Below, piece after piece: positions 1 through 64,000 of a stretch of DNA of 64,000 nucleotides (the first letter of the stretch is position 1; each line of letters starts with the position of its first letter). The notes beneath the pieces are model-generated. The model had not been told where the DNA came from. It worked only from the letters and a program-made list of their open reading frames with translations, and ran no database searches. This DNA comes from an uncultured Lentisphaerota bacterium (lineage in GTDB: Bacteria > Verrucomicrobiota > Lentisphaeria > Victivallales > UBA1829). The stretch covers positions 1 to 64,000 of the forward strand of contig ONQZ01000031.1 in NCBI GenBank assembly GCA_900320095.1, read 5' to 3'. The position numbers and the translations under genes are program-made.

Positions 1-1
1 G

Positions 2-112
2 CTCGTGCGACAGTATTCGACCGGCATGCTGGGGTATTACAGCGCGGGCGACACCGCGCAGTGGGTCGAACTCGGCCGCGGCGTCGACATGAACTGGACT
101 GTTATTGCTTAA
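2..112 (+). CDS. C-terminal end of an FG-GAP/AIDA-like repeat protein (partial)
   Basis: Only the last 36 codons are visible; the frame runs in from the window edge and stops at a TAA at 110-112. The residues (LVRQYSTGMLGYYSAGD..., ending RGVDMNWTVIA) look like the last FG-GAP/VCBS-type blade of a large surface or secreted repeat protein. The same RGVDMNWTVIA ending is encoded out of frame at the 3' end of the repeat protein at 25,200-28,271, so the two are paralogues. This intact copy shows what the other one has lost. Nothing upstream is visible, so signal, length and operon context cannot be judged. Confidence 0.75.
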   Translation, partial: LVRQYSTGMLGYYSAGDTAQWVELGRGVDMNWTVIA

Positions 113-168
113 AGCCGCCCACCACGTGTCTGAGCGCAGCCAGACACTGTATCAGCACGGCTTGCCGT

Positions 169-191
169 GTGCGTGAGCGCAAGCCGCGCAC
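169..191. repeat. Dispersed REP-like palindrome, copy 1
   Basis: A 23-bp imperfect palindrome in the gap between the first partial gene and the MFS gene. Its reverse complement matches 34,697-34,719 at 20 of 23 positions. A shorter relative lies at 39,231-39,250. All copies are intergenic. Confidence 0.5.
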
Positions 192-222
192 TACTATGTG
201 GAGATTTCGTTTCCCCGTGTGA

Positions 223-1500
223 TTAAATCTCTTTGTAGTATCGCATGGCGAGGTAGACGAACAGCGCGGTCAGGATGAAGAAGACGGAGCCGCCCGCGAA
301 GATGAAGCGGATGCCGAGGTTGGCGGCGATGGGGCCGCCCGCGACCGGGGCGAGACCGAGTCCGAGGCAGCGCATGGCGGATGCCCAGCCGAACATCTGC
401 CCGCGGGAACGTTCGTCGGTCTTTTTCGCGAGCCAGATCTGCATGGCAGGGTCGATGCCGCTGCTCATGAAGATCATGGCGAAGCGCAGGATGAAGAGCG
501 CGGCGAGCCCCCAGACGAACGAGATGGAAAACATGAACGCGGCGGTCAGAAGGGCCGAGATGACCGCCAGACGGCCCGGAGGATAGTGGTCGGCGAGATA
601 GCCGAGCAGGAACCCGGACACGACGCCCGCGAGGCCGCAGAGGCCGGAGAGCGCGCCGGTGATCTTCGATGCGCCGTCGATGCCGCCGTGCAGGTCCTGC
701 ACGAAGAGCGGGACGAAGGACGCGTCGAATGAACGCGAGAACATGACCAGGCACATGATCAGAAGGATGGGCAGATTCAGCGCGAGCTGGGCGGTCTCGG
801 GGCGGAGCGCGCTGAGCATGCCGCGCATCCCGGAGGCTTTTCCGGGCGGCGGCGTGTAGTATTCGCGCGAGAAACAGAAGACCGCGATGAACGACAGGAT
901 AAAGCATAGGGCGGAGATCGCGAAGGCCAGACGGTATCCGGCAAGTTCGGCCACGTAGCCGCCCGCGAACGCCCCGGCGATGGTGCCGGAGAACATGGCG
1001 CTGTTCAGCGCGCCGAGCGCGAATCCGGTGTGTTCGCGCGGGGTCTGCGTGGAGATGAGCGCCTGCGAGGCGGACATGGTGCCGCAGAACGCGCCCTGGA
1101 TGACGCGGAGCATGACGAGCTGAAGGGGGGTCTGCGCCACGCTGATGAGCCCGACCGCCACCGCGCCGCCGATATAGGAGCGCAGAAGCATTTTGCGGCG
1201 TCCGTAGCGGTCGCCGAGCGAACCCCAGACGGGCGAGAAGAACATCATGGTGAGCGGGCAGGCGGCGCTGAAGGCGGCGACCCAGTAGGCGAGCTCGGCC
1301 TTGTCCGTGACGCCCATGTCCTCCTGCATGAGGTAGGAGATGAACGGCAGGCCGAAGGAGAAGCCGATGGCGGAGAGGAACTGCGCGCTCCAGATCACGC
1401 AGAGATGGCGTTTCCATGTCTTCGTGAAATCCGGGGCGTTCCCGCCCGGGAGCCGGACGGACACCTGTGTGTCCGCCGATTGTGGTTCAAGCCGCGGCAT
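223..1500 (-). CDS. MFS (DHA1-type) efflux transporter
   Basis: A 425-residue major facilitator superfamily protein with about 12 hydrophobic segments. The loop after the second helix carries the family signature GSLGDRYGRRKML, and the third to fifth helices have the drug/H+ antiporter-1 look (QGAFCGTMSASQALIS). It would sit in the inner membrane and expel a small molecule in exchange for protons; the substrate cannot be told. It follows hydF by 18 bp on the same strand and may be cotranscribed with GH2 and hydF from the promoter near 5,770. The start has only a weak ribosome site (GGACGG). A drug or sugar exporter is equally possible. Confidence 0.85.
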   Translation of the reverse strand: MPRLEPQSADTQVSVRLPGGNAPDFTKTWKRHLCVIWSAQFLSAIGFSFGLPFISYLMQEDMGVTDKAELAYWVAAFSAACPLTMMFFSPVWGSLGDRYGRRKMLLRSYIGGAVAVGLISVAQTPLQLVMLRVIQGAFCGTMSASQALISTQTPREHTGFALGALNSAMFSGTIAGAFAGGYVAELAGYRLAFAISALCFILSFIAVFCFSREYYTPPPGKASGMRGMLSALRPETAQLALNLPILLIMCLVMFSRSFDASFVPLFVQDLHGGIDGASKITGALSGLCGLAGVVSGFLLGYLADHYPPGRLAVISALLTAAFMFSISFVWGLAALFILRFAMIFMSSGIDPAMQIWLAKKTDERSRGQMFGWASAMRCLGLGLAPVAGGPIAANLGIRFIFAGGSVFFILTALFVYLAMRYYKEI

Positions 1501-1518
1501 GGTCGCCGTCCGCGCGGA

Positions 1519-2766
1519 TCAGGCGCGGCCTCCGCACGCGGCGGCTTGGAACGCCTCGTATGCATCGGGGAAGGGGGACAGGGCGCGTTCGAGGATGCCG
1601 TGGATGTGCGCGATGGCGACGCCGTAGTTGGTGAAGGGGACGCCCTGTTCGCGGCAGTGCAGGATGCGCGACAGGACGGCACGGCGGTTGAACGTACATG
1701 CGCCGCAGTGGAGCACCAGGTCGTATTGCGTGAGGTCGTCGGGGAAATCCGCGCCGGCCGCCATGGTGAACTCGATGCCGTCGGCATGGCGGTATTCGCG
1801 GATCCAGCGCGGGAGCTTCACGCGCCCGATGTCGTCGCCGATGGGATGATGCGTACATGCCTCCGCCACGAGTACGCGCGAACCGTCATGCAGGCGGTCG
1901 ATCGCGGCGGCACCGGCGGCGCATGCGGCGAGGTCGCCCTTCATGCGCGCGAGCAGGATGGAGAAGGACGTGAGCGGGATTTCGGGCGGGACGGAACGCG
2001 ATGCGATGCCGAACGCCTGAGAATCGGTCACGGCGAGCGCGGGCGGCGTTGTCAGACGCGCGAGCGTGTCCGCGATGCGGTGTTCGGTCACGCACAGACA
2101 GAGCGCATCGTGGTCGAGCGTGTCGCGGATCGCCTGGACTTCCGGCAGGATCATGCGTCCCTTCGGCGCTTCTTTGTCGATGGGCGTGATGAGCAGCACG
2201 GAGTCGCCGGGATTGATGAGGTCGCCGAGCATCGGGCGCGCGCCGAGGAATCCTTCGGGCGCGGCGTTGACCAGCGCGGCGCGGAGCGCGGCGAGACCGG
2301 CGCCCGTTTGCGCGGAGACTTCGACGTGCGGGATCTTGTCCGCGTCGAGTTTTGCAAGAAGCGCGGGATCGGGCGCGGCGGCGTCGGCTTTCGTGAAGAC
2401 CGCGATCAGCGGCGTGGCACGTCCGCGGAAGAGTGCGAGCACGTCTTCCTCCGTTTTGCTCCAGCCGCCGTCTGTCACGATCAGCGCGAGGTCGGTCCGG
2501 TCGAAGACGCGGCGGCTTTTCTCGACGCGCATCCCGCCGAGCGCGGTCGGGTCCTCGTCGAGCCCGGCGGTGTCGATGAAGAGCACGGGGCCGAGCGGGG
2601 GCAGCTCCATGGGCTTTTCGACGGGGTCGGTGGTGGTGCCGGGGACGTCGGATACGATGACGACGTCCTGTCCGGCGAGTGCGTTGAGCAACGAGGATTT
2701 TCCGGCGTTGCGTCTGCCGAAGAAAGCGATCTGGAGGCGAAGCCCCTTGGGTGTGTTCTGGATCAT
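1519..2766 (-). CDS. hydF: [FeFe]-hydrogenase maturation GTPase HydF
   Basis: A 415-residue protein that in the known pathway serves as the scaffold and GTPase that loads the H-cluster subsite into [FeFe]-hydrogenase. The N-terminal domain has a P-loop (GRRNAGKSS, residues 17-25), a G2/G3 region (VPGTTTDPV, DTAGLDE) and TKAD. The C-terminal part has the iron-sulfur ligands in HydF order: C-T-H about 50 residues before H-C-G-A-C. The start is set at the ATG reading MIQNTPK, because the longer frame would run into the GH2 gene 28 bp upstream. No hydE, hydG or hydrogenase gene is in the window, so its partners must be elsewhere. Confidence 0.93.
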   Translation of the reverse strand: MIQNTPKGLRLQIAFFGRRNAGKSSLLNALAGQDVVIVSDVPGTTTDPVEKPMELPPLGPVLFIDTAGLDEDPTALGGMRVEKSRRVFDRTDLALIVTDGGWSKTEEDVLALFRGRATPLIAVFTKADAAAPDPALLAKLDADKIPHVEVSAQTGAGLAALRAALVNAAPEGFLGARPMLGDLINPGDSVLLITPIDKEAPKGRMILPEVQAIRDTLDHDALCLCVTEHRIADTLARLTTPPALAVTDSQAFGIASRSVPPEIPLTSFSILLARMKGDLAACAAGAAAIDRLHDGSRVLVAEACTHHPIGDDIGRVKLPRWIREYRHADGIEFTMAAGADFPDDLTQYDLVLHCGACTFNRRAVLSRILHCREQGVPFTNYGVAIAHIHGILERALSPFPDAYEAFQAAACGGRA

Positions 2767-2794
2767 GGTTTGTGCCGTGTCGGGCGTATGGCGT

Positions 2795-5671
2795 TTACTT
2801 TCCGGAAGCTGGAGTCTTCTTGCGCTTTTCCGGTGTGACATAGACGAGGTCGCCGAGGAGAAGATGTCCCTTGCTGTCCGGCTGCATGGGGACGTTGATC
2901 TCAAGCGTTTCAAGTCCCTTCTTCAGGCTGACGACGATATCCGCGCCTGCTACCGACTTCTTTTCATAAGCGACTTCGCCGTTGACGTAGATCGTGGCTT
3001 TTCCCGTCATGTTTTTGAAGCAGAGCGAACCGCCATTTCCCGTGATGCTCGCGGGCAGTTTGAAAGTAGTATAATAGTTGATCCAATCCCTCGGTTTGAG
3101 AGAGAGCACACTGCCGAGTTCGGCGGTCGAGAGCTGTTTTTTGAGTTCTTCGCCGGAGTCTTCCGACAGAAGGATCGGTTTTTCCGAGGAAGGAAGGGTC
3201 GTGCGCCATCCGGAGATTGCCACCTCATTGTTTGTGAAGCCGTCAATGACGGGGAGCGCGGTTGCGGCAGCGACCTTGATGGTGCATGAATCGGACTTGA
3301 GTCCTTCGCTTTTCGCCGTGATCTCGATCGTGCCTTTTTTGCCGGGCTTGGACTGGACGATGAGCTGCGCGTAGCCGTTGAAGAGCGGACGGGAATCCGC
3401 TTTTTCGCTGAGCGTGCAGGTCGGGTCGCCGTTGCCGACGCCGATGTTTCGTCCGAGGCTGGAAACCTCGAATTCGACGGGGACACTGGCGGTCGGGACG
3501 ATGCGCCCGGAGGCGTCGACGGCGCAGACCGTGACGGGAACGGCGTCATAGCCGTCGCCCTTGATCTCGGTGCGGTCCGGGATGAGTTTGAGCCCGACGG
3601 GTTTACCGGTGGTCTCGAGCTGCATGCGGATGACTTCCTGTCCGCCTTTTCTGCCGATGAGGAGCAGCGTGCCGGGATCGTACGGGACTTTCTGCGTCAG
3701 CATGTTGACGGGGTCGACCTTGAAGGTGCCGATGTCTTTGCCATTGAGGATGAACGTGACTTCCTCCACGTTCGTCGCGCAGAAGACGTCGAGTTCCTGC
3801 CCGACCTTGACGTCCTGGTTCCAGTGCGGAACGGCATACAGGACGGGAGTGCTGAGCCACTGTGCCTGCCGGATGTAGAAGGCGGTCTTCGGGAAGCCGC
3901 AGAGGTCCATGCAGCCGAAGTAGCTGCTGTTCGCCGGGAACTTGTTGTTGTAGGGCGTGGGCTCTCCGTGGTAGTCGAATCCGGTCCAGACGAACGTTCC
4001 GGCGAGGAACCGGCGGTTCAGGACGGTTTCCCAGTCCTTGCGGTGCGTGGTGCCCCAGCTGGCGGCGTCGATGTCGTAGGACGTGCTGATGAACTTTTCC
4101 CGGTCCGTGGTGAATTCGCCGCGTGTTTCGAACGCGCTGGCACCTTCGGTGAGCAGGATCGGGATGTTCGGGTAGTCGGAATGGAACTTGTCGATATTGC
4201 CGTACTGGTAGTTGAACCCGACGATGTCAAGGACGTCGCGGGCGCTGTCGTTCGAGAAGAAGCCGCCGTTCATGGCTGCGAGGACGGGGCGCGTCGGGTC
4301 TTCGGATTTGACCGCGTTGACGAGTGCGCGGGCGATCTCCCGTCCGCGGTATTCGCCCTGCAGCGGTTCCTCGTTGAAGATGCTCCAGGCGATGACCGAC
4401 GGATGGTTGCGGTCGCGGCGGATATGCGCCCGGAGATATTCGAGGTTTTCCGGGCTGGCATTGAACGCGCGGTTTTCGTCGATGACGAGAAGTCCGTACT
4501 TATCGCAGAGGTCGAGGATGTTTTCGCTCGGCGGATTGTGGGAGCAGCGGTAAGCGTTCGCGCCCATTTCCTTGAGCTTTTTGATGCGGAATTCTTCAAT
4601 TGCGGCGGGGACTGCCGCGCCGACGCCTGCATGGTCCTGATGATTGCAGACGCCTTTGATCTTCATCGGTTTGCCGTTCAGGGAGAATCCGTTGGTGAAA
4701 TCGAATTTGTAGGTGCGGAATCCGAAATTGACTTTTTTCTCGTCGAAAACGCGGTTTCCGTCCTTGATCGTGGCTTTCAGCTGGTAAAGCTGAGGCGTGT
4801 CGGGGGACCAGGTCTTAGGCGAGCCGATGCGGACGGTATATGGGATCTGAACCGTCTGGTTCGCCGGCAGAGTCGGGAGGAACCGTTTGGTCTCGACCGT
4901 CTTCCCCGCGGGGTCGATGATGTCGATATCCAGCATGGGGGATTCATCCTTGCCGGAGTCGTTGATGACGTTTACATGTCCGCTGACGTTCCAGCCGTCG
5001 ATCTTGACCTCGGCGCTGACCAGAATACCTGACTCCGTGGCGATGTGGATGGGGTCGCTGACGATGAGCCTGACGTCGCGGTAGATGCCCGCTCCCTCGT
5101 ACCACCAGCCCTCGAAGACCGCGGCGTTGACCTCGACCGCGATCACGTTGTCGCGTCCGAACATCAGGGCCGGGGTGATGTCCATGGTGATGGTGTTGTA
5201 TCCGCTGTAGTTGTGGTGGAAAAGCGTCTGGTTGACCCAGAACGTCGAGTGCGTGGCGATGCCGCCGAACTGAAGCTCCACGCGTTTGCCTTTCCACGTG
5301 GACGGCACGAAGAAGCGTTTGCGGTAGTATCCCCAGCCGCGTTTGCGGTATCCCTGCTCGCCGTCCTCCTCCAGATAGAAGCCGTCCTCGACCGCCCAGT
5401 CGTGCGGCAGATTGACGGGACGGTATCCTTCTTCATCGAAATTGAGCCCGGTGAACGGCCAGACGATGTCCGACGTGGCGGCTTTCGCCCCGGCCCAGAT
5501 GCTCTTGTGTTCCTTGTATTCCTTCGGGGCGATCTGATGGTCCGACTGCAGGAACATCCAGCCGGGATTGAAATCGTAGATCTCGGCCGCGCCTGACGGA
5601 GCCGTGAGAATCAGAAGGAAGAAAAGCAGGCAGATGACTTCGGCAACGGTTTTGTATGGTTTCGTATTCAT
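2795..5671 (-). CDS. Glycoside hydrolase family 2 (beta-galactosidase/glucuronidase-like), exported
   Basis: A 958-residue exported enzyme. Residues 1-29 form a signal peptide ending near SGAAE. A jelly-roll sugar-binding domain, an Ig-like domain and a TIM barrel follow, typical of GH2. The expected acid/base is E434 in the motif IFNEEP, and the expected nucleophile is E509 in LLTEGAS. After the barrel come an Ig/invasin-like domain (about 700-800) and a C-terminal beta-sandwich, as in the large Bacteroidota-style GH2 enzymes. It probably removes a beta-linked galactose, glucuronate or related sugar from plant or host glycans; the exact substrate cannot be read. The start has a good ribosome site (AAAGGA) and a TTGATT/TATATT promoter upstream. 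It heads the leftward run GH2-hydF-MFS. Confidence 0.92.
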   Translation of the reverse strand: MNTKPYKTVAEVICLLFFLLILTAPSGAAEIYDFNPGWMFLQSDHQIAPKEYKEHKSIWAGAKAATSDIVWPFTGLNFDEEGYRPVNLPHDWAVEDGFYLEEDGEQGYRKRGWGYYRKRFFVPSTWKGKRVELQFGGIATHSTFWVNQTLFHHNYSGYNTITMDITPALMFGRDNVIAVEVNAAVFEGWWYEGAGIYRDVRLIVSDPIHIATESGILVSAEVKIDGWNVSGHVNVINDSGKDESPMLDIDIIDPAGKTVETKRFLPTLPANQTVQIPYTVRIGSPKTWSPDTPQLYQLKATIKDGNRVFDEKKVNFGFRTYKFDFTNGFSLNGKPMKIKGVCNHQDHAGVGAAVPAAIEEFRIKKLKEMGANAYRCSHNPPSENILDLCDKYGLLVIDENRAFNASPENLEYLRAHIRRDRNHPSVIAWSIFNEEPLQGEYRGREIARALVNAVKSEDPTRPVLAAMNGGFFSNDSARDVLDIVGFNYQYGNIDKFHSDYPNIPILLTEGASAFETRGEFTTDREKFISTSYDIDAASWGTTHRKDWETVLNRRFLAGTFVWTGFDYHGEPTPYNNKFPANSSYFGCMDLCGFPKTAFYIRQAQWLSTPVLYAVPHWNQDVKVGQELDVFCATNVEEVTFILNGKDIGTFKVDPVNMLTQKVPYDPGTLLLIGRKGGQEVIRMQLETTGKPVGLKLIPDRTEIKGDGYDAVPVTVCAVDASGRIVPTASVPVEFEVSSLGRNIGVGNGDPTCTLSEKADSRPLFNGYAQLIVQSKPGKKGTIEITAKSEGLKSDSCTIKVAAATALPVIDGFTNNEVAISGWRTTLPSSEKPILLSEDSGEELKKQLSTAELGSVLSLKPRDWINYYTTFKLPASITGNGGSLCFKNMTGKATIYVNGEVAYEKKSVAGADIVVSLKKGLETLEINVPMQPDSKGHLLLGDLVYVTPEKRKKTPASGK

Positions 5672-5756
5672 AGTATGCTGTCCTTTCTTTTGAGGCCGCG
5701 CATGGTCCGGCGCGAGCAGATTGGAGCTGAAAAGCGAATCATTGCTTATCTCTAAT

Positions 5757-5784
5757 AATATAGCACGCCGGATGGCGGAATCAA
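5757..5784 (-). promoter_or_regulatory. Promoter for the GH2 gene
   Basis: On the minus strand, TTGATT (5779-5784) and TATATT (5757-5762) are 16 bp apart, about 85 bp before the GH2 start. The form matches the promoter type repeated across the window. Confidence 0.65.
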
Positions 5785-5792
5785 CCGTTTGT

Positions 5793-5818
5793 CCGGAAAA
5801 ACATGCGGTTTTTTCCGG
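5793..5818. terminator. Hairpin between the CDC123-like gene and GH2
   Basis: An inverted repeat (CCGGAAAAA / TTTTTCCGG, 7-base loop) lies just after the CDC123-like gene and before the GH2 promoter. The T-run is inside the stem, so termination is plausible but not certain. Confidence 0.4.
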
Positions 5819-5845
5819 CGTGGCGGACCGGAGATAAATCGGGCG

Positions 5846-6565
5846 TCAGAAGGAGACGTTGATGTCGCCGGAGATTGAGGTCGGCGGCGGGATGAGCTTC
5901 ATCCCCATGGAGTTCAGCCAGTCCTGGTCCCATGTGTTGAGCATCTTCGGGTCGGTGGGCGGCCCGAACGGGTTCAGGTCGATCACGAGGATCTCGTCCT
6001 TGGACGTGAAGTAGATGTCGAGCACGATGTCCGGTTCCGGCAGCACCCAGAAGTTTTTGTCGATGAAGTCGACGGCGAGCGTCCAGTATTTCTCGCGGGA
6101 TTTCTCCAGACGCGGATAGTTGCGCGTCATCCAGTACTGGCTCATCGCACGCAACTTGCCGTTCTTCACGAACAGCCGGAACTCGCGGGCGGAGTCCATG
6201 CGGCGGAACGGACGGACGCAGAGGGCGGAGACCATGCCGTTCTGAGCGGCGTTCCGCACCTTCGCGCTCTGGGTCAGGAAATACCATGCGCTTTCGGCGG
6301 AGCGGACCGCGCCGTGTTTCTCCTCGAAGCGGACGGTGTCGGTCGGCGCGACGAGGTCGGTTCCCACGAAGCGCGTGAACGGGAATTTGCTCATGGCGCT
6401 TTCGAGGCGGTCGATCACATTTTTCGCGATGCCGGATTCCGAGTCGCCCTCCTGAAGCGCCTTGATCTCGATGTCCATCAGGAACACGAAGTTGGTCGGC
6501 AGGGAATATACGGAGAGACGCGGATACCAGTTCTGGATCCGGCAGTGTTCGAGTGTCTTGTTCAT
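5846..6565 (-). CDS. CDC123/D123-like ATP-grasp protein
   Basis: A 239-residue soluble protein whose second half follows the D123 (CDC123) family pattern: EFRLFVKNGKLRAMSQYW, then DIVLDIYFTSKDEILVIDLNPFG and a closing TW.Q.W. These segments supply the ATP and metal contacts (D, D-x-N) of that ATP-grasp family. In eukaryotes CDC123 assembles eIF2; bacterial relatives have no known partner, since bacteria lack eIF2. It has a strong ribosome site (AAGGAGG) and lies 24 bp after a membrane-protein gene, at the end of the gltX-def run. A role in peptide ligation or phosphotransfer is possible, but nothing in the sequence fixes the substrate. Confidence 0.72.
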   Translation of the reverse strand: MNKTLEHCRIQNWYPRLSVYSLPTNFVFLMDIEIKALQEGDSESGIAKNVIDRLESAMSKFPFTRFVGTDLVAPTDTVRFEEKHGAVRSAESAWYFLTQSAKVRNAAQNGMVSALCVRPFRRMDSAREFRLFVKNGKLRAMSQYWMTRNYPRLEKSREKYWTLAVDFIDKNFWVLPEPDIVLDIYFTSKDEILVIDLNPFGPPTDPKMLNTWDQDWLNSMGMKLIPPPTSISGDINVSF

Positions 6566-6589
6566 TGGGGGCCTCCTTTTGACAGGCGG

Positions 6590-7852
6590 TTAAAAATCGG
6601 AATCGTCGAAATCGTCGTCTTTCCGATCGATCTGAGGGCAGACTTTCCGGATGACGGCCCGGAATGCGAAGAGCTGGTAGACGAAAAAGATACCGACGAA
6701 AAGAAGCTGGAACGAAATATATCTGTCACCGCCCGCGGCGTCGAACAGCGTGGCGGCGATCTGGGCGGGGAAGGTGGAGTAGACCATGATCGTAAGTACG
6801 TTTCGGAAGATGATCCCCTTCGGCAGCGTGGACGCGCGAAGGTACTGGACCAGCGACACCAGCAGAACGATCAGGCCGATTTCCAGGAAATTCCGGGCGA
6901 ACGTGGACAGCAGGATGATCGCTGTCAGCAGGGAGAGTGCGAAACTGGCGGCCTGCGAACCCGTTGTCATGACCGGAGCGGCGTCTTCCGCCGAGGATGC
7001 TTTATCCTCTTTTTTTGCCTTCGGTGCGAACTCTTTTTTCAGCGTTTCGGCAAAGCCGGGGCCGGAGAACCTCTCCCAGCGCGCGCCGATGCTGTTGAGA
7101 TCGGTATTCTTTCCCGGCTGAACTCGCCGTAGAACTTCGCCGGAAAGCGAGGCGTGGCGGAAAAAGTGCGCGTAGAGCATGGAATCGGGCACGAAACCGA
7201 TATTCGAGACCGGGGCGGCGTCTTCCGCCTGAGATGCTTTGTCCGCCTTTTTCGATGTTGGCATGGCGAACTCTTTTTTCAGCGTTTCGGCAAAGCCGGG
7301 GCCGGAGAACATCTCCCAATGTGCGCCGATCCTGTTGAGATCGGCGTTCTTTCCCCCGGAAAGCGAGGCGTAAAGCATGGATGCGGGCAGCAGGGTGGCG
7401 TAGAAAAGGTCCTCGCCGTTCCAGTTGACCGAGGCCCAGGAGGCCAGGCCGCCGGGCAGGATGACGATGCCGTGGTCGGAGGTGCGGCCGGCGTTGAAAT
7501 CCTCGCTCGTGAACGTGTCCCCGGGGTAGTATTCCAGCGTGATGTACGGCAGTTTGAAGCGGCGCGGTGTGCCCGGTTCCTTCTGGAACGAAATCGTCTC
7601 CGGCGTGACCTCGAACGCCCCGATCTCCTCGTCGAGGTTGCGTCCGGCGCGCTCGAACACGCTTCTCTGCACCAGCGTCCCGACGACCGCCGCCATGATG
7701 GAGCAGAGGATGGTCAGCAGGAAGAACCGCCAAATGGCGCGGGCGGGCGAAGACTCGTAGATCTCGGTCATGATCTTCGTGCCGGCGCACAGGCGCACGG
7801 TGGTGGCGAGGAAGCCGGGCGCGGACCCGGTGTTTGTGCCGGGCTGGGGCAT
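6590..7852 (-). CDS. Membrane protein, DUF1189-like, with internal duplication
   Basis: A 420-residue integral membrane protein of unknown function. One membrane helix lies at about residues 40-62, a long polar region follows, and three to four helices fill the last 130 residues; the overall plan resembles DUF1189 proteins. The polar region holds two adjacent copies of a module of about 65-75 residues (about 148-211 and 214-290), each with DLN.IGA.WE.FSGPGFAETLKKEFA. The DNA copies are about 240 bp apart and nearly identical, so the duplication looks recent. The start is the ATG two bases after the def stop, implying translational coupling. A second possible start lies at MTEIYESS (residue 28), which would fit a shorter N-terminus. 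Confidence 0.65.
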   Translation of the reverse strand: MPQPGTNTGSAPGFLATTVRLCAGTKIMTEIYESSPARAIWRFFLLTILCSIMAAVVGTLVQRSVFERAGRNLDEEIGAFEVTPETISFQKEPGTPRRFKLPYITLEYYPGDTFTSEDFNAGRTSDHGIVILPGGLASWASVNWNGEDLFYATLLPASMLYASLSGGKNADLNRIGAHWEMFSGPGFAETLKKEFAMPTSKKADKASQAEDAAPVSNIGFVPDSMLYAHFFRHASLSGEVLRRVQPGKNTDLNSIGARWERFSGPGFAETLKKEFAPKAKKEDKASSAEDAAPVMTTGSQAASFALSLLTAIILLSTFARNFLEIGLIVLLVSLVQYLRASTLPKGIIFRNVLTIMVYSTFPAQIAATLFDAAGGDRYISFQLLFVGIFFVYQLFAFRAVIRKVCPQIDRKDDDFDDSDF

Positions 7853-7854
7853 GG

Positions 7855-8463
7855 TCAGACGAGCCTCCTGACTTTGAAGCCGCGGGGGCCGTTGCGCTTG
7901 ATGATCTTTTCGACGCGCCTGGAAATGGACGGATAGACGTCCGGGGCGACCTTCTGGACGAACACGATGCCGTCGAGATGGTCGAGTTCGTGCTGGACGA
8001 CGCGGGCGAGAAGGCCGCCGCATTCGAGGACGAATTCGGAGCCGTCGAGGAGCATGGATTTGAGCACGACGGCATCGCTGCGCATGACGCGGCCGTAGAC
8101 TTCGGGCACGCTCAGACAGCCTTCGTCGAACGGGCAGAGGTTGCCGGAGTACGAAACGATCTCCGGGTTGATCAGCGTGATCGGCATCTTCGGGAGGAGC
8201 TTGCGTTCGCCCTCCGAATGAAGCGGAAGCTCGTTGCCGTCCTCGTCGGTCGGCGGCTCGATGTCGATGGTCACGATGCGCTGGAGCAGGCCGACCTGGT
8301 TTCCGGCGAGGCCGATCCCGTGCGATTTGTACATGATGTCGAGCATCGCCTCGGAAATGCGTTCCGTCTCCTCGGTGATCTGTTCGACCGGGCGCGCTTT
8401 CGCCGCCAGGATCGGATCGCCGAGCAGCCGGAGCCTGAGTTTTTCGACCGGGATGTTGTTCAT
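7855..8463 (-). CDS. def: Peptide deformylase
   Basis: A 202-residue cytoplasmic metalloenzyme that removes the formyl group from the first methionine of new proteins. All three family motifs are present: GIGLAGNQ (residues 49-56), EGCLS (114-118) and QHELDH (157-162). These give metal ligands C116, H158 and H162 and catalytic E159. Compared with the usual short enzymes there is a charged insert around residues 69-90 (PPTDEDGNE...EGERK). It sits 18 bp after gltX and 2 bp before the membrane-protein gene, all on the same strand, so the group is probably one transcript. Confidence 0.96.
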   Translation of the reverse strand: MNNIPVEKLRLRLLGDPILAAKARPVEQITEETERISEAMLDIMYKSHGIGLAGNQVGLLQRIVTIDIEPPTDEDGNELPLHSEGERKLLPKMPITLINPEIVSYSGNLCPFDEGCLSVPEVYGRVMRSDAVVLKSMLLDGSEFVLECGGLLARVVQHELDHLDGIVFVQKVAPDVYPSISRRVEKIIKRNGPRGFKVRRLV

Positions 8464-8481
8464 GCGTCCTCCTGAATGCGT

Positions 8482-10068
8482 TTATGCGGTCGCGGCGAGG
8501 GCGGCGCGGATGCGGCGGGCGCATTCCTTTACGCCGATGCAGACGACCGTTTCGTAGATGCTGGCGCCGACCGTGATGCCGCAGACGGCGACGCGGACGG
8601 GCTGGTTGAGGGCGAACTGGGAAAGACCGTCGGCAGTCTCGATGGCGCGGAGCGCGTCTTCGACGGCCTTCGGATCGTTTTCGGGGAGGGAATCGAACGC
8701 GCCGGCGGCTTTCGCGAGGGCGGCGCGCATGGGCTCCGGCGTGAGGAACTTCTTCACGCCCTTCGGATCGTAGTCGACCGGGACGGCGAAGAAATAGGTC
8801 CACGCCGCGAGGTCGGTCATGAGCTTGGTGCGGGTCTGCATCAGGTCCGCCACGGCGTCGAATTTCGCGCGGTCGACGGATTCGCGCCACGGATAGGCGG
8901 CGGCGAAATCCCAGGCGCGTTCGCGGAAGACCGCCGGATCAAGCGCGGCGATGTACTGCCCATTCAGGTTCGCCATCTTTACGGCGTCGAACTGGGCGGG
9001 CGAATGCTGGGCGCGGGCGAGGTCGAACGCCTCGACGAGCTCCTCGCGGGACATCTTCTCGCGGTTGTCGCCGGAGGACCAGCCGAGGAGCGTCAGGTAG
9101 TTGAACAGTGCCTCGGGGAGCACGCCCTTGTCGCGGAAATCGCCGACGAACGCGTCGCCGTCGCGCTTGCTGTAGGGCTTGCCCTGGGCGTTCACGATCA
9201 TCGGCAGGTGGGCGTAGGACGGGACCTGCGCGCCGAGCGTCTGGAACATGAAGAGGTGGCGGTAGGTGTTTTCCACGTGGTCGTCGCCGCGCACGATGAG
9301 CGTGATGTTCTGCGTGATGTCGTCGCAGACGTTCGCGAGGTGGAAGACCGGGCTGCCGTCGCTGCGGACGATGATGAAGTCGCGCATGCTGTCGAGCGGT
9401 TTTGAGAGGTGCCCCTTGACCATGTCGTCGTAGAAGACTTCGCGGCGCGTGAAGGTCATGGAGGCGGCGTGTTCGACGGTCTCGACCGCGCCGTTGCCGA
9501 GGATGTCGTTGAGCTTGTCGTCCGTGAGCGCGAAGAGCGTCTGCCCGGCGGCGTTGAGGACCGCGAGGTCCTTGAATCCGGCGAGGCACGCCTGGTTTTC
9601 GACGGGCTTGCCCTTCGGGGAGAGCGTGGTGAATTTCAGGCCGCCGCCGCTGATCTCGACCGCGGTGTCCGGCGCGAGCGTGTACGAGGCCGGGCCGACC
9701 GTGCGCACGAACGGGAAATCGTCGCAGAAGACGGGGATGCGGAAGAGGATCGGGGAATGCTCCGTGACGGGTCCGAGGGGATAGGCGTTGCCGTCGTCCA
9801 TGAGCTTCTTTGCGGCGTCGAGGTGGTGCTGCGCCTGGGTGGTCTGGTAGAGGACCTCCTCGTCGTAGTCGAGGCCGAGCCATTCCATGCACTCGAGGAG
9901 CGTGTCGATCGCCTCTTTTGTGGAGCGTTCGAGGTCGGTGTCCTCGATTCTGAGAATGAACTTGCCGCCCATGTGGCGGGCGGCAAGCCAGTTGAAGATC
10001 GCGGTGCGGATGTTTCCGATATGGACCTGGCCGGTCGGGGACGGTGCGAATCTGAGTCTGTGCTGCAT
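8482..10068 (-). CDS. gltX: Glutamyl-tRNA synthetase
   Basis: A 528-residue class I aminoacyl-tRNA synthetase that charges tRNA-Glu, or tRNA-Gln for later amidation. The N-terminal Rossmann fold has FAPSPTGQVHIGN with the HIGH-type motif at residues 16-19, then RIEDTD. The second signature is KPYSKRDG, the bacterial form of KMSKS. The C-terminal helical anticodon-binding domain is complete. It lies downstream of the tolC-like gene, from which a hairpin at about 10,075-10,101 separates it. No convincing ribosome site precedes the ATG. Confidence 0.96.
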   Translation of the reverse strand: MQHRLRFAPSPTGQVHIGNIRTAIFNWLAARHMGGKFILRIEDTDLERSTKEAIDTLLECMEWLGLDYDEEVLYQTTQAQHHLDAAKKLMDDGNAYPLGPVTEHSPILFRIPVFCDDFPFVRTVGPASYTLAPDTAVEISGGGLKFTTLSPKGKPVENQACLAGFKDLAVLNAAGQTLFALTDDKLNDILGNGAVETVEHAASMTFTRREVFYDDMVKGHLSKPLDSMRDFIIVRSDGSPVFHLANVCDDITQNITLIVRGDDHVENTYRHLFMFQTLGAQVPSYAHLPMIVNAQGKPYSKRDGDAFVGDFRDKGVLPEALFNYLTLLGWSSGDNREKMSREELVEAFDLARAQHSPAQFDAVKMANLNGQYIAALDPAVFRERAWDFAAAYPWRESVDRAKFDAVADLMQTRTKLMTDLAAWTYFFAVPVDYDPKGVKKFLTPEPMRAALAKAAGAFDSLPENDPKAVEDALRAIETADGLSQFALNQPVRVAVCGITVGASIYETVVCIGVKECARRIRAALAATA

Positions 10069-10074
10069 GATGGG

Positions 10075-10101
10075 AAAAGATGCGGGCCTGTGACGGCCCG
10101 C
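10075..10101 (-). terminator. Terminator-like hairpin after the TolC-like gene
   Basis: On the minus strand, a 7-bp GC stem (GCGGGCC / GGCCCGC, 6-base loop) is followed by ATCTTTT. It lies between the TolC-like stop and the gltX start. Confidence 0.55.
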
Positions 10102-10142
10102 GGATTGTGTTCAGGATTGCGGTTGGAAAGAAGGAAAAAGGA

Positions 10143-11564
10143 TCAGTTTGCGTTGGTCGCGGCGAGGATCTGCGCCTTTGCGTTGTGCATGCTGACGACG
10201 GCCTGTGCGAGATAGGTCTCGGCGTTGACGAATTCGCGCTGGACTTCGTTCACGCGGGTGATGGCGCAGTTGCCGGCTTCGTACTCGTCGTCGACCAGGT
10301 CGCGCATCTTGCGGACGGCCTCGAGGTTCTTCTGGTAGAGCTTGACGGTCTTGAGGCTGACGATGTAGTTTTCGTAGGCTGTGCGGACGTCGTTGATGAC
10401 GGTGATCCACTTGTCGGCGAGCGTGTACTCGGCCTGTTCCATCGCGGCCTGGGAGGCGCGCATGTTGAAGAAGGTCCTGCCGCCGGAGAAGAGTTCCCAG
10501 GACATGTTGATGCCGCTGGAGAACGTGCTGTAGCGGGTCCTGCGGATGCCCTGATGCTGCATGTAGCCGGAGTCGGAGCGGAACGGGCTGTAGTGCGTGG
10601 CGGAGTTGTTGTAGCCGACGCCGATCTGGGCGGTGACGGTCGGGCCGAACGCGGCGATGCTGGAGTAGTAGCTGAACTTGGAGGCTTCGAGCGCCTCGCG
10701 GAGCGCCTTCAGGTCGGGACGGTTGGCAAGGGCGGCGTCGAGGTAGACGCTTTCATCGGCGAGCATTTCGCCGTCGATCGAGAGTTCTTCCGGGAATTCG
10801 ACTTCGTCGGGGATGGTGCCTTCGGTGAGGCCCATGAGCGCTGCGAGGGCGTATTTGGAGGAGGCGAGGTTGTAGTTCGCGGAATAAAGGCTGCTCTCTG
10901 CGTTGTTGTAGTTGACCTTGAAGTTGAGGACGTCGGAAAGCGTGGAGGCGCCGACGCCGTACTTGAGCTCGGTTTCCTTGAGGAGCTGGCGGTTGTAGCG
11001 CATGTCCTCGAGCGCGATGTTGCGTTTCGCCTTCGCGTACATCACGTTGTTGTATGCGTAGGCGACGTTCTGGAGGAGCAGACGGCGGGCGTCCTGCTCG
11101 ACCTGTTCGGAGCTCTTCCAGTTGTGGCGGGCGGCCAGCAGGTTCATTTCGCGCTGGAAGCTGTCGAAGACGAGCAGCGAGGCGGACATGGACGGGTTGG
11201 ACGTGTAGGTCTTGTAGCTGGCGCCGGCGTCTTCCGTGTAGCCGTGGCTGTGGTAGGAGCTCATGGCGTAGGAAGCCGTGACGGTGGGCATGTAGGATGC
11301 GAACCGGCTGTAGTACTGGGCGCGCGCCTGGGAGACGGCGAAATAGCGGGACTTGAAGCTCGGGTTGTTCTGAATGGCGATGGACTGCGCCTCGTCGAGC
11401 GTGAGGAGCTTGAGCCCCTTCGGAAGCTGCTGGTGTTCCTCTGCCGTGATCTCGGTATATTTGTCCTTGGAAATGGCCGCAGGCGGTTTCGCGACGTTGC
11501 ACGCGGTGAGGGCCGCGAGGAGGATCGCGGAAACGGCGGTAGCGCTCAAAACTTGAATTTTCAT
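10143..11564 (-). CDS. TolC-like outer-membrane efflux lipoprotein
   Basis: A 473-residue outer-membrane factor of the TolC/NodT family. The chosen start (MKIQVLSAT) gives a lipoprotein signal ending ALTAC, with the cysteine at residue 22. Two long helical repeats follow; each TolC half is seen in the alternation of Ala/Gln/Asn-rich heptads (SQARAQYYSRFASYMPTV, SYLAQAVVSMHNAKAQ). It would form the exit duct for a tripartite pump or a type I secretion system. No adaptor or pump adjoins it. The nearest candidates are the HlyD and ABC genes at 28.7-32.7 kb. It has its own TTGAAT/TATATT promoter and an AAAGGCG ribosome site. Confidence 0.85.
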   Translation of the reverse strand: MKIQVLSATAVSAILLAALTACNVAKPPAAISKDKYTEITAEEHQQLPKGLKLLTLDEAQSIAIQNNPSFKSRYFAVSQARAQYYSRFASYMPTVTASYAMSSYHSHGYTEDAGASYKTYTSNPSMSASLLVFDSFQREMNLLAARHNWKSSEQVEQDARRLLLQNVAYAYNNVMYAKAKRNIALEDMRYNRQLLKETELKYGVGASTLSDVLNFKVNYNNAESSLYSANYNLASSKYALAALMGLTEGTIPDEVEFPEELSIDGEMLADESVYLDAALANRPDLKALREALEASKFSYYSSIAAFGPTVTAQIGVGYNNSATHYSPFRSDSGYMQHQGIRRTRYSTFSSGINMSWELFSGGRTFFNMRASQAAMEQAEYTLADKWITVINDVRTAYENYIVSLKTVKLYQKNLEAVRKMRDLVDDEYEAGNCAITRVNEVQREFVNAETYLAQAVVSMHNAKAQILAATNAN

Positions 11565-11622
11565 ATGGTTCAGTCGCCTTTCGATGGGGTAAAATGTTAT
11601 TGTAAACGAATTACTGCCTCTA

Positions 11623-11651
11623 AATATACACCGTACCCCCGGATTATTCAA
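11623..11651 (-). promoter_or_regulatory. Promoter for the TolC-like gene
   Basis: TTGAAT (11646-11651) and TATATT (11623-11628) on the minus strand, with a 17-bp spacer. It is divergent from the promoter at 11,757. Confidence 0.72.
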
Positions 11652-11756
11652 ATGATTCTCCGGAGAAAAAGCGTGTTTTTTCAGATAGAAAAAAGAAATC
11701 TTTTTTCCGTGGGGGAAATGTCTGAAACAAAATGACGAAACAGGCCGGAAAAAGAC

Positions 11757-11785
11757 TTGTAAAAGAGAACGTGCCGGGATATATT
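11757..11785 (+). promoter_or_regulatory. Promoter for the acyltransferase/acyl-ACP synthetase gene
   Basis: TTGTAA (11757-11762) and TATATT (11780-11785), 17-bp spacer, about 58 bp before the chosen ATG. Confidence 0.68.
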
Positions 11786-11843
11786 AACGTCAAATCCTTT
11801 ACTAAAACCTTTGTTAAAGCCTTTTTGTGCTGCTTCGGACGCC

Positions 11844-14612
11844 ATGAAGAACAATCTTGAACTCACGATCACTTCCGCCATCGCCGGTGTATCCGCCATC
11901 CTGCTGCTCGCGGCATGCCAGCTCGTTTTGAACCTCGTTCCGTATTCCTCGCTCCCCGCGTGGGGCGTATGGCTCGCCGGGCTTTCCCTGGCGGCGGGAT
12001 TCGCGGCGATGCTGTGCGCGCGAAATTACGGGGTGCTGGTCGGCGCGGTGGTGCCGGGTCTTCTGCTTGCCGTGCTGGGACTGCACTGGTCACTGACGGG
12101 CGGCGATGTGAAACGCGGTCTCGCGCTGGCGATGGCGTGCGGCGGATTCTGGGTGTTCCTGTGGATCGGGTCGCAGATGCTCGCTGCGGCGTGCCGGTCG
12201 GGCCTCGGGATGGGGGCGGGCAAATCGGTGTTCGCCAGCGCGGCGGTCCTGCTGATCCTGTCGAAGACGCTGGCGCATGTCGTGTCGTGGCGCGGCTCGC
12301 AGGGGATCCATGGTTTGGAAATCGTGCTGGCGGCCTGGCTGATCGCCCTGCTGGTCTGGCGGCCCTCGCTGACATTGCGGACACTCGGGCTGTTCCTGTC
12401 GCACACGCTGTACCGGATCCGCGTCGACCGGATCGAAAACTACCCGGACGCCGGTCCGGTCCTGCTCGTCGCGAACCATATTTCATTTCTTGATTTCATC
12501 TTCATCCTGTGCCTGAAACCGCGCCGCGTGACGTTCATGGTGGACGAGGCGTTCTACCGGTTCCCCGGCCTGCACCTGTTTTTCCGGTGGAGCGGCGCGC
12601 TGGAAGTGCCGCGCGGGATGAACCGGGAGAAGATGCGGCGGCTCATCGAACAGTCGCACGCGGTCCTGAACGGGGGCGGCGCGGTGTGCGTGTTCCCGGA
12701 GGGGGCGATCTCGCCGAACGGCATCACGCACGCGTTCCGGTCGGGACTGCACCGTCTGATGCCGTCGCCGGACATTCCGGTGATCCCGGTGCGTCTAGGG
12801 CTGCACTGGGGGAGCCTGCTGACGATCTACAACGGGAAACTCCGGTTCATTAAGCCGCGTCTGCTGCCGATCCCCGGCACGATCATCGTGGGCGAGCCGA
12901 TCCCGCCGGACTGGAACGGATTCCGCATCTGGCAGCGGATTCAGGAGCTCGGGGCCGAGGCGGAGATGAAGCCCGTGCGCGGCGAGAAGACGGTGCATTA
13001 CCGGTACCTGCGGCGGTCGCTCCAGCATCCGTTCGAAAGCACGTTCAAGGACGCCGACGCGCCGAAAGGGCTGTCGAACTTCGCCATGCTCGCGCAGTCG
13101 ATCGTCATCAGCCGGAAATTGAGGCGGGTTTTATCGGAACGAGGCGACGAGGGGCAGTTCGTCGGCGTGCTGCTGCCGAATAAGGCGGTGTCCGTGGCGG
13201 CGCTGCTCGGCGTGATGTTCGCCGACCGGACGCCCGCGATCCTGAACTATACGGCGGGCGACGCCGTGATGCAGTCCATGTACGACCGCGCGAAGCTGAA
13301 GACGGTGATCACGAGCCGCCTTTTCCTGAGCAAACTGAAGAAGCCGGTGCGCGACGAGATGGTTTTCCTGGAGGACCTGCCGAAACTCGTCACGAAGGCC
13401 GACAAGCTTCTGACCGCGGCGCAGATCGTCTTCCTGCCGCACCAGCTGCTCATCCGCGTGGTGTCGCCGCGCTACGGCACGGACCTCATGCACCCGGCGG
13501 CTCTCCTGTTTTCGAGCGGGTCCACGGGCATGCCGAAGGGCATCCTGCTGTCGCACCACAACATCACGGCGAACATCTGGAGTTTCTGGCGGCAGCTGAA
13601 CTGGCTGTACGGCACGGAACGCATCCTCGGCAACCTGCCGCTCTTCCACGCGTTCGGGCTGATGGTCGGGCTGTGCTTCCCCGGCGTCACGGGGACGAAG
13701 GTCACGCTGGTGGCGAATCCGCTGGACGGCGCGGGCGTGTGCAAGGCGGTGCGCGACGACAAGGTCACGATGCTGATCTCCACGCCTACGTTCCTTCAGA
13801 CTTACATGCGCAGCTGCAAACCCGGCGACTTCGATTCCCTGCGCATGATGGTGACCGGCGCGGAGAAGCTTCAGAAACGCCTCGCGGACGCGTTCCGCGA
13901 GCTGACCGGGCTGAACATCATCGAGGGCTACGGCTGCACCGAGATGTCGCCGATCGTGTCGCTGAACCTGCCGAAGGATTTCCTGGCGGTCGGACGCGAG
14001 GCGGGGCCCGAGGGGAGTATCGGCGTCGCCATGCCCGGCATCGCTGCGCGCATCGCCGACGTCGATACGGGCGAACTGCTCGGCCCGGGAAAGGAAGGAT
14101 TGCTCCAGCTCAAATCGGCGTCCGTGATGCTCGGCTACCTGGACGACCCGGACGCCACGGCGGCCGCCATGACCCCGGACGGCTGGTACAACACCAACGA
14201 CGTCGCGTCCATGGACCGCGACGGCTACATCCGCATCACGGGGCGTCTCTCGCGGTTCAGCAAGATCGGCGGCGAGATGGTGCCCCACGAGCTGATCGAA
14301 AACCGTCTGGAGGAGTTCTACGGCCTTGAGGGCAAGGTGGCGGTCACGGCGCGTCCCGATTCCCGCAAGGGCGAACAGCTCGTCGTGTTCTACGCCGCCG
14401 ACTGCGGACTCGATCCGGTCGACGCCGGAAACCGTCTCCGCGAATCCGGCCTGCCGAACCTCTGGGTGCCGCGTCCCGACAGCTTCTTCCCGCTGGAAAA
14501 GATACCGTTCCTGGGCAACGGCAAAAAAGACCTGAAGAAGCTTCGCGAGTTAGCCACCGCAAGCGGTGCTGCAGCAGTGCCCGGCTCCGTTCGGGCACAA
14601 TGCCGTGAATAG
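11844..14612 (+). CDS. Fused membrane 1-acyl-glycerophosphate acyltransferase and acyl-ACP/CoA synthetase (Aas-like)
   Basis: A 922-residue fusion. Residues 1-190 carry several membrane helices. An acyltransferase (PlsC-type) domain follows with NHISFLD (H212, D217) and FPEGAIS. The C-terminal half is an AMP-forming acyl ligase with the P-loop-like LLFSSGSTGMPKG, the EGYGCTEMSP core and the hinge ITGRLSRFSKIGGEMV. The order matches E. coli Aas (lysophospholipid re-acylation), but with an added multi-helix N-terminus; an MFS-less Aas/LplT-type repair role is the best guess. The ATG at 11,844 was chosen over a TTG at 11,811, and no strong ribosome site is seen for either. It is followed 114 bp later by cdaA. 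Confidence 0.85.
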   Translation: MKNNLELTITSAIAGVSAILLLAACQLVLNLVPYSSLPAWGVWLAGLSLAAGFAAMLCARNYGVLVGAVVPGLLLAVLGLHWSLTGGDVKRGLALAMACGGFWVFLWIGSQMLAAACRSGLGMGAGKSVFASAAVLLILSKTLAHVVSWRGSQGIHGLEIVLAAWLIALLVWRPSLTLRTLGLFLSHTLYRIRVDRIENYPDAGPVLLVANHISFLDFIFILCLKPRRVTFMVDEAFYRFPGLHLFFRWSGALEVPRGMNREKMRRLIEQSHAVLNGGGAVCVFPEGAISPNGITHAFRSGLHRLMPSPDIPVIPVRLGLHWGSLLTIYNGKLRFIKPRLLPIPGTIIVGEPIPPDWNGFRIWQRIQELGAEAEMKPVRGEKTVHYRYLRRSLQHPFESTFKDADAPKGLSNFAMLAQSIVISRKLRRVLSERGDEGQFVGVLLPNKAVSVAALLGVMFADRTPAILNYTAGDAVMQSMYDRAKLKTVITSRLFLSKLKKPVRDEMVFLEDLPKLVTKADKLLTAAQIVFLPHQLLIRVVSPRYGTDLMHPAALLFSSGSTGMPKGILLSHHNITANIWSFWRQLNWLYGTERILGNLPLFHAFGLMVGLCFPGVTGTKVTLVANPLDGAGVCKAVRDDKVTMLISTPTFLQTYMRSCKPGDFDSLRMMVTGAEKLQKRLADAFRELTGLNIIEGYGCTEMSPIVSLNLPKDFLAVGREAGPEGSIGVAMPGIAARIADVDTGELLGPGKEGLLQLKSASVMLGYLDDPDATAAAMTPDGWYNTNDVASMDRDGYIRITGRLSRFSKIGGEMVPHELIENRLEEFYGLEGKVAVTARPDSRKGEQLVVFYAADCGLDPVDAGNRLRESGLPNLWVPRPDSFFPLEKIPFLGNGKKDLKKLRELATASGAAAVPGSVRAQCRE

Positions 14613-14662
14613 TGCCGGATGGCTTGCCTTCCCTTTTTTCCCGACTTTTTCTCAAAAGGTAC

Positions 14663-14690
14663 TTGTTTTTTCCGTTTTTTGAGGTATCTT
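14663..14690 (+). promoter_or_regulatory. Possible promoter for cdaA-cdaR
   Basis: TTGTTT (14663-14668) and TATCTT (14685-14690), 16-bp spacer, 36 bp before cdaA. It is weaker than the others in the window. Confidence 0.4.
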
Positions 14691-14726
14691 TTTATGATTT
14701 AACACGCACGCGGAGACACCAGCATC

Positions 14727-15584
14727 ATGCCGAACCAGGACGTCATCGTCAAATATCTTTTCTATTCCGTCGACTTCGTGATCATCTGGGCGATGATCTA
14801 CTGGGTGCTGTATTTCCTGCGCGGCACACGCAGCGCGAACGTGCTGTTCGGCGTGATCGCCGTCCTGCTGACCGCCACGATCGCGGTCGACTACGTGGAA
14901 CGCCTGACCGTGCTGCGGTTCCTGCTCATCGAATGCCTGATCCCGTCGCTCGGCATCGCCATCCTTGTGATCTTCCAGCCGGAATTCCGGCGTGCGTTCG
15001 CGCAGGCGGGCAGCCTGTTCGTGTCGAACCGGACGGGGCAGGAGACGATCGACCAGGTGACCGAAGCGGCGGCGCAGCTTTCCCTCACGCGGACCGGCGC
15101 GATCATCGTGTTCGAGCGCAACATCGGGCTCACGGACACCACGCGGTCGGCGGTCTCGCTGGACGCGCGCGTGGACTCCCTGCTGCTCCAGTCGCTTTTC
15201 TATCCGAACTCGCCGCTTCACGATTGCGCCGTGGTCATCGGCAAGAACAACCGCATCGTGGCGGCGCACGCCGTGCTGCCGCTGGCGGAGGAGGATTATT
15301 TCGTGAACGGGAAACGCCTCGGCACGCGTCACCGCGCCGCGGTCGGCATCTCGCAGGAGACCGACGCCGTGGCGGTGGTCGTTTCCGAGGAGACCGGGCT
15401 GATCAGCCTGGCGAAAAAAGGCCGCCTGATCCGCGGCCTGAACACCGAGGAACTGAGATTCCAGCTCAGCACGATCCTGTTGGAACGGAAGAAGGCTCCG
15501 TGGAAACGCCTCGGCAAGGCGGCGGAACTTGAACTGGCGAAGCCGGACGATGCCGCCGAAGCCGGAAAGGACGGTGAAGCATGA
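14727..15584 (+). CDS. cdaA: Diadenylate cyclase CdaA
   Basis: A 285-residue membrane enzyme expected to make the second messenger c-di-AMP from two ATP. Three N-terminal membrane helices (about residues 10-85) precede the DAC domain. The RHR active-site motif is intact (GTRHRAAVG, residues 201-203). The usual DGA motif reads D166-C167-A168 (LHDCAVVI), a glycine-to-cysteine change at a normally invariant site. The rest of the domain (VVSEETGLISLA) is standard. The stop overlaps the start of the YbbR-domain gene (ATGA), the classical cdaA-cdaR arrangement, which strongly supports the call despite the altered motif. Confidence 0.93.
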   Translation: MPNQDVIVKYLFYSVDFVIIWAMIYWVLYFLRGTRSANVLFGVIAVLLTATIAVDYVERLTVLRFLLIECLIPSLGIAILVIFQPEFRRAFAQAGSLFVSNRTGQETIDQVTEAAAQLSLTRTGAIIVFERNIGLTDTTRSAVSLDARVDSLLLQSLFYPNSPLHDCAVVIGKNNRIVAAHAVLPLAEEDYFVNGKRLGTRHRAAVGISQETDAVAVVVSEETGLISLAKKGRLIRGLNTEELRFQLSTILLERKKAPWKRLGKAAELELAKPDDAAEAGKDGEA

Positions 15585-16585
15585 GCCAAATCCGCAATTT
15601 CTGGTCGAAGGTCCTGCCGCACATCCCGTACATCATCCGGCACGATTTCTGGCGCAAGGTCTTCGCGCTGATCTTCGCCTGCCTGCTGACCTGGTACGCG
15701 TACCAGAACGTGAAGTCGCGGATGGAGCTGGTCCGGGTCAACATCCGGAACGTGCCGGTCCGGTTCGTGCCGATCGAGGAGGGCGTCACGCTCATCCCGC
15801 GCGACGTGTCCGCCGACGTCACGCTGGAAGTCCCCAAGGGGCAGAAAACGCTGAAAAACACGGATTTCTACCTCGAATGCCCCGTGTCGAAATACCAGGT
15901 CGAGACCGATATGCCCGTGGAGCTCCGCCTGGACATGGTGCGCTCGAACATCGTGTTCGATGAACTGCGCGTGCTCGCCGTCAATCCCGACATGATCCCG
16001 CTGAACATCGACATCATGGATACGAAGGACGTCCCGGTGCACCCTGTCAGCGATTCCGCCGAGGTGATGGAGGGGTACCAGGCGTCGCTCATCCGGCCGG
16101 AAAAGCCGGTCACGATCCGCGGCCCGAAAAAGCTCCTCGACACCATCGAATACATCGAAACCGAGAAGATCCCGCTGGCGAACGTGACGAAGAGCTTCTC
16201 GCGCCAGGTCGATCTGGTGTCGCCCTACGACAGGAACATCGAGATCCTGTCCGGCAAGGTGAAGGTCGAGGTCAGGGTCGAGAAGAACAAGCCGCGCGCC
16301 TTTGACGGCATCCCCGTTCAGGTCCTCTTCGGCAAGACCGGCGCGAACAACCTCATCATCTCGAAGATCCAGCCCGAATCCGTGACCGTCCTGGTCGACA
16401 GCGTGCCCGACATCTCCCAGACGCAGATCCACCCGTTCCTCGACCTCTCGGACGTGACGCGCCCGGGCGTCTATACCGTCGATATCAAGTGCTGGTCGGA
16501 CAACGACCGCATCAAGGTGGTCGAGGTGATCCCCGCCCAGGCCACCGTGACGCTGGAACCCGTCGCCGCCCCGGCATCGAAATAG
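15581..16585 (+). CDS. cdaR: YbbR-domain regulator of CdaA (CdaR-like)
   Basis: A 334-residue protein with one N-terminal membrane helix (FWRKVFALIFACLLTWYAY) and an extracytoplasmic part made of repeated YbbR domains of about 80 residues (for example VTLEVPKGQKTL, VTIRGPKKLLDTI, VTVLVDSVPDI). In the known systems CdaR binds CdaA across the membrane and tunes c-di-AMP production. It overlaps cdaA by 4 bp, so the two are translationally coupled. The C-terminus ends in a short Ala/Pro tail. The hemolysin-III-type gene starts 30 bp later on the same strand and may share the transcript. Confidence 0.9.
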   Translation: MSQIRNFWSKVLPHIPYIIRHDFWRKVFALIFACLLTWYAYQNVKSRMELVRVNIRNVPVRFVPIEEGVTLIPRDVSADVTLEVPKGQKTLKNTDFYLECPVSKYQVETDMPVELRLDMVRSNIVFDELRVLAVNPDMIPLNIDIMDTKDVPVHPVSDSAEVMEGYQASLIRPEKPVTIRGPKKLLDTIEYIETEKIPLANVTKSFSRQVDLVSPYDRNIEILSGKVKVEVRVEKNKPRAFDGIPVQVLFGKTGANNLIISKIQPESVTVLVDSVPDISQTQIHPFLDLSDVTRPGVYTVDIKCWSDNDRIKVVEVIPAQATVTLEPVAAPASK

Positions 16586-16615
16586 AACGTTTTTTCAACC
16601 GGAAATGAATTCACC

Positions 16616-17251
16616 ATGACTGAAGCTGCCATACCCCAATACCAATACACGCAGGCGGAGGACATCTGCAACTCCGTCACGCATGTCATCGGCGCCCTCC
16701 TCACGATCTACGGCACGTACTGCCTGGTCGACATTTCGATCATGCCGTCGTTCGTCGTCTGCGCCCTGATCTACGGCGTTTCCGTTTTCACCATGTTCCT
16801 GGTGTCCTCCGTGTACCACGCCATCCGCGACCAGGATGTGAAGGGCTTCGTCCGCAAGGCGGACCACGCCGTGATCTATTTCACGATTGCCGGGACCTAC
16901 GTGCCGATCCTGAACGCCATCGCGTCGCCGCGCGCGGGACTGGTCTGGTACTGTGTGCTCGGCGCGTGTGCTCTGGCGGGCGGCGTTTTCTCCTTCATCA
17001 CGCTCAAACACAAATACGTTACCACGGTCATCTACCTGGTCATGGGCTGGGCGTCGCTCCTGCTCCTGAAGGACCTCTGGAACATGGCGGAGCCGAAGGT
17101 CGCGTATCTGCTGATCGGCGGCGGCGCGGCGTATTCCGTCGGCGCGGTGCTGTACCTCATCAAGAAGCCGTTCGTGCATACCGTCTTCCACCTCTTCGTC
17201 CTTGCCGGCGTGATCCTCCAGTACCTCTCGATCAAACTGCTGTATTCGTGA
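16616..17251 (+). CDS. Hemolysin III/PAQR-family membrane protein
   Basis: A 211-residue protein with seven predicted membrane helices. The family landmarks are present: NSVTHVIGA near the start, SSVYHAI, DHAVIYFTIAGTYVP and HTVFHLFVLAG near the end. The conserved Ser, Asp and His residues in these blocks are the putative zinc ligands of PAQR-type hydrolases. Bacterial members are often labelled hemolysin III, but a role in membrane lipid homeostasis is better supported by the eukaryotic relatives. It lies 30 bp after the YbbR gene. Confidence 0.88.
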   Translation: MTEAAIPQYQYTQAEDICNSVTHVIGALLTIYGTYCLVDISIMPSFVVCALIYGVSVFTMFLVSSVYHAIRDQDVKGFVRKADHAVIYFTIAGTYVPILNAIASPRAGLVWYCVLGACALAGGVFSFITLKHKYVTTVIYLVMGWASLLLLKDLWNMAEPKVAYLLIGGGAAYSVGAVLYLIKKPFVHTVFHLFVLAGVILQYLSIKLLYS

Positions 17252-17378
17252 TTCGGGCTCCAATAGCCGTCAAAACAAGATAGTCAGAACTATGATGGGC
17301 GCACGGCAAGCCGATTGCGTCTTGCTCTCATTCCGCTCCTATGACAGGCGATTTGCATTTTCTCGCTTCTTTTGTAGG

Positions 17379-17455
17379 TTGACAAAAACAAAATCCAATT
17401 TTATGTAATCTTTTACTTGCTTTTGAATGAAAATGCAGTATATTATCATGCATTT
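17379..17455 (+). promoter_or_regulatory. Two tandem promoters and an operator-like palindrome for the RelB/PIN pair
   Basis: An upstream promoter reads TTGACA (17379-17384) with TATGTA 17 bp later. A second reads TTGCTT (17417-17422) with TATATT (17439-17444), 16-bp spacer. A 7-bp inverted repeat AAATGCA (17431-17437) / TGCATTT (17449-17455) brackets the second -10 box, where an antitoxin repressor could bind. The remainder of 17,252-17,378 shows no gene. Confidence 0.55.
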
Positions 17456-17488
17456 GAGAGAAAACAACCTTTTACCTGGGAGCGTATC

Positions 17489-17782
17489 ATGGCAAATACA
17501 TTAGTGCAATTCCGGATTGATGATACTCTGCGGCAGCAGGCGAATGAGCTGTGCGTGAAACTGGGGCTGGACCTTTCAACCTATTTGCGCATGAGTCTCA
17601 CCAGACTGGTTCAGGAGCAGGGGGTGCCGTTTGCCCTGAAACTGAACACAGTCCCAACTTCGGCAGAAGCGATTGCAGCGATGCGGAAGATATCCGCCAT
17701 CTCGCAGGAGAACGGTACCTCGAAGATGACGTTGGCTGAGATCAATGCCGAAATATCCGCGGTGAGGAAACGCCGGAAATGA
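17489..17782 (+). CDS. RelB/DinJ-family antitoxin
   Basis: A 97-residue protein with the ribbon-helix-helix N-terminus of RelB/DinJ antitoxins (VQFRIDDTLRQQANELCVKLGLDLSTYLRMSL). The C-terminal part is charged and helical, as expected for a toxin-wrapping tail. The ATG at 17,489 follows a GGGAG ribosome site and overlaps the PIN gene by 4 bp at its 3' end. By analogy it represses its own promoter; a 7-bp inverted repeat over the -10 box is a likely operator. RelB-type antitoxins usually pair with RelE-type toxins; here the partner is a PIN nuclease. Confidence 0.85.
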   Translation: MANTLVQFRIDDTLRQQANELCVKLGLDLSTYLRMSLTRLVQEQGVPFALKLNTVPTSAEAIAAMRKISAISQENGTSKMTLAEINAEISAVRKRRK

Positions 17783-18201
17783 TCTATGCGGCCGTTGATA
17801 CCAATGTGTTGGTCTCCGCTCTGCTGAATTCCGAATCCAACCCCGGTCAGGTCCTGCTTTCTGTGTTCAACGGGGAGACCGTTCTCCTGGTGAACGAAGA
17901 AATCCTTGCCGAATATCGCGAAGTCCTCGCGCGGAAAAAGTTTCGCTTCCCACCCGATCTGGTTGATATTGTCCTGAGCAGACTTGCGGCATGCAGCCTG
18001 AACATTTCAGTTGCTTCTGCGAATTTCCCGGAGGTCACTGATCCGAAGGACCGCTGCTTTTATGCTGTGACTATGTCGGAGAGGCAAACAGAGGATGCCC
18101 TGCTTGTCACAGGAAACATACGCCATTTTCCGGTCAAACCGTTTGTCGTGACACCGGCACGGTTTGTTGAAATCCTTCGGGCCGACAGGCAACGGCAGTA
18201 A
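17779..18201 (+). CDS. PIN-domain toxin (putative ribonuclease)
   Basis: A 140-residue PIN protein of the COG1569 type. Acidic active-site residues are in the expected places: D7 in VDTNVLVSAL, a glutamate in NEEILAEY and an aspartate in TDPKDRCFYA. The C-terminus contains LLVTGNIRHFP, also typical. It should cleave RNA when freed from the antitoxin, and it overlaps the antitoxin gene by 4 bp. GC content here and in the antitoxin is lower than in neighbouring genes, consistent with acquisition. Downstream lies the convergent GTPase-locus membrane gene, only 31 bp away. Confidence 0.87.
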   Translation: MIYAAVDTNVLVSALLNSESNPGQVLLSVFNGETVLLVNEEILAEYREVLARKKFRFPPDLVDIVLSRLAACSLNISVASANFPEVTDPKDRCFYAVTMSERQTEDALLVTGNIRHFPVKPFVVTPARFVEILRADRQRQ

Positions 18202-18232
18202 GCCGAGTGAAAGGGAATCGGCGGGTGTCGAA

Positions 18233-18320
18233 TTACTTTCCCTGTTCTTCCGCCTTGGCTTCGTTCCAGAGTTCGTCGAGGCGTTCCATGGAGGTGCCGT
18301 CGACGGTCTTCCCCCCGGCG
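18233..18320 (-). repeat. Copy of the mazG 3' end (left copy)
   Basis: About 88 bp that align without gaps to 20,696-20,783, the true end of mazG, in the same orientation and the same reading frame. Most differences fall at third codon positions. The two copies bracket the GTPase/membrane-protein pair. Confidence 0.85.
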
Positions 18321-19009
18321 GTATCCTTTTCTCCTGCCTTGGTTCCGTCCGGCTGTTCGTTGTTCTTTTCGTTATCCGTTTGATCAGAACTTTCTTTGTG
18401 CTGGAAACGGTAAGCCATTCCTGCCATGCCGGCGATGAATAACAGCAAAACGATCCACAACAGGATGCTTTTATGGCTTTTTTCCTGCTGAAAGATTCCT
18501 TTTTTTGCGTTTGAATTGACCGGATTATCGTCGGGCAGAAGAACATTTGTTATTATACAGGGGTGCTCGGCAGTTGGCAAATCCTCTGAATCCAGTTCAA
18601 AATGGATGTTACATTCGTTTATTTCCTCCGACTCTAAATCATATCTTTCCAAATAGGCTTCTCTGATCCTGTCCATGAGCGCGGGCCCCCAGGAAAGAAG
18701 GGCAAACTCCTCCTGCTGATTCTGATCTTCACAGAGTATTAACAACTCGTGTGGAATCCTTCGTCCTGCCCTGTCGGAGATGTTTTTTTTATCGTCATAG
18801 CATCTGCATGCTATATAATACACTTTCCGGTTGCCCGAGGAAAGAAAACCTTTCCAATATCCGAAGTAGTCCTCATCGGTTAAAAAGACTTTTTTGTAGA
18901 TATTATCAGCAGAGGAGAACCCTAGAGGTCTAGATAAAAACTGGAACCCCCAGGATTTTCCCCTGGTAAACCAAAGGAAGGTATTGTTGTCGACTGTTAA
19001 TATGGACAC
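18233..19009 (-). CDS. Single-span membrane protein of unknown function with a MazG-derived tail
   Basis: A 258-residue protein I do not recognise. Residues 1-180 form a soluble domain rich in aromatic and acidic residues, one membrane helix spans 181-200 (SILLWIVLLLFIAGMAGMAY), and a polar low-complexity linker follows. The last 27 residues (GGKTVDGTSMERLDELWNEA...) match the last 27 of MazG encoded at 20,696-21,481 except for four positions. The DNA is also similar, so this tail was copied from mazG. The gene follows the GTPase by 24 bp on the same strand and is probably its partner, perhaps anchoring it at the membrane. Codon use is more AT-rich than in the flanking genes. Confidence 0.7.
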   Translation of the reverse strand: MSILTVDNNTFLWFTRGKSWGFQFLSRPLGFSSADNIYKKVFLTDEDYFGYWKGFLSSGNRKVYYIACRCYDDKKNISDRAGRRIPHELLILCEDQNQQEEFALLSWGPALMDRIREAYLERYDLESEEINECNIHFELDSEDLPTAEHPCIITNVLLPDDNPVNSNAKKGIFQQEKSHKSILLWIVLLLFIAGMAGMAYRFQHKESSDQTDNEKNNEQPDGTKAGEKDTAGGKTVDGTSMERLDELWNEAKAEEQGK

Positions 19010-19033
19010 AATGGATCCTTTGTTGTTTTGAAG

Positions 19034-20203
19034 TTATTCGTTATCAGCGAGGTATGTATTTCTGATTCCGACCTTGTTCATTTTTTCTTCAAAAGCGATC
19101 ATCACGGCGTCAATATAATCGCCTTTTTTGATGGCTTCTTCCTTTGCTTTGCCCAAGTTCACGACATTCTTCTTCGTCATGTCGTCGATAAGTCCGAAGT
19201 AATAGCCGACAATCGGGACCCATTTCAACCATCCGGTCGTTAATCTCCTGATGATTTCCAAGACTTTTCCTGCTGTCGCTATCGTCTGGGCCTTTTTCTC
19301 CGCCCACCATAAAGCTCTTTTTACAGGAACAGTAAATGCGATCGGGGCTATTAGATCGACACCTTTCTGTTTCGTTATATCTTTAATAGTTGTATTGCTT
19401 TCATCATATTCCGCCACAGAAAGGAGAAGATAATCATTTCCGAGGTTGAAGAACTCCGGTTCTTCAATGATCTCTTTGATTTCCCGTTTCAGTTCCTGTA
19501 TTTCGTCGTATACGGAATGGATAATGCGTTTTCTGAACATTTCAGCTGTCATGTCCGGAAGAAGATCTGCTTTGGTCAGACAAATGGTCCAGATACGCGG
19601 GAAATGCGCGAGCGGGGTCTTTTCATGCAGGAACGGAGCTTCTTTAAGACGGATGATTTCATCCTTGAAATGAGCGAACAGCCCCTTAAGATATCTGTCG
19701 CCATTTTCCTTTAACATCGCCCCGTCAACGAGAAACAGTGCGATGTCGGATGATAAAAGGGAGAGGAACGTCTTTTCCTTGTCCGCCTGCACTTCCCCCG
19801 ATTGCGATTTACACCACCATTCTCCAGGATAATCGTGCCAGACCAGTCTCCCGACATTTTTCGGGATTTCGTCAAGACGGATGTTGAAGCGGTATTCTCT
19901 TGAGGTCATCCTCGTTTGGAGGACCTGTTGTTCCATGATCTTGAAATAGGCGCTGAGCAGTGTCTGTCCTTGTGTTGTATCTTCCGCCACAAGACGGTAG
20001 CCTGCTTCCTTTTGGAATTTTAGTTCCTGCTGGTATCCGTAGAAACAGGTTAAAAGTGTCGTCTTCCCGCTGCCGTCTTCTCCAAACAGGGCGATGTGCT
20101 GTTCAAACTCCGGTCGATAGCCCGCGATTTTTCGCTTGACGGTCAGATACAGGTTTCGAAAAAAACCATCTTCGATTTGAGTTTGTTTCTTTTCCTCGGA
20201 CAT
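19034..20203 (-). CDS. TRAFAC-like GTPase of unknown role
   Basis: A 389-residue P-loop NTPase. The Walker A loop is GEDGSGKT (residues 41-48), Walker B reads WHDYPGE (D124, G127) and the base-specificity motif is TKAD (210-213), all of which point to GTP. The C-terminal third (about 300-365) has hydrophobic stretches near KWVPIVGYYFGLIDD that may touch the membrane. The start is chosen at MSEEKK because of a perfect ribosome site (AAGGAG) 6 bp upstream. It precedes the membrane-protein gene by 24 bp. Similar GTPase-plus-membrane pairs occur in presumed conflict or defence loci, but nothing here proves that role. Its transcript seems to start some 330 nt upstream in a structured leader. Confidence 0.75.
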   Translation of the reverse strand: MSEEKKQTQIEDGFFRNLYLTVKRKIAGYRPEFEQHIALFGEDGSGKTTLLTCFYGYQQELKFQKEAGYRLVAEDTTQGQTLLSAYFKIMEQQVLQTRMTSREYRFNIRLDEIPKNVGRLVWHDYPGEWWCKSQSGEVQADKEKTFLSLLSSDIALFLVDGAMLKENGDRYLKGLFAHFKDEIIRLKEAPFLHEKTPLAHFPRIWTICLTKADLLPDMTAEMFRKRIIHSVYDEIQELKREIKEIIEEPEFFNLGNDYLLLSVAEYDESNTTIKDITKQKGVDLIAPIAFTVPVKRALWWAEKKAQTIATAGKVLEIIRRLTTGWLKWVPIVGYYFGLIDDMTKKNVVNLGKAKEEAIKKGDYIDAVMIAFEEKMNKVGIRNTYLADNE

Positions 20204-20327
20204 AGATGTCTCCTTAAAAAGTGAGGGGGTGGATAGTGAGCCGGTCGCAGGGCAAAAGAAATCCAAATGGGGTGGAGGACATCCGTGCAGATATGAAAAA
20301 AGCCGAACGCTAAATCATTAACTACAC

Positions 20328-20468
20328 TGCACCGTAGGTCCAGCCAGAACCTGCTCACATTATGTAACAACGAAGAAACGTCCGGCAGACTGTGAAGACA
20401 CAATTCGCCCGGGCACAATTCATCTGTAATGTGAGCAAATACTGAGAAACTGGCTGGTTTACGGTGCA
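20328..20468 (-). other. Nested inverted repeats in the GTPase leader
   Basis: An outer stem pairs 20,328-20,336 with 20,460-20,468 and 20,340-20,347 with 20,450-20,457 (17 pairs with a small bulge). An inner 10-bp perfect stem pairs 20,353-20,362 with 20,427-20,436. Smaller palindromes lie inside (GCCCGGGC at 20,407-20,414). The element falls within the predicted 5' leader of the GTPase transcript. It could be a cis-regulatory RNA, a small RNA or a remnant of a small mobile palindrome. The rest of 20,204-20,695 is AT-rich and shows no gene. Confidence 0.55.
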
Positions 20469-20537
20469 TTTGCTGATTGCAATCGGTTTTCAAGGAACAG
20501 CCGCCTTTCGCGGCAGTTAAAGATACTTTATCACGCT

Positions 20538-20566
20538 ATTATAAAAAATCAAGCCGTATTTTTAAA
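20538..20566 (-). promoter_or_regulatory. Candidate promoter for the GTPase pair
   Basis: On the minus strand, TTTAAA (20561-20566) and TATAAT (20538-20543) have a 17-bp spacer. Transcription would begin near 20,531, leaving a leader of about 330 nt. Confidence 0.5.
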
Positions 20567-20695
20567 AAACATTATGTTTTTGATATCGTTTTTCTTTCAT
20601 TTCAGATTGTATGGATGGCTTTTGAGGCATAAAAAATATCCGGGTCTGCGGAAAGCAGATGACCGGACGCTGTTTTTATCTGAAAAATGCTGGGT

Positions 20696-20783
20696 TTATT
20701 TTTCCGGTTCCTCGGCCTTGGCTTCGTTCCAGAGTTCGTCGAGACGCTCCATGGGGGTGCCGTCGACGGTCTTCCCCTCGGCG
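20696..20783 (-). repeat. mazG 3' end (right, parental copy)
   Basis: The genuine last 29 codons of mazG, matched by 18,233-18,320. See the left copy. Confidence 0.85.
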
Positions 20784-21481
20784 GCGAGCTTCGACTCCAC
20801 GGCGCGGTAACGGCGGTCGAACTTGTCGGAGGCGCGGTTCACGACCTCCTCGCAGTTTTCGCCGCGGAACCGGAGGAAATTGACGACGGCGAATACGAGG
20901 TCGGCGGCCTCGTCGTTGACGCGGTCGCGGCTGCCCGACTTGTACGCCTCCTCCAGCTCCGCCATCTCCTCGCGGACCTTCGCGAGGATGTCGGCGTCGT
21001 TGGTCCAGTCGAATCCGTGCTTGGCGGCTTTCTTCTGGAGCTTCTCGGCGCGGAGCACGGCGGGGAGGTTGCGCGGCACGCCGTCGAGCGCGGACTTGCG
21101 GTAGTCGTCGTGCTCGGTCTTCTTGATCTTCTCCCAGTTCACGAGCACCTGCGCGGAGTTGTCCACATGGACGTCGCCGAAGACGTGCGGATGGCGGCGG
21201 ATCATCTTGTCGGAGATGCCGCGCGCGACGTCCTCCAGCGTGAACGCGCCGCGTTCCTCCGCCATGACGCTGTTCATGACGACCTGCATGAGGAGGTCGC
21301 CCAGCTCCTCGCACATCTCCGCGTCGGACTTGTGGTCGACGGCGTCGAGGTATTCTGCGGCCTCGCCGACGAGGCATTTCTTGAGGGATTCGTGGGTCTG
21401 CTCGCGGTCCCAGGGGCATCCGTCGGGCGCGCGCAGACGGCGCATGACGTTCACGAGGCGTTCAAGTTCGGACATGTCCAT
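20696..21481 (-). CDS. mazG: Nucleoside triphosphate pyrophosphohydrolase MazG
   Basis: A 261-residue enzyme with two MazG domains, of normal full length. It hydrolyses NTPs to NMP and pyrophosphate and so cleans up abnormal nucleotides or lowers ppGpp precursors. The first domain has CPWDREQTHESL and the acidic cluster EAAEYLDA...EELGDLLMQVV. The second has EEMAELEEAYKSG...DEAADLVFAVVN. The C-terminal tail (PMERLDELWNEAKAEE) is the usual MazG ending, which identifies this copy as the source of the tail repeated at 18.2 kb. The start ATG lies 5 bp after the ppk1 stop, making it the last gene of argG-ppk1-mazG. Confidence 0.94.
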   Translation of the reverse strand: MDMSELERLVNVMRRLRAPDGCPWDREQTHESLKKCLVGEAAEYLDAVDHKSDAEMCEELGDLLMQVVMNSVMAEERGAFTLEDVARGISDKMIRRHPHVFGDVHVDNSAQVLVNWEKIKKTEHDDYRKSALDGVPRNLPAVLRAEKLQKKAAKHGFDWTNDADILAKVREEMAELEEAYKSGSRDRVNDEAADLVFAVVNFLRFRGENCEEVVNRASDKFDRRYRAVESKLAAEGKTVDGTPMERLDELWNEAKAEEPEK

Positions 21482-21486
21482 ATCGT

Positions 21487-23610
21487 TCAAAACTCCGTTG
21501 CCGGGGCGTCCTGCGGAAATCCGGGGCGCTCCAGGCGTTTTCTGTAGTAGTTGTAAAGCGAGACCTGGGCGCGTTCGGATTCGTATTGAACCGCGCCCGA
21601 GGTGTGCGAATAGCGGTTTTCCCCGAGCAGGCGGCGTCCCTTCCGGCGGTCGTGGAGCGAGGTAAAGAGGATCACGTCCAGCTCGTCCTGAAGGGCGGGG
21701 GATTCGACCGGGACGAGGATCTCCACGCGGCGGGAGAGGTTGCGCGGCATGAGGTCGGCGCTGCCGATGAAATACTCCGGCGCGCCGCCGTTCGCGAAGC
21801 GGTAGATGCGGGAGTGCTCCAGGAAGCGGTCCACGATGCTGACGACACGGATGTTCGCGGCGGCTTCGGGCGGGAGCGAGGCGGGATTGAGGGCGCAGAT
21901 GCCGCGGACGACCATGTCGATGCGGACGCCGCGCCGTGCGGCATCGTAGAGGTGTTCGATGACCTCCGGGTCCTGAAGCGCGTTCAGCTTCAGCGTGATC
22001 CCGCCGGGGCGCTCGGGCGCGGAAAGCGCGGCCTCGCGGTCGATCAGTGCGAGGATGCGTTCGCGCATATTGTACGGGGCGGCGACGAGCTTGTTCCAGG
22101 CGGCGGGCGCGGCGAGCCCGGTGATGGCGTGGAAGAGCGCGGAAACGTCGTCCGCGAGCGCGTCGTCGCAGGTGAAGAGTCCGATGTCGGTGTACTGCTT
22201 CACGGTGGAGCAGTTGTAGTTGCCGGTCGGCAGATGCAGGTAGCGGCGCACCTCGTTGCACTCGCGGCGGACGATCAGCAGCATCTTCGCGTGGACCTTG
22301 ATCTTCGGCACGCCGTACACGACGTGCGCGCCTGCGTCGGCGAGCTCGCGCGAGAGCCGGATGTTGTTCTCCTCGTCGAACCGCGCCATGATCTCGAAGA
22401 AGACCGTGACCTGTTTGCCCGCCTGCGCCGCGCGGATCAGCGCGTGGACGACCGGCGGGTCCTGCCCGACGCGGTACAGCGTCTGCTTGACCGCGATCAC
22501 GTCCGGGTCGTCGGCCGCCTCGTTCAGCAGCCGGATCACCGGGTCGAACGATTCGTACGGGACGTGCAGGAAGAACGGGCCGCCGTCGCGGATGCAGTCG
22601 AACATGGAGCGGTCGGCGGGGCAGTGGACGGAAGGCAGGGGCGGCAGAGGCGGGTCGAGCAGGTCGGCATGGCCGGGGAGGTCGCGGAGCTCCATGAGGC
22701 ATTTCAGGTCGACCGGGCCGCGCACGGCGAAATGTTCGCCGGAGGCGACGCCGAGCGTGCGCATGAGAAACGCCCGTGCTTCGGCGGACATGGCGGCGGA
22801 CGTCTCCAGTCGCACGATCGTGCGCTTGCCGCGTTTCCGCAGGATCGCCTGCATCTCGCTGAGCAGGTCGCCGGTGTCCTCGTCCGGGGTCAGGTCGCGG
22901 TCGCGCGTGACCCGGAACGCCGCGCATTCGAGCACGGCGCAGCCGGGGAAGAATCCGGCGGCTTTCGCCCCGACCAGCTCCTCCAGCGGAAGGAGCAGGC
23001 TTTCGCCCGGCTTGTCTTCCGGTTCGAACCGGAGGAATCGCCCGGAGCGCGTCGGCACCTGCATGAAGGCGGTGCGGACCCCGTCCTGGCCGGGACACTG
23101 CACGCGGATGAGGAGTTCCAGCGCGAGCGCGGGCACGAGCGGCGGTTCCTCCGCGTCGGGATCGACGGCGACCGGGGTCAGGACGGAGCGGTATTCGCGT
23201 TCGAAGAGCGCGGACGCCTCCGCGGCGCATTCCTCCGGGAGTTCGTCCCAGCGGACGATGCGGATGCAGTGTTCGGCGAGCGCTGGCTTCAGGTTGCGTT
23301 CCCAGCTGGCGTACTGGCGCGCCGTCAGAGCGCGGATGCGCCGGATCAGTTTTTGCCGGAGCTCGAACGGGGAAAAATAATAGCGGCCGCCGAAACGGGC
23401 GACCGCATCGGGTGCGTGCCGGGCGAGGCCGGCGATCCGCACCATGAAGAATTCATCGAGGTTGCTGCCGAAGATGGAAAGGAATTTGGCGCGTTCAAGC
23501 AGGGGGACGGCGGGGTCCATGGCTTCCTCCAGGACGCGGGCGTTGAACGAGAGCCACGAGTCGTCCCGGAGGAGAATGGGCGGGTGTCTGTCCTCTGCCG
23601 GAGCAGTCAT
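21487..23610 (-). CDS. ppk1: Polyphosphate kinase 1
   Basis: A 707-residue enzyme that reversibly builds polyphosphate from ATP. The N-terminal domain carries FGSNLDEFFMVR, typical of PPK1. The phospholipase-D-like catalytic core has VKQTLYRVG, VFFEIMARFDEENNI and YLHLPTGNYN, which holds the autophosphorylated histidine region, then IGLFT. The second core block reads FIGSADLMPRNLSRR. Length is close to the family norm. It lies 24 bp after argG and 5 bp before mazG, suggesting a joint transcript of amino-acid, polyphosphate and nucleotide-cleaning genes. Confidence 0.95.
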   Translation of the reverse strand: MTAPAEDRHPPILLRDDSWLSFNARVLEEAMDPAVPLLERAKFLSIFGSNLDEFFMVRIAGLARHAPDAVARFGGRYYFSPFELRQKLIRRIRALTARQYASWERNLKPALAEHCIRIVRWDELPEECAAEASALFEREYRSVLTPVAVDPDAEEPPLVPALALELLIRVQCPGQDGVRTAFMQVPTRSGRFLRFEPEDKPGESLLLPLEELVGAKAAGFFPGCAVLECAAFRVTRDRDLTPDEDTGDLLSEMQAILRKRGKRTIVRLETSAAMSAEARAFLMRTLGVASGEHFAVRGPVDLKCLMELRDLPGHADLLDPPLPPLPSVHCPADRSMFDCIRDGGPFFLHVPYESFDPVIRLLNEAADDPDVIAVKQTLYRVGQDPPVVHALIRAAQAGKQVTVFFEIMARFDEENNIRLSRELADAGAHVVYGVPKIKVHAKMLLIVRRECNEVRRYLHLPTGNYNCSTVKQYTDIGLFTCDDALADDVSALFHAITGLAAPAAWNKLVAAPYNMRERILALIDREAALSAPERPGGITLKLNALQDPEVIEHLYDAARRGVRIDMVVRGICALNPASLPPEAAANIRVVSIVDRFLEHSRIYRFANGGAPEYFIGSADLMPRNLSRRVEILVPVESPALQDELDVILFTSLHDRRKGRRLLGENRYSHTSGAVQYESERAQVSLYNYYRKRLERPGFPQDAPATEF

Positions 23611-23634
23611 ATCCGAACCGGCGGCAACGATGGA

Positions 23635-24837
23635 TCAATAACGTTTCTGGGCGCTTCTGGCGAGGACGCGCAGACGGAGCGCGTTCAGCTTGATGAAGCC
23701 GGCGGCGTCCTTGTGGTCGTACACGTCGTCCTGTTCGAACGTGGACAGGGCATCGTCGTAGAGGCTGAAGGGCGAACGGCGTCCGGTCACGTGGCAGGCG
23801 CCCTTGAAGAGCTTCACGCGGACTTCGCCGGTCACGAACTTCTGGCTTTCGGTGATGGCGGCCTGGAGCATTTCGCGTTCGGGCGCGTACCAGAAGCCGT
23901 TGTAAATCAGGCGGGCGTAGGTCGGGATGAAGCTGTCGCGCAGGAACATGACCTCGCGGTCCATCGTGATCTCCTCAAGGCCGCGGTGCGCGGTGTAGAG
24001 GATGGTGCCGCCGGGGGTCTCGTACACGCCACGGGACTTCATGCCCACGAAACGGTTCTCGACGATGTCGACGCGGCCGACCGCGTGTTTGGAGCCGAGC
24101 TCGTTCAGCTTGCGCATGATGTTCGCGGGGGAGAGCGCTTCGCCGTTGACCTTCACCGGCACGCCCTTTTCGAACTCGATCACCACGTCTTCCGGCTCGT
24201 TCGCGGCCTGGGAGAGCGGCTTCGTCATCACGGAGATGTCCTCCGGGCATTCCTGCCAGGGATCCTCCAGGATGCCGCCCTCGAACGAGATGTGCAGGAG
24301 GTTGCGGTCCATGGAGTAGGGCTTCTTCAGCGTACTGGAGACCGGGATGTTGTTCTTGTGGGCGTACTCGATCATTTCGGAGCGGGAACGGAAATGCCAG
24401 TTCGGATCGCGCCAGGCGGCGATGATCTTAATGGACGGGTCGATGGCGTTCGCGTTGATCTCGAAACGGACCTGGTCGTTGCCCTTGCCTGTCGCGCCGT
24501 GGCAGATGGCGTCGGCGCCCTCGGCCTTGGCGACCTCGACGAGGCGCTTGGCGATGAGCGGGCGGGCGATGGAGGTGCCGAGGAGGTAGTTGCCCTCGTA
24601 AATGGCGTTCGCCTGCATCATCGGGAAGATGAAGTCGCGGGCGAATTCCTCGGTGAGGTCTTCCACGTAGCACTTGGTCGCGCCCGTGTTGATGCACTTC
24701 TGTTCGACCCCGGAGGTCTCTTCCGCCTGGCCGACGTCGGCGCAGTAACCGATGACTTCGGCGTTGTAGGTCTCCTTGACCCATTTCACGATGACGGAGG
24801 TGTCAAGCCCTCCGGAGTAAGCGACTACGACTTTCAT
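23635..24837 (-). CDS. argG: Argininosuccinate synthase
   Basis: A 400-residue enzyme that joins citrulline and aspartate with ATP in arginine synthesis. The N-terminal ATP-pyrophosphatase P-loop is YSGGLDTSV (residues 7-15). Later blocks include [28 protein letters not shown] and the C-terminal [11 protein letters not shown], all diagnostic. Full length. It heads the leftward operon argG-ppk1-mazG and has a TTGAAA/TATATT promoter 50 bp upstream. No other arg gene is in the window. Confidence 0.96.
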
Positions 24838-24886
24838 GGGATAAACTCCTCAGTTTGTGGTTTGGTAGAAAAAAAGTCATCCAAAC

Positions 24887-24915
24887 AATATACTCGTTTC
24901 CGCCGGATTTTTCAA
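24887..24915 (-). promoter_or_regulatory. Promoter for argG-ppk1-mazG
   Basis: TTGAAA (24910-24915) and TATATT (24887-24892) on the minus strand, 17-bp spacer. Confidence 0.75.
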
Positions 24916-24957
24916 CCGGAAAACGGGAAAGAAGACGAAGTCTTCCGAAAAAAAGAA

Positions 24958-25194
24958 GGGCAGGCCCTCCACGTGGGTAGTGTTCTGCTCCACGAGAACA
25001 CGAGGGAGGGGGGGGAATGTCCGTAAAAGCTTTTGCCGTGCGCGCCTCGCGCTAATAGAAATGTCGAGCGCAAGCGAGCTTACCAAGGCGCGAAGCGCCC
25101 CCAGCGAAGCGGGACGCAGCGCGTCCTTCTGAAAAGCAAATGTCCTCCCCGGTCACCAAGGACTGAGGAGGGCAAGCCCTCCACGTGGATAGTG
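24958..25194. repeat. Direct repeats in the argG/AIDA-like intergenic region
   Basis: A 25-bp element at 24,958-24,982 recurs at 25,170-25,194 with 23 of 25 positions the same (core CCCTCCACGTGG). Between them are short GC hairpins such as GGCGC-GAA-GCGCC. No coding frame is convincing across 24,916-25,199. The second copy abuts the end of the AIDA-like gene and may act in 3'-end formation. Confidence 0.5.
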
Positions 25195-25199
25195 CCGGG

Positions 25200-28100
25200 C
25201 TAACGCTCCGGCACATTTGTCCTGCCGCTTACGCGATCACGGTCCAGTTCATGTCGACGCCGCGCCTTCGCATCGCCGTTGTAGTCGCCCGCGCCGACCA
25301 CGAACCAGTCGGACGCGTTGAGCTGGCCGAGCTGCATCCAGCTCGTGACCGAGTTGACGCCATCGATCCACATGGCCACGATGCCGGTTTCGGCGTGGAA
25401 TGCGACGATGTCGTCCTTGCCGTCGCCCGCGAAGTCGCCGATGGCGCGGACTTCCCATCCGCTGTCGGACACGCCGAGGCTGGTCCACGTGCCGCCGATG
25501 TCGATCGCGTGGTATTCCGCGCCGGAATTGTGCGACATCACGACCTGGTCCTTGCCGTCGCCGTTGAAGTCGCCGCAGCCGATGAGCGTCCAGGTCGCGT
25601 CGAATCCGCTGCCCATGCTCACCCAGTTCTCGGTGCCGTCGGTCCACACGCCGAGCGCTCCGAGTTGGTACGTATACCACACGATCGAATTCCTGCCGGC
25701 GTTTCCGGTCAGATTTCCGACCGTGTTCTTCCAGTCGATGTTGTCCTCATACGCGCCGTGGATGCCCGCCTCGCTGGTGACGTTGCCGAACAGGACCGAA
25801 TCCGCCTTGCCGTTCGCATTCATGTCGTGGCAGCCGAGGTTGTCCCATTCGGCGGGATGATTGCTGTTGGCTGACTGCCAGGTGTTCGTGCCGTTCATCC
25901 AGTAGCCGTGAGCATAGTTGTTTCCCGTCCAGACGAACATGACATCGCTGATGCCGTTGCCGTCGATGTCGCTCTTCGCGGACCCGGCCGGTGCCGCCGC
26001 GCCGACCGTGACGGAGAGGACGCTGTCGCTGTCGAGGTCGAGCCTGTAGTTCACGCCGCCGATGTTCGTTGTCTGACCGACCTTGAGCGTGCCGAAGGCG
26101 TCGCCGTAGATATTCTGGACGGTGATGGTCTCGTTGAATCCGGACGCGTTGTCCGCCAGCTTGTAGGTGCCCTTCGTCTGGGACGCGCTGACCGTGAGCG
26201 TGAAGGTCACGCCCTTGTTCTTCGCGTAGTAGAGGTTCTGCAGGACAGGCTTCGTGCTGCCCGCGCTCGTATTGAAGATGTTGATGTCCGCGATGCCGCC
26301 GGAGGAGAACGTGATCCCGTAGCAGTCGTAATATCCGGTGACCTTGCCGCCGGCCTTGACGTCGAAGAAGTTGAGCAGCGCGCCGCTGGATACCTTCATC
26401 ACGCCGCCGCTTCCGACCGTGCAGCTGAGCGCGATCGCGCTGTTGTTCAGCGTCACGCTGCCGCCCTGGCTGATCGCGGTTTTGAGGAACGATCCGCCGG
26501 AGTACACGTCGACCGTGCCGTTGTACACGGTGCATCCGCCGGCGACACCGTATGCGGAAACGGCCAGCCAGCCGCCGCTGCTCACGCTCAGCCCGGTCGC
26601 ACTCCCGCCGTAGCTGACGACCGCCGATCCGTAAACATTGCCGGAACCGGCCGACCCGCCGCTGTTCACGCTCAGAATCCCGCCTCTCTGGACGTAGGCG
26701 CTGCCGAGTTTGCCCTGGTTCAGGTTGATGCGGCCGCCGGAGCTGATCGTGGCGGTCCCCACACTGCCTCCGCTGGAGACCTGCAGGGGACACCCGGAAC
26801 CGACGTTCGCGGAGAAGATCGTGCCGTTCACCACGCCGAGTGCGCCGGAGCTGAAATAGGCTACGGTCGCTGTGCCCCCGGACCCGACCTCGAGATTGCC
26901 GCCTCCGACGAACGCGGTACCGAGCTTGCCGCCGCTGGAGACGCCGATCGTGGCGCTGCCCGACCCGCCGGAATTCGGTATGATCCACCCGCTGATTACG
27001 GAACCGCCGGACATGATCCCCAGGTGGGCGTTCGGGTGGACGAAGACTTCCGTCGCCGTCGTGCCGGAGAAAACGTACATCTTTCCCATCGTGCCCGAGA
27101 GCGGCTGGACCGTCGCCGAGCTCATCACGCCGCCGCCGGAGGCGAAGAACACGCCGCCGGAAATCAACGCCTTCGCTCCGTTCACGCCCGACACGTCGGC
27201 GTTGCCGCCATTGAGGTCGAATACCGCGTTCGAGACCGTTTTCCCGCCGAACCGGCCGCCGAAGATGATGATTTTGCATCCGCTGCCGACCGTGCCGCCG
27301 TACACGACGCCGCTCCCGCTGCCGCTGCTAAAGACGAATGTGGATGCGTTGGAAAAGACTTCGTTGTACGAGTAGCCGCCGGATCCGATCGAGACCACGC
27401 CCCCGTAATACTTGCCGTCGGTGCTGGAGCCTTGCAGGGACACTGCCCCGCCCGACATCACGGTCCCGGACGCAAAGCCGCCGCTGAGGACTTTTAAGGT
27501 GCCGCCAGCGGACAGCGTGGTCTTGAGCGCGGTCCCGCCGCTGGAAACATTCATCGTGGCGCTGCGGGAGAGGTAGCTCATGGAAACGATCCCGTTGTTC
27601 CAGACATCCACGCGTCCGCCGCTTGAGATGTAATTGCTTCCCGCGTATCCGCCGCTGTAGAGGTTCATGGACGCGCCGGAGTTGATTGTGTTGGAGATGG
27701 CGGTTCCGCCGGATGCGATCGTCATCTTCCCGGAGCTGTATACGCTGGTATTGTAGGCATATCCGCCTTTGTCGATATACAGGGATGCGCCGGACGATAC
27801 TTTGGTGGCGTTGGCATCTGCGGAATACACAGCCATATAGGCTCCTTTATATTTCACATCAATGCCGCGCGCATAGCCTCGATAAAACGAGTCTCCGCTT
27901 ACAATCAGCTTGGCATCACTCCTTAATTCAAAATCGTATACATTTCCCCCGGAAACACGCACGATCCCACCCGAGGAAGCGGTGCCGCGACTTAATGTCG
28001 ATCCCTCCCGGAAGGAAACATCGGCGCCACTTTCAAAATAGCCATATGTTACGTGTCCCCCCAATAAAACAACCAATTGCGTGCCGGAATCGAAGAAGTC

Positions 28101-28271
28101 TGCATCCAAGTAACCGCCGCTGCTGACATAAACACTCGCGCCGGAACTTACCAGAGCTCTGACGCTCCCGCCGGATTCCACGATCATGATCGCCTGATCG
28201 CTGATGTGGTAAACGTCGCTCGTGTATTTGCTGATGGTGTTAATTCCCCAGGAAAGATAAACCTGCGCCAT
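25200..28271 (-). CDS. AIDA-like/FG-GAP repeat protein, probable type I secretion cargo, C-terminus frameshifted
   Basis: A 1,023-residue protein. Residues 1 to about 720 are a run of degenerate repeats of about 20 residues, built on SSGG/SGGS turns, predicting a long beta-solenoid. After a linker, FG-GAP/VCBS-like blades with calcium-loop motifs follow (DIDGNGISD, DMNANGKAD, DFNGDGKDQ, DYNGDAKA). There is no signal peptide, and HlyD and ABC exporter genes follow on the same strand upstream of it in map order, which suggests type I secretion. The last 20 residues are out of frame. The original ending GVDMNWTVIA survives in another frame, and about 28 residues present in the paralogue at 2-112 are missing near 25,260. 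The ATG has an AAAGGA ribosome site. Confidence 0.82.
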   Translation of the reverse strand: MAQVYLSWGINTISKYTSDVYHISDQAIMIVESGGSVRALVSSGASVYVSSGGYLDADFFDSGTQLVVLLGGHVTYGYFESGADVSFREGSTLSRGTASSGGIVRVSGGNVYDFELRSDAKLIVSGDSFYRGYARGIDVKYKGAYMAVYSADANATKVSSGASLYIDKGGYAYNTSVYSSGKMTIASGGTAISNTINSGASMNLYSGGYAGSNYISSGGRVDVWNNGIVSMSYLSRSATMNVSSGGTALKTTLSAGGTLKVLSGGFASGTVMSGGAVSLQGSSTDGKYYGGVVSIGSGGYSYNEVFSNASTFVFSSGSGSGVVYGGTVGSGCKIIIFGGRFGGKTVSNAVFDLNGGNADVSGVNGAKALISGGVFFASGGGVMSSATVQPLSGTMGKMYVFSGTTATEVFVHPNAHLGIMSGGSVISGWIIPNSGGSGSATIGVSSGGKLGTAFVGGGNLEVGSGGTATVAYFSSGALGVVNGTIFSANVGSGCPLQVSSGGSVGTATISSGGRINLNQGKLGSAYVQRGGILSVNSGGSAGSGNVYGSAVVSYGGSATGLSVSSGGWLAVSAYGVAGGCTVYNGTVDVYSGGSFLKTAISQGGSVTLNNSAIALSCTVGSGGVMKVSSGALLNFFDVKAGGKVTGYYDCYGITFSSGGIADINIFNTSAGSTKPVLQNLYYAKNKGVTFTLTVSASQTKGTYKLADNASGFNETITVQNIYGDAFGTLKVGQTTNIGGVNYRLDLDSDSVLSVTVGAAAPAGSAKSDIDGNGISDVMFVWTGNNYAHGYWMNGTNTWQSANSNHPAEWDNLGCHDMNANGKADSVLFGNVTSEAGIHGAYEDNIDWKNTVGNLTGNAGRNSIVWYTYQLGALGVWTDGTENWVSMGSGFDATWTLIGCGDFNGDGKDQVVMSHNSGAEYHAIDIGGTWTSLGVSDSGWEVRAIGDFAGDGKDDIVAFHAETGIVAMWIDGVNSVTSWMQLGQLNASDWFVVGAGDYNGDAKARRRHELDRDRVSGRTNVPER

Positions 28272-28316
28272 TTTGGATTCCTTTCGGTTGGTTGATTATG
28301 GTTAAAACAAATTGGA

Positions 28317-28405
28317 TGAGCGGTAGCCGGGCTGGTTGTGAACTGAATATGAGCCGATTGTGAGCTGATTTTGAGTTTGTTTTTGAGTCGATTATGAACG
28401 TGACC
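28317..28405 (-). repeat. Eight degenerate 11-bp tandem repeats in the AIDA-like gene leader
   Basis: Read on the plus strand, units of 11 bp begin with TGAG or TGAA (TGAGCCGATTG, TGAGCTGATTT, TGAGTCGATTA and others), with one extra base between the sixth and seventh. They lie between the promoter (28,419-28,447) and the start codon, so they belong to the transcribed leader. Eleven bp is about one helical turn. Confidence 0.65.
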
Positions 28406-28418
28406 GGATTTTTTTCAT

Positions 28419-28447
28419 AATATACAAGTGCTTTTTGCATATTTCAA
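28419..28447 (-). promoter_or_regulatory. Promoter for the AIDA-like gene
   Basis: TTGAAA (28442-28447) and TATATT (28419-28424) on the minus strand, 17-bp spacer. The start of transcription near 28,412 leaves a leader of about 140 nt. Confidence 0.75.
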
Positions 28448-28567
28448 GCCCAGTTTGTTTTTTTTGAATTATACAAATATCTTTTTAATGAGCAAAAAAC
28501 ATATCCCGGGGATTTCGCACACGCGTGTGCAAAATCTTACATGGTCGCATATTCGCGCCATGCACGC

Positions 28568-28607
28568 AAAAAGAAACCGCCGCCCCCGGTTTTCGCGGGA
28601 ACGGCGG
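28568..28607 (-). terminator. Rho-independent terminator after the HlyD-like gene
   Basis: A 12-bp GC stem (28,577-28,588 with 28,596-28,607) with a 7-base loop is followed on the minus strand by TTTCTTTTT. It separates the exporter operon from the AIDA-like gene. Confidence 0.75.
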
Positions 28608-28661
28608 AAAGGTTCGGCGGACGTTTTTTTGATACGCGCCCGCCGGTATGTCCGGAGCGGA

Positions 28662-30068
28662 TTACGGCTCGCGTGCGGATTCGTCAAGCGCCTTTTTGAA
28701 GGGGTTGAGGATGTAGTTGATGACGGTGCGGTCACCGACCTTGATTTCGGCGTTGACGGTCATGCCGGGACGGATCTTCGCGCCCTTTGCCCAGCCGATG
28801 AAATCGCCGGGCTCAAGCTCGATGCGCGCCTGATAGGTCGCACCGCGCGCCATCTTGCTGAGGCGTCCGCCGGCGTCGCTCATCATGCTGTCCTCTGTCA
28901 TCATGCGTTCGTTTCCGGTGAAGGCGTCTTCGGAGATGTAGGTGATCTTGCCGTCGCGCGTACCGCACTGCTGGAAGGGATAGGTGTCGAACTTGACGCG
29001 GCAGGTCTGGCCGACGCGGACCCAGCTGATGTCCTTGGCGGGGATGTTGACCTCGACCTCGATCTTGTCTTCGAGGGGGATCAGCGTGATCAGGGACTCG
29101 GCCTCGCGGACGGCGGAGCCTTCCTGGAACGGGGCGATCTCGTGGACGACGGCGTCGCACGGCGCGCGGAGCTCGGTGTACTCGACCATCTGCTTCGTCT
29201 GGACTTGCTGCTTTTCCAGGGAGCTGATGTTGCGGTCGACCTCGACGAGCTCCTCGTAGATCTGGCGGTGCCAGTCGCTGATGAAAGCATCGCGTTCCGC
29301 TTCGACGGACTTGATCGCCTGTTCGTTCTCGACGATGGAGACTTTTTGCTGGTCGACGGAGATGGCGGTCTCGATGACCTGGACCTGGATGTTCAGGTAG
29401 TCGCGGAGACTGACCACGCGGGTGTCCTCGAAGCCCTTCATCATTTCCTCGATCTCGTCGAGTTTGCCCTTGCGGGCCTCGAACTTTTCCATGGAGATAT
29501 GGAGCTGTTCCAGCGTCTTCTGGTAGCGCGCCAGCGTGGCGTCGTAGGAGAGGAGCTTTCCGTTGTAGGAGTTCTTGCGCGCCTCGAAGGCGTTGTGCTG
29601 AAGGATCTCGAAGGTGTTCGGGTCCGAGGGGAGCGGGAACGGCTTGTCGTAGCCTTCGATCTCCGCCTTGAGGCGGTCGCGGTGCGCCCGGAACGCCTTG
29701 AGCTGTTCCGTGATGCGTTCCATCTCGGCCTTGTTGTTGGTCTGGTCGAAGGAGAAGAGCAGGTCGCCTTCCTTCACTTCCTGGCCGGTGCGGACGTGCA
29801 CCTTTTCGATGGTGGCGCGTTCGAAGGGCTTCATGACGATGTTCGGGCGCTCGGTGACGATCTTGCCGGGTGCGACGACGACCTTGTCGACGTGGGCATA
29901 GCAGGCCCAGACGATGAAGCCGATGACGAGGAAGATGATGATGTACCAGATGATGTGGAGCGGGATCGGAGGCGCGTGGGTCTCCAGCATGATGGCATCA
30001 GGCTGGAAATCCTGCGCGGATTTCATGCTCTTGACGGGCAGATTGGTGTTCGGATTGTTATTGCTCAT
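28662..30068 (-). CDS. HlyD-family membrane fusion protein (type I secretion adaptor)
   Basis: A 468-residue adaptor. One membrane helix near residues 35-57 (IPLHIIWYIIIFLVIGFIV) precedes a barrel-sandwich/lipoyl half-motif (IEKVHVRTGQEVKEGDLLF). A long alpha-hairpin (about 120-310) follows, then the second lipoyl half (APCDAVVHEIAPFQEG) and a beta-barrel. Length and order fit HlyD/PrtE proteins, which link an ABC exporter to a TolC-type duct. The start overlaps the exporter stop by 11 bp, so they form one operon. The outer-membrane partner may be the TolC-like lipoprotein at 10.1-11.6 kb, which is unlinked. Confidence 0.92.
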   Translation of the reverse strand: MSNNNPNTNLPVKSMKSAQDFQPDAIMLETHAPPIPLHIIWYIIIFLVIGFIVWACYAHVDKVVVAPGKIVTERPNIVMKPFERATIEKVHVRTGQEVKEGDLLFSFDQTNNKAEMERITEQLKAFRAHRDRLKAEIEGYDKPFPLPSDPNTFEILQHNAFEARKNSYNGKLLSYDATLARYQKTLEQLHISMEKFEARKGKLDEIEEMMKGFEDTRVVSLRDYLNIQVQVIETAISVDQQKVSIVENEQAIKSVEAERDAFISDWHRQIYEELVEVDRNISSLEKQQVQTKQMVEYTELRAPCDAVVHEIAPFQEGSAVREAESLITLIPLEDKIEVEVNIPAKDISWVRVGQTCRVKFDTYPFQQCGTRDGKITYISEDAFTGNERMMTEDSMMSDAGGRLSKMARGATYQARIELEPGDFIGWAKGAKIRPGMTVNAEIKVGDRTVINYILNPFKKALDESAREP

Positions 30069-32708
30069 CTTCGTTAAACCCCATTTGCTGTTTCCAGAAG
30101 TCGGCGTAGATACCGCCCTGTTCGAGCAGTTCCTTGTGTGTGCCCTGTTCGATCAGGTCGCCGTGGTCCATGACCACGATCCTGTCGGCGCGGCAGAGGA
30201 CGGAGAGGCGGTGGGAAATGATGAACACCGTACGGTTTCTGGCGATCATGTTCAGATTCTTCCGGACCATGGTCTCGCTTTCCGGGTCGAGTGCGCTGGT
30301 GGCTTCGTCGAAAATGAGGAAGCGCGGGTTCGGGAGGAGCGCACGTGCGATGGCGAGTCGCTGGCGCTGTCCGCCGGAGAGGTTGGAGGCGTTTTCCTCG
30401 AGGAGGGAATCGTATCCGCGGCTCATCTTCTGGATGAATTCGTCGGCGCCGGCGAGGCGGGCGGCGTAGATGATCTCCTCCATGGTGGCGTCCTTCTTCG
30501 TGAGGGACAGGTTCTCGCGGACGGTGCCGTAGAAGAAGTAGTTGTCCTGCAGCACGATGCCGATGGCGGAACGGAGGGATGCGCGGTCGATTTCGCGGAT
30601 GTCGATGCCGTCATATTTGATGATGCCGGTCTGGAGGGGATAGAGGCCCTGGATGAGCTTGGTGAGCGTGGTCTTGCCGGAACCGGAGCGGCCGACGAGG
30701 CCGATGGTGGAGCCGGGCGAGATGTGGAGGTTGAAGTCCTTGATGACCATCGGGGTGTCCGGGGAGTAGCGGAAGTTCACGTTTTCGATGGAGAGCTCGC
30801 CCTGGAGCTGGTGGTGGAGGGAGCCGCCGACCTGCTCCTGCGGGCAGTTCATGACGACGCCGAGCATGCGGACGGAGAGGAGGGTCTGCTGGTATTCGTG
30901 GACGAGGCCGACGATGTGGACCAGCGGGCCTGTGACGCGCCCGGAGAGCATCTGGAATGCGATGAGCTTGCCGACGGTGAGCGTGCCGTCGAAGACGGCG
31001 AGGGCGCCGATCCAGATGATGGCGATGAACATGAGCTTTTCGATGAGGCCGGAGAGGGTCTTGGCGGTGATGGAGATCTGCGCCACGCGGAAGTAACGCG
31101 TGATCGCGAACGCCGCCGTGTCGTTCCACTTGCGCTGTTGCGTGGGCTCGAGCGCGAGGGATTTCACGGTGCGGATGCCGTGGATGGTCTCCACCAGCAT
31201 CGCCTGGCGCTTGCCTTCCGCCATGTACAGCTCTTCGAGGCGGTGCTGGAACGGCTTGATGAGGAGCGCGATGACCAGCGCCATCATGAATGTGAAGAGC
31301 AGCACGACGCCGGTGAGGACCGGGCTGTAGATGAAGAGGAACGGCAGGAAGACCAGGAGGGAGAGGAGTTCCAGCGCGGTGTAGAACAGGCTGCCGGACA
31401 GGAACGAACGGATGCGCTCGGTCTGCTGCATGTGCTTGATGAGCACGCCGGACGAGATGCGTTCGTAGAAGTCGACCGGGAGTCCAGGATGGCGTTGACG
31501 CAGAGCATGATGGTGACGCCGATGCCGATGGTCATGAGCGTGACCCGGCCCTCGTTTACGAGCACCTTGTCGACAACGATCTGGAAGAACAGCGGGACGA
31601 CCAGGCCGATGGCGCTGATGGCGAGGATGGCGATGGCGACCTGCGCCAGCAGGGTCCTCTGGCGGAAAAATTCCGGGATGAACCAGCGGAGGCCGAACTT
31701 CTGGTTTTCGTCGACGATGGAGTAATGCTTCTTCACGAGGACGACGCGGTTGGAGTATTTCTCCTCCCACTCCTCCTTGTTGATGAAAACGACGCTCGGA
31801 CGGTGGCCGTCTGCCACGTAGGGATCCCAGATGGCGGCCTGCTGGACCGTCTTCGGCTTGTCGTCGGCGGGAGCTTCCTCCTGCTTCGCGGCCTCGGGTT
31901 CGGGATCGGCGCCGGGGACGACCTCGTCGGACTGCTTCAGCAGGGCTTCGGTCGTGAGCTTCGGCTTGCTGTCTTCCTCGGATTTGGGATAGGCGACGCT
32001 TTCGGGGACCTCGCGGACGCCGCAGAGGACGGCGAAACGTCCGTCCTTCTTGATCGCCATGCAGGGGAACGCCGCGCCGATCTTCGGGAGCTTGTCCCAC
32101 TTGACGTGGATTTCCTTCGTTTTGTATTCGAGGTCGTCGGCGATCTTGCCGAGGAGGCGGATGGAGGGTTCGTCCTCGGAGATCGCGTATTCGTGCATCA
32201 GGCGGCCGACGTCGGTGTCGTCGCCGTAATGCTTCACGATGGAGGCGAGGCAGTAGAGGGAGGTCTGTTTGCCGTCGACCGAGCAGCCGCGCATCTCCAT
32301 GCGGATGAAGACGGCCTTGCCGGACCAGGATTTGAGGAGCTGGTCCTTCTGGAGGAACAGCATCTTGCCCTGGACTTTGGTCAGCGGATCGAACACGGCG
32401 TAGCGTTCCTGCTGGACGCCGCCCTGCAGGAGCTTGCGGATGCCGAGATACAGCACCCAGTTGCCGTTGTTGAGCTGGAGGAAGATCGGCGCGCCGAAGA
32501 AGGAGGCGAGTTCCTCGATGGTGACGTCGCCGCGGCTTTCGGGCGCGAGCCGTAACTTGTTCGCGAGCTTCAGGCAGAGTTCCAGGGGGTCTTCGACGTT
32601 TTCAAGCGCGGACAGGAAGGCGTTGAGGTCGCCCGCCTGCGGCATCATCTTGATGATCTCCTGGAAGCACAGCAGAAGTGAGTTTCTGTTGTTGGGATTT
32701 TGACTCAT
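30058..32708 (-). pseudogene. Type I secretion ABC exporter, interrupted by a deletion/frameshift near 31,480
   Basis: Two frames together encode one HlyB-like exporter. The 5' part (from 32,708) has two C39-peptidase-like domains, the second at YCLASIVKHYGDD...AVLCGV without a catalytic cysteine at the usual place, then the first two membrane helices (IAILAISAIGLVVPLFF). At about 31,480 the sequence jumps from VNAILD to LPVDFYER in another frame; about 30 residues normally between these points are missing. The 3' part has the remaining helices, Walker A GRSGSGKTT, signature LSGGQRQR, Walker B FLIFDEATSALD and ISHRLS. The start MSQNPN is set by the promoter at 32,761. Either the exporter is dead or the assembly has an error here. 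Confidence 0.85.
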
Positions 32709-32760
32709 GAGATTTCCGTATTGGTTATGAATCGTACAAAAAATGGCTCCGAATTGCACT

Positions 32761-32789
32761 AATATAGCATCATTTTGCGGGCTTGTCAA
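32761..32789 (-). promoter_or_regulatory. Promoter for the ABC exporter-HlyD operon
   Basis: TTGACA (32784-32789) and TATATT (32761-32766) on the minus strand, 17-bp spacer. It places the transcript start inside the longer upstream frame, so the ATG at 32,708 is the likely start. Confidence 0.78.
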
Positions 32790-32900
32790 GCATGCCGGAG
32801 CAAAGAATTACTATAATTTACTAAAAAGTACGTCAAAAACACGGCGGGACGCCCCCTGTCCGTGCCCGCGGCCGCGGCGGACGTTTTCGGCGGGACGTGC

Positions 32901-33668
32901 TTATTTCGCGCCGAACGGGTCCAGCAGGAGCATGGTCGCGTTGTAAAGCCCGTGGATGAACGTCGCCGCGGCGAACCACGGGAACGCGTCGGAGATCCGG
33001 CAGGGACGCTCTTTCGCGAGGCTGTCGCGCCACACGCGGCGGAGGCCCATGGCGGACACCAGCGGACACAGCATGTGCAGCGCGGTGCACATGGTCCAGC
33101 GGAACGCCATCGCCGCCGCCAGTTTTTCCGGCGTGAAATTTCTCAGGTAGATGTACTGGTAGATGAGGTTTTCCAGCACGCTGAACACCAGGCCGCCCAG
33201 CATGCCGGACAGGAAGAACTGCCAGTCGTACCGGATCGAACCGCGCATCTTTTCCAGCTGGAAGATTGCGCCGCTCTGCTTCAGCGTCTCCTCGGCGAAC
33301 GGCCCGAGGACGACGAGGACGAAGGCCCCGGCGCTCAGGAAGGATACCGCCGAAAAAATGTTGGCGATCTCATTCAGGATCACGGCGGGAACGGCGAAGA
33401 AGCCGCCCGCGACGCCCGCGACGATTGAGATAAACGGAACGACCGTGCCGGAATAACGGTTCCGTTCCCGCCGAAGCAGCTCGCGGTATTCCGTCGAATC
33501 GCCGTCGCCCACGCCCGGCTCGAACGCCGTGGAGGAATAATAGCACGATTCGGAGTCCGTGATCTCCTCCCGTGCTTCGGGCAGATCCTCCGCCTGAGGC
33601 CGCTCCCGGTTCCGTTCCGGGTGCAGCGCGACCTCGTTTTCCACGGAAAAAAGGTTTTTCCTGTTCAT
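32901..33668 (-). CDS. PrsW-family intramembrane metalloprotease-like protein
   Basis: A 255-residue protein with a polar N-terminus of about 75 residues and about six membrane helices. The family motifs are all there: PFAEETLKQ (E-E-x-x-K), FSVLENLIYQ (E-N), RWTMCTALHM (R, H) and FIHGLYNA. PrsW proteins cut anti-sigma factors or act as related CAAX-type proteases; the target here is unknown. The start ATG overlaps the TGA of the preceding YbjQ-family gene (ATGA). It is the last gene of a three-gene leftward run with the two YbjQ-type genes. Confidence 0.82.
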   Translation of the reverse strand: MNRKNLFSVENEVALHPERNRERPQAEDLPEAREEITDSESCYYSSTAFEPGVGDGDSTEYRELLRRERNRYSGTVVPFISIVAGVAGGFFAVPAVILNEIANIFSAVSFLSAGAFVLVVLGPFAEETLKQSGAIFQLEKMRGSIRYDWQFFLSGMLGGLVFSVLENLIYQYIYLRNFTPEKLAAAMAFRWTMCTALHMLCPLVSAMGLRRVWRDSLAKERPCRISDAFPWFAAATFIHGLYNATMLLLDPFGAK

Positions 33669-34168
33669 CGCGAAACCGGGACCCGGAATGCCGTCCCGTA
33701 GGCGATCAGCTCCACGCCGCCGGACTTCTTTCTCGCCTCGCCGGAATTGATCGTGGACGTTTCGAAGCGGACGTTGCAGACCGCGTTCGCGCCGAAGTGC
33801 TCCGCCTCCTGAAGCATGCGGACCAGCGCCAGACGGCGCGCGTCGGAGCACATCCCGGTGTAGCCTTTCATCTCGCCGCCGAAGAGATGTTTGAACCCCG
33901 CGACAAACGAGATGAAGTAGTTGTCGGCGATCACCACGGCTCCGCTCACAAGCGTCGCGGACGAGCTTCCTGCGGGGAACTGTTTCAGGTTCGTGAGCGG
34001 GATCCTTTTCCGGAAATACTCCTCCTGCTCCGACAGCATCTTTCTGCGTGCCCGGACGATGTTGTGCTGGGTGATCCAGGTGGCGCCCAGCAGGATCGTC
34101 GGCATGACGACGTACCAGAACAGCGTGAAGATGCCCTGCACGACGTCTTTCGTTTCACCGTTTCCCAT
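33665..34168 (-). CDS. Membrane-anchored YbjQ-like protein
   Basis: A 167-residue protein with one N-terminal membrane helix (GIFTLFWYVVMPTILLGATWI) followed by a YbjQ-like domain (GGEMKGYTGMCSDARRLALVRMLQEAEHFGANAVCNVRFETSTI). YbjQ domains form pentameric rings; their biochemical role is uncertain, although heavy-metal binding has been proposed. It starts 2 bp after the stop of another YbjQ-type gene and overlaps the PrsW-like gene by 4 bp. The tandem of a soluble and a membrane-anchored copy suggests a mixed ring docked on the membrane; that is inference. Confidence 0.78.
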   Translation of the reverse strand: MGNGETKDVVQGIFTLFWYVVMPTILLGATWITQHNIVRARRKMLSEQEEYFRKRIPLTNLKQFPAGSSSATLVSGAVVIADNYFISFVAGFKHLFGGEMKGYTGMCSDARRLALVRMLQEAEHFGANAVCNVRFETSTINSGEARKKSGGVELIAYGTAFRVPVSR

Positions 34169-34170
34169 GT

Positions 34171-34495
34171 TCAAGCCTCCGCCGGGGTGTCGGGGACGGC
34201 GACCACGGCGGTGCCGTAGGCGTAAAGCTCGGCGGCGCCCGCGGTGATGCTGCTGGTGGCGAAGCGGACATTGACGATGGCGTTGGCGTGGAGCTCCTCG
34301 GCCTGTGCGATCATGCGCGCCACGGCTTCGCGGCGGGATTCGACCAGCAGCTCGGTGTAGCCGCTGAGCTCGCCGCCCACCAGGTTCTTGAGGGATGCCG
34401 CGATGTCCCGGCCCACGTGCTTCGCGCGGACGGTGTTGCCCTGGACCAGGCCTTTGAGTCATGCCGGGGATGGTTTCGGTATTGACGACGATCAT
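34171..34495 (-). pseudogene. YbjQ-family gene with a frameshift near its start
   Basis: The frame opening at 34,495 gives MIVVNTETIPGMTQ, a normal YbjQ beginning, but the rest (GLVQGNTVRAKHVGRDIAAS..., ending VVAVPDTPAEA) lies in another frame. The switch is near 34,455, within CATGACTCAAAGGCC. A few residues usually found between these parts are absent, so a short deletion of a non-multiple of three is likely. A shorter product from an internal ATG at 34,416 would lack the first strand. It follows its own promoter (34,549-34,576) and precedes the membrane-anchored YbjQ gene by 2 bp. Confidence 0.72.
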
Positions 34496-34548
34496 GTATC
34501 AGTCTCCTTGAACGTGTTTTTTCGGGGGTGTGAAGGGGGTTGCCGTTT

Positions 34549-34576
34549 AATATAATCACCTGACAAATATAATCAA
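34549..34576 (-). promoter_or_regulatory. Promoter for the YbjQ-YbjQ-PrsW run
   Basis: TTGATT (34571-34576) and TATATT (34549-34554) on the minus strand, 16-bp spacer; back to back with the plus-strand promoter at 34,588. Confidence 0.68.
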
Positions 34577-34587
34577 GTCCGGAAACC

Positions 34588-34616
34588 TTGAAAGATGTTT
34601 ATTTGCTAAATATAGT
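34588..34616 (+). promoter_or_regulatory. Orphan rightward promoter
   Basis: TTGAAA (34588-34593) and TATAGT (34611-34616), 17-bp spacer. No rightward gene follows; the next genes on this side read leftward. A short RNA or antisense transcript starting near 34,623 is possible. Confidence 0.55.
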
Positions 34617-34627
34617 AGCGGCGGGCA

Positions 34628-34673
34628 AAAAAACAAAACGCAAAACGCCGCACGGAAAACGGGTCCCGTGCGG
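34628..34673 (-). terminator. Terminator of the sugar ABC transporter operon
   Basis: CCGCACGG (34,648-34,655) pairs with CCGTGCGG (34,666-34,673). On the minus strand it is followed by CGTTTTGCGTTTTG and a T-run. It lies about 100 bp after the permease stop. Confidence 0.65.
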
Positions 34674-34696
34674 CCGCGGCAGGCTGTGCTGAAATG

Positions 34697-34719
34697 GTGC
34701 GCGGCTTATGCTCGCGCAC
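34697..34719. repeat. Dispersed REP-like palindrome, copy 2
   Basis: A 23-bp imperfect palindrome (arms GTGCGCG / CGCGCAC) related to 169-191. The preceding GAAATGGTGCGCGGC is repeated exactly at 39,231-39,245, at the other end of the sugar transporter operon. Confidence 0.5.
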
Positions 34720-34771
34720 ACGAAAGGGTGTCTTCCCTGTCCGGCAGGTGTGCCGGAAGAGGATCCGGGGA

Positions 34772-35755
34772 TCAGGTGGCTTTCCGGCGGGTCGCGATCT
34801 GGTCGGCGGTCACGGCGACGATGATGATGAGGCCGATCACGACGAGCTGGACGTTCGTGGAGATGTCGAGCAGGGTGAGGCCGTTGCGGAGGAAGCTGAT
34901 GAGCAGCGTGCCGATGACGGTGCCCATCATTGTGCCGCGTCCGCCGGAGGGGGCGCAGCCGCCAATGATGCAGGCCGCGACGATGTCGAGTTCGAGCGAG
35001 ATGCCGGCGGTGGGCTGGGCCGTGCTGGCGCGGGCCACGGTGATCATGGATGCGAGGCCGACGAGCGCGCCAGTGAGGGTGTATATCCAGACGAGCGTCT
35101 TGTTCACGTTGATGCCGGCGTGGAACGCGGTCTGGACGTTGGAACCGATGGCGTAGGTGTAGCGTCCGAAGCGGGTGTGTTTCAGGAGGAACCAGAAGGC
35201 GACCATGACGATGACGAGCAGGATCACGGAGGAGGGGATGCCCGCGACGCGTCCGGTGTCAAGCCAGCTGTAGTCGGAGACGGCGAACGGCTTGCCCGCG
35301 TTCATGATGTAGGAGATGCCGCGGAAGATGCTCATGGTGCCGAGCGTGACGATAAACGGTGCGAGTTTCAGTTTCGTGATCAGCATGCCGTTGGCGAAGC
35401 CGCAGACGGCGCCCGCGAGCACGCAGACGAGCGTGCCGGCGATCATCGCGCCGAGCTTCAGGTGGATGTAGCTGCCGGACGAGATGTCGGCCCAGGTCCC
35501 GCCGGAAAAATACAGCATGGACGCCGCGCCGATCATGCCGCACACGGCGAGCATGGAGCCGACGGAGAGGTCAATGCCGCCGGTGATGATGATGTAGGTC
35601 ATGCCGGCCGCCATGATGCCGTTGATGGAGGAACGGCAGAGGACGTTAAGCATGTTCTGGGTGGAAAGGAAATTGTCCGGCTCCAGGAACGTGCAGAGGG
35701 AAATGATGAAGATGAGGGAGCAGAACGGAAGCAGTTGTTTTGCGAAGCGGTTCAT
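34772..35755 (-). CDS. Sugar ABC transporter permease (RbsC-like)
   Basis: A 327-residue inner-membrane permease of the ribose/xylose/galactose class with about ten helices. Family marks are GMTYIIITGGIDLSVGSMLA and, near the end, GGCAPSGGRGTMMGTVIGTLL. It works with the ATPase gene 25 bp upstream and the double binding protein before that, so the operon reads binding protein-ATPase-permease. The sugar cannot be told from the permease. A terminator follows at about 34,650. Confidence 0.93.
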   Translation of the reverse strand: MNRFAKQLLPFCSLIFIISLCTFLEPDNFLSTQNMLNVLCRSSINGIMAAGMTYIIITGGIDLSVGSMLAVCGMIGAASMLYFSGGTWADISSGSYIHLKLGAMIAGTLVCVLAGAVCGFANGMLITKLKLAPFIVTLGTMSIFRGISYIMNAGKPFAVSDYSWLDTGRVAGIPSSVILLVIVMVAFWFLLKHTRFGRYTYAIGSNVQTAFHAGINVNKTLVWIYTLTGALVGLASMITVARASTAQPTAGISLELDIVAACIIGGCAPSGGRGTMMGTVIGTLLISFLRNGLTLLDISTNVQLVVIGLIIIVAVTADQIATRRKAT

Positions 35756-35780
35756 ATGGATAATACTCCTGAGTTGAGTG

Positions 35781-37277
35781 TCAGCAGACGGCGAAGTGCA
35801 TGACTTCTTCCTGTGTGGTTTTGGCGGTTTCGAGCTGTTTGGCGAGTCGCTTCCTGCGGAAGACGAGCAGGCGGTCGCAGATGCCGAAGAGCTCGGGCAG
35901 CTCGGACGAGATCACGAGGACGCCCTTGCCCGCGGCGGCGAGCTCGTTGATGAGCGTATAGATCTCCTTCTTCGCGCCGACGTCGATGCCGCGCGTGGGC
36001 TCGTCGAAGATGATGAAGTCCGGATTGGCGAGGAGCCAGCGCGCCACAAGAAGTTTCTGCTGGTTGCCGCCGGAAAGCGAGGACGCTTCGTCATACGGGG
36101 ACGCCCACTTGAGCTTGACTTTGCCGCCGTATTCGTCCATGAGCGCCTGTTCCTTTCCGAAGTTCAGGAGCCATTTCATGCCGGTCGCCTCGTAGTTCGG
36201 GAGCATGATGTTGTCCCGGCAGGGCAGGGCGACGCAGAGGCCGCAGCGCTTGCGGTCCTCGGGGAGATAGGCGATGCGCCCCGCGATGGCGTCGGCGGGC
36301 GTCTTGATGTGGAGTTCCTTCCCGTTCAGGAAGAGCTTGCCCGCGGTGAGCGGCTGGAGTCCGAAGATCGCGCGCGCGGTCTCGGTGCGGCCCGCGCCGA
36401 CGAGTCCCGCCATGCCGACGACTTCGCCGCGGCGGACCTGGAACGAGATGTCTTCGATGCCTTCGTCGGAGGCGAGATTTTTCGCCTCGAAGCAGACGTC
36501 GCCGATCTCGACGCTGCGCGGCGGGTAGTAGTCGGAAAGCTCGCGGCCGACCATCTCGTGCACGATGCGCTGGACCGTGTACTCGGAGAGCGGGCCGGAG
36601 GAGACGACCGCGCCGTCGCGCAGGATGCTGATGTCGTCGGCGAGGTCCATGACCTCTTCCAGACGGTGCGAGATGTAGATGATGGTGAGGCCGCGTTTGC
36701 GGAGGTCCTTCACGATGGAGAAGAGCTGTTCGGCCTCCTTCTCGGAGAGCGAGGACGTCGGCTCGTCCATCACGATGATCTTCGCGTTGCGTTCCAGCGC
36801 CTTCAGCAGCTCGACGATCTGGCAGTCGCCGGTCGACAGCGTACTGATGAGCGCGTCCGGATCGAGGTCGAAATTATTTTCCTTGATGATGGCGCGGGCG
36901 CGTTCGCGCATCGCCCTGGAATCCATGCGCCCGAACTTCATGATCTCGCGCCCGAGGAAGATGTTGTCCGCGACGGTAAGGTCGCCCGCCAGGTCGAGTT
37001 CCTGGTAGAGCATGGAGATGCCGCGGTCGAGCGAGTCCTTCGGGGAGAGCAGTTCGACGCGTTCGCCGAAGAGCTCGATATAGCCGGAGTCCGGCGTGTG
37101 GATGCCGGAGAGGACTTTCATGAGGGTGGATTTGCCGGCGCCGTTTTCGCCGCAAAGGGCGTGCACGGTGCCCGGGCGCGCCGAGAAGCTGACGCCGGAC
37201 AGGGCTTTCACCGGGCCGAACGTCTTGACGATGTCGTGCATCGCCAGAGAGTAGGTTTGAGGAGATTTGTTGTCCAT
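35781..37277 (-). CDS. Sugar ABC transporter ATPase, two-domain (RbsA/MglA-like)
   Basis: A 498-residue protein with two fused ABC domains, normal for this class. The first is fully equipped: GENGAGKSTLMK, the signature LSTGDCQIVELLKAL, Walker B IIVMDEPTSSLSE. The second has the degenerate P-loop GLVGAGRTETAR with LSGGNQQKLLVARWL and FIIFDEPTRGID. It energises import through the RbsC-like permease. It starts 3 bp after the binding-protein stop and ends 25 bp before the permease. Confidence 0.95.
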   Translation of the reverse strand: MDNKSPQTYSLAMHDIVKTFGPVKALSGVSFSARPGTVHALCGENGAGKSTLMKVLSGIHTPDSGYIELFGERVELLSPKDSLDRGISMLYQELDLAGDLTVADNIFLGREIMKFGRMDSRAMRERARAIIKENNFDLDPDALISTLSTGDCQIVELLKALERNAKIIVMDEPTSSLSEKEAEQLFSIVKDLRKRGLTIIYISHRLEEVMDLADDISILRDGAVVSSGPLSEYTVQRIVHEMVGRELSDYYPPRSVEIGDVCFEAKNLASDEGIEDISFQVRRGEVVGMAGLVGAGRTETARAIFGLQPLTAGKLFLNGKELHIKTPADAIAGRIAYLPEDRKRCGLCVALPCRDNIMLPNYEATGMKWLLNFGKEQALMDEYGGKVKLKWASPYDEASSLSGGNQQKLLVARWLLANPDFIIFDEPTRGIDVGAKKEIYTLINELAAAGKGVLVISSELPELFGICDRLLVFRRKRLAKQLETAKTTQEEVMHFAVC

Positions 37278-37280
37278 ACG

Positions 37281-39176
37281 TCAGAGTCCCAGTGCGGCCG
37301 GGTTTTCTTTTTTCTGCTCTTCAAGATTGTTCTTGTCGACGATCATGCTGGGGATCGGTTTGAGCTTGTCGACCTTTTTCCCGTCGAGGATGTCGACCGC
37401 AGTCTTGACGCCGGTGTAACCGATCTTGTAGGGATCCTGCACGATGAGGGAGTCGACTTCGCCTTTTTCGATGCCTTCGAGGAGGACGGGGTCGGAGTCG
37501 AACCCGACGAACTTGACTTTGCCGGTGAGCTTCTGGCTCTGAAGCGCTTTGTACGCGCCGACGGACGTGGGCTGGTTCACGGCGAAGAGACCGTCGATGT
37601 CGTTATGCTTGGTGAGCATGTCGACGGTCTTCTGGCGGGCGTCCTCGACCGTGCCGAGCGTGTACTGTTCCGCGACGAGTTCGATGCCGGGGAATTCCTT
37701 CGAGAGCGTTTCCTTGAAGCCTTTTGCACGGTCTTCGGTGGAGGCGGAATTCTGGATGAAGCATGTGAGGATGACCTTGCCATGTCCGTTCAGGGCCGCG
37801 CCCAGACGGCGTGCGGCGTCCGCTCCGCCCTCGACGTTGTCCGTGGCGGCGAAGGAGTCGTATTTGTCGGTTTCGAGGCTGGAGTCGATGATCACGACCG
37901 GGATGCCGGAGGCTTTCACCTTTTCGACCGGGCGGACGAGCGCCTTCGCGTCGTTCGGGCCGAGCACGAGCGCGACCGCGCCGCGGGTGAGGGAATCCTC
38001 GACAGACTGGATCTGCTTTTCACGGTCGTTTTCCTGTTCGGGGCCGTTCCAGCTGATTTTGTAGCCTTCCTCTTCGCCGGCCTTTTCCGCGCCCTTGCGG
38101 ACGACTTCCCACCACATGGAGGCGGTGCCCTTCGGGATGACGGCGATGGTCTTGCCGGTCTGCGCCTTACTCTCTTTGGGCTTGCCGGAGGTGAGGCCAA
38201 GAGCGGCGGGGAATTTCGCTTTCATTTCATCAAGGTTGGACTTGTCGACGATCATGCTGGGGATCGGTTTGAGCTTTTCAACGGACTTGCCCTGGAGGAT
38301 CGCGACGGCGGTTTTCACGCCGGAGTAGCCGATCTCGAAGGGGTTCTGGACGATGAGGGAGTCGACCTCGCCCTTTTCGATGCCTTCGAGGAGGACGGGG
38401 TCGGAGTCGAAGCCGACGAATTTCACTTTGCCGGTCAGACCTTGCGTCTGGAGCGCCTTGTACGCGCCGACGGAGACGGGCTGGTTGACCGCGAAGACGC
38501 CGTCGGTGTCGCTGTGCTTGGTGAGCATGTCGACGGTCTTCTGGCGGGCGTCCTCGACCGTGCCGAGCGTGTACTGTTCGGCGATCAGCTCGATTCCGGG
38601 GAATTCCTTCGCGAGCGTTTCCTTGAAGCCTTTGGCCCGGTCGTCGGTGGAGGCGGAGTTCTGGATGAAGCAGGTAAGGATGACCTTGCCGTGGCCGTTC
38701 AGTGCCGCGCCGAGACGGCGCGCAGCTTCGGCTCCGCCCAAGACGTTGTCCGTGGCGGCGAAGGAGTCGTACTTGTCGGTCTCGATGCTGGAGTCGATGA
38801 TCACGACGGGGATGCCGGTTCCCTTGGCTTTTTCGACCGGGCGGACGAGCGCCTTGGAGTCGTTCGGGCCGAGCACGAGCGCCTTGATGCCGTGCGTGAG
38901 GGCGTCTTCGACCGACTGGATCTGCTTCTCGCGGTCGTTTTCCTGTTCGGGGCCGTTCCAGCTGATGGTGTAGCCTTCTTCCTTGCCGGCCTGTTCCGCG
39001 CCGCTGCGGACGACTTCCCACCACATGGAGGCGGTGCCCTTCGGGATGACGGCGATGATGTTGCCGGACTTGTTTGCGCCGGAGGTCATGTGCTGGATCT
39101 TCCGGATGACGCCGGAAGTAAACAGCACGGCCGAGACGGCGAGGATCAGAATGACCGCGATGTTGTTCTTTTTCAT
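37281..39176 (-). CDS. Tandem double sugar-binding protein of an ABC importer
   Basis: A 631-residue protein containing two complete periplasmic-binding-protein (type I, ribose/allose-like) domains in a single chain, residues 41-328 and 344-631. They are about 85-90 percent identical over 288 residues, both opening IAVIPKGTASMWWEVV and both keeping the ligand-contact regions (NGPEQENDR, FAATDNV, FVGFDSDP). A linker of about 15 residues joins them. The N-terminus has one hydrophobic helix (about 6-22) with no lipobox, so it may be an uncleaved anchor or a signal peptide. The usual family length is near 320. A recent in-frame duplication of 909 bp explains it. It begins the operon with the ATPase and permease. 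Confidence 0.93.
   Translation of the reverse strand: MKKNNIAVILILAVSAVLFTSGVIRKIQHMTSGANKSGNIIAVIPKGTASMWWEVVRSGAEQAGKEEGYTISWNGPEQENDREKQIQSVEDALTHGIKALVLGPNDSKALVRPVEKAKGTGIPVVIIDSSIETDKYDSFAATDNVLGGAEAARRLGAALNGHGKVILTCFIQNSASTDDRAKGFKETLAKEFPGIELIAEQYTLGTVEDARQKTVDMLTKHSDTDGVFAVNQPVSVGAYKALQTQGLTGKVKFVGFDSDPVLLEGIEKGEVDSLIVQNPFEIGYSGVKTAVAILQGKSVEKLKPIPSMIVDKSNLDEMKAKFPAALGLTSGKPKESKAQTGKTIAVIPKGTASMWWEVVRKGAEKAGEEEGYKISWNGPEQENDREKQIQSVEDSLTRGAVALVLGPNDAKALVRPVEKVKASGIPVVIIDSSLETDKYDSFAATDNVEGGADAARRLGAALNGHGKVILTCFIQNSASTEDRAKGFKETLSKEFPGIELVAEQYTLGTVEDARQKTVDMLTKHNDIDGLFAVNQPTSVGAYKALQSQKLTGKVKFVGFDSDPVLLEGIEKGEVDSLIVQDPYKIGYTGVKTAVDILDGKKVDKLKPIPSMIVDKNNLEEQKKENPAALGL
37284..38147 (-). 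repeat. Tandem gene-internal duplication, second unit
   Basis: Encodes residues 344-631 of the binding protein; matches 38,193-39,056 with a period of 909 bp. Confidence 0.9.
38193..39056 (-). repeat. Tandem gene-internal duplication, first unit
   Basis: Encodes residues 41-328 of the binding protein; matches 37,284-38,147. Confidence 0.9.
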
Positions 39177-39261
39177 GGGGTGGAGCGACTCCTGTTTTTC
39201 TGTGTTATATGTTTTGGTTTAAATGCAAAGGAAATGGTGCGCGGCAGTGCGCAAACGCAAA

Positions 39262-39290
39262 ACTATAATCTTTTTTCCGCGAAAAATCAA
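39262..39290 (-). promoter_or_regulatory. Promoter for the sugar ABC transporter operon
   Basis: TTGATT (39285-39290) and TATAGT (39262-39267) on the minus strand, 17-bp spacer. Confidence 0.68.
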
Positions 39291-39376
39291 GCTGACTTAT
39301 GAAAAAAAACGTTTTTAACGTAAGAATAACGCAGGGAAGGCGGCGGGATCAGCAGGAAAAGCCCTGTTTTTGAAAC

Positions 39377-39423
39377 GTTACCGGGAAAGATACCGCGGCG
39401 GTATCGACCGCCTTCCCGATAAC
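39377..39423. promoter_or_regulatory. 47-bp nested palindrome between the sugar operon and MATE gene
   Basis: GTTACCGGGAA (39,377-39,387) faces TTCCCGATAAC (39,413-39,423) with one mismatch; inside, GATACCG and CGGTATC form a perfect 7-bp hairpin with a 3-base loop. It sits between two divergent promoters and could be a repressor operator or a cruciform. The rest of 39,177-39,551 holds only the two promoters. Confidence 0.5.
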
Positions 39424-39479
39424 CACGGAAAACGCCGGATGTTTTTTCGGGACAATCGTGAAAATATTGCTGAAAACAT

Positions 39480-39507
39480 TTGAAAATAAAAGAATATGAT
39501 GTATATT
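39480..39507 (+). promoter_or_regulatory. Promoter for the MATE gene
   Basis: TTGAAA (39480-39485) and TATATT (39502-39507), 16-bp spacer. It rules out start codons before about 39,514. Confidence 0.72.
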
Positions 39508-39551
39508 ATATGTTCAAACTTTTTCAGACACTTTCCCCTTTTCTCGCTAAA

Positions 39552-41081
39552 ATGTCATCACTTCAACATGCTTCCGGCGTTACCCCGAAAAAGAACGGCC
39601 CGGTCGGTTTCCTGAAACGGCTCGTCGCCCTGATCCGCGGACGGGAGGGCGACAACAAGACCTACACAAAGGGGCCGATCGCCGGCACGATGCTGCGCAC
39701 GGCGCTCGTGATGCTGCCCGGTACGCTCGCGATCAGCGGCTACAATCTGGTCGACGCGTACTTCGTGGGGCGTCTGGACGGCGACGCGCCGATGGCGGCG
39801 ATCGGGCTGACCGCGCCGCTCGTGATGATCTGCGGCTGCCTGTTCCACGGGCTGTCCGCGGGCGTGATGACGACGACCGCGCAGGCGTTCGGCGGGAAGC
39901 GCCGCTGGCGCGCGGAACAGCTCGTGAGCACGGGATTGCTCCTGATCACGCTTTTCTCGTTTACGCTGGCGGTCCTCGGGCCGCTCGCGACGCGCGGCAT
40001 TTTCAAGTTCGTGAAACACGCCTCGCCGGAAGCGATCCGGCTTGCCACGGCGTATATGGACATCTGGTTCTGGGCGTGCGTGTCGTCCGCGCTCGGCATG
40101 AGCGGGAACAACCTGCTCGTGACCGCCAACGATTCCAAGATGGCGAGCGCGACGATGGTGCTGGGGCTTGCCTCGAACGCCTTCCTCGACCCGCTGTTCA
40201 TGTTCCGGAAGGAAATCTGCGGCGTCCCGCTCGGGTTCGGCTTGGGTGTGGTCGGCGCGGCGTGGGCGACCGTGATGGCGCAGGTGATCGGCACGAGCGC
40301 GGTCCTGCTGATCCTGTGGCTGAAACACCATCTGATCCGGTTCCGCGCGATCCGGTTCGCGAAGCTGGCGAGCCTGTGGAAACGTATCATCTCGTTCGCC
40401 ATCCCCGCCTCGCTCGGCTCGCTGATGCTGCCGATCGGGATGTCCATCATGACGTGGATCACGTCGCATTTCGGCGACGTGGTGATAGGCGCGGTCACGG
40501 CGGCGCAGCGCGTCCAGGCGATCGCGTTCTTCTTCCCGATGTCGCTGGGCGTGTCCCTGCTGCCGATGATCGGGCAGAACTACGGCGCGCGCCTGTACAG
40601 CCGCATCAACGGCTGCCGCCGTTTCGCCATGCGCTTTGCCTTCCTGTACCTGATGACGATGTCCGTCCTGTTCTTCATCTTTGCGCCGGAGATCGCCGGG
40701 AAATTCCTCGCCGACGACAAGGTCGAGATGCGCACCGTGATGGCGTTCGCGCTGCGGATCCTGCCGTGGGGCTTCGCGTTCCTGGAGGCGCACCGCTACT
40801 CCGGGTTCTTCTTCACCGGATGCGGACGCCCGATGGCGGCGGCGATGCTGAACGCGATGCGTATCCTCGGGTTTCTGGTGCCGCTCTCGCTGCTGGTCCT
40901 GCTGTATTTCCGCCTGACGGGCAACGAGGACACGGCACTGACGCTGCTGCTCGTGTCGCAGATGGCTGCGGACGTGTTCGCGGGCACCATCGCGATCATT
41001 CTGGCGCGGCGCCTCACGAGACGGTTCCCCGCCGACGGCGAATCGGAGTCGTTCGGACGGAACCGCCGGATGTTCGACTGA
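39552..41081 (+). CDS. MATE-family multidrug/sodium antiporter
   Basis: A 509-residue membrane protein with about 12 helices in two related halves, each opening with the MATE pattern (PGTLAISGYNLVDAYFVGRLDG; PASLGSLMLPIGMSIMTWITSHFGD). It would exchange Na+ or H+ for cationic drugs or metabolites. The start MSSLQHAS is chosen because the promoter places earlier candidates at or before the transcript start; its ribosome site is poor, so the exact start is uncertain. It is not closely linked to the following S41 protease gene, which has its own promoter. Confidence 0.9.
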   Translation: MSSLQHASGVTPKKNGPVGFLKRLVALIRGREGDNKTYTKGPIAGTMLRTALVMLPGTLAISGYNLVDAYFVGRLDGDAPMAAIGLTAPLVMICGCLFHGLSAGVMTTTAQAFGGKRRWRAEQLVSTGLLLITLFSFTLAVLGPLATRGIFKFVKHASPEAIRLATAYMDIWFWACVSSALGMSGNNLLVTANDSKMASATMVLGLASNAFLDPLFMFRKEICGVPLGFGLGVVGAAWATVMAQVIGTSAVLLILWLKHHLIRFRAIRFAKLASLWKRIISFAIPASLGSLMLPIGMSIMTWITSHFGDVVIGAVTAAQRVQAIAFFFPMSLGVSLLPMIGQNYGARLYSRINGCRRFAMRFAFLYLMTMSVLFFIFAPEIAGKFLADDKVEMRTVMAFALRILPWGFAFLEAHRYSGFFFTGCGRPMAAAMLNAMRILGFLVPLSLLVLLYFRLTGNEDTALTLLLVSQMAADVFAGTIAIILARRLTRRFPADGESESFGRNRRMFD

Positions 41082-41225
41082 GCGCGGCGTTTTTCGCCCG
41101 TTTTCCGTCCATTTTTCGTCTGTTTCCCGTCTGTTTCCCGTCCGGTTTCCGCCTCAAAAAATGTTTCCTCCGGCGTCCCTCTGTCCCGCCGGGGCAAAAA
41201 GACCCTGTTTTTTTGCAAAAACGAT

Positions 41226-41254
41226 TTGAAAGTGGGGGCAAAAGGCATTAGATT
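41226..41254 (+). promoter_or_regulatory. Promoter for the S41 protease operon
   Basis: TTGAAA (41226-41231) and TAGATT (41249-41254), 17-bp spacer, 40 bp before the chosen start. Confidence 0.65.
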
Positions 41255-41293
41255 ATTGTGATAAAGATTTTGTTCACGATGCGAGGCTTCCTC

Positions 41294-42619
41294 ATGAAAC
41301 GATTCCAGACGATATTGATCCTGCTGGCCCTGACGGCCGGCATTTTTACGCGGGCGGCGGACGACACGGTCCCCATGCCCGCGCAGAATCCGCAGCAGCC
41401 GCTTCCCGAGATCCGGCTGGACGACGACGCGTGCAAGGAAATGATCACGTTCCTGTACGGGCTTTCGCTGCTCCGGACGCACTACGTGGACGGCAGCAAG
41501 ACGAGCTACCGCGACATGTTCCGTTCGGCGCTGCGCGGCGTGATGCAGGACCTCGACCGGTTCAGCAACTTCGAGACGCCGCAGTCGTTCGAGGAGACGC
41601 AGAAGGATTTCTCTGCGCAGTTCGGCGGGGTCGGCGTCACGCTGTCCACGAAGAACGGCGTGCTGGAGATCGTGAACGTCACGGAGGACGGTCCCGCCGA
41701 AAAGGCCGGGATCAAGGCGGGCGACGTGATCGTGAAGATCGACGGGAAGGACCTGAACAAGCTCAAACTCTCCGACTGCATCGGCATGCTCCGCGGCGAG
41801 GTCGGCACCACGGTCGAGCTCGGCGTGCGGCGCGCGGGCGTGAAGGACGAACTCTCCATGCACGTGGTGCGCGGCACGGTCGAAGTGCCGAGCGTGGTCG
41901 GCGCGCACATCCTGCCGGACAGCGGCGGCATCGGCTATCTCCGTATCCTCCAGTTCTCCCGCGACACGCCGGGCCGTCTGGACGCCGCGCTTGCCAGGCT
42001 CTCCGCCGAGGGCATGACCTCGCTGGTCATCGACCTGCGGAACAACCCCGGCGGCATCGTGGACAGCGCGGTCGAGGTGTGCAGCCGGTTCGTGAAGGAG
42101 GACCAGACGCTCGTCACGCTCGAATGGCGCGACCCGTCCAAGAACCAGACTTACAAGACGGTGAACTGCACGAAATACTACAACCTGCCGGTAATCCTGC
42201 TCGTGAACGGCAATTCCGCCAGTGCCTCCGAGCTGTCCGCGTCCGCGCTGCGCGACATGAAGCGCGTGGTCGTGCTCGGCGAAAAGACGTTCGGCAAGGG
42301 CTCCGCGCAGAACATCATGCCCATCGGCGACCTCGGCGCGCTCCGCATCACCGTGGCGCACTACTTCACCCCGTCGCACACGCCCATCCACGGCGTCGGC
42401 CTCCAGCCCGACATCACGGTCGAGATACCGCCCCAGAAACAGCAGGCGTTTTATGCGCAGCTGAACGACTATCCCGGCGTGATCGACCCCGGCCTGGCGG
42501 ACGGCGTCCGCGACGTCCAGCTGGAACGCGCCGTCGAGATCCTCCGCAGCGCCTCGGTCCTGGAGTCCGTGAAGGAATCCGGCCCCGCTTCCGAAACCAA
42601 TTCCACAACAAGGAAATAA
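41294..42619 (+). CDS. S41-family C-terminal processing protease
   Basis: A 441-residue exported serine protease. A signal peptide (MKRFQTILILLALTAGIFTRA) precedes a short N-terminal domain, a PDZ domain (GGVGVTLSTKNGVLEIVNV...AGIKAGDVIVKIDGKDL) and the catalytic domain. The nucleophile serine lies in NGNSASASELSAS, and the general-base lysine in LGEKTFGKGSAQ, as in CtpA. It would trim or degrade periplasmic proteins. The ATG at 41,294 has GAGG upstream and gives the cleanest signal peptide; GTG (41,258) and ATG (41,279) starts are possible. It is followed 4 bp later by a lipoprotein gene. Confidence 0.93.
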   Translation: MKRFQTILILLALTAGIFTRAADDTVPMPAQNPQQPLPEIRLDDDACKEMITFLYGLSLLRTHYVDGSKTSYRDMFRSALRGVMQDLDRFSNFETPQSFEETQKDFSAQFGGVGVTLSTKNGVLEIVNVTEDGPAEKAGIKAGDVIVKIDGKDLNKLKLSDCIGMLRGEVGTTVELGVRRAGVKDELSMHVVRGTVEVPSVVGAHILPDSGGIGYLRILQFSRDTPGRLDAALARLSAEGMTSLVIDLRNNPGGIVDSAVEVCSRFVKEDQTLVTLEWRDPSKNQTYKTVNCTKYYNLPVILLVNGNSASASELSASALRDMKRVVVLGEKTFGKGSAQNIMPIGDLGALRITVAHYFTPSHTPIHGVGLQPDITVEIPPQKQQAFYAQLNDYPGVIDPGLADGVRDVQLERAVEILRSASVLESVKESGPASETNSTTRK

Positions 42620-42623
42620 CATC

Positions 42624-43199
42624 ATGAGACTTCGCCACTGCCTTTCCCTTTTCCTGTTCGCCGCCGTGTTCGCCCTCTGCGGCTGCGCGCACCAGATGAT
42701 CGTTTCCGAGGTGCTGCAGATCCCGGAGCAGGCCCCGATCTACACCCGCTACAACCTGTGGTACACCGACCCGATGCGGATGGACACGCTGAACATGCTT
42801 CAGGGCGAGATCCTGCCGTTCGGCACGGAGGTCGTCATCACGTCCGCGTCCGACCGCGAGATCTGCTTCACCACGGTGAAGGACAAGCGCGATTTCCGCA
42901 TCAAATACACCGACGACTACCGCTTGATGTCCGCCGAGGACTATGTGCGCGAGCTCTTCTCCACGAAGAACGAATCCGACCTCACGGTCGGCATCCGCGC
43001 GCTCACGATCGAAAAACTGAAGGCGGGCATCGTCGAGAAGGGCATGACCCGGCAGGAAGTCGAACTCGCGTTCGGTCCGCCGTGCGCGTTCCGCACGCCG
43101 TCGCCCTCGCTGGATACCTGGTGCTTCTGGACGGAATACCTGGTCGGCAAGCGTATCATCTTCACCCGGAACGTCGTTTCGGACATCCTCGTCCTTTAA
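42624..43199 (+). CDS. Small lipoprotein with an SmpA/BamE-like C-terminus
   Basis: A 191-residue protein with a lipoprotein signal ending ALCGC (cysteine at residue 21). Near the C-terminus, KAGIVEKGMTRQEVELAFGPPCAF...DTWCFWTEY follows the pattern of SmpA/OmlA (BamE-like) domains, which read G-M-(S/T)-xx-E-V...G-x-P and then a Trp-rich strand. The middle (about 30-110) is not recognised. A role in outer-membrane upkeep is plausible given the protease gene 4 bp upstream. proC starts 18 bp later on the same strand. Confidence 0.7.
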   Translation: MRLRHCLSLFLFAAVFALCGCAHQMIVSEVLQIPEQAPIYTRYNLWYTDPMRMDTLNMLQGEILPFGTEVVITSASDREICFTTVKDKRDFRIKYTDDYRLMSAEDYVRELFSTKNESDLTVGIRALTIEKLKAGIVEKGMTRQEVELAFGPPCAFRTPSPSLDTWCFWTEYLVGKRIIFTRNVVSDILVL

Positions 43200-43217
43200 T
43201 CTTTTGAGGTTCACAGC

Positions 43218-44042
43218 ATGAAAAAGACAGTCAGCAAAAAGACATCCCGCATCGCGGTCATCGGCGCCGGAAAAATGGCGACCGCGATCACCGTTTCCCT
43301 CGTTTCCAAAGGCGTCCCCGCCTCGTCCATCCTCGCGTACGACGTCAGCGCCGCCGCCGCGAAGAAGTTCACCGACGCCACGGGCTGCAAGACCGCCGCG
43401 ACGCTCGCCGACACCCTGAAGGACGCCTCGACCGTCCTGCTGGCCGTGAAGCCGCAGGTCGCCCCGTCCGCGCTGAAGGAAGCCGGAGCCGCGCTTCGCG
43501 GGAAGCTCCTGATCTCGATCGTCGCCGGGCTCAAGCTCGAATCCCTGGCGGCGCTCGCGTCCACGAACCGCATCGTCCGCGTGATGCCGAACACGCCCGC
43601 GCTCGTTCAGCAGGGTATGACGTGTTTCGCCATGTCGCCTAAGGCCACTGCCGCTGACCGCGACTGCGCGCAGGAGATCCTGTCCAGCTTCGGACTCGTC
43701 CGCGAGGTGCCGGAGTCTCTGCTCGACGCCGTGACCGGCCTGAGCGGAAGCGGCCCCGCGTTCGTGATGGAGTTCATCCTCGGTCTCGCCGAGGGCGGCG
43801 TCTACTGCGGCCTGCCGCGCGACCTCGCCGTCGAATCCGCCATCCAGACCGTGCTCGGCACCGCCGAAATGTGCAAACGCGACCCGCAGGCGATCTCCGC
43901 GCTGCGCAACGCGGTCATCACGCCGAACGGCACCACGGCGCGCGGGATCCACGTGCTCGACGTCGCCGGATTCCGCGGCATCGTGGAGAACTGCGTGATC
44001 GCGGCGGCGGAACGTTCCGCCGAGCTCGGCCGCAAGAAATAA
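43218..44042 (+). CDS. proC: Pyrroline-5-carboxylate reductase
   Basis: A 274-residue NADP(H)-dependent enzyme for the last step of proline synthesis. The Rossmann fold opens with IAVIGAGKMATAI, where GxGxM fits the family. MPNTPALVQQGM and the C-terminal signature AVTGLSGSGPAFVMEFILGLAEGG are both diagnostic. The C-terminus NAVITPNGTTARGIHVL is also standard. It is one of four rightward genes (protease, lipoprotein, proC, NfeD-like) ending at a strong terminator. Confidence 0.96.
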   Translation: MKKTVSKKTSRIAVIGAGKMATAITVSLVSKGVPASSILAYDVSAAAAKKFTDATGCKTAATLADTLKDASTVLLAVKPQVAPSALKEAGAALRGKLLISIVAGLKLESLAALASTNRIVRVMPNTPALVQQGMTCFAMSPKATAADRDCAQEILSSFGLVREVPESLLDAVTGLSGSGPAFVMEFILGLAEGGVYCGLPRDLAVESAIQTVLGTAEMCKRDPQAISALRNAVITPNGTTARGIHVLDVAGFRGIVENCVIAAAERSAELGRKK

Positions 44043-44100
44043 AGGTTTCCGTTTTCCGAAAAACAAACCATCCCCTTCCGGGGAAGACAAGGAGGCAAAT

Positions 44101-44685
44101 ATGATCGTTCTCGGTACCATCAGCGAGTTTATGAACGGCGGCGGCATGATGTCCGTCTACTGGGGATTCGCCATCGGCGGATCCGCGATCTTCGCCATCA
44201 CGGCCATCGCGGCCCTCTTCGGGATGGGCGGGGCCGAATCCGGCGACGTCGACGTGGATATGGACGGCGAGATCGACATCGTCCACCCCGATTCCGGCAT
44301 CTTCGACTTCAAACTGATCTCCTTCCGGTCCATCCTGGCCTTCATCGCCATGTTCGGCTGGGGCGGCGTGGTGTTCGGCGAATACGGCTGGAAAGGTTTC
44401 GGCGTCGCCATCGCATGCGGCCTCGTGACCATGGTCATCACCGCCTACCTCATCATGTCCATCCTGAAGCTCCAGCAGAGCGGCACGCGCGCGAACGCGT
44501 CGCTCGTCGGGCAGAAGGGCACCGTGTACCTCGCCATCCCGGCGGGCGGACGCGGCAAGGTCATCCTCGACCTCGGCGACTCCACGCGCGAGATCGCGGC
44601 GTTTTCCGAGGTCGCGCTGGAAAAGGGCGCACCGGTCGTCACGACCGCGCTGAAGGCCGAAGTCTTCACGGTGAAACCGCTCTGA
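44101..44685 (+). CDS. NfeD-like membrane protein
   Basis: A 194-residue protein with three membrane helices (about 18-40, 75-92 and 100-122) and a C-terminal OB-fold-like beta domain (VGQKGTVYLAIPAGGRGKVILDLGDSTREIAAFSE). This plan matches the NfeD family, whose members often pair with stomatins or membrane proteases. No stomatin gene adjoins it. An acidic stretch between helices one and two (GDVDVDMDGEIDIV) is notable and may bind cations. It has an AGGAGG-like site and is the last gene before the terminator at 44,714. Confidence 0.75.
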   Translation: MIVLGTISEFMNGGGMMSVYWGFAIGGSAIFAITAIAALFGMGGAESGDVDVDMDGEIDIVHPDSGIFDFKLISFRSILAFIAMFGWGGVVFGEYGWKGFGVAIACGLVTMVITAYLIMSILKLQQSGTRANASLVGQKGTVYLAIPAGGRGKVILDLGDSTREIAAFSEVALEKGAPVVTTALKAEVFTVKPL

Positions 44686-44713
44686 TCCTTTTTCCGAAAG
44701 AAAGCCAAAAAAG

Positions 44714-44748
44714 CCGGCGCCCGTTGCTTGCGGACGCCGGTTTTTTTT
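44714..44748 (+). terminator. Rho-independent terminator after the NfeD-like gene
   Basis: A 10-bp GC stem with one mismatch (44,714-44,723 with 44,731-44,740), a 7-base loop and eight T residues. Confidence 0.9.
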
Positions 44749-44773
44749 AGAGGGGGAACTCAATTCTTATTTT

Positions 44774-45223
44774 TCAGGCGGATTCGTGCTTGGCAATACG
44801 TTTTGCGGCGGTCGACCGATGGGGCGCCGTTTCTTTCTTGTGCGGACGTCCGCCCTTCAATCCGTTACGGCGGCTTGCGGCGGCTTTCCGAGCTGATTTG
44901 ACCTGACCGAGGATTCGGGCGGCACTGCGGCTTCTGGCCTTGAGCCAGGATTCCACGGAAATCTTTTCGGGGAACTGTTCCGGGTGTTCCAGAGCCTCGA
45001 TCGGCAGGTCGATTCCGATTGTATTCCAGTACACGCCCCAGCGGTCCGCCGTGACCTCGCGCAATTCCGTCGCGCAGCAGTATTCGAACCACGGGAAGTC
45101 CGCATAGCGCAGGAAATAATCCTTTCCGTTGACCAGGATCGCCATGCCCTCGTCGGTCGTCCCGAGGAAGCAAGTCTTATTCTCCGATGTACTGATCCCA
45201 AGCATCTCGGCAAAGCTGTTCAT
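44774..45223 (-). CDS. DUF2442-family protein with basic tail
   Basis: A 149-residue protein. Residues 20-90 follow the DUF2442 pattern (ILVNGKDYFLRYADFPWFEYC...WGVYWNTIGIDLPIEALEHPEQFP). The tail is basic with SRRNGLKGGRPHKK, an AT-hook-like motif that may bind DNA. Its start lies 47 bp inside the upstream DUF4160 gene, so the two are translationally linked. DUF4160-DUF2442 pairs are common in bacteria and have been suspected to be toxin-antitoxin-like, without firm proof. Convergent with the NfeD-like gene across a terminator. Confidence 0.78.
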   Translation of the reverse strand: MNSFAEMLGISTSENKTCFLGTTDEGMAILVNGKDYFLRYADFPWFEYCCATELREVTADRWGVYWNTIGIDLPIEALEHPEQFPEKISVESWLKARSRSAARILGQVKSARKAAASRRNGLKGGRPHKKETAPHRSTAAKRIAKHESA

Positions 45224-45419
45224 TTCGTTTGACCTCCTGAAGAAGTTCGTTGAGCATGGATTCGTTGATGCGCCCTTTGACGGACGCGATGGAGATTTCC
45301 GGTTCAAGCCATATCTTGACGTTCGCCTCGTCGCTGATGGCATGAACGTGCCGACGACGTTCCTCGAAACAGTACCAGAAGCGGATGACGAAGCCTTTGT
45401 AACGGAAAATGAACGGCAT
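45177..45419 (-). CDS. DUF4160-family protein
   Basis: An 80-residue protein that fits DUF4160 over its whole length: MPFIFRYKGFVIRFWYCFEERRRHVHAIS, then ANVKIWLEPEISIAS and a C-terminal helix with LLQEVKRNEQLCRDAWDQYI. The conserved HVHA/HIHV motif suggests a binding or catalytic site, but no activity is established. It overlaps the DUF2442 gene by 47 bp and has a TTGAAA/TATATT promoter just upstream. Confidence 0.8.
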   Translation of the reverse strand: MPFIFRYKGFVIRFWYCFEERRRHVHAISDEANVKIWLEPEISIASVKGRINESMLNELLQEVKRNEQLCRDAWDQYIGE

Positions 45420-45447
45420 GAAGGAAATCCTTTGTGTTATCGGAAAT

Positions 45448-45476
45448 AATATAAACCTGACGTTGGATTATTTCAA
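45448..45476 (-). promoter_or_regulatory. Promoter for the DUF4160-DUF2442 pair
   Basis: TTGAAA (45471-45476) and TATATT (45448-45453) on the minus strand, 17-bp spacer, giving a short leader of about 20 nt. Confidence 0.72.
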
Positions 45477-45563
45477 GTGAAGAACCGCAAAAAACAGAAA
45501 AATGCCGATGCCAGTGAATCATGGACATCTGCAGAATGAATTTTTTTTTCCTTCGAGGCGGAT

Positions 45564-48299
45564 TTACTTCTTCGGCAGGTAGACCGCGCGGATGGAGACG
45601 CCGGGATCGACCGCGCGGATCGTGAACGTGTTTTCGCCTTTCTTGAGGCCCTTCAGCGGGACGACCACGCGGGCGAAGTTGTCGAGAATGAGCGTGCTGC
45701 GCGGGCCGTTTTCTTCCTTCAGACTGTCGGAGTTTGGGACGGCGACGGTCCGGAGGTACTCGCCGTTCAGCCAGACGGACACGCGGGTCTGCCTGCCGGG
45801 ATAGAGCGCGTAGGACGGCAGGAAGTCGATGAGTGCGTTTGCTTCCGCCTTGTCCGTGCTGAACGCGAATTCGAGGCCGGGGGCATTTTCGTCCTTTTCG
45901 TCGAAGGAGACGTCCGGGGATGCGGGGGCGAGCGTCCAGCTTGGGATGGGAGGCAATGCCGTTTCGTTGCCGCCGACCTTCCAGTCGATTCCGGCCGGCG
46001 CCATGCCGCGGAATTTCGCCCAGTGCGGCTTCGGGTTTGCGAAAGACCCGTCGTTGTGGCTGTCTTTGACCGTGAACTGCATGCCGAGGTCGTCGGACCA
46101 GCCTTTCTTGTGGTCGGTGTTGCCCCAATGCGGTCCGCGACGGTCGTTCCACGGCCACTGCATGTGGGTCCACCATTCGTTGTTCGTGGTGCGGTTGCGG
46201 ACGGTGTCGGGGAGGAATCCCGCCCACTTGCCGCCGTGGAGCTTGCCGAAGCGTTCACGGTTTTCGTCGATCGCCTTGATGTACGGTTCGGCGGCTGCCC
46301 GGAGGTCCTTGTTCTGCTTTGCGGCTTCGCGGCAGGCGAGGAAGATGAGTCCGGCGTTGCCGAGGTACTGCGCCTGATATCCGGCGATTTCGAACCATGC
46401 GTCCGCCAGTTCCGGCGTTTCCATCTGCCGTTCGGCGTTTTTCGCCTCGGAGATCAGGGTCTCATATTGTTTCTTCAGCGGCGGGATCTGGTCGTCGCGG
46501 AGGTCGAGCACCCATGCCTGGGACATTTCCTCGGGCTTGCGGAAAGCTCCGAGCTGGAAATAATCCATGAGCGTCCAGACCGCGTCGGCTTTTTCCGTCC
46601 GGTACGAATCCGACGTGTCCTTCGCGAAGTTCCTTTTCACGAAATCCGCCAGGAAAGCGCCCTGGTCCAGTTGGTCGATTTCAACGTAATATTTGCCCGA
46701 CTTCTTGTCCAGGGGCGCCTCCGGGATTTTTCCGTCCCGGAGTGAGAGTGCCTTGCTTGTCCTAGTCGGATCCCACGCGAGGCGCGCGAAATAGTCGACG
46801 CCGACCTCCATAAGTTTCAGGTCGCCCACGTTCAGCACCCACAGGTCGCGGGCGTTGTTGTCCCACGCCTTGCGGAGTTCCAGCTGCATGAGCGCGGGCG
46901 GGGTGGTGTTCAGTTCGCAGTAGGAGTGCGGGCCGCCGTAGTAGGAGATATGGTAGTACACGCCGGAGCCGCCGGACCGCTTCTGTTCTTCCGGATTGCT
47001 GAGGCGGCGGATGTAGCCGTAATTGTCGTCGACCCAGACGAGCGTGACGTCCTCGGGGACTTCAAGTCCGGCGTCGTAGATGGCGAGGACTTCCTTGTAC
47101 GGCACGAAACACTGGGCGATCGGGCCCCATTCCTTGCTCACGCCCGCCTCAAGCATGGCGCGCTGGTTTGCGATCGCCTTGGATACGAGCGCCTTCTTCT
47201 CGTCCATCGTGTTCGCACCCGCCATGGCGGAGTCGTGGATGCCGCGGATGCCGAGCGTCCAGACGGCTTCCTTGTCGCCGCGCTGGTCCACGCTTTCCTT
47301 CCAGTAGGAGTCGATCTTCGCCTGGTTGGAGATGTAGTTCCACTCGCCGTCTTCCTTCTTCCAGTGGCAGTTGTTGCGGAGCATGGGCTCGCAGTGGCTC
47401 GCGCCCATCACGATGCCGTACTGGTCGGCGAGGATCGGGTTCTCCGGGACCGCGCCGAACTCGACGCTCACGTCGTGCATGGCGGGCCAGAAATAGTTCA
47501 TGCGGAGACGGAGCATGAGCTCGAAGATTTTTTCATTGGTCTTCGGGCCGATGCGCCCGAAGCCGTCCTTCTCGAAGTTGTTCTTCGCCCACTCGTGAAG
47601 CGCCCAGTCCTCGTCGTTGATGAAGATGCCGCGGTATTTCACCTTCGGGGCGTCGATGAACTGTCCGAAATCGGTTCCATTTTTGTACGGACCGACGAAC
47701 CAGAGCGTGTCGGCATGGCGCGGGGGGACGTCCGCCCACCAGTTCCACGGGGACATGCCGCAGTCTTCGGAAAGCTTCATGAGCCCGAAGGCAGTGGCGC
47801 GGCGGTCGCTGCCGATGATGATGAGCGCGTAGTTCGTATCGATCGACCTGGTCAGGCTGTCGTTCTTTTGGCCTTTTGCCGTGTAGAGCGTGTGTTCCCA
47901 CTTGCCTTTGATGCCGGAAACATCGATCCCGTATTCCGCGACGAGTTTGTCGATCAGCGGGCTGTGTCCGAGTGTGCCCGCGATGACGATGTCCTCCTTC
48001 ATTTTGCCCGGTTCGATCTTGCTTCCGAGTACGGCGGCGTCCTCGCGTCCGGTGACTGCCTTCAGGTCGGAACAGAACATTTCGGCGGCTTTCTTCACGC
48101 AGGCATAGTCGGCGTCGTCCACGATGATCTGAAGCGTCGAGGCGTTCCGGTTGTCCGCGAGCGTGACGATCGGAACGTATGTGCCCCGCAGCAGTATGCT
48201 GCCATCGGAGGTGACGCCCGCGGCGGAATTCTGAATGGGGATGGCGGCGCAGCAGACGGCCGCCGCGGCGGCGATTTTACGGAAGGAACGGAACAACAT
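45564..48299 (-). CDS. Glycoside hydrolase family 115 (xylan alpha-1,2-glucuronidase-like), exported
   Basis: A 911-residue exported enzyme. A signal peptide (MLFRSFRKIAAAAAVCCAAI) precedes the GH115 N-terminal domain and barrel. Family blocks include KYRGIFINDEDWAL, YFWPAMHD, YGIVMGASHCEPM, TLGIRGIHDSAM and VWVDDNYGYIRRLS. A C-terminal beta-sandwich closes it. GH115 enzymes remove 4-O-methyl-glucuronate from both internal and end positions of xylan. The start MLFRSF is preferred over one 45 bp upstream because of an AAGGAG site and the signal peptide. It stands alone with its own promoter. With the GH2 and GH3 enzymes in this window it points to hemicellulose use. Confidence 0.92.
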   Translation of the reverse strand: MLFRSFRKIAAAAAVCCAAIPIQNSAAGVTSDGSILLRGTYVPIVTLADNRNASTLQIIVDDADYACVKKAAEMFCSDLKAVTGREDAAVLGSKIEPGKMKEDIVIAGTLGHSPLIDKLVAEYGIDVSGIKGKWEHTLYTAKGQKNDSLTRSIDTNYALIIIGSDRRATAFGLMKLSEDCGMSPWNWWADVPPRHADTLWFVGPYKNGTDFGQFIDAPKVKYRGIFINDEDWALHEWAKNNFEKDGFGRIGPKTNEKIFELMLRLRMNYFWPAMHDVSVEFGAVPENPILADQYGIVMGASHCEPMLRNNCHWKKEDGEWNYISNQAKIDSYWKESVDQRGDKEAVWTLGIRGIHDSAMAGANTMDEKKALVSKAIANQRAMLEAGVSKEWGPIAQCFVPYKEVLAIYDAGLEVPEDVTLVWVDDNYGYIRRLSNPEEQKRSGGSGVYYHISYYGGPHSYCELNTTPPALMQLELRKAWDNNARDLWVLNVGDLKLMEVGVDYFARLAWDPTRTSKALSLRDGKIPEAPLDKKSGKYYVEIDQLDQGAFLADFVKRNFAKDTSDSYRTEKADAVWTLMDYFQLGAFRKPEEMSQAWVLDLRDDQIPPLKKQYETLISEAKNAERQMETPELADAWFEIAGYQAQYLGNAGLIFLACREAAKQNKDLRAAAEPYIKAIDENRERFGKLHGGKWAGFLPDTVRNRTTNNEWWTHMQWPWNDRRGPHWGNTDHKKGWSDDLGMQFTVKDSHNDGSFANPKPHWAKFRGMAPAGIDWKVGGNETALPPIPSWTLAPASPDVSFDEKDENAPGLEFAFSTDKAEANALIDFLPSYALYPGRQTRVSVWLNGEYLRTVAVPNSDSLKEENGPRSTLILDNFARVVVPLKGLKKGENTFTIRAVDPGVSIRAVYLPKK

Positions 48300-48378
48300 A
48301 ATGAATGGCTCCTTGTTTTTGAGTATATGCCATTTGCGGTGCACTCAAACGGGGTGAAGATGCGGATGCGTTTTCTTT

Positions 48379-48407
48379 ACTGTAGCACGGGGCGAGGGGA
48401 AAGTCAA
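48379..48407 (-). promoter_or_regulatory. Promoter for GH115
   Basis: TTGACT (48402-48407) and TACAGT (48379-48384) on the minus strand, 17-bp spacer; divergent from 48,515. Confidence 0.58.
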
Positions 48408-48514
48408 GGCGCGGACAATGTTTTTTCCTTCAAATCGGTCCTGTTCTTTGTGCTTGTCTCTGGAAAGTATTTTAGAAATAATTCGATTTTACGTTAAAAA
48501 GCTCTAAAACCCGC

Positions 48515-48543
48515 TTGAAATATGCGGACGCGAATATTATATT
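48515..48543 (+). promoter_or_regulatory. Promoter for the prepilin-like gene
   Basis: TTGAAA (48515-48520) and TATATT (48538-48543), 17-bp spacer. It is followed by a leader of about 110 nt and a GAAAGGA ribosome site. Apart from the two divergent promoters, 48,300-48,664 shows no gene. Confidence 0.78.
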
Positions 48544-48664
48544 ACAGCAAACATATTTGCGCTCCGTATCATTTTTCTGCCGAAAGGCGGTTTTTTTTTT
48601 CGTTACGCAGTGTTCTCCGCGCATTCCAATTTTTTATTCAATACCAACTTGAAAGGACGGCATC

Positions 48665-49540
<876 letters not shown>

Positions 49541-49575
49541 TCCGTTCCCGGCCTGAATCATCAGACGCAATTCCG

Positions 49576-49612
49576 CTCCGGCGCGATCATAACGGTCCGC
49601 CGGAGTTTTTTT
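49576..49612 (+). terminator. Rho-independent terminator after the prepilin-like gene
   Basis: CTCCGGCG (49,576-49,583) pairs with CGCCGGAG (49,598-49,605), followed by seven T residues. Confidence 0.88.
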
Positions 49613-49761
49613 CCCGGGGGGGATGAATGATGTTTCGCGAACATGCCGTGAGCTGAGAACGTGCCCGGCGCATGATGCGAAAACAAACGGGGGGACAGGA
49701 TTTTAAAGACAGTTTCTCCGTGCCGCCCATAAAAAAGGAAGAGGGCAGGGGGAGCCCGAAA

Positions 49762-51354
49762 TCAGTCCTGACCGGCGCGGCGTTTGTTCTGCGCGGCGAC
49801 TTCCTTCTTGAAGCTGGACTTCTTCTTCGCGGTCTTCGCCTGCTTCGCATTGGCGAACTTCTTCTTCGCGTTGCTGGAGCTGCCGGCGTGGTTGACGACC
49901 TCGGAAAGGTCGCGGCGGTCACGTTCCTGCAGGACGATGCGGATGGGGACGCCGACGAGGTTGAAGGCGTTGCGGAAGTAGTTGGAGAGGTACGCCTTGT
50001 AGCTGTCGGCGCAGTAGTCGCGCTTGTTGATGAAGAGGATGAAGTGGGGCGGCGCGGTCTCGGTCATGGTGCCGTAGTAGATCTTGAGCGGCTTGAGGCC
50101 GACGACCGGGGGCGCGGTGCGCGTCGTGGCGTCCTGGATCACGCGGTTCAGCATGGCTGTGGAAATGCGCGCGGAGAGCTGTGCGCGGACCTGCGCGATG
50201 AGGTCGAAGAGGGTGCCGAGGTTTTCGCCGGTGAGGGCGGAGACGAAGACGAGCGGCGCGTAGCTCATTTTCGGGAGGGAGGCGCGGAATTCGCGGATGA
50301 GTTCTTCGCGAGGCATCTTTTCGGGGCGGATGTCCCACTTGTTGACGACGAGGATGCAGCCCTTGCCGGACTCCTCGATCATGCGCGCGATGGTCTTGTC
50401 CTGCGAGGTGGCCTCGCCCTTGTCCGCCTCGACCACGAAGAGCACGATGTCGCAGGTGTCGAGCGAATGCTGGGCGCGCATCATGCTGTACTGCTCGACG
50501 GCGCCGTCGACCTTGGATTTCTTGCGGAGCCCGGCGGTGTCGACAAGCACGGCGCGGACGGTCTCGCTGTCGGAGCATTTCAGCTCGAATTCGACGTCGA
50601 TGGAGTCGCGCGTGGTGCCGGCGACGTCGCTGACGATCACGCGGTCCTTGCCGATGAGGCGGTTCACGAGGGAGGACTTGCCGACGTTCGGGCGGCCGAG
50701 GACGGCGATCTTCAGGACGTGCGCGGCGAGCTCGGCGTCGGACGGTTCGATGCCGGAGAGGGCGTCCTCCAGGACGTCTTCGATGCCGCGCTTGTGCAGG
50801 CAGGAAACGGGGTGGATGTGCTCGAATCCGAGCGTGTGGAAATCGTCGGCGAGGAGGGCGTCCTCGCGGTTGTCCGCTTTGTTCGCGATGAGGTAGACGG
50901 GCTTGCCGCAGGCGCGGAGCCGGTCGGCGATGCCGTGGTCGAGCGGGAGCAGGCCCGCCTGGACGTCCACGACGAACAGGATGGCGGCGGCGTCCTCGAT
51001 GGCGGCGGCGACCTGTTCGGCGATGAGCTTGTCCCACTTGCCGACGGAGTTCGTCTCGTTCTCGAACATGCCGAGTCCGCCGGTGTCGATGAGGTTGAAA
51101 CGGCGGCCCTGCCAGACACCGGACGCGCTCACGCGGTCGCGGGTCACGCCGCAGTCGAAATGCACGATCGCCTGACGGCGTCCGAGGATGGCGTTGAAGA
51201 GGGAGGATTTGCCGACATTGGGGCGTCCCACGATGGCGAGGGAGGGCAGCTCCATGTGCGCGCAGGAGTCGATGAAGGACGCGGACACGGGTTCGGCGTC
51301 GTCGCGGCGGGGCTGTCTGCGCGGTCTGGATTTCGGGATTCGTTTGCCTTTCAT
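49762..51354 (-). CDS. der: Ribosome-assembly GTPase Der (EngA)
   Basis: A 530-residue protein with two consecutive GTPase domains, each with GRPNVGKSS, then DTAGL or DTGGLG, and NKAD / NKWD. A KH-like C-terminal domain follows (HFILFINKRDYCADSYKAYLSNYFRN...GVPIRIVLQERD). It acts in 50S subunit assembly. Two departures from the usual size near 440-490 are visible: a basic N-terminal extension of about 33 residues (KGKRIPKSRPRRQPRRD) and a Lys/Ala-rich tail of about 40 residues, probably for rRNA contact. The start has an AAAGGA site 8 bp upstream. It is alone between terminator-like elements. Confidence 0.95.
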   Translation of the reverse strand: MKGKRIPKSRPRRQPRRDDAEPVSASFIDSCAHMELPSLAIVGRPNVGKSSLFNAILGRRQAIVHFDCGVTRDRVSASGVWQGRRFNLIDTGGLGMFENETNSVGKWDKLIAEQVAAAIEDAAAILFVVDVQAGLLPLDHGIADRLRACGKPVYLIANKADNREDALLADDFHTLGFEHIHPVSCLHKRGIEDVLEDALSGIEPSDAELAAHVLKIAVLGRPNVGKSSLVNRLIGKDRVIVSDVAGTTRDSIDVEFELKCSDSETVRAVLVDTAGLRKKSKVDGAVEQYSMMRAQHSLDTCDIVLFVVEADKGEATSQDKTIARMIEESGKGCILVVNKWDIRPEKMPREELIREFRASLPKMSYAPLVFVSALTGENLGTLFDLIAQVRAQLSARISTAMLNRVIQDATTRTAPPVVGLKPLKIYYGTMTETAPPHFILFINKRDYCADSYKAYLSNYFRNAFNLVGVPIRIVLQERDRRDLSEVVNHAGSSSNAKKKFANAKQAKTAKKKSSFKKEVAAQNKRRAGQD

Positions 51355-51408
51355 GGGGATATCCTTTCAACGTGCGGAAACTGAGTGCAGAGCGGAGGGA
51401 AAATGGTT

Positions 51409-51475
51409 CGCGGCATCGTGTGGATTCTGATCCCGGGGCGGATTCCGCCGCCGGACGTTCGCGCACGATGCCGCG
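51409..51475 (-). terminator. Large inverted repeat between the GGGtGRT gene and der
   Basis: CGCGGCATCGTG (51,409-51,420) and its exact reverse complement (51,464-51,475) enclose 43 bp. No strong T-run follows on either strand, so it may be a processing or regulatory element rather than a simple terminator. Confidence 0.4.
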
Positions 51476-51533
51476 GTTTGTATGTGCGGGCCCTGTTCAG
51501 CTCGGAGAGGGCAGGGCGCCGCACGGACGGCCT

Positions 51534-52632
<1,099 letters not shown>

Positions 52633-52644
52633 GATGAACGCTCC

Positions 52645-53355
52645 TTATGCCTTGCGGGGGTTGATGACTTTGACGGCGTCGCCAAAGCGGCCGTAGGTTT
52701 TCTGGAACTTGGCGACGAAATCCTTGACGGACATCTTTTCGAGGTCCTTCGTGGTGGACTTGTTGACGAATTCCATCATCTTGCCGAGGTTGACGAACTG
52801 GTAGCCGATGACCTTGTTTTCCTCGTCGAGGGCGAGGCCGGTCACATAACCTTCGGCCATTTCGAGGTAGCGGACGCCCTTTTCGGCGGTGCTGTACATC
52901 GTGCCGGTGATGGAGCGGAGCTGCTTGAGGTCTTCGAGGCCGGCGCCGATCGGGAGGCCGTCTTCGGAGAACGCGGTCTGGGTGCGGCCGTAGACGATCT
53001 GGAGGAAGAGTTCGCGCATGGCGGTGTTGATGGCGTCGCAGACGAGGTCGGTGTTAAGGGCTTCGAGGAGCGTCTTGCCGGGGAGGATCTCGGCGGCCAT
53101 GGCGGCGGAGTGGGTCATGCCGGAGCAGCCGATCGTTTCCACGAGGGCTTCCTGGATGATGCCGTTCTTGACGTTCAGCGTGAGCTTGCAGGCGCCCTGC
53201 TGGGGTGCGCACCAGCCGACGCCGTGCGTCAGACCGCAGATGTCCTTGATCTCTTTGGCTTTCGTCCACTTACCTTCCTGGGGGATCGGCGCGGGACCGT
53301 GTTTCGGACCCTTGGCGACGCACACCATCTGGTCCACTTCGTGCGTAAACTTCAT
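52645..53355 (-). CDS. NifU-like iron-sulfur assembly scaffold paired with GGGtGRT
   Basis: A 236-residue protein related to the NifU/IscU N-terminal domain. Conserved cysteines appear in CGLTHGVGWCAPQQGACK and ETIGCSGMTHSAAMAAEIL, the latter being the classic IscU block. The C-terminal 80 residues are specific to the family that pairs with GGGtGRT. It likely binds an iron-sulfur cluster and may deliver it to the partner protein; that is inference. The start MKFTHE was chosen because the promoter at 53,438-53,466 excludes longer frames and GGAG lies 9 bp upstream. Confidence 0.85.
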   Translation of the reverse strand: MKFTHEVDQMVCVAKGPKHGPAPIPQEGKWTKAKEIKDICGLTHGVGWCAPQQGACKLTLNVKNGIIQEALVETIGCSGMTHSAAMAAEILPGKTLLEALNTDLVCDAINTAMRELFLQIVYGRTQTAFSEDGLPIGAGLEDLKQLRSITGTMYSTAEKGVRYLEMAEGYVTGLALDEENKVIGYQFVNLGKMMEFVNKSTTKDLEKMSVKDFVAKFQKTYGRFGDAVKVINPRKA

Positions 53356-53437
53356 TGTGTTTCTCCAGTTGTTGGGACGGCCCCTGCTGTGAATGTGACG
53401 GGAGCCGCCGGTTCGGGTTAAACAAGTGCAGTCTAAT

Positions 53438-53466
53438 ACTATACCACGCGGGAAGCCATTTTTCAA
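53438..53466 (-). promoter_or_regulatory. Promoter for the NifU-like/GGGtGRT operon
   Basis: TTGAAA (53461-53466) and TATAGT (53438-53443) on the minus strand, 17-bp spacer; divergent from 53,517. Confidence 0.72.
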
Positions 53467-53516
53467 CCTCATAAGGAAAGAAAAGATGATGAAGCGGAAA
53501 GATTTTTCATAATAAT

Positions 53517-53545
53517 TTGACAAAGCGGCGGAACGGATGTATATT
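53517..53545 (+). promoter_or_regulatory. Promoter for the GT39-like gene
   Basis: TTGACA (53517-53522) and TATATT (53540-53545), 17-bp spacer; near-consensus. Confidence 0.8.
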
Positions 53546-53638
53546 AATTTCTTAATCTTTTTTTGCCGCATGCGCGATCTATGCTTCATTCGTCCACGCG
53601 TATCCGACTGATCGCGAACCCTACGGAGTCTGCCCAAG

Positions 53639-55468
53639 ATGAAGTTGAAATTCAATATTCCGGCTGCCCTTCTGATCTTTGTCGTCCTTTACGTGCTCCT
53701 GATCGGCGTGCGTCCGCTCTTCTCGCCGGACGAAGCCCGCTACGTCGAGATCCCGCGTGAAATGCTCGCCGACCATGATTTCGTGACGCCGCGCCTGAAC
53801 GGTGCACGGTATTTCGAGAAGCCGGTCATGGGCTACTGGCTGATCGCCGGAGCGGTCCGGGTGTTCGGGGAAAACGCGTTTGCCGGGCGTTTCATGCCCG
53901 CGATGTCGACCGGGCTTGCGGCGCTGATCGTGCTGCTTCTGGCCGCAAAGATGACCGGGAAGTGCGAGATCGGACTGTATGCGGCGGGTGTTTTCCTGCT
54001 GATGCCTCTGGTGTTCATCGTCGGCACGACGTGTACGCTTGACGCGATCTTTTCTCTGTTCGTGACGGCGACAGTGGCGTCGTTCTACTTCGCCGTGGAT
54101 GGGTATCTGGAGAAAAAACTCCTGAACTGTGTGCTGTGGCTGCTGGCGACCGGAGCGGCCGCCGGATGCGCGTTCCTTACGAAAGGGTTTCTGGCGTTCG
54201 CACTGCCGGTCATGGCGGTCCTGCCGTGGTTCATGTGGAATTTTATTGATGCGGTCCTCGAACAGCGCCGCACGGCCTCTTCTTCCGGTCAAAGCGATGC
54301 GGCGGAATGCAAAAAAGGCATAGCCGCCGAGCTCAAAAAGTGCCTGAAGACGATCTTCACGCTGCCGTGGCTGCCGTTCGTCGCGTCGCTGATCGTGATC
54401 GCGCCGTGGGCGATCCTGATCCACCGGGCGCAGCCGGACTACTGGCGTTATTTCGTGATAGAGGAACACTTCGCCCGTTTCTTCGGCGGCGCCGAGGCGG
54501 AACATCCTCACGGACCGTTCTTTTTCGTGCTGACGCTACTCTGGGGCGCGGCGGAATGGTTCCTGCTGGCGCCCGCGATCGGGTACGGGTTCGGAAAGAT
54601 CGGCGTCCGGGGCGAAAAGAACTCCTGGTTCCGCTTCCTGATCTGCTGGTTCGCCGGACCGTTCCTGTTCCTGTCCGCGTCGAGCGGGAAGCTCCCGACG
54701 TACATCCTGCCGTGCTTCCCCGCGCTGGCGATCATGATCTCCGCCGGACTGTTCCGGTACTTTGAGGAGCGTCCGGACGGGAAGGGCAGGCTGTTCAACG
54801 TGCCGCTCATGGTGTTCGCCGCGGCCGGAGTGATCGCGGGACCCGTTGCGCTGATCGTGATCCACTATGTCCTGCCGAAATACTTTGATATTGCGCTCTA
54901 CAGCAAGGGCGAGACGTGGAAGATATTCATCCTGTTCAATGCGCTGGTCCTGATCCTGTTCTTTGCTTTTGCCGCGTTCACGGAGAAAAAGCCCTCGCGC
55001 AAACTTTCCTATTTTCTGTCGGCCGTCATCCCGGCGTTCATCGCATCGTTTTTTGTGGTGCCGCAATCCATTTACGATGCACGTGGCATGGATGAATTCC
55101 TTGAGGAATGCCGGGACGAGATCACGCCCGACACGGTCATCATCGCGCACGGTTCGAATCTGCATGCCATCAGCCTTGCCTATCACCGGACCGACCTGTA
55201 TGTGATCTTCCCCGGCGAGCTGACCTACGGTCTGAGCTGCAAGGAGGCGGAGGAAAAGGACAGGAAGCGCAATCTGCCGTATAATCAGGTTCAGCGGCTG
55301 ATGAACGAGAATCCGGGGAAGAAAGTCGTGATGTTCTTCCCCGCGGACCGTTACTTCGAACACCATGAATCGATCGTCTATCCGCCCGCGATTTCCGTGA
55401 AAAAGTCGATTCCCGACGACCCGGAGAACAAACACGCTGACGGTCAGGTGCTGGTACGGTTCCAGTGA
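53639..55468 (+). CDS. ArnT/PMT-like glycosyltransferase (GT39 clan)
   Basis: A 609-residue membrane enzyme with about twelve helices. The first periplasmic loop has the ArnT signature FSPDEARYVEIPREM and then DFVTPRLNGARYFEKPVMGYW, holding the catalytic aspartate. Such enzymes move a sugar from a polyprenyl-phosphate carrier to lipid A or another acceptor on the outer side of the inner membrane. The C-terminal soluble portion (about 480-609) is typical. The family is known for aminoarabinose transfer and cationic peptide resistance, but the sugar here is unknown and no arn genes are nearby. Own promoter; GGAG site before the ATG. Confidence 0.88.
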   Translation: MKLKFNIPAALLIFVVLYVLLIGVRPLFSPDEARYVEIPREMLADHDFVTPRLNGARYFEKPVMGYWLIAGAVRVFGENAFAGRFMPAMSTGLAALIVLLLAAKMTGKCEIGLYAAGVFLLMPLVFIVGTTCTLDAIFSLFVTATVASFYFAVDGYLEKKLLNCVLWLLATGAAAGCAFLTKGFLAFALPVMAVLPWFMWNFIDAVLEQRRTASSSGQSDAAECKKGIAAELKKCLKTIFTLPWLPFVASLIVIAPWAILIHRAQPDYWRYFVIEEHFARFFGGAEAEHPHGPFFFVLTLLWGAAEWFLLAPAIGYGFGKIGVRGEKNSWFRFLICWFAGPFLFLSASSGKLPTYILPCFPALAIMISAGLFRYFEERPDGKGRLFNVPLMVFAAAGVIAGPVALIVIHYVLPKYFDIALYSKGETWKIFILFNALVLILFFAFAAFTEKKPSRKLSYFLSAVIPAFIASFFVVPQSIYDARGMDEFLEECRDEITPDTVIIAHGSNLHAISLAYHRTDLYVIFPGELTYGLSCKEAEEKDRKRNLPYNQVQRLMNENPGKKVVMFFPADRYFEHHESIVYPPAISVKKSIPDDPENKHADGQVLVRFQ

Positions 55469-55552
55469 GTCGGATCGCCTTTGGGATAGATTTTGCGAAA
55501 GATCCGGTCCGCGTTCTCTAAACGAAATCCCGGTGTTTTTTGGGAAACGGAC

Positions 55553-55580
55553 TGGAAATTCTTTAAAAAGATGCTATATT
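55553..55580 (+). promoter_or_regulatory. Promoter for the etf operon
   Basis: TGGAAA (55553-55558) and TATATT (55575-55580), 16-bp spacer, 54 bp before etfB. Confidence 0.6.
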
Positions 55581-55634
55581 ATTCTTTTACAATAAATTTG
55601 TCGACCTGTTGAAATAACCCAGGAAGGAACAGTC

Positions 55635-56519
55635 ATGAGCTGCACAATCCTCGTTTTTGTGAAGCAAGTCCCGGACACGAAGAATGTCACGGGCGACGCC
55701 ATGAAGCCCGACGGAACCATCAACCGTCAGGCGCTTCCCGCGATTTTTAACCCCGAAGACCTCAACGCCCTTGAGCTGGCGCTCCAGCTGAAGGACCGCT
55801 ACGGCGCGAAAGTCATCGTCGCGACGATGGGACTCCCCGCCGCCGCCGGCATCCTCCGCGACTCCCTGTTCCGCGGCGCCGACGAGACCGTGCTTCTGAC
55901 CGACCGCGCGCTCGGCGGCTCCGATACGCTGGCGACCAGCTTCGCGCTGAGCCGCATGGCGAAGAAGATCGGCAATTTCGACCTCGTTCTCTGCGGACGC
56001 CAGGCGATCGACGGCGATACCGCCCAGGTCGGTCCGCAGATCGCCGAAAAGCTCGGCATCCCGCAGATCTCCTACGTGCAGGAAGTGCAGGAGCTCGGCG
56101 ACGGCAAGATCCGTGCGAAACGCGCCATCGAAGGCGGCTACGAAGTGCTCGAAGCTCCGCTGCCCGCCCTCCTCACCGTGGTCGACGCCAACCAGCCCCG
56201 TCCGCAGAACGCCTCCCGCATCATCAAGTACAAGAAGGCCAAGACTCCGTCCGAAGTCGCCGCCGCCAAGGGCGCGCCCGCCTCGGAAGAGGAACTCGCG
56301 GCGCTGTCCGCGAAGGGCCTGCTGATCCAGGAATGGAACGCCGCGTACTGCGTGCCGCAGGATGAATTCAACCGCCTCGGCAAGGCGGGTTCCCCGACCA
56401 ACGTGAAGCACATCCTGAGCGTCGTCCTGACCGCCGGGAACTTCCAGGAAGTCGCGCCGACGCAGGAAGCGGTCGGCAATCTCGTACACGAACTTATCGA
56501 AGATCATACTCTGGGGTGA
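55635..56519 (+). CDS. etfB: Electron transfer flavoprotein, beta subunit
   Basis: A 294-residue EtfB. Landmarks are the N-terminal VFVKQVPDT, NPEDLNALELAL, and the nucleotide-binding FDLVLCGRQAIDGDTAQVGPQIAEKLGIP. With EtfA it takes electrons from acyl-CoA dehydrogenases; in anaerobes such pairs may also bifurcate electrons to ferredoxin. It is the first gene of etfB-etfA-acyl-CoA dehydrogenase-rpoZ-purE, with an AAGGAA ribosome site. Its stop is 5 bp before the etfA ATG. Confidence 0.95.
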   Translation: MSCTILVFVKQVPDTKNVTGDAMKPDGTINRQALPAIFNPEDLNALELALQLKDRYGAKVIVATMGLPAAAGILRDSLFRGADETVLLTDRALGGSDTLATSFALSRMAKKIGNFDLVLCGRQAIDGDTAQVGPQIAEKLGIPQISYVQEVQELGDGKIRAKRAIEGGYEVLEAPLPALLTVVDANQPRPQNASRIIKYKKAKTPSEVAAAKGAPASEEELAALSAKGLLIQEWNAAYCVPQDEFNRLGKAGSPTNVKHILSVVLTAGNFQEVAPTQEAVGNLVHELIEDHTLG

Positions 56520-56524
56520 GCGCA

Positions 56525-57550
56525 ATGGAAAATACCGCTATCGGAAACGTCTGGGTTTTCATCGAACAGGAAGGCGGCAAGATCGCCGACGTGAGCCTGG
56601 AACTCGTCAGCAAAGGCCGTGAACTCGCCGACCGGCTCGGCGTCAAGGTCGAGGCGCTCCTCCTCGGAAACGGCGTGGAACACTGCTGCGCCACGCTCTT
56701 CCAGTACGGCTGCGACAACGTCTTCCTCGCGGAAGATCCGCGCCTGGAACCGTTCACCGTCCTGCCGTTCGCCAAGGTCATCGTCGACCTCATCCGCGAA
56801 CACCGCCCGAACATCCTCATGTTCGGCGCGACCATGAAGGGCCGCGAACTCGCGCCGCGCGTCGCCTCGGAAAAGCTCTCCGGCCTCACCGCCGACTGCA
56901 CAGACCTCCGCATCGACGACTTCGAGGACCAGCGCAACCACATCGTCTACAAGGACAAGCTCATGCAGATCCGTCCCGCGTTCGGCGGCAACATCATCGC
57001 CACCATCGTGAATACCTGGGAAGATCCGCAGATGGTCACCGTCCGCGAGGGCGTGATGAAGATGGGCGAACCCGATGCGACCCGCACCGGCACGATCACC
57101 CGCGTCACCCCCGCCCTGACCGCGCAGGAGATGGTCGTGAAGGTCATCGAACGCGTCCGCCAGGAGAAGACCGTGAACCTGAAGGGCGCGCAGATCATCG
57201 TCGCCGGCGGCTACGGCGTCGGCTCCGCCGCGAACTTCAAGCTCATCCACGAGCTCGCCAAGACGCTCGGCGGACAGGTCGGCGCTTCCCGCGCGGCCGT
57301 CGACGCCGGCTGGATCGACCACGACCACCAGGTCGGCCAGACGGGCGTGACCGTCCGTCCGAAACTCTACATCGCCTGCGGCATCAGCGGCTCCGTGCAA
57401 CACCGCGCCGGCATGGCGGAAAGCAAAAAGATCATCGCGATCAACACGGATCCGGCGGCGCCGATTTTCTCCGTGGCGCATTACGGGATCATCGGCGACC
57501 TGAACCAGGTCATCCCGATGATGATCAAAGCGTACAAATCGAAAGCCTGA
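56525..57550 (+). CDS. etfA: Electron transfer flavoprotein, alpha subunit
   Basis: A 341-residue EtfA with the FAD-binding C-terminal half: IIVAGGYGVGSAANFKLIHELAKTLGG, ASRAAVDAGWIDHDHQVGQTGVTVRPKLYIACGISGSVQH and INTDPAAPIFSVAHYGIIGDL. These hold the adenine and phosphate contacts. It is full length without an extra ferredoxin domain. The ATG at 56,525 is preferred over a GTG at 56,516, which overlaps the etfB stop, because GGGGTGAG lies at the right distance. The dehydrogenase gene starts 10 bp after its stop. Confidence 0.95.
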   Translation: MENTAIGNVWVFIEQEGGKIADVSLELVSKGRELADRLGVKVEALLLGNGVEHCCATLFQYGCDNVFLAEDPRLEPFTVLPFAKVIVDLIREHRPNILMFGATMKGRELAPRVASEKLSGLTADCTDLRIDDFEDQRNHIVYKDKLMQIRPAFGGNIIATIVNTWEDPQMVTVREGVMKMGEPDATRTGTITRVTPALTAQEMVVKVIERVRQEKTVNLKGAQIIVAGGYGVGSAANFKLIHELAKTLGGQVGASRAAVDAGWIDHDHQVGQTGVTVRPKLYIACGISGSVQHRAGMAESKKIIAINTDPAAPIFSVAHYGIIGDLNQVIPMMIKAYKSKA

Positions 57551-57560
57551 GGAGACCATC

Positions 57561-59285
57561 ATGTCCAACTTCTTTACAGACAACGCCGATCTGCTCTTCA
57601 CCCTCGACAACCTCGAGATCCAGGAGGCGATGCGCCTCATCGAGAAGGATTACACCGAAGCGCAGAAATACGATACCGCGCCCGAAAGCTTCGAGGACGC
57701 CCTTGACAGCTTCCATCGCATCCTCGACGTCATCGGCGACGTCGCCGGCGAACGCATCGCCCCGCGCGCTCGCCAGGTCGACGAGGAAGGCCCGAAGTTC
57801 GAAAACGGCGTCGTGACCTACCATCCGCTCACGGTCCAGAACCTGAACGACCTGAAGGCGGCGGGCGTCATGGGCGTGATCCTGCCCCGCCAGTACGGCG
57901 GCCTCAACTTCCCGCTCTCCGTCTACACGATGATGACCGAAATGGTCTCCCGCGCCGACGCCAGTTTGCAGAACCTCTTCGGCCTGCAGGACATCGCCGA
58001 CACCATCTGCGAGTTCGGCTCCGAGGAACAGCGCCAGAAATACATCCCGCGCTTCGTCACCGGCGAGGCCGACGGCTCCATGGACCTCACCGAGCCGGAT
58101 TCCGGTTCCGACCTCCAGTCCGTGCGCCTGAAAGCCACGCAGGACGCCGACGGCAAGTGGTACCTCGACGGCATGAAGCGCTTCATCACGAACGGCTGCT
58201 CCCAGATCCACCTGGTGCTCGCCCGTTCCGAGGAAGGCACCACCGACGGCCGCGGCCTCTCCATGTTCATCTGCGAGAAGTGCCCGCAGCTGGTCGTCCG
58301 CCGCATCGAGCACAAGATGGGCATCCACGGCGTCGCCACCTGCGAACTCCAGTTCAACCACGTCCCGGCGGAACTCTGCGGCATGCGCAAGCGCGGCCTC
58401 ATCAAGTACGTCATGTCCCTCATGAACGGCGCACGCGTCTCTATCAGCGCGCAGGCCGTCGGCATCGCCGAAGCCGCCTACCGCGAGGCCCGCAAGTACG
58501 CCTCCGAGCGCGAACAGTTCAAGCAGAGCATCGACAAGTTCCCCGCGATCTACGACATGCTCGCACGAATGAAGACCCAGCTCGCCGCCTCCCGCGCCCT
58601 GCTGTACGAAACGACCCGCTGCGTCGACCTCCGCCAGGCGTACACCCACCTCGCCGAAGGCGCGGAGAAGCCTGATCCGGCGATCCGCGAGAAGGCGAAG
58701 CTCTACGTCGCGCTGTGCGACGTGCTCACCCCGATGTCCAAGGCGCTCTCCACCGAGGCTGCCAACAAGATCGCCTACGACTGCATCCAGATCCACGGCG
58801 GCACCGGCTACATGCACGACTTCGACGCCGAGCGCCTCTACCGCGACGCCCGCATCACGAACATCTACGAAGGCACCACCCAGCTCCAGGTCGTGGCGGC
58901 CATCGGCGGCGTCATGGGACGCACCCTCGACGGCCGCATCGCCGAGATGATGGCGTTCGTGTCTGACGAAGGCCTCTCCGGCGAACTCAAGAAGATCGTC
59001 GCCGAGATGCTCGAAAAACAGCACGCCGCGATCGACTTCGTGGCGGGCATGAAGGCGACCGCGCCCGATTACCGCAACCTCCGCGCACGCGCCCTCGTCG
59101 AGAACGAGACGTTCATCTTCGCCGGCATGCTCCTCCTCCGCGACGCGCAGAAGGATCCCGCCCGCGAGGCCATCGCCGAACGCTACATCCGCGACGCGAA
59201 GTTCGACTTCCTCCGCAACTACGAGCTCATCATGAGCGGCGACTGCACCACCATCGCCCGCCATGAAGAGGTTACCGCCTACTGA
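57561..59285 (+). CDS. Acyl-CoA dehydrogenase with extended ends
   Basis: A 574-residue flavoenzyme, longer than the usual 380 because of about 75 extra residues at the N-terminus and about 110 at the C-terminus, as in DmdC-like and long-chain groups. Core motifs are DLTEPDSGSDLQSVRLKA (FAD), RVSISAQAVGIAEAAY and QIHGGTGYMHDFDAERLYRDARI. The expected catalytic base is E437 in NIYEGTTQ. It oxidises an acyl-CoA to enoyl-CoA and hands electrons to EtfAB, encoded just upstream. The chain length of the substrate cannot be told. Confidence 0.93.
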   Translation: MSNFFTDNADLLFTLDNLEIQEAMRLIEKDYTEAQKYDTAPESFEDALDSFHRILDVIGDVAGERIAPRARQVDEEGPKFENGVVTYHPLTVQNLNDLKAAGVMGVILPRQYGGLNFPLSVYTMMTEMVSRADASLQNLFGLQDIADTICEFGSEEQRQKYIPRFVTGEADGSMDLTEPDSGSDLQSVRLKATQDADGKWYLDGMKRFITNGCSQIHLVLARSEEGTTDGRGLSMFICEKCPQLVVRRIEHKMGIHGVATCELQFNHVPAELCGMRKRGLIKYVMSLMNGARVSISAQAVGIAEAAYREARKYASEREQFKQSIDKFPAIYDMLARMKTQLAASRALLYETTRCVDLRQAYTHLAEGAEKPDPAIREKAKLYVALCDVLTPMSKALSTEAANKIAYDCIQIHGGTGYMHDFDAERLYRDARITNIYEGTTQLQVVAAIGGVMGRTLDGRIAEMMAFVSDEGLSGELKKIVAEMLEKQHAAIDFVAGMKATAPDYRNLRARALVENETFIFAGMLLLRDAQKDPAREAIAERYIRDAKFDFLRNYELIMSGDCTTIARHEEVTAY

Positions 59286-59308
59286 TCAACTTTTCGAAAG
59301 GTTTTGTC

Positions 59309-59596
59309 ATGAACAACGAGTATCTTCTCCGTGCAAGACAGGTCGTCCCGGACGCCAAAGTCCTGATCGTCCTCGCCTCCAAACGCGCCGCCATGCTGGC
59401 CTCCGGCAAGTCCCGCCCCATGGTCCGCTGCAAAGACGACAACTTCCTCGACATCGCCCTTCTCGAGATCGCCGAAGGCAAACTTGAGGCGGAATTCGCC
59501 AAGGAAGGCGAAAACGACATCCTGAACGAACTCGAAGCCCTGAAGAAAGCCCATCAGGACGAGCTCGAACCCATGAAGAAGACGCCCGGCGAATAA
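59309..59596 (+). CDS. rpoZ: RNA polymerase omega subunit
   Basis: A 95-residue protein with the omega pattern: an N-terminal short helix, VLIVLASKRAAMLASGKSRPMV, and DIALLEIAEGKLEAEF. The KRA...L..G and AL.EI..GK blocks are the conserved RNA polymerase contacts. The acidic C-terminal tail is ordinary. Omega helps fold beta-prime and can contact ppGpp. Placement between an acyl-CoA dehydrogenase and purE is unusual; rpoZ often follows gmk. It starts 24 bp after the dehydrogenase. Confidence 0.82.
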   Translation: MNNEYLLRARQVVPDAKVLIVLASKRAAMLASGKSRPMVRCKDDNFLDIALLEIAEGKLEAEFAKEGENDILNELEALKKAHQDELEPMKKTPGE

Positions 59597-59630
59597 GCCG
59601 CGCCGCTTCAGATTCGACGGAGTTTTCATC

Positions 59631-60131
59631 ATGTCTCTCGTCACCATCGTCATGGGGAGCAAGAGCGATCTCGCTTCCCTGCAGGGCGCTTTCGATACGC
59701 TCAAACAGTTCGGGGTGCCCTTCCGCGCCAGGATCCTTTCCGCCCACCGCACCCCGGACGAGGCGGCGGATCTCGCCAAGAACGCTGCCGCCGAAGGCAC
59801 GAAAGTCTTCATCTGCGCCGCCGGCATGGCGGCCCACCTCGCGGGCGTGATCGCTGCGCACACCACGCTCCCCGTCATCGGCATCCCGATGGCCTCCGCG
59901 CCGTTCAACGGGCTGGATTCCCTGCTCGCCATGGTGCAGATGCCCCCCGGGATCCCCGTCGCGACCGTCACCGCCGGTTCCGCGGGCGGCAAAAACGCCG
60001 CGCTGCTCGCCGTCGAGATGCTCGCGCTGTCCGACGCCGCGCTCGCCGCGAAGCTGAAGGACTTCCGCAAGGCGCAGGCCGACAAAGTCCTCGCGGACGA
60101 CGCCGCGCTTCAGGCGGAGGTGCAGCAGTAA
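59631..60131 (+). CDS. purE: N5-carboxyaminoimidazole ribonucleotide mutase
   Basis: A 166-residue class I PurE of purine synthesis. The motifs IVMGSKSDL, ILSAHRTPDEA with the catalytic histidine, AAGMAAHLAGVIAA and GIPVATVTAGSAGGKNAALLA are all in order. It normally works with PurK, which is not in the window. It is the last gene of the etf-rpoZ run, 34 bp after rpoZ, and ends at a terminator shared with the convergent GH3 gene. Confidence 0.95.
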   Translation: MSLVTIVMGSKSDLASLQGAFDTLKQFGVPFRARILSAHRTPDEAADLAKNAAAEGTKVFICAAGMAAHLAGVIAAHTTLPVIGIPMASAPFNGLDSLLAMVQMPPGIPVATVTAGSAGGKNAALLAVEMLALSDAALAAKLKDFRKAQADKVLADDAALQAEVQQ

Positions 60132-60158
60132 GCCGCGCTTCGGAAAAACACCGAAAAT

Positions 60159-60198
60159 ACCCGGACCCCTCAAACCGAGGAGCCCGGGTTTCTTTTTG
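60159..60198. terminator. Terminator between purE and the GH3 gene
   Basis: ACCCGG (60,159-60,164) pairs with CCGGGT (60,184-60,189), with an inner CTC/GAG stem, then TTCTTTTT on the plus strand. It may serve both converging genes. Confidence 0.75.
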
Positions 60199-60221
60199 AT
60201 CTGATATAAGGGAGAGGAGGG

Positions 60222-62324
60222 TTACTTTTTGAGCTTGAGGGTGAGGACCTTCGAGGTGAGAGTGCGGCTGTCGTGGCCGAAGAAGATCTCGACGTCGTCG
60301 GTCGGCATGAACCAGCGTCCCTGGGCGTCGACGAGCTGGAACGCCTCGGCGGGGACGTCGATGGAGACGTGCTGCGATTCGCCCGGTTCGAGGTGGATGC
60401 GCTTAAACCCTTTCAGTTCGACGAGCGGGGCCTCCACGCCGGGCTTTGTGTGGCTGATGTACAGCTGGACGACCTCGTCGCCCGCGCAGTCGCCGACGTT
60501 CGCGACGTTCGCGGAGACGGTCACGCGCCCCTTCTTCGCGAGGGAATCCGCGAGGCGGGCGTTTGAATACGCGAACTCGGTGTAGCTGAGGCCGTACCCG
60601 AACGGGAAGAGGATGTTGTCCTTCGCGTAACGGTAGGTGCGGTTCTTCATGCTGTAGTCGTGGAAGTCGGGGAGTTTCGCGGGATCAACGGGGAACGTGA
60701 ACGGGATCCTGCCGGACGGGCAGGTCCTGCCGAAGAGAATTTCGCCGATGGCGGCGCCGCCCGCTTCACCGGGGTAGGAGGCGTATACGATCGCGGCGGC
60801 CTTCTTTACGTCCTCGCGGAGGTCGACGGGGGAGCCCGCCATGACCACGAGGACGACCTGGAAGCCTTCCTTGTAGAGCCAGTCAAGCATGGACCGCTGG
60901 GAGGCGGGCAGGGCGATGGAACCGCGTTCGGTGCTGTCGCTCTCCTCGCCCTCGATGGATTCGTCGAAGCCGACGACTGCGACGACCGGGAATTTCTTGT
61001 CGTAGAGCCAGCACCGGGCAGAGAGGTCGACCGCGGGTCCGTTCAGGGGCACGCTGTTGCGCGGCTCGAAGCTGGTGCCGGGATCGGCGTTGGCGGCGAT
61101 GCCCTCCAGGACGGTGACCATGTGGTCGGAGAATCCGTTGTAGTTGCCCCAGAGCGCCGGGAGGCTGGTGAGGTTCGGGCCGGTGAGGTTGAGTTTCGCC
61201 GCGGGCTTGAGCGGGAGGATGCCGTCGTTCTTGAGCAGGACGACGGACTTGCGCGCGGCCTCAAGTGCGATCGCACGGTGTTTGGCGCAGTGGACCTTCG
61301 AGATCGGCGTCTTCGCGAGCGGGACGAGCTCGTCGCGGTCGAAACAGCCGAGTTTCATGCGGGTCATGAAGACATGGCGCAGGGCGTCGTCGAGGTCGGC
61401 CTCGGCGATCATCTTCTTTTCATAGGCGTCGAGGAGCTTTTCGAAGGAGCAGCCGCAGTTGAGGTTGCAGCCGTTCTTCAGCGCGTAGGCGGCGGAGGCG
61501 GTCTGGTCGGGCGTGACCTTGTGTGTCTGGTGGAAGTCCATGATGGCCCAGCAGTCGGAGACGAAATGCCCTCGGAAGCCCCATTTTTTGCGGAGGAGCT
61601 CCCGGATGTACTTCGCGCTGCCGCAGCACACCTGGCCGTTCGTGCGGTTGTACGCGCCCATGACGGACTCGACTTTCGCCTCGGTCACGAGCTTCTTGAA
61701 CGCGGGCAGATAGGTCTGCGCGGCGTCGCGCTTGCTGATCTTCGCGTCGAACTTGTGGCGTTCCGCCTCGGGGCCGCTGTGCCCCCAGAAATGTTTCGCG
61801 CAGGCCGCCAGCTTCAGGTACTTCGGATCGTCGCCCTGGAGCGCGCGGACCATCGCCGCGCCGAACTCGCCGGTGAGGTACGGATCCTCGCCGAACGTTT
61901 CCTGGCCGCGTCCCCAGCGCGGATCGCGGAAGATGTTGATGTTCGGGGTCCAGAAGGTCAGGCCGCGGTAGATCGGCGTGCTGCCGTCGCCGGAAAGCCT
62001 GCGCGCGGCGGCGTTCTTCGCACGAGCCTCGACCGCGACCGCGCAGCCCATGCGGTACTCCAGGTCGGTGTCGAACGTGGCGGCCATGGCGATCGCCTGC
62101 GGAAACACGGTCGCCATGCCGGCGCGCGCCACGCCGTGCAGACATTCGCTCCAGTAGTTGTAGGCGGGGATGCCGAGGCGTTCGACCGCGGGCGCGTCGT
62201 GCAGCAGCTGGCTGACCTTTTCCTTCACGGTCATCGCTTTGATGATCGCTTCCACGCGCTCCTCGAACGGGAGGCTGTCGTCGTACCACACGAATTTGCT
62301 GCGTTTTGCCTGAAGTCTGCTCAT
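60222..62324 (-). CDS. Glycoside hydrolase family 3 (beta-glucosidase/xylosidase-like)
   Basis: A 700-residue enzyme with the GH3 order: a TIM-barrel domain, an alpha/beta sandwich and a C-terminal fibronectin III domain. The nucleophile is expected at D257 in GHFVSDCWAI. The substrate pocket motifs WSECLHGVA, DPRWGRGQETFGEDPYL and KHFWGHSG are typical of the xylosidase/glucosidase branch (as in Bacteroidota Xyl3). There is no signal peptide, so it likely acts in the cytoplasm on imported oligosaccharides. Single gene with a CAGGAG site and its own promoter. Confidence 0.93.
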   Translation of the reverse strand: MSRLQAKRSKFVWYDDSLPFEERVEAIIKAMTVKEKVSQLLHDAPAVERLGIPAYNYWSECLHGVARAGMATVFPQAIAMAATFDTDLEYRMGCAVAVEARAKNAAARRLSGDGSTPIYRGLTFWTPNINIFRDPRWGRGQETFGEDPYLTGEFGAAMVRALQGDDPKYLKLAACAKHFWGHSGPEAERHKFDAKISKRDAAQTYLPAFKKLVTEAKVESVMGAYNRTNGQVCCGSAKYIRELLRKKWGFRGHFVSDCWAIMDFHQTHKVTPDQTASAAYALKNGCNLNCGCSFEKLLDAYEKKMIAEADLDDALRHVFMTRMKLGCFDRDELVPLAKTPISKVHCAKHRAIALEAARKSVVLLKNDGILPLKPAAKLNLTGPNLTSLPALWGNYNGFSDHMVTVLEGIAANADPGTSFEPRNSVPLNGPAVDLSARCWLYDKKFPVVAVVGFDESIEGEESDSTERGSIALPASQRSMLDWLYKEGFQVVLVVMAGSPVDLREDVKKAAAIVYASYPGEAGGAAIGEILFGRTCPSGRIPFTFPVDPAKLPDFHDYSMKNRTYRYAKDNILFPFGYGLSYTEFAYSNARLADSLAKKGRVTVSANVANVGDCAGDEVVQLYISHTKPGVEAPLVELKGFKRIHLEPGESQHVSIDVPAEAFQLVDAQGRWFMPTDDVEIFFGHDSRTLTSKVLTLKLKK

Positions 62325-62436
62325 GGATCGCTCCTGTGACGTTGGGACGGGGCATGTTCGCGGCCCGTCCGGTTGGGGTGTTGCTGAAGGGTGAAAACCG
62401 TTGTGATTGTGCCTGAAAGCGCGGTCGATTCAGGAT

Positions 62437-62464
62437 AATATAAGCGTGATGTCGCGAGTTGCAA
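62437..62464 (-). promoter_or_regulatory. Promoter for GH3
   Basis: TTGCAA (62459-62464) and TATATT (62437-62442) on the minus strand, 16-bp spacer; divergent from 62,517. Confidence 0.68.
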
Positions 62465-62516
62465 CCCGAATCCGCGGAAAAGACACGGTTTTTCTCAAAA
62501 AAAGAGGGAAGCGGAC

Positions 62517-62545
62517 TTGACAGAAACAGTTCATGAGTGTAAATT
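62517..62545 (+). promoter_or_regulatory. Promoter for the Pro/Gln-rich protein
   Basis: TTGACA (62517-62522) and TAAATT (62540-62545), 17-bp spacer, about 100 bp before the chosen ATG. Confidence 0.68.
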
Positions 62546-62649
62546 GTTAGAGGAATCGTATTGAATACAACTTTTCCAGCGTGCAACGGCGCAAGATGCA
62601 AAGGCATGTCCGGCGCGCGGAAATGAACTTGTTTCGCAAGGAGGAACCT

Positions 62650-63366
62650 ATGAAACTGCCTCTGAAACGTATCGTTGCGGTCGCTCTGACCGTGTGCCTG
62701 CTCGGCGTCGCGGCGGGAACCGTCCATGCCCGCGGGGGACGTCCCCCGGCGCCGCAGCCTCAGCCGCAACCTCAACCCCAGCCTCAGCCCAAACCTCAGC
62801 CCCAGCCGAAACCGGCCCAGCAGAAGACGTCATCACCCGTCATCGGCTCGCTGAGTTCGGGCAGCACGATTGGTTCATTGAGCAATGGCAGCACGATCGG
62901 TTCATTGAGCAATGGCAGCACGATCGGTTCATTGAGCAATGGCAGCACGATCGGTTCCCTGATTCCGACCAATTCGCAGCCGCAATCCAAGCCCAAACCC
63001 AAACTGAAAGCCCCGGAACCCGAACGGGGTGGTGGTCGTCGTCCGCAGAACAATCCGCCGTCCGCGGATGTGCGTCCGCAGGATAATCCGCAGCCCGCAG
63101 AGGCGCGTCCGCAGAACAATCCGCCGCCGCAGAGCCGTCCGGCGGAACAGCCGAAACCCGCCGAGCCGGGTCCGCAGGTCGTTCAGGAAGCTCCTCAGAA
63201 ACAGGCGCCGGAACAGCCGAAGCAGGCGCAGGCACAGGCCCCGATCATCATCACGCCGCGTTCCGTGCGCGCCGGCAACGCCTCGGACGGCGGAAGAAAC
63301 ACCTTCCATGATACGCCCGGCTATTCCGGCGGCGACGGCACCGGCCCGCTGATCTACAATCCGTAA
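62650..63366 (+). CDS. Secreted low-complexity Pro/Gln-rich protein
   Basis: A 238-residue protein I cannot assign to a family. A signal peptide (about residues 1-28, ending TVHARG) precedes a strict PQ/PK dipeptide run, then five copies of a nonapeptide built on SNGSTIGSL, then a Pro/Gln/Asn/Arg-rich region with repeats of RPQNNPP, and a short conserved-looking end (RNTFHDTPGYSGGDGTGPLIYNP). Such composition suits a flexible periplasmic or surface protein, perhaps bridging the cell wall as TonB does, but no TonB domain is visible. The ATG at 62,650 has an ideal AAGGAGG site. Confidence 0.75.
   Translation: MKLPLKRIVAVALTVCLLGVAAGTVHARGGRPPAPQPQPQPQPQPQPKPQPQPKPAQQKTSSPVIGSLSSGSTIGSLSNGSTIGSLSNGSTIGSLSNGSTIGSLIPTNSQPQSKPKPKLKAPEPERGGGRRPQNNPPSADVRPQDNPQPAEARPQNNPPPQSRPAEQPKPAEPGPQVVQEAPQKQAPEQPKQAQAQAPIIITPRSVRAGNASDGGRNTFHDTPGYSGGDGTGPLIYNP
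62861..62941 (+). repeat. Three 27-bp tandem repeats within the Pro/Gln-rich gene
   Basis: Units at 62,861-62,887, 62,888-62,914 and 62,915-62,941 differ at only one base; degenerate units flank them on both sides. Each unit encodes nine residues, so copy-number change keeps the frame. Confidence 0.9.
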
Positions 63367-63414
63367 ATCCGGTTCAAAAAGAAATTGATCGCCAATTCCG
63401 GCGGCGGACGCTCC

Positions 63415-63909
63415 TCAATCCCGAGCTTCGCCGCCGTTTTTCTGTTTCGCCTCGGACCAGGCGCGCCAGAGTTGCGGATATTTCCGCATGGCGCGTTCGA
63501 GCTGCGACACGCTCACGCCGCAGAGCGCGGCGGCCTGCGCGAGGTCGAATCCCGACGCCGCCAGACGGTCGAACAGCGCGGCGGTCCACAGGATGAGGCG
63601 GGCGTGGTTCGCGGGCGAGGGGGACGGGAGCAAAGTAAAACCGTCCGCGCCGGACGGGTCGGCATGCACGCGCAGGGCGATCTCGTACCGGAGCTTCCGC
63701 AGGGCGATGTGACGGTTTTTCGCTTGGCTGCGCTCCTCGTTTGCGGAGACGGCGATCCCGGTCGGACGGTGCCGCAGGCGCACGGCGAAGGATGTCTTGT
63801 TGATCTTCTGGCCGCCGTTTCCGGTGCCTTTCTGCATGATGAACTCGCAGTCGCGCAGGAGGACGTCGTCCTCCGCGGTGAGCATGGCGTTGCGTTCGGA
63901 GGCGGTCAT
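63415..63909 (-). CDS. GGQ-containing release-factor-like protein
   Basis: A 164-residue protein with the class I release-factor catalytic domain: QKGTGNGGQKINKTSFAVRLRHRPTGIAVSANEERSQAKNR. The GGQ motif that triggers peptide release is intact. It lacks the stop-codon-reading domains of RF1/RF2, so a rescue role such as ArfB's is plausible. The C-terminal half (about 85-164) is not the basic ArfB tail; it has SGFDLAQAAALCGVSVSQLERAMRKYPQLW, which looks like a small helix-turn-helix. The last residues are polar and charged. No good ribosome site precedes the ATG. Confidence 0.83.
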   Translation of the reverse strand: MTASERNAMLTAEDDVLLRDCEFIMQKGTGNGGQKINKTSFAVRLRHRPTGIAVSANEERSQAKNRHIALRKLRYEIALRVHADPSGADGFTLLPSPSPANHARLILWTAALFDRLAASGFDLAQAAALCGVSVSQLERAMRKYPQLWRAWSEAKQKNGGEARD

Positions 63910-63948
63910 AGAGCGGATAAAAGTGTGCCGGATCGAGGCGGAAACGCC

Positions 63949-64000
63949 TCACTGGCGGCGTTTCTTCGAGATATGGATGACCGGATCGCCGTTCAGTTCC
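63949..64000 (-). CDS. C-terminal end of an unidentified gene (partial)
   Basis: On the minus strand a frame enters from the window edge and ends at a TGA (63,949-63,951), giving ELNGDPVIHISKKRRQ. The basic ending is too short to identify. A 6-bp hairpin with a GAAA loop (63,935-63,950) overlaps the stop. The gene would lie 39 bp upstream of the release-factor-like gene on the same strand. Confidence 0.4.
   Translation of the reverse strand, partial: ELNGDPVIHISKKRRQ

Follow-up and report, generated by a model that had tools for sequence, protein, structure and literature searches.

An RNA-bearing gene pair at the 3' end of mazG in an uncultured Lentisphaerota bacterium as a candidate integrase-less cargo cassette

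Introduction

Several described systems resemble one or another part of the locus reported here. R-M genes of Helicobacter pylori have been reported to insert with a long target duplication (Nobusato et al. 2000, as cited in PMC3031569 and PMC1643837). DO-GTPase/GAP1 conflict systems, in which GAP1 is a three-domain protein, were described by Kaur et al. (2020, PMC7159879). With regard to RNA, Lentisphaerae are the source of a structured RNA named Acido-Lenti-1 (RF01687; PMC2864571).

The window, that is, the whole stretch of 64,000 nucleotides that was analysed, comes from an uncultured Lentisphaerota bacterium and contains two genes and a structured RNA enclosed by two copies of the mazG 3' end. 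An earlier, sequence-only reading had seen here the layout expected of an element that enters a gene at its 3' end and rebuilds that end, with selection keeping both gene-end copies; the first of these ideas has gained support from other genomes, and the second has not. We propose, with a probability of about 0.6, that an integrase-less cassette with cargo genes is integrated in the window at the 3' end of mazG.

The repeat of the mazG 3' end

The putative target gene, mazG (20,696-21,475, minus strand), codes for a nucleoside triphosphate pyrophosphohydrolase (TIGR00444, 280 bits; PF03819). As the sequence-only reading had noticed, its end (20,696-20,784, minus strand) recurs at 18,233-18,321 on the same strand and in the same reading frame, the two copies sharing 90% identity over 89 nt. 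The genome (2.75 Mb) has just these two significant copies, the second with an E-value of 9e-29. The proximal, attL-like copy is the normal C-terminus of MazG, TIGR00444 being matched through its last position and E. coli MazG (3cra) aligning with the window protein up to query residue 256. The distal, attR-like copy is the in-frame, present-day C-terminus of a membrane protein (cargo gene 2; 18,233-19,009, minus strand), which had been thought unrelated to MazG. Homologues of the membrane protein in other genera were checked for a native C-terminus of the same kind, which would have spoken against the sequence-only reading, and those located away from mazG lack the tail. The two closest belong to a different genus of the family and to a different family of the class; both are encoded next to the same GTPase, at a place other than mazG, and have different C-terminal ends. 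The duplicated end is thus native to MazG and, being absent from the homologues in other genera, foreign to the membrane protein. The enclosed cargo is also more AT-rich, as first suspected, with GC contents of 0.455 for the GTPase gene and 0.436 for the membrane-protein gene, against 0.651 for mazG.

The two tails differ at 10 positions over 29 codons. These differences had been described as lying mostly at third codon positions, and this bias had been taken as a sign of selection. Only five of the ten are third-position differences, and the argument was dropped after the changes had been polarised against the genus consensus: all six changes in the distal tail are non-synonymous, which leaves selection on both tails unsupported, and four of the seven in mazG's own tail are synonymous. 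In the proximal tail, the departures from the consensus are all in the 3' part, and the rare bases of the distal tail are mostly in the 5' part. This pattern, which rests on 11 sites, fits one reciprocal crossover (Fisher 0.024, permutation 0.049) and weakly suggests that the two tails in the window exchanged their ends in this way. A tail rebuilt from the proximal 5' part and the distal 3' part is closer to the congeners than either actual tail, with five differences from G012. The earlier impression of third-position differences may be due to this crossover pattern, so that selection on the tail of the membrane protein need not be invoked. In a tree of the distal tail, a non-sister position is favoured by 3.4 log units, and a sister position with its own mazG is not rejected (AU p = 0.24).

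A structured RNA family at the left edge of accessory genes

Inside the cassette, 92 nt upstream of the GTPase gene, lies a structured RNA of about 198 nt (20,296-20,493, minus strand; fold z -4.6; models R1 and R2), which the sequence-only reading had overlooked. It shows strong covariation and has a terminator-like GCGTTCGGCTTTTTT at its end; a promoter-like TTGATT...TAAAGT, read from the sequence, is located just upstream (20,522-20,553, minus strand). The intergenic region of the cassette matches two further places in the genome, and also congeners. Related RNA loci keep TTGAtTTTT and a downstream TAAATT-like block, and the RNA copies carry this promoter-like block and end in CGTYCGGCTTTTTT.

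A structure of 64 pairs was derived from five RNA copies, and the model detects 54 places in all 13 genomes of the genus, with 1-8 copies per genome. Across 30 distinct RNA sequences, 91.2% of the cells pair, both-sided changes occur in 35 of the 64 pairs and 276 cells are compensatory, compared with about 40% paired and 29-54 compensatory cells in slid controls. The underlying alignment was fitted to the RNA model and includes one reverse-strand match, which biases these counts in favour of the structure. Rfam 15 gave no match at E <= 1 in positions 17,200-20,800 of the window, and in six further loci it gave none that covers the RNA; the family had not been described before. With a wider model, the RNA is detected in 77 of the 198 genomes examined from the class, and the 53 positives in a phylum sample of 388 genomes all belong to this same class.

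Most RNA copies precede accessory genes that are AT-rich and lie on the same strand, so that the RNA forms the left border of genes exchanged between species. The genes that follow code for zinc-ribbon/Sel1 proteins, autotransporter-like repeats, lipoproteins, one methylase-like, one NusG-domain, one PD-(D/E)XK and one radical-SAM protein, and for the GTPase pair in the window. At seven orthologous RNA sites, the left flank is common and the cargo usually different, after which the right flank resumes. The family thus marks places of accessory-gene exchange in a little-studied bacterial class, and merits separate study. In other respects, one copy in G005 (L214:2107-2625) precedes a NusG-domain gene, a hint of a possible antitermination link, and many RNA cassettes are flanked on either side by dispersed palindromic, REP-like repeats (e.g. 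GAACGCGGGACGCGAATGC; L184-L221).

The mazG-hlyIII interval in the genus

The gene order argG-ppk1-mazG-X-hlyIII-ybbR-dacA is kept across the genus and, in the window, the conserved right neighbour of the site is an hlyIII-like membrane protein gene (16,616-17,251, plus strand), identified by the gene order in congeners. In G012, G004, G009 and G010, the mazG-hlyIII interval is empty, X being a stretch of about 100 bp that contains a terminator. X is an FGE/SUMF-like gene in G002 and G011 and a sulfatase-like gene in G003 (both assigned from sequence), and in G008 (L023:4045-5732) it consists of an R-M pair, an EcoRV-type endonuclease and a D12 methylase, placed after mazG, with a 23-27 bp copy of the mazG end at the far junction, followed by a terminator. 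Since the interval is either empty or filled with unrelated cargo among congeners, it is an insertion hotspot. The R-M insertion of G008 was considered as a case of the same element and set apart, being without the RNA. In G002 (L017:4441-4560), the insertion junction cost mazG its stop codon, and the frame continues into the inserted DNA. Farther along the window, a long autotransporter-like protein with SGG repeats is encoded at 25,200-28,271 on the minus strand.

In the window, the proximal copy is followed by a terminator-like hairpin (20,631-20,682, minus strand) of the type present after mazG in G012 and G006, and the proximal tail together with its downstream sequence shares 89% identity over 159 nt with G012 and 85% over 162 nt with G006. 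After the distal copy, the native flank is absent. At its expected place, and abutting the distal copy, stands a convergent pair formed by a RelB-like antitoxin gene (17,489-17,782, plus strand; PF04221) and a PIN-domain toxin-like gene (17,779-18,201, plus strand; PF13470). The expectation that relatives would have mazG directly followed by RelB/PIN, as the ancestral state, was abandoned: no such arrangement was seen in the congeners, where the site is empty or carries other cargo and the PIN homologues are located elsewhere.

These observations could be accommodated by a more local history, in which ordinary recombination brought the GTPase pair into the mazG-hlyIII interval and the membrane-protein gene acquired its mazG end in a separate event, either a tandem duplication or a template switch. 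The native-type terminator after the proximal mazG, the distal copy devoid of its native flank, and the unrelated, RNA-free cargo taken up by this interval in other species are all in keeping with it. Such a history requires two or more events, however, and leaves unexplained the association of RNA, cargo and gene-end copies at valS in three species, described below, and the similar length of the copies at the two genes (86-89 nt); we consider it unlikely.

The same layout at valS

Other RNA loci should show gene-end repeats if that of the window stems from the way in which such cassettes insert, a prediction that was tested. A high-identity repeat of the upstream gene's 3' end beyond the cargo was found at 4 of 40 RNA loci, namely, the window and three congeners at valS. 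None of the 127 pseudo-sites had a repeat of comparable identity, and three gave hits at 62-67% identity. In G009, G001 and G008, valS is followed by the RNA and differing cargo, beyond which the 3' end of valS recurs. The distal copies begin at one base, located 87 nt (G009) or 86 nt (G008) before the gene end, the corresponding length being 89 nt for mazG; that of G001 has the same starting base and an internal deletion. They are preceded by a common right-end sequence, and the native flank that follows is colinear with empty sites, those of G000 and G004 for G009 and that of G005 for G001. On the other side, the sequence behind the proximal valS is an element end common to the three species.

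The valS cargos checked by Pfam comprise Sel1, zinc-ribbon and FGE proteins and one unmatched protein, and no recombinase-like protein was found among their predicted genes. The absence of an integrase reported for the window also holds, the cassette there being made up of the GTPase and its partner only. The valS cassettes thus have an attL/attR geometry without an integrase, and the three cases may share descent from one insertion. An exact search of the loci for the valS-type right-end motif found it absent from the window cassette. Insertion at the 3' end of a gene, with restoration of that gene, had been suggested from mazG alone; it is strengthened by the same layout in three congeners and by the empty sites in other species.

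The valS loci also bear on a second alternative, an illegitimate insertion with long target duplication and no element-borne gene end, as reported for the H. pylori R-M genes in the work cited in PMC3031569 and PMC1643837 (Nobusato 2000). The phenomenon has been published, and the R-M pair after mazG in G008, with its short mazG-end copy at the far junction, could represent it within the genus. At valS, however, the proximal post-stop sequence is common to the elements across species and the distal one is that of the empty site of each species, so that the gene-end copy points to an element-borne origin; this alternative appears less probable still than a local duplication. Finally, it is very unlikely that the RNA is only a fixed cis-regulatory leader of accessory genes (e.g. 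an antitermination element or attenuator) with incidental flanking repeats: its position just upstream of such genes on the same strand, its promoter-like and terminator-like ends and the one copy before a NusG-domain gene would suit this role, but neither the gene-end repeats around RNA and cargo nor the replacement of cargo at fixed sites is accounted for. A leader role and a mobile-cassette role of the RNA are not mutually exclusive.

The GTPase and its partner

Cargo gene 1 (19,034-20,203, minus strand) codes for a DO-GTPase2-like GTPase (PF19993, 36.6 bits for a cut-off of 27) with relatives in other phyla. A search of GTDB genomes led to 80 retained loci (L044-L123), from Lentisphaerae, Desulfobacterota, cyanobacteria and actinobacteria. 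In 77 of them, the next gene codes for a homologue of the N-terminal domain of the membrane protein, and none has the MazG tail. The pair is thus widespread, and was previously unmodelled. Among plasmids, GTPase relatives were found in three Curtobacterium records only, and the viral contigs scanned with the GTPase profile contained none.

The membrane protein harbours the partner domain (about residues 10-130), a single TM helix, a linker and the MazG-derived tail; in its model, the helix spans residues 179-216 and the linker (217-238) is of low confidence. In most actinobacteria, the partner is only about 115 residues long. It carries the motif TRGxxWGFRFL...RxIPHEF. Neither the partner domain nor its homologues have a significant Pfam match, and PADLOC, NCBIfam and Pfam assigned the membrane protein to no family. 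An actinobacterial partner was modelled with a pLDDT of 95, and in PDB searches with the two models (window and actinobacterial) the leading hits were longin and roadblock domains from regulators of GTPases. The matches include NPRL2, NPRL3, FNIP2, VAMP7 and MP1-p14, with a best E-value of 0.009 (probability 0.98) and none below 0.001, values that are suggestive and short of significance. The partner has a probable longin/roadblock fold, which is the fold of small-GTPase regulators.

Four neighbours of GTPase-pair loci were examined and proved to be proteins of R-M or type IV restriction systems, which makes a role of the pair in conflict plausible. In G015 (L026:2324-4212), the pair is located near a phage-type integrase and tRNA-Tyr/tRNA-Gly genes, and the RNA is absent from the locus.

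A model for the cassette

Direct observation covers the repeat, the family of RNAs, the two-gene cargo with its conservation, and the valS sites that match in occupied and empty form, and we can propose from this how an integrase-less cassette would have come to lie at mazG. Its parts would be the RNA of about 200 nt with its promoter-like and terminator-like sequences, forming the constant left side, the GTPase and partner genes, and the last 89 nt or so of mazG. The cassette, probably as a circle, would bear the last part of the gene that it targets and would integrate by a single reciprocal crossover inside this gene-end stretch, by means of a recombinase supplied in trans or of ordinary RecA recombination. 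Such a crossover would preserve the target gene and place a duplicate of its end beyond the cargo. The reading frame of the window cargo would enter this duplicate, giving rise to a membrane protein with a MazG C-terminus, and RelB/PIN, as a later neighbour, would probably have removed the native downstream flank.

More tentatively, and at somewhat less than even odds, small mobile cassettes devoid of a recombinase may exist throughout the class, defined by the RNA of about 200 nt, carrying the 3' end of their target protein gene and swapping cargo at gene ends that stay the same; the RNA would then act in mobility or in cargo control. An 89-bp repeat is in this manner tied to a testable mobility system in a class that has been little studied.

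Comparison with known systems

The Acido-Lenti-1 RNA comes from the same phylum as the window RNA, and the Rfam 15 scans of the window and the six further loci gave no match to it at E <= 1. An integron gene cassette was considered with regard to a long imperfect palindrome, and no array was seen. As in the DO-GTPase/GAP1 systems, the GTPase of the window is a DO-GTPase2 match with a conserved downstream partner, but this partner is only about 115 residues long, belongs to no Pfam family and is longin/roadblock-like, instead of the three-domain GAP1 expected downstream.

The R-M insertions with long target duplication likewise consist of a small gene pair between long direct host repeats, without a recombinase. 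They differ in that the gene-end copy of the cassettes is apparently element-borne, the cassettes are marked by an RNA family, and the window insert is not an R-M pair. With regard to the integrative elements and genomic islands that occupy the 3' ends of tRNA genes and of some protein genes, the window and the three valS cassettes stand apart by the lack of an integrase, the RNA near the left end and a small size of about 2-3 kb, whereas the restored gene, the direct repeat at the far end, the variable cargo and the empty sites in relatives are common to both.

Follow-up and report, generated by a model that had tools for sequence, protein, structure and literature searches.

The locus described here encodes a CUT2-type sugar importer with a substrate-binding protein (SBP) that has two binding domains in a single chain. 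The question is whether the second domain is an inherited part of the transporter, and whether it serves a second ligand or adds binding sites for the same one.

Organization of the operon and of the double binding protein

The window, i.e. the whole stretch of 64,000 nucleotides that was analysed, contains the following features of the transporter, all of which are located on the minus strand:

37281..39176, minus strand: double SBP gene, 631 aa plus stop (ORF list, Pfam, AlphaFold2)
39096..39176, minus strand: hydrophobic leader, residues 1-27, motif SAVLF..GV.[RK]K, probable membrane anchor (hydropathy, conservation)
39057..39095, minus strand: variable stalk, residues 28-40, from the anchor to domain 1 (conservation; low pLDDT at 28-37)
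38193..39056, minus strand: binding domain 1 (D1), residues 41-328, Peripla_BP_4 (Pfam)
38148..38192, minus strand: inter-domain linker of 15 residues, 329-343, TSGKPKESKAQTGKT (unit alignment, AlphaFold2)
37284..38147, minus strand: binding domain 2 (D2), residues 344-631, Peripla_BP_4 (Pfam)
35781..37277, minus strand: ATPase gene, 498 aa, two ABC_tran domains in one chain, CUT2/RbsA-like (Pfam, NCBIfam)
34772..35755, minus strand: permease gene, 327 aa, BPD_transp_2, RbsC-like (Pfam, NCBIfam)

The double SBP gene starts with ATG, its reading frame is intact throughout, and the repeated units are spaced by 909 nt from start to start and in frame. An earlier reading of the DNA from the sequence alone (the sequence-only reading) had thus given the exact coordinates of the gene, though not its strand, and the correct repeat length without loss of frame. 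Two Peripla_BP_4 stretches were detected by Pfam (E 3.5e-129), and the two complete domains announced by that reading are indeed present; to call them nearly identical was a slight overstatement, as D1 and D2 share 86.8% identity at the protein and 86.1% at the DNA level (288 codons). The double SBP gene comes first in the operon; the ATPase gene and the permease gene (BPD_transp_2, E 5.6e-43) lie downstream of it in the same orientation, so that the ORF list and Pfam agree with the statement that only one ATPase and one permease accompany the two domains. The genome contains the double SBP gene in one copy, and its three Peripla_BP_4 matches are represented by D1, D2 and one single-domain protein encoded at another site. 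The top NCBIfam matches of SBP, ATPase and permease are CUT2-type sugar transporters, all with scores below the equivalog cut-offs. With an SBP of the Peripla_BP_4 fold, an ATPase chain with two ABC domains and a BPD_transp_2 permease, all components of a CUT2 importer were found, and the double SBP system is an inherited variant of this well-known transporter type.

The first 27 residues of the double SBP include a 19-residue stretch with a mean hydropathy of 2.72. Residues 1-42 of the window protein contain no cysteine and hence no lipobox of an SBP lipoprotein. In an alignment of 24 sequences, residues 10-27 are 55% identical; the corresponding values are 62% in the domain and 12% in the stalk (residues 28-38). 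Shared leader residues are S15 (23 of 24), L18 (24 of 24), G22 (22 of 24), K or R at position 25 (24 of 24) and K26 (23 of 24). Since such conservation is not what one would expect of a signal peptide that is cleaved off, the leader is probably a single inner-membrane anchor helix. A simple lipobox pattern occurred in 4 of 56 rows, mostly distant ones, and some lineages may use a lipid anchor instead.

The AlphaFold2 model of the double SBP (32 rows) reached a mean pLDDT of 88.7 and a pTM of 0.49, with pLDDT values below 50 at residues 28-37 and 330-336; domain 1 modelled together with the leader reached 91.4 and 0.80, respectively. Each domain is confidently folded in the prediction and the linker is disordered, and the low pTM of the double protein is consistent with two domains that are independent of each other and flexibly linked.

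Among the other genes of the window, a RelB-like antitoxin (PF04221) and a PIN_3-domain protein are encoded as a pair at 17417-18198 (plus strand), with low third-position GC (GC3) compared with the rest. Two further low-GC3 genes adjoin this pair at 18236-20266 (minus strand), one without a Pfam match and one encoding a Double-GTPase 2 (DO-GTPase2) protein, and they may constitute a foreign island. The glycoside hydrolases GH115 (45567-48344), GH2 (2798-5671) and GH3 (60225-62324) are likewise encoded on the minus strand, as is a 1023-aa protein (25203-28271) with AIDA stalk-like and FG-GAP-like matches that is probably a large surface protein.

Binding pocket, ligand and divergence of the two domains

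Searches of the PDB returned ribose- and other sugar-binding proteins of the RbsB-like type, e.g. 4rxt and 2dri. The binding pocket was aligned by means of a list of 12 positions that we take to be the ribose contacts of E. coli RbsB. D1 and D2 carry the same residue at all 12 equivalent positions, namely K46, S50, W52, W53, G103, D128, S129, R180, G205, N231, D257 and Q277. The positions matching D89, R141, N190, D215 and Q235 of RbsB hold the same residue as RbsB. The residues at the other seven positions are not those of RbsB, an argument against ribose as the ligand. All fixed differences between D1 and D2 fall outside the 12 pocket positions; position 234 is V in D1 and T in D2, and residues 278, 280 and 281, which adjoin the pocket glutamine, also differ. 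Because the pockets agree at 12 of 12 positions, the likeliest predicted role of the doubling is to provide more binding sites per transporter rather than a second ligand, and the identical pockets are compatible with affinities that may differ between D1 and D2.

The comparison with ribose-class importers in the sequence-only reading is correct for the transporter class, but ribose as the ligand is not supported: the whole protein, in two stretches, scored 217.6 bits with the RbsB equivalog NF007936, below the cut-off of 337, and the operons of relatives indicate a 6-deoxyhexose, probably L-fucose. Aldo/keto reductases, Zn-dehydrogenases and Amidohydro_2 proteins are encoded next to single-domain relatives (L054, L051, L072, L083 and L080). 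The top match of the L054 amidohydrolase is L-fucono-1,5-lactonase (261 bits, cut-off 400), and at 1e-15 it has a single match in the PDB, the 4dlf group, presumably fuconolactonase. In L052 and L053, a distant fucose-isomerase-like gene is located directly upstream (140 and 137 bits, respectively, cut-off 775). The genome of the window encodes a true FucI on a different contig (1062 bits, cut-off 775) as well as an L-rhamnose isomerase, and no sugar-catabolism gene was seen directly adjoining the window operon. Among the 197 genomes of the class, FucI was present in 22 of the 27 transporter genomes, defined by an SBP match with an E-value of at most 1e-89, versus 124 of the 170 others (Fisher p 0.48), i.e. 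no co-occurrence of FucI with the transporter beyond the class background was detected. The L-rhamnose isomerase family is as widespread in the class (163 of 197). The FucP permease was not found in the 13 congeneric genomes, all of which contain genes of the alpha-L-fucosidase family, including one without the transporter. L-Fucose is our best guess for the ligand, with about an even chance of being correct.

The divergence of the domains was followed across the congeneric genomes. The dN/dS ratio between D1 and D2 ranged from 0.15 to 0.22 in eight genomes, and amounted to 0.065 within D1 and 0.073 within D2; these ratios indicate that both domains are under purifying selection. D1 and D2 are distinguished by 25 amino-acid differences that are fixed across six genomes. 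The residue that is commoner among single-domain proteins is held by D2 at 13 and by D1 at 12 of these positions, and therefore neither domain is a degenerate unit. When the fixed differences were painted along the units, D2-type stretches became apparent in D1 of L039 near codons 222-234 and 270-292, where a conversion-like tract spanning codons 198-235 encloses the pocket residue N231. D1-type stretches are present in D2 of L037, a mosaic pattern that could reflect an older state rather than conversion. A run test for mosaic tracts, which permutes the variable sites and takes no account of constraint that varies along the domain, yielded p < 0.01 in five of eight genomes, 0.025 in the window, 0.18 in L033 and 0.60 in L032. 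By these patterns, patchy conversion between D1 and D2 appears to have homogenised tracts of the gene. The description of the duplicated gene as homogenous is thus apt for such tracts, but not for the units as a whole with their 86% DNA identity and fixed amino-acid differences.

These data bear on a specialised tandem, in which D1 and D2 would differ in the sugar that they bind, or in their affinity for a shared sugar, and thereby widen the range of the importer, as in GlnPQ. Some division of labour is possible in view of the differences fixed across six genomes, of the dN/dS ratios that are higher between than within the units, and of D1-type and D2-type residues that are retained despite conversion elsewhere. 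However, these differences lie outside a pocket that is identical at every aligned position, and a tract such as that of L039 around N231 would tend to erase differences in specificity. We consider a specialised tandem unlikely, though worth keeping in mind.

Distribution and origin of the doubled gene

The double form was present in 10 of the 13 congeneric genomes when relatives were searched, as the sequence-only reading had proposed. It is complete in eight of them and incomplete in G003, where the contig end falls within domain 2, and in G011, where the gene is divided between two contigs with a gap. The D2 of G011 (L041 and L048) lacks 35 residues in frame, and this odd second unit is probably an assembly gap in near-identical repeats, since the break resumes at the same residues where the D1 part of the contig begins. 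The congeners G002 and G007 encode a single-domain SBP, and no SBP of this transporter was found in G006. The single gene of G002 has the same neighbourhood as the window, with flanking blocks of 81-96% DNA identity; of the two single-form congeners, it is G002 for which synteny was established. The records of the congeneric loci are metagenome-assembled genomes, several of which are titled Victivallales or Lentisphaeria and derive from goat, sheep or yak rumen, and the eight complete double loci come from separately assembled genomes of RUG-named, goat, sheep and yak rumen sets. All eight contain exactly two units, and the variable copy number envisaged for such a gene was not encountered. 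A locus with three units, which was also considered, did not occur among them.

A protein tree of 62 rows was calculated with a quick method, omitting L061, in which the start motif was not found by the pattern, and the fragments L041 and L048. In this tree D1 (9 rows) and D2 (9 rows) are parted by one branch with a support of 93, both group together (94), and the single protein of G002 is their sister (93). The topology places one duplication within the rumen Victivallales genus, before its ten double-form genomes separated, with vertical inheritance thereafter. A separate observation concerns the operon of G002 (L040, 6001-9508), the proteins of which are 90% (ATPase), 69% (SBP) and 75% (permease) identical to those of the window operon; divergence is faster in the parts that contact the substrate than in the motor, which may reflect a ligand change or a replacement.

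Beyond the genus, the fused form appears to be rare among ribose-class importers, in agreement with the expectation of the sequence-only reading. A query spanning the junction was matched across the junction only by this genus among the matches listed for the 197 class genomes, 136 of which had a match, and no fused double SBP was detected beyond the genus among the matches listed for 387 phylum genomes, 102 of which had a match at 1e-20. In six further genomes (L106-L111), SBP matches lie in long open frames, each of which encodes one SBP domain. No relative of the double SBP was found on viral contigs, and the best 15 of 1003 matching plasmid records are single stretches of approximately 0.8-1.0 kb. 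No Rfam family matched at the gathering threshold within 30000-45000. In the accessible literature, which includes few subscription papers, the listed results for SBPs that are fused or in tandem, for fucose SBPs and for Victivallales of the rumen included GlnPQ and OpuA but no paper on a fused double CUT2 SBP, which does not prove that none exists.

Doubling without fusion was detected in other lineages. Among 55 collection loci, in which an ATPase gene lies within reach after the SBP gene in 49 and both ATPase and permease genes in 46, three contain two consecutive separate SBP genes:

L105 (= L068), 2061-3125 and 3168-4169: unfused SBP pair, followed by one ATPase/permease set
L076, 498-1565 and 1583-2551: unfused SBP pair, followed by a permease only
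L085, 2759-3595 and 3848-4678: unfused SBP pair, followed by ATPase and permease

The UBA1776 genome of L068 contains two SBP reading frames, both of which encode a hydrophobic leader, upstream of the ATPase and permease genes, and the phylum search additionally revealed two adjacent SBP matches with open frames of differing length in G392, G334 and G273. As the doubled loci belong to different lineages, the SBP of this family appears to have been doubled on several occasions and fused on one, and this recurrence suggests repeated selection for more sites.

The same distribution could be explained without any benefit of tethering, if a fusion generated by unequal crossing-over was fixed in the ancestor of the genus and simply provides two domains per transcript. 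A neutral or dosage-only origin of this kind is consistent with a duplication that arose once, with the single form that G002 keeps at the syntenic locus and with the unfused doubling in other lineages. It is difficult to reconcile with strong purifying selection on both domains in ten species genomes and with a linker that is held at 14-15 residues while its sequence varies, and is in our view improbable. An artefactual second unit, for which the metagenomic origin of the genomes and the broken, gapped version of G011 at contig ends might speak and which the sequence-only reading had named as the finding that would overturn it, is excluded, since the units differ at 13% of their residues and the same diverged units and junction occur in eight complete, separately assembled loci.

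The reading that we prefer, to which we assign a probability of roughly 0.6, is that of an anchored double SBP for one ligand, which offers two capture sites per anchor and was duplicated once in the genus. One N-terminal helix would hold the double chain in the inner membrane, and D1 and D2 would have one sugar in common as their ligand, probably L-fucose or a 6-deoxyhexose resembling it. The two domains would alternate in docking on one permease dimer, so that the undocked domain could be loaded meanwhile, and the two capture sites per anchor of the tethered chain would raise the local concentration of loaded domain. In this the chain would act like the tethered tandem of GlnPQ; docking, alternation and a gain in rate are steps that we infer. 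A broader proposal, in which the self-anchored double SBP for one ligand owes the likeness of its domains partly to conversion, belongs to a family with recurrent doubling and reflects selection on the number of tethered sites per permease, is tentative and stands at somewhat less than even odds.

Significance and comparison with known transport systems

Work on the number and the tethering of binding domains as a limit on ABC import appears to have centred on importers of amino acids and osmolytes, i.e. GlnPQ and OpuA. The related bacteria compared here offer single, unfused double and fused double forms of one sugar importer within the same operon context, and direct measurements of the effects of tethering and of site number should therefore be feasible. 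If the broader proposal is true, the family lends itself to testing whether uptake is limited by the number of SBPs. The locus moreover demonstrates that a repeat of such kind, when met in an assembled metagenome, may be genuine and inherited, and it adds to the biology of the rumen an importer, probably for a deoxysugar, of an uncultured genus.

The system resembles CUT2 importers of the RbsABC type (PF13407) in the combination of SBP, double ATPase and permease in one operon, and in the RbsB fold of each domain with the conserved D, R, N, D and Q pocket positions. It differs from them by two SBP domains per chain and by a hydrophobic N-terminal helix free of a lipobox, and its ligand is probably not ribose.

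GlnPQ of Lactococcus lactis carries the tandem domains SBD1-SBD2, which are membrane-tethered and joined by a flexible linker of 14 aa, and which bind independently, with transport depending on the length of the linker (PMC8025302). Tandem binding domains and a flexible linker, 14 aa in GlnPQ and 15 aa here, are thus common to both systems. GlnPQ is an amino-acid importer with domains that are fused to the permease and differ in their ligands. By contrast, the permease of the present system is encoded by a separate gene (34772-35755), and its domains probably sit on an anchor of their own and share the same pocket residues.

In OpuA, the binding domains are attached to separate permease chains, one to each, whereas both domains of the present SBP are part of one chain, apart from the permease. 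The OpuA transporter possesses two binding domains for one ligand (PMC11065425). The unfused doubled SBPs of L068, L076 and L085 belong to the same transporter family as the double SBP of the window, but are encoded by separate genes.
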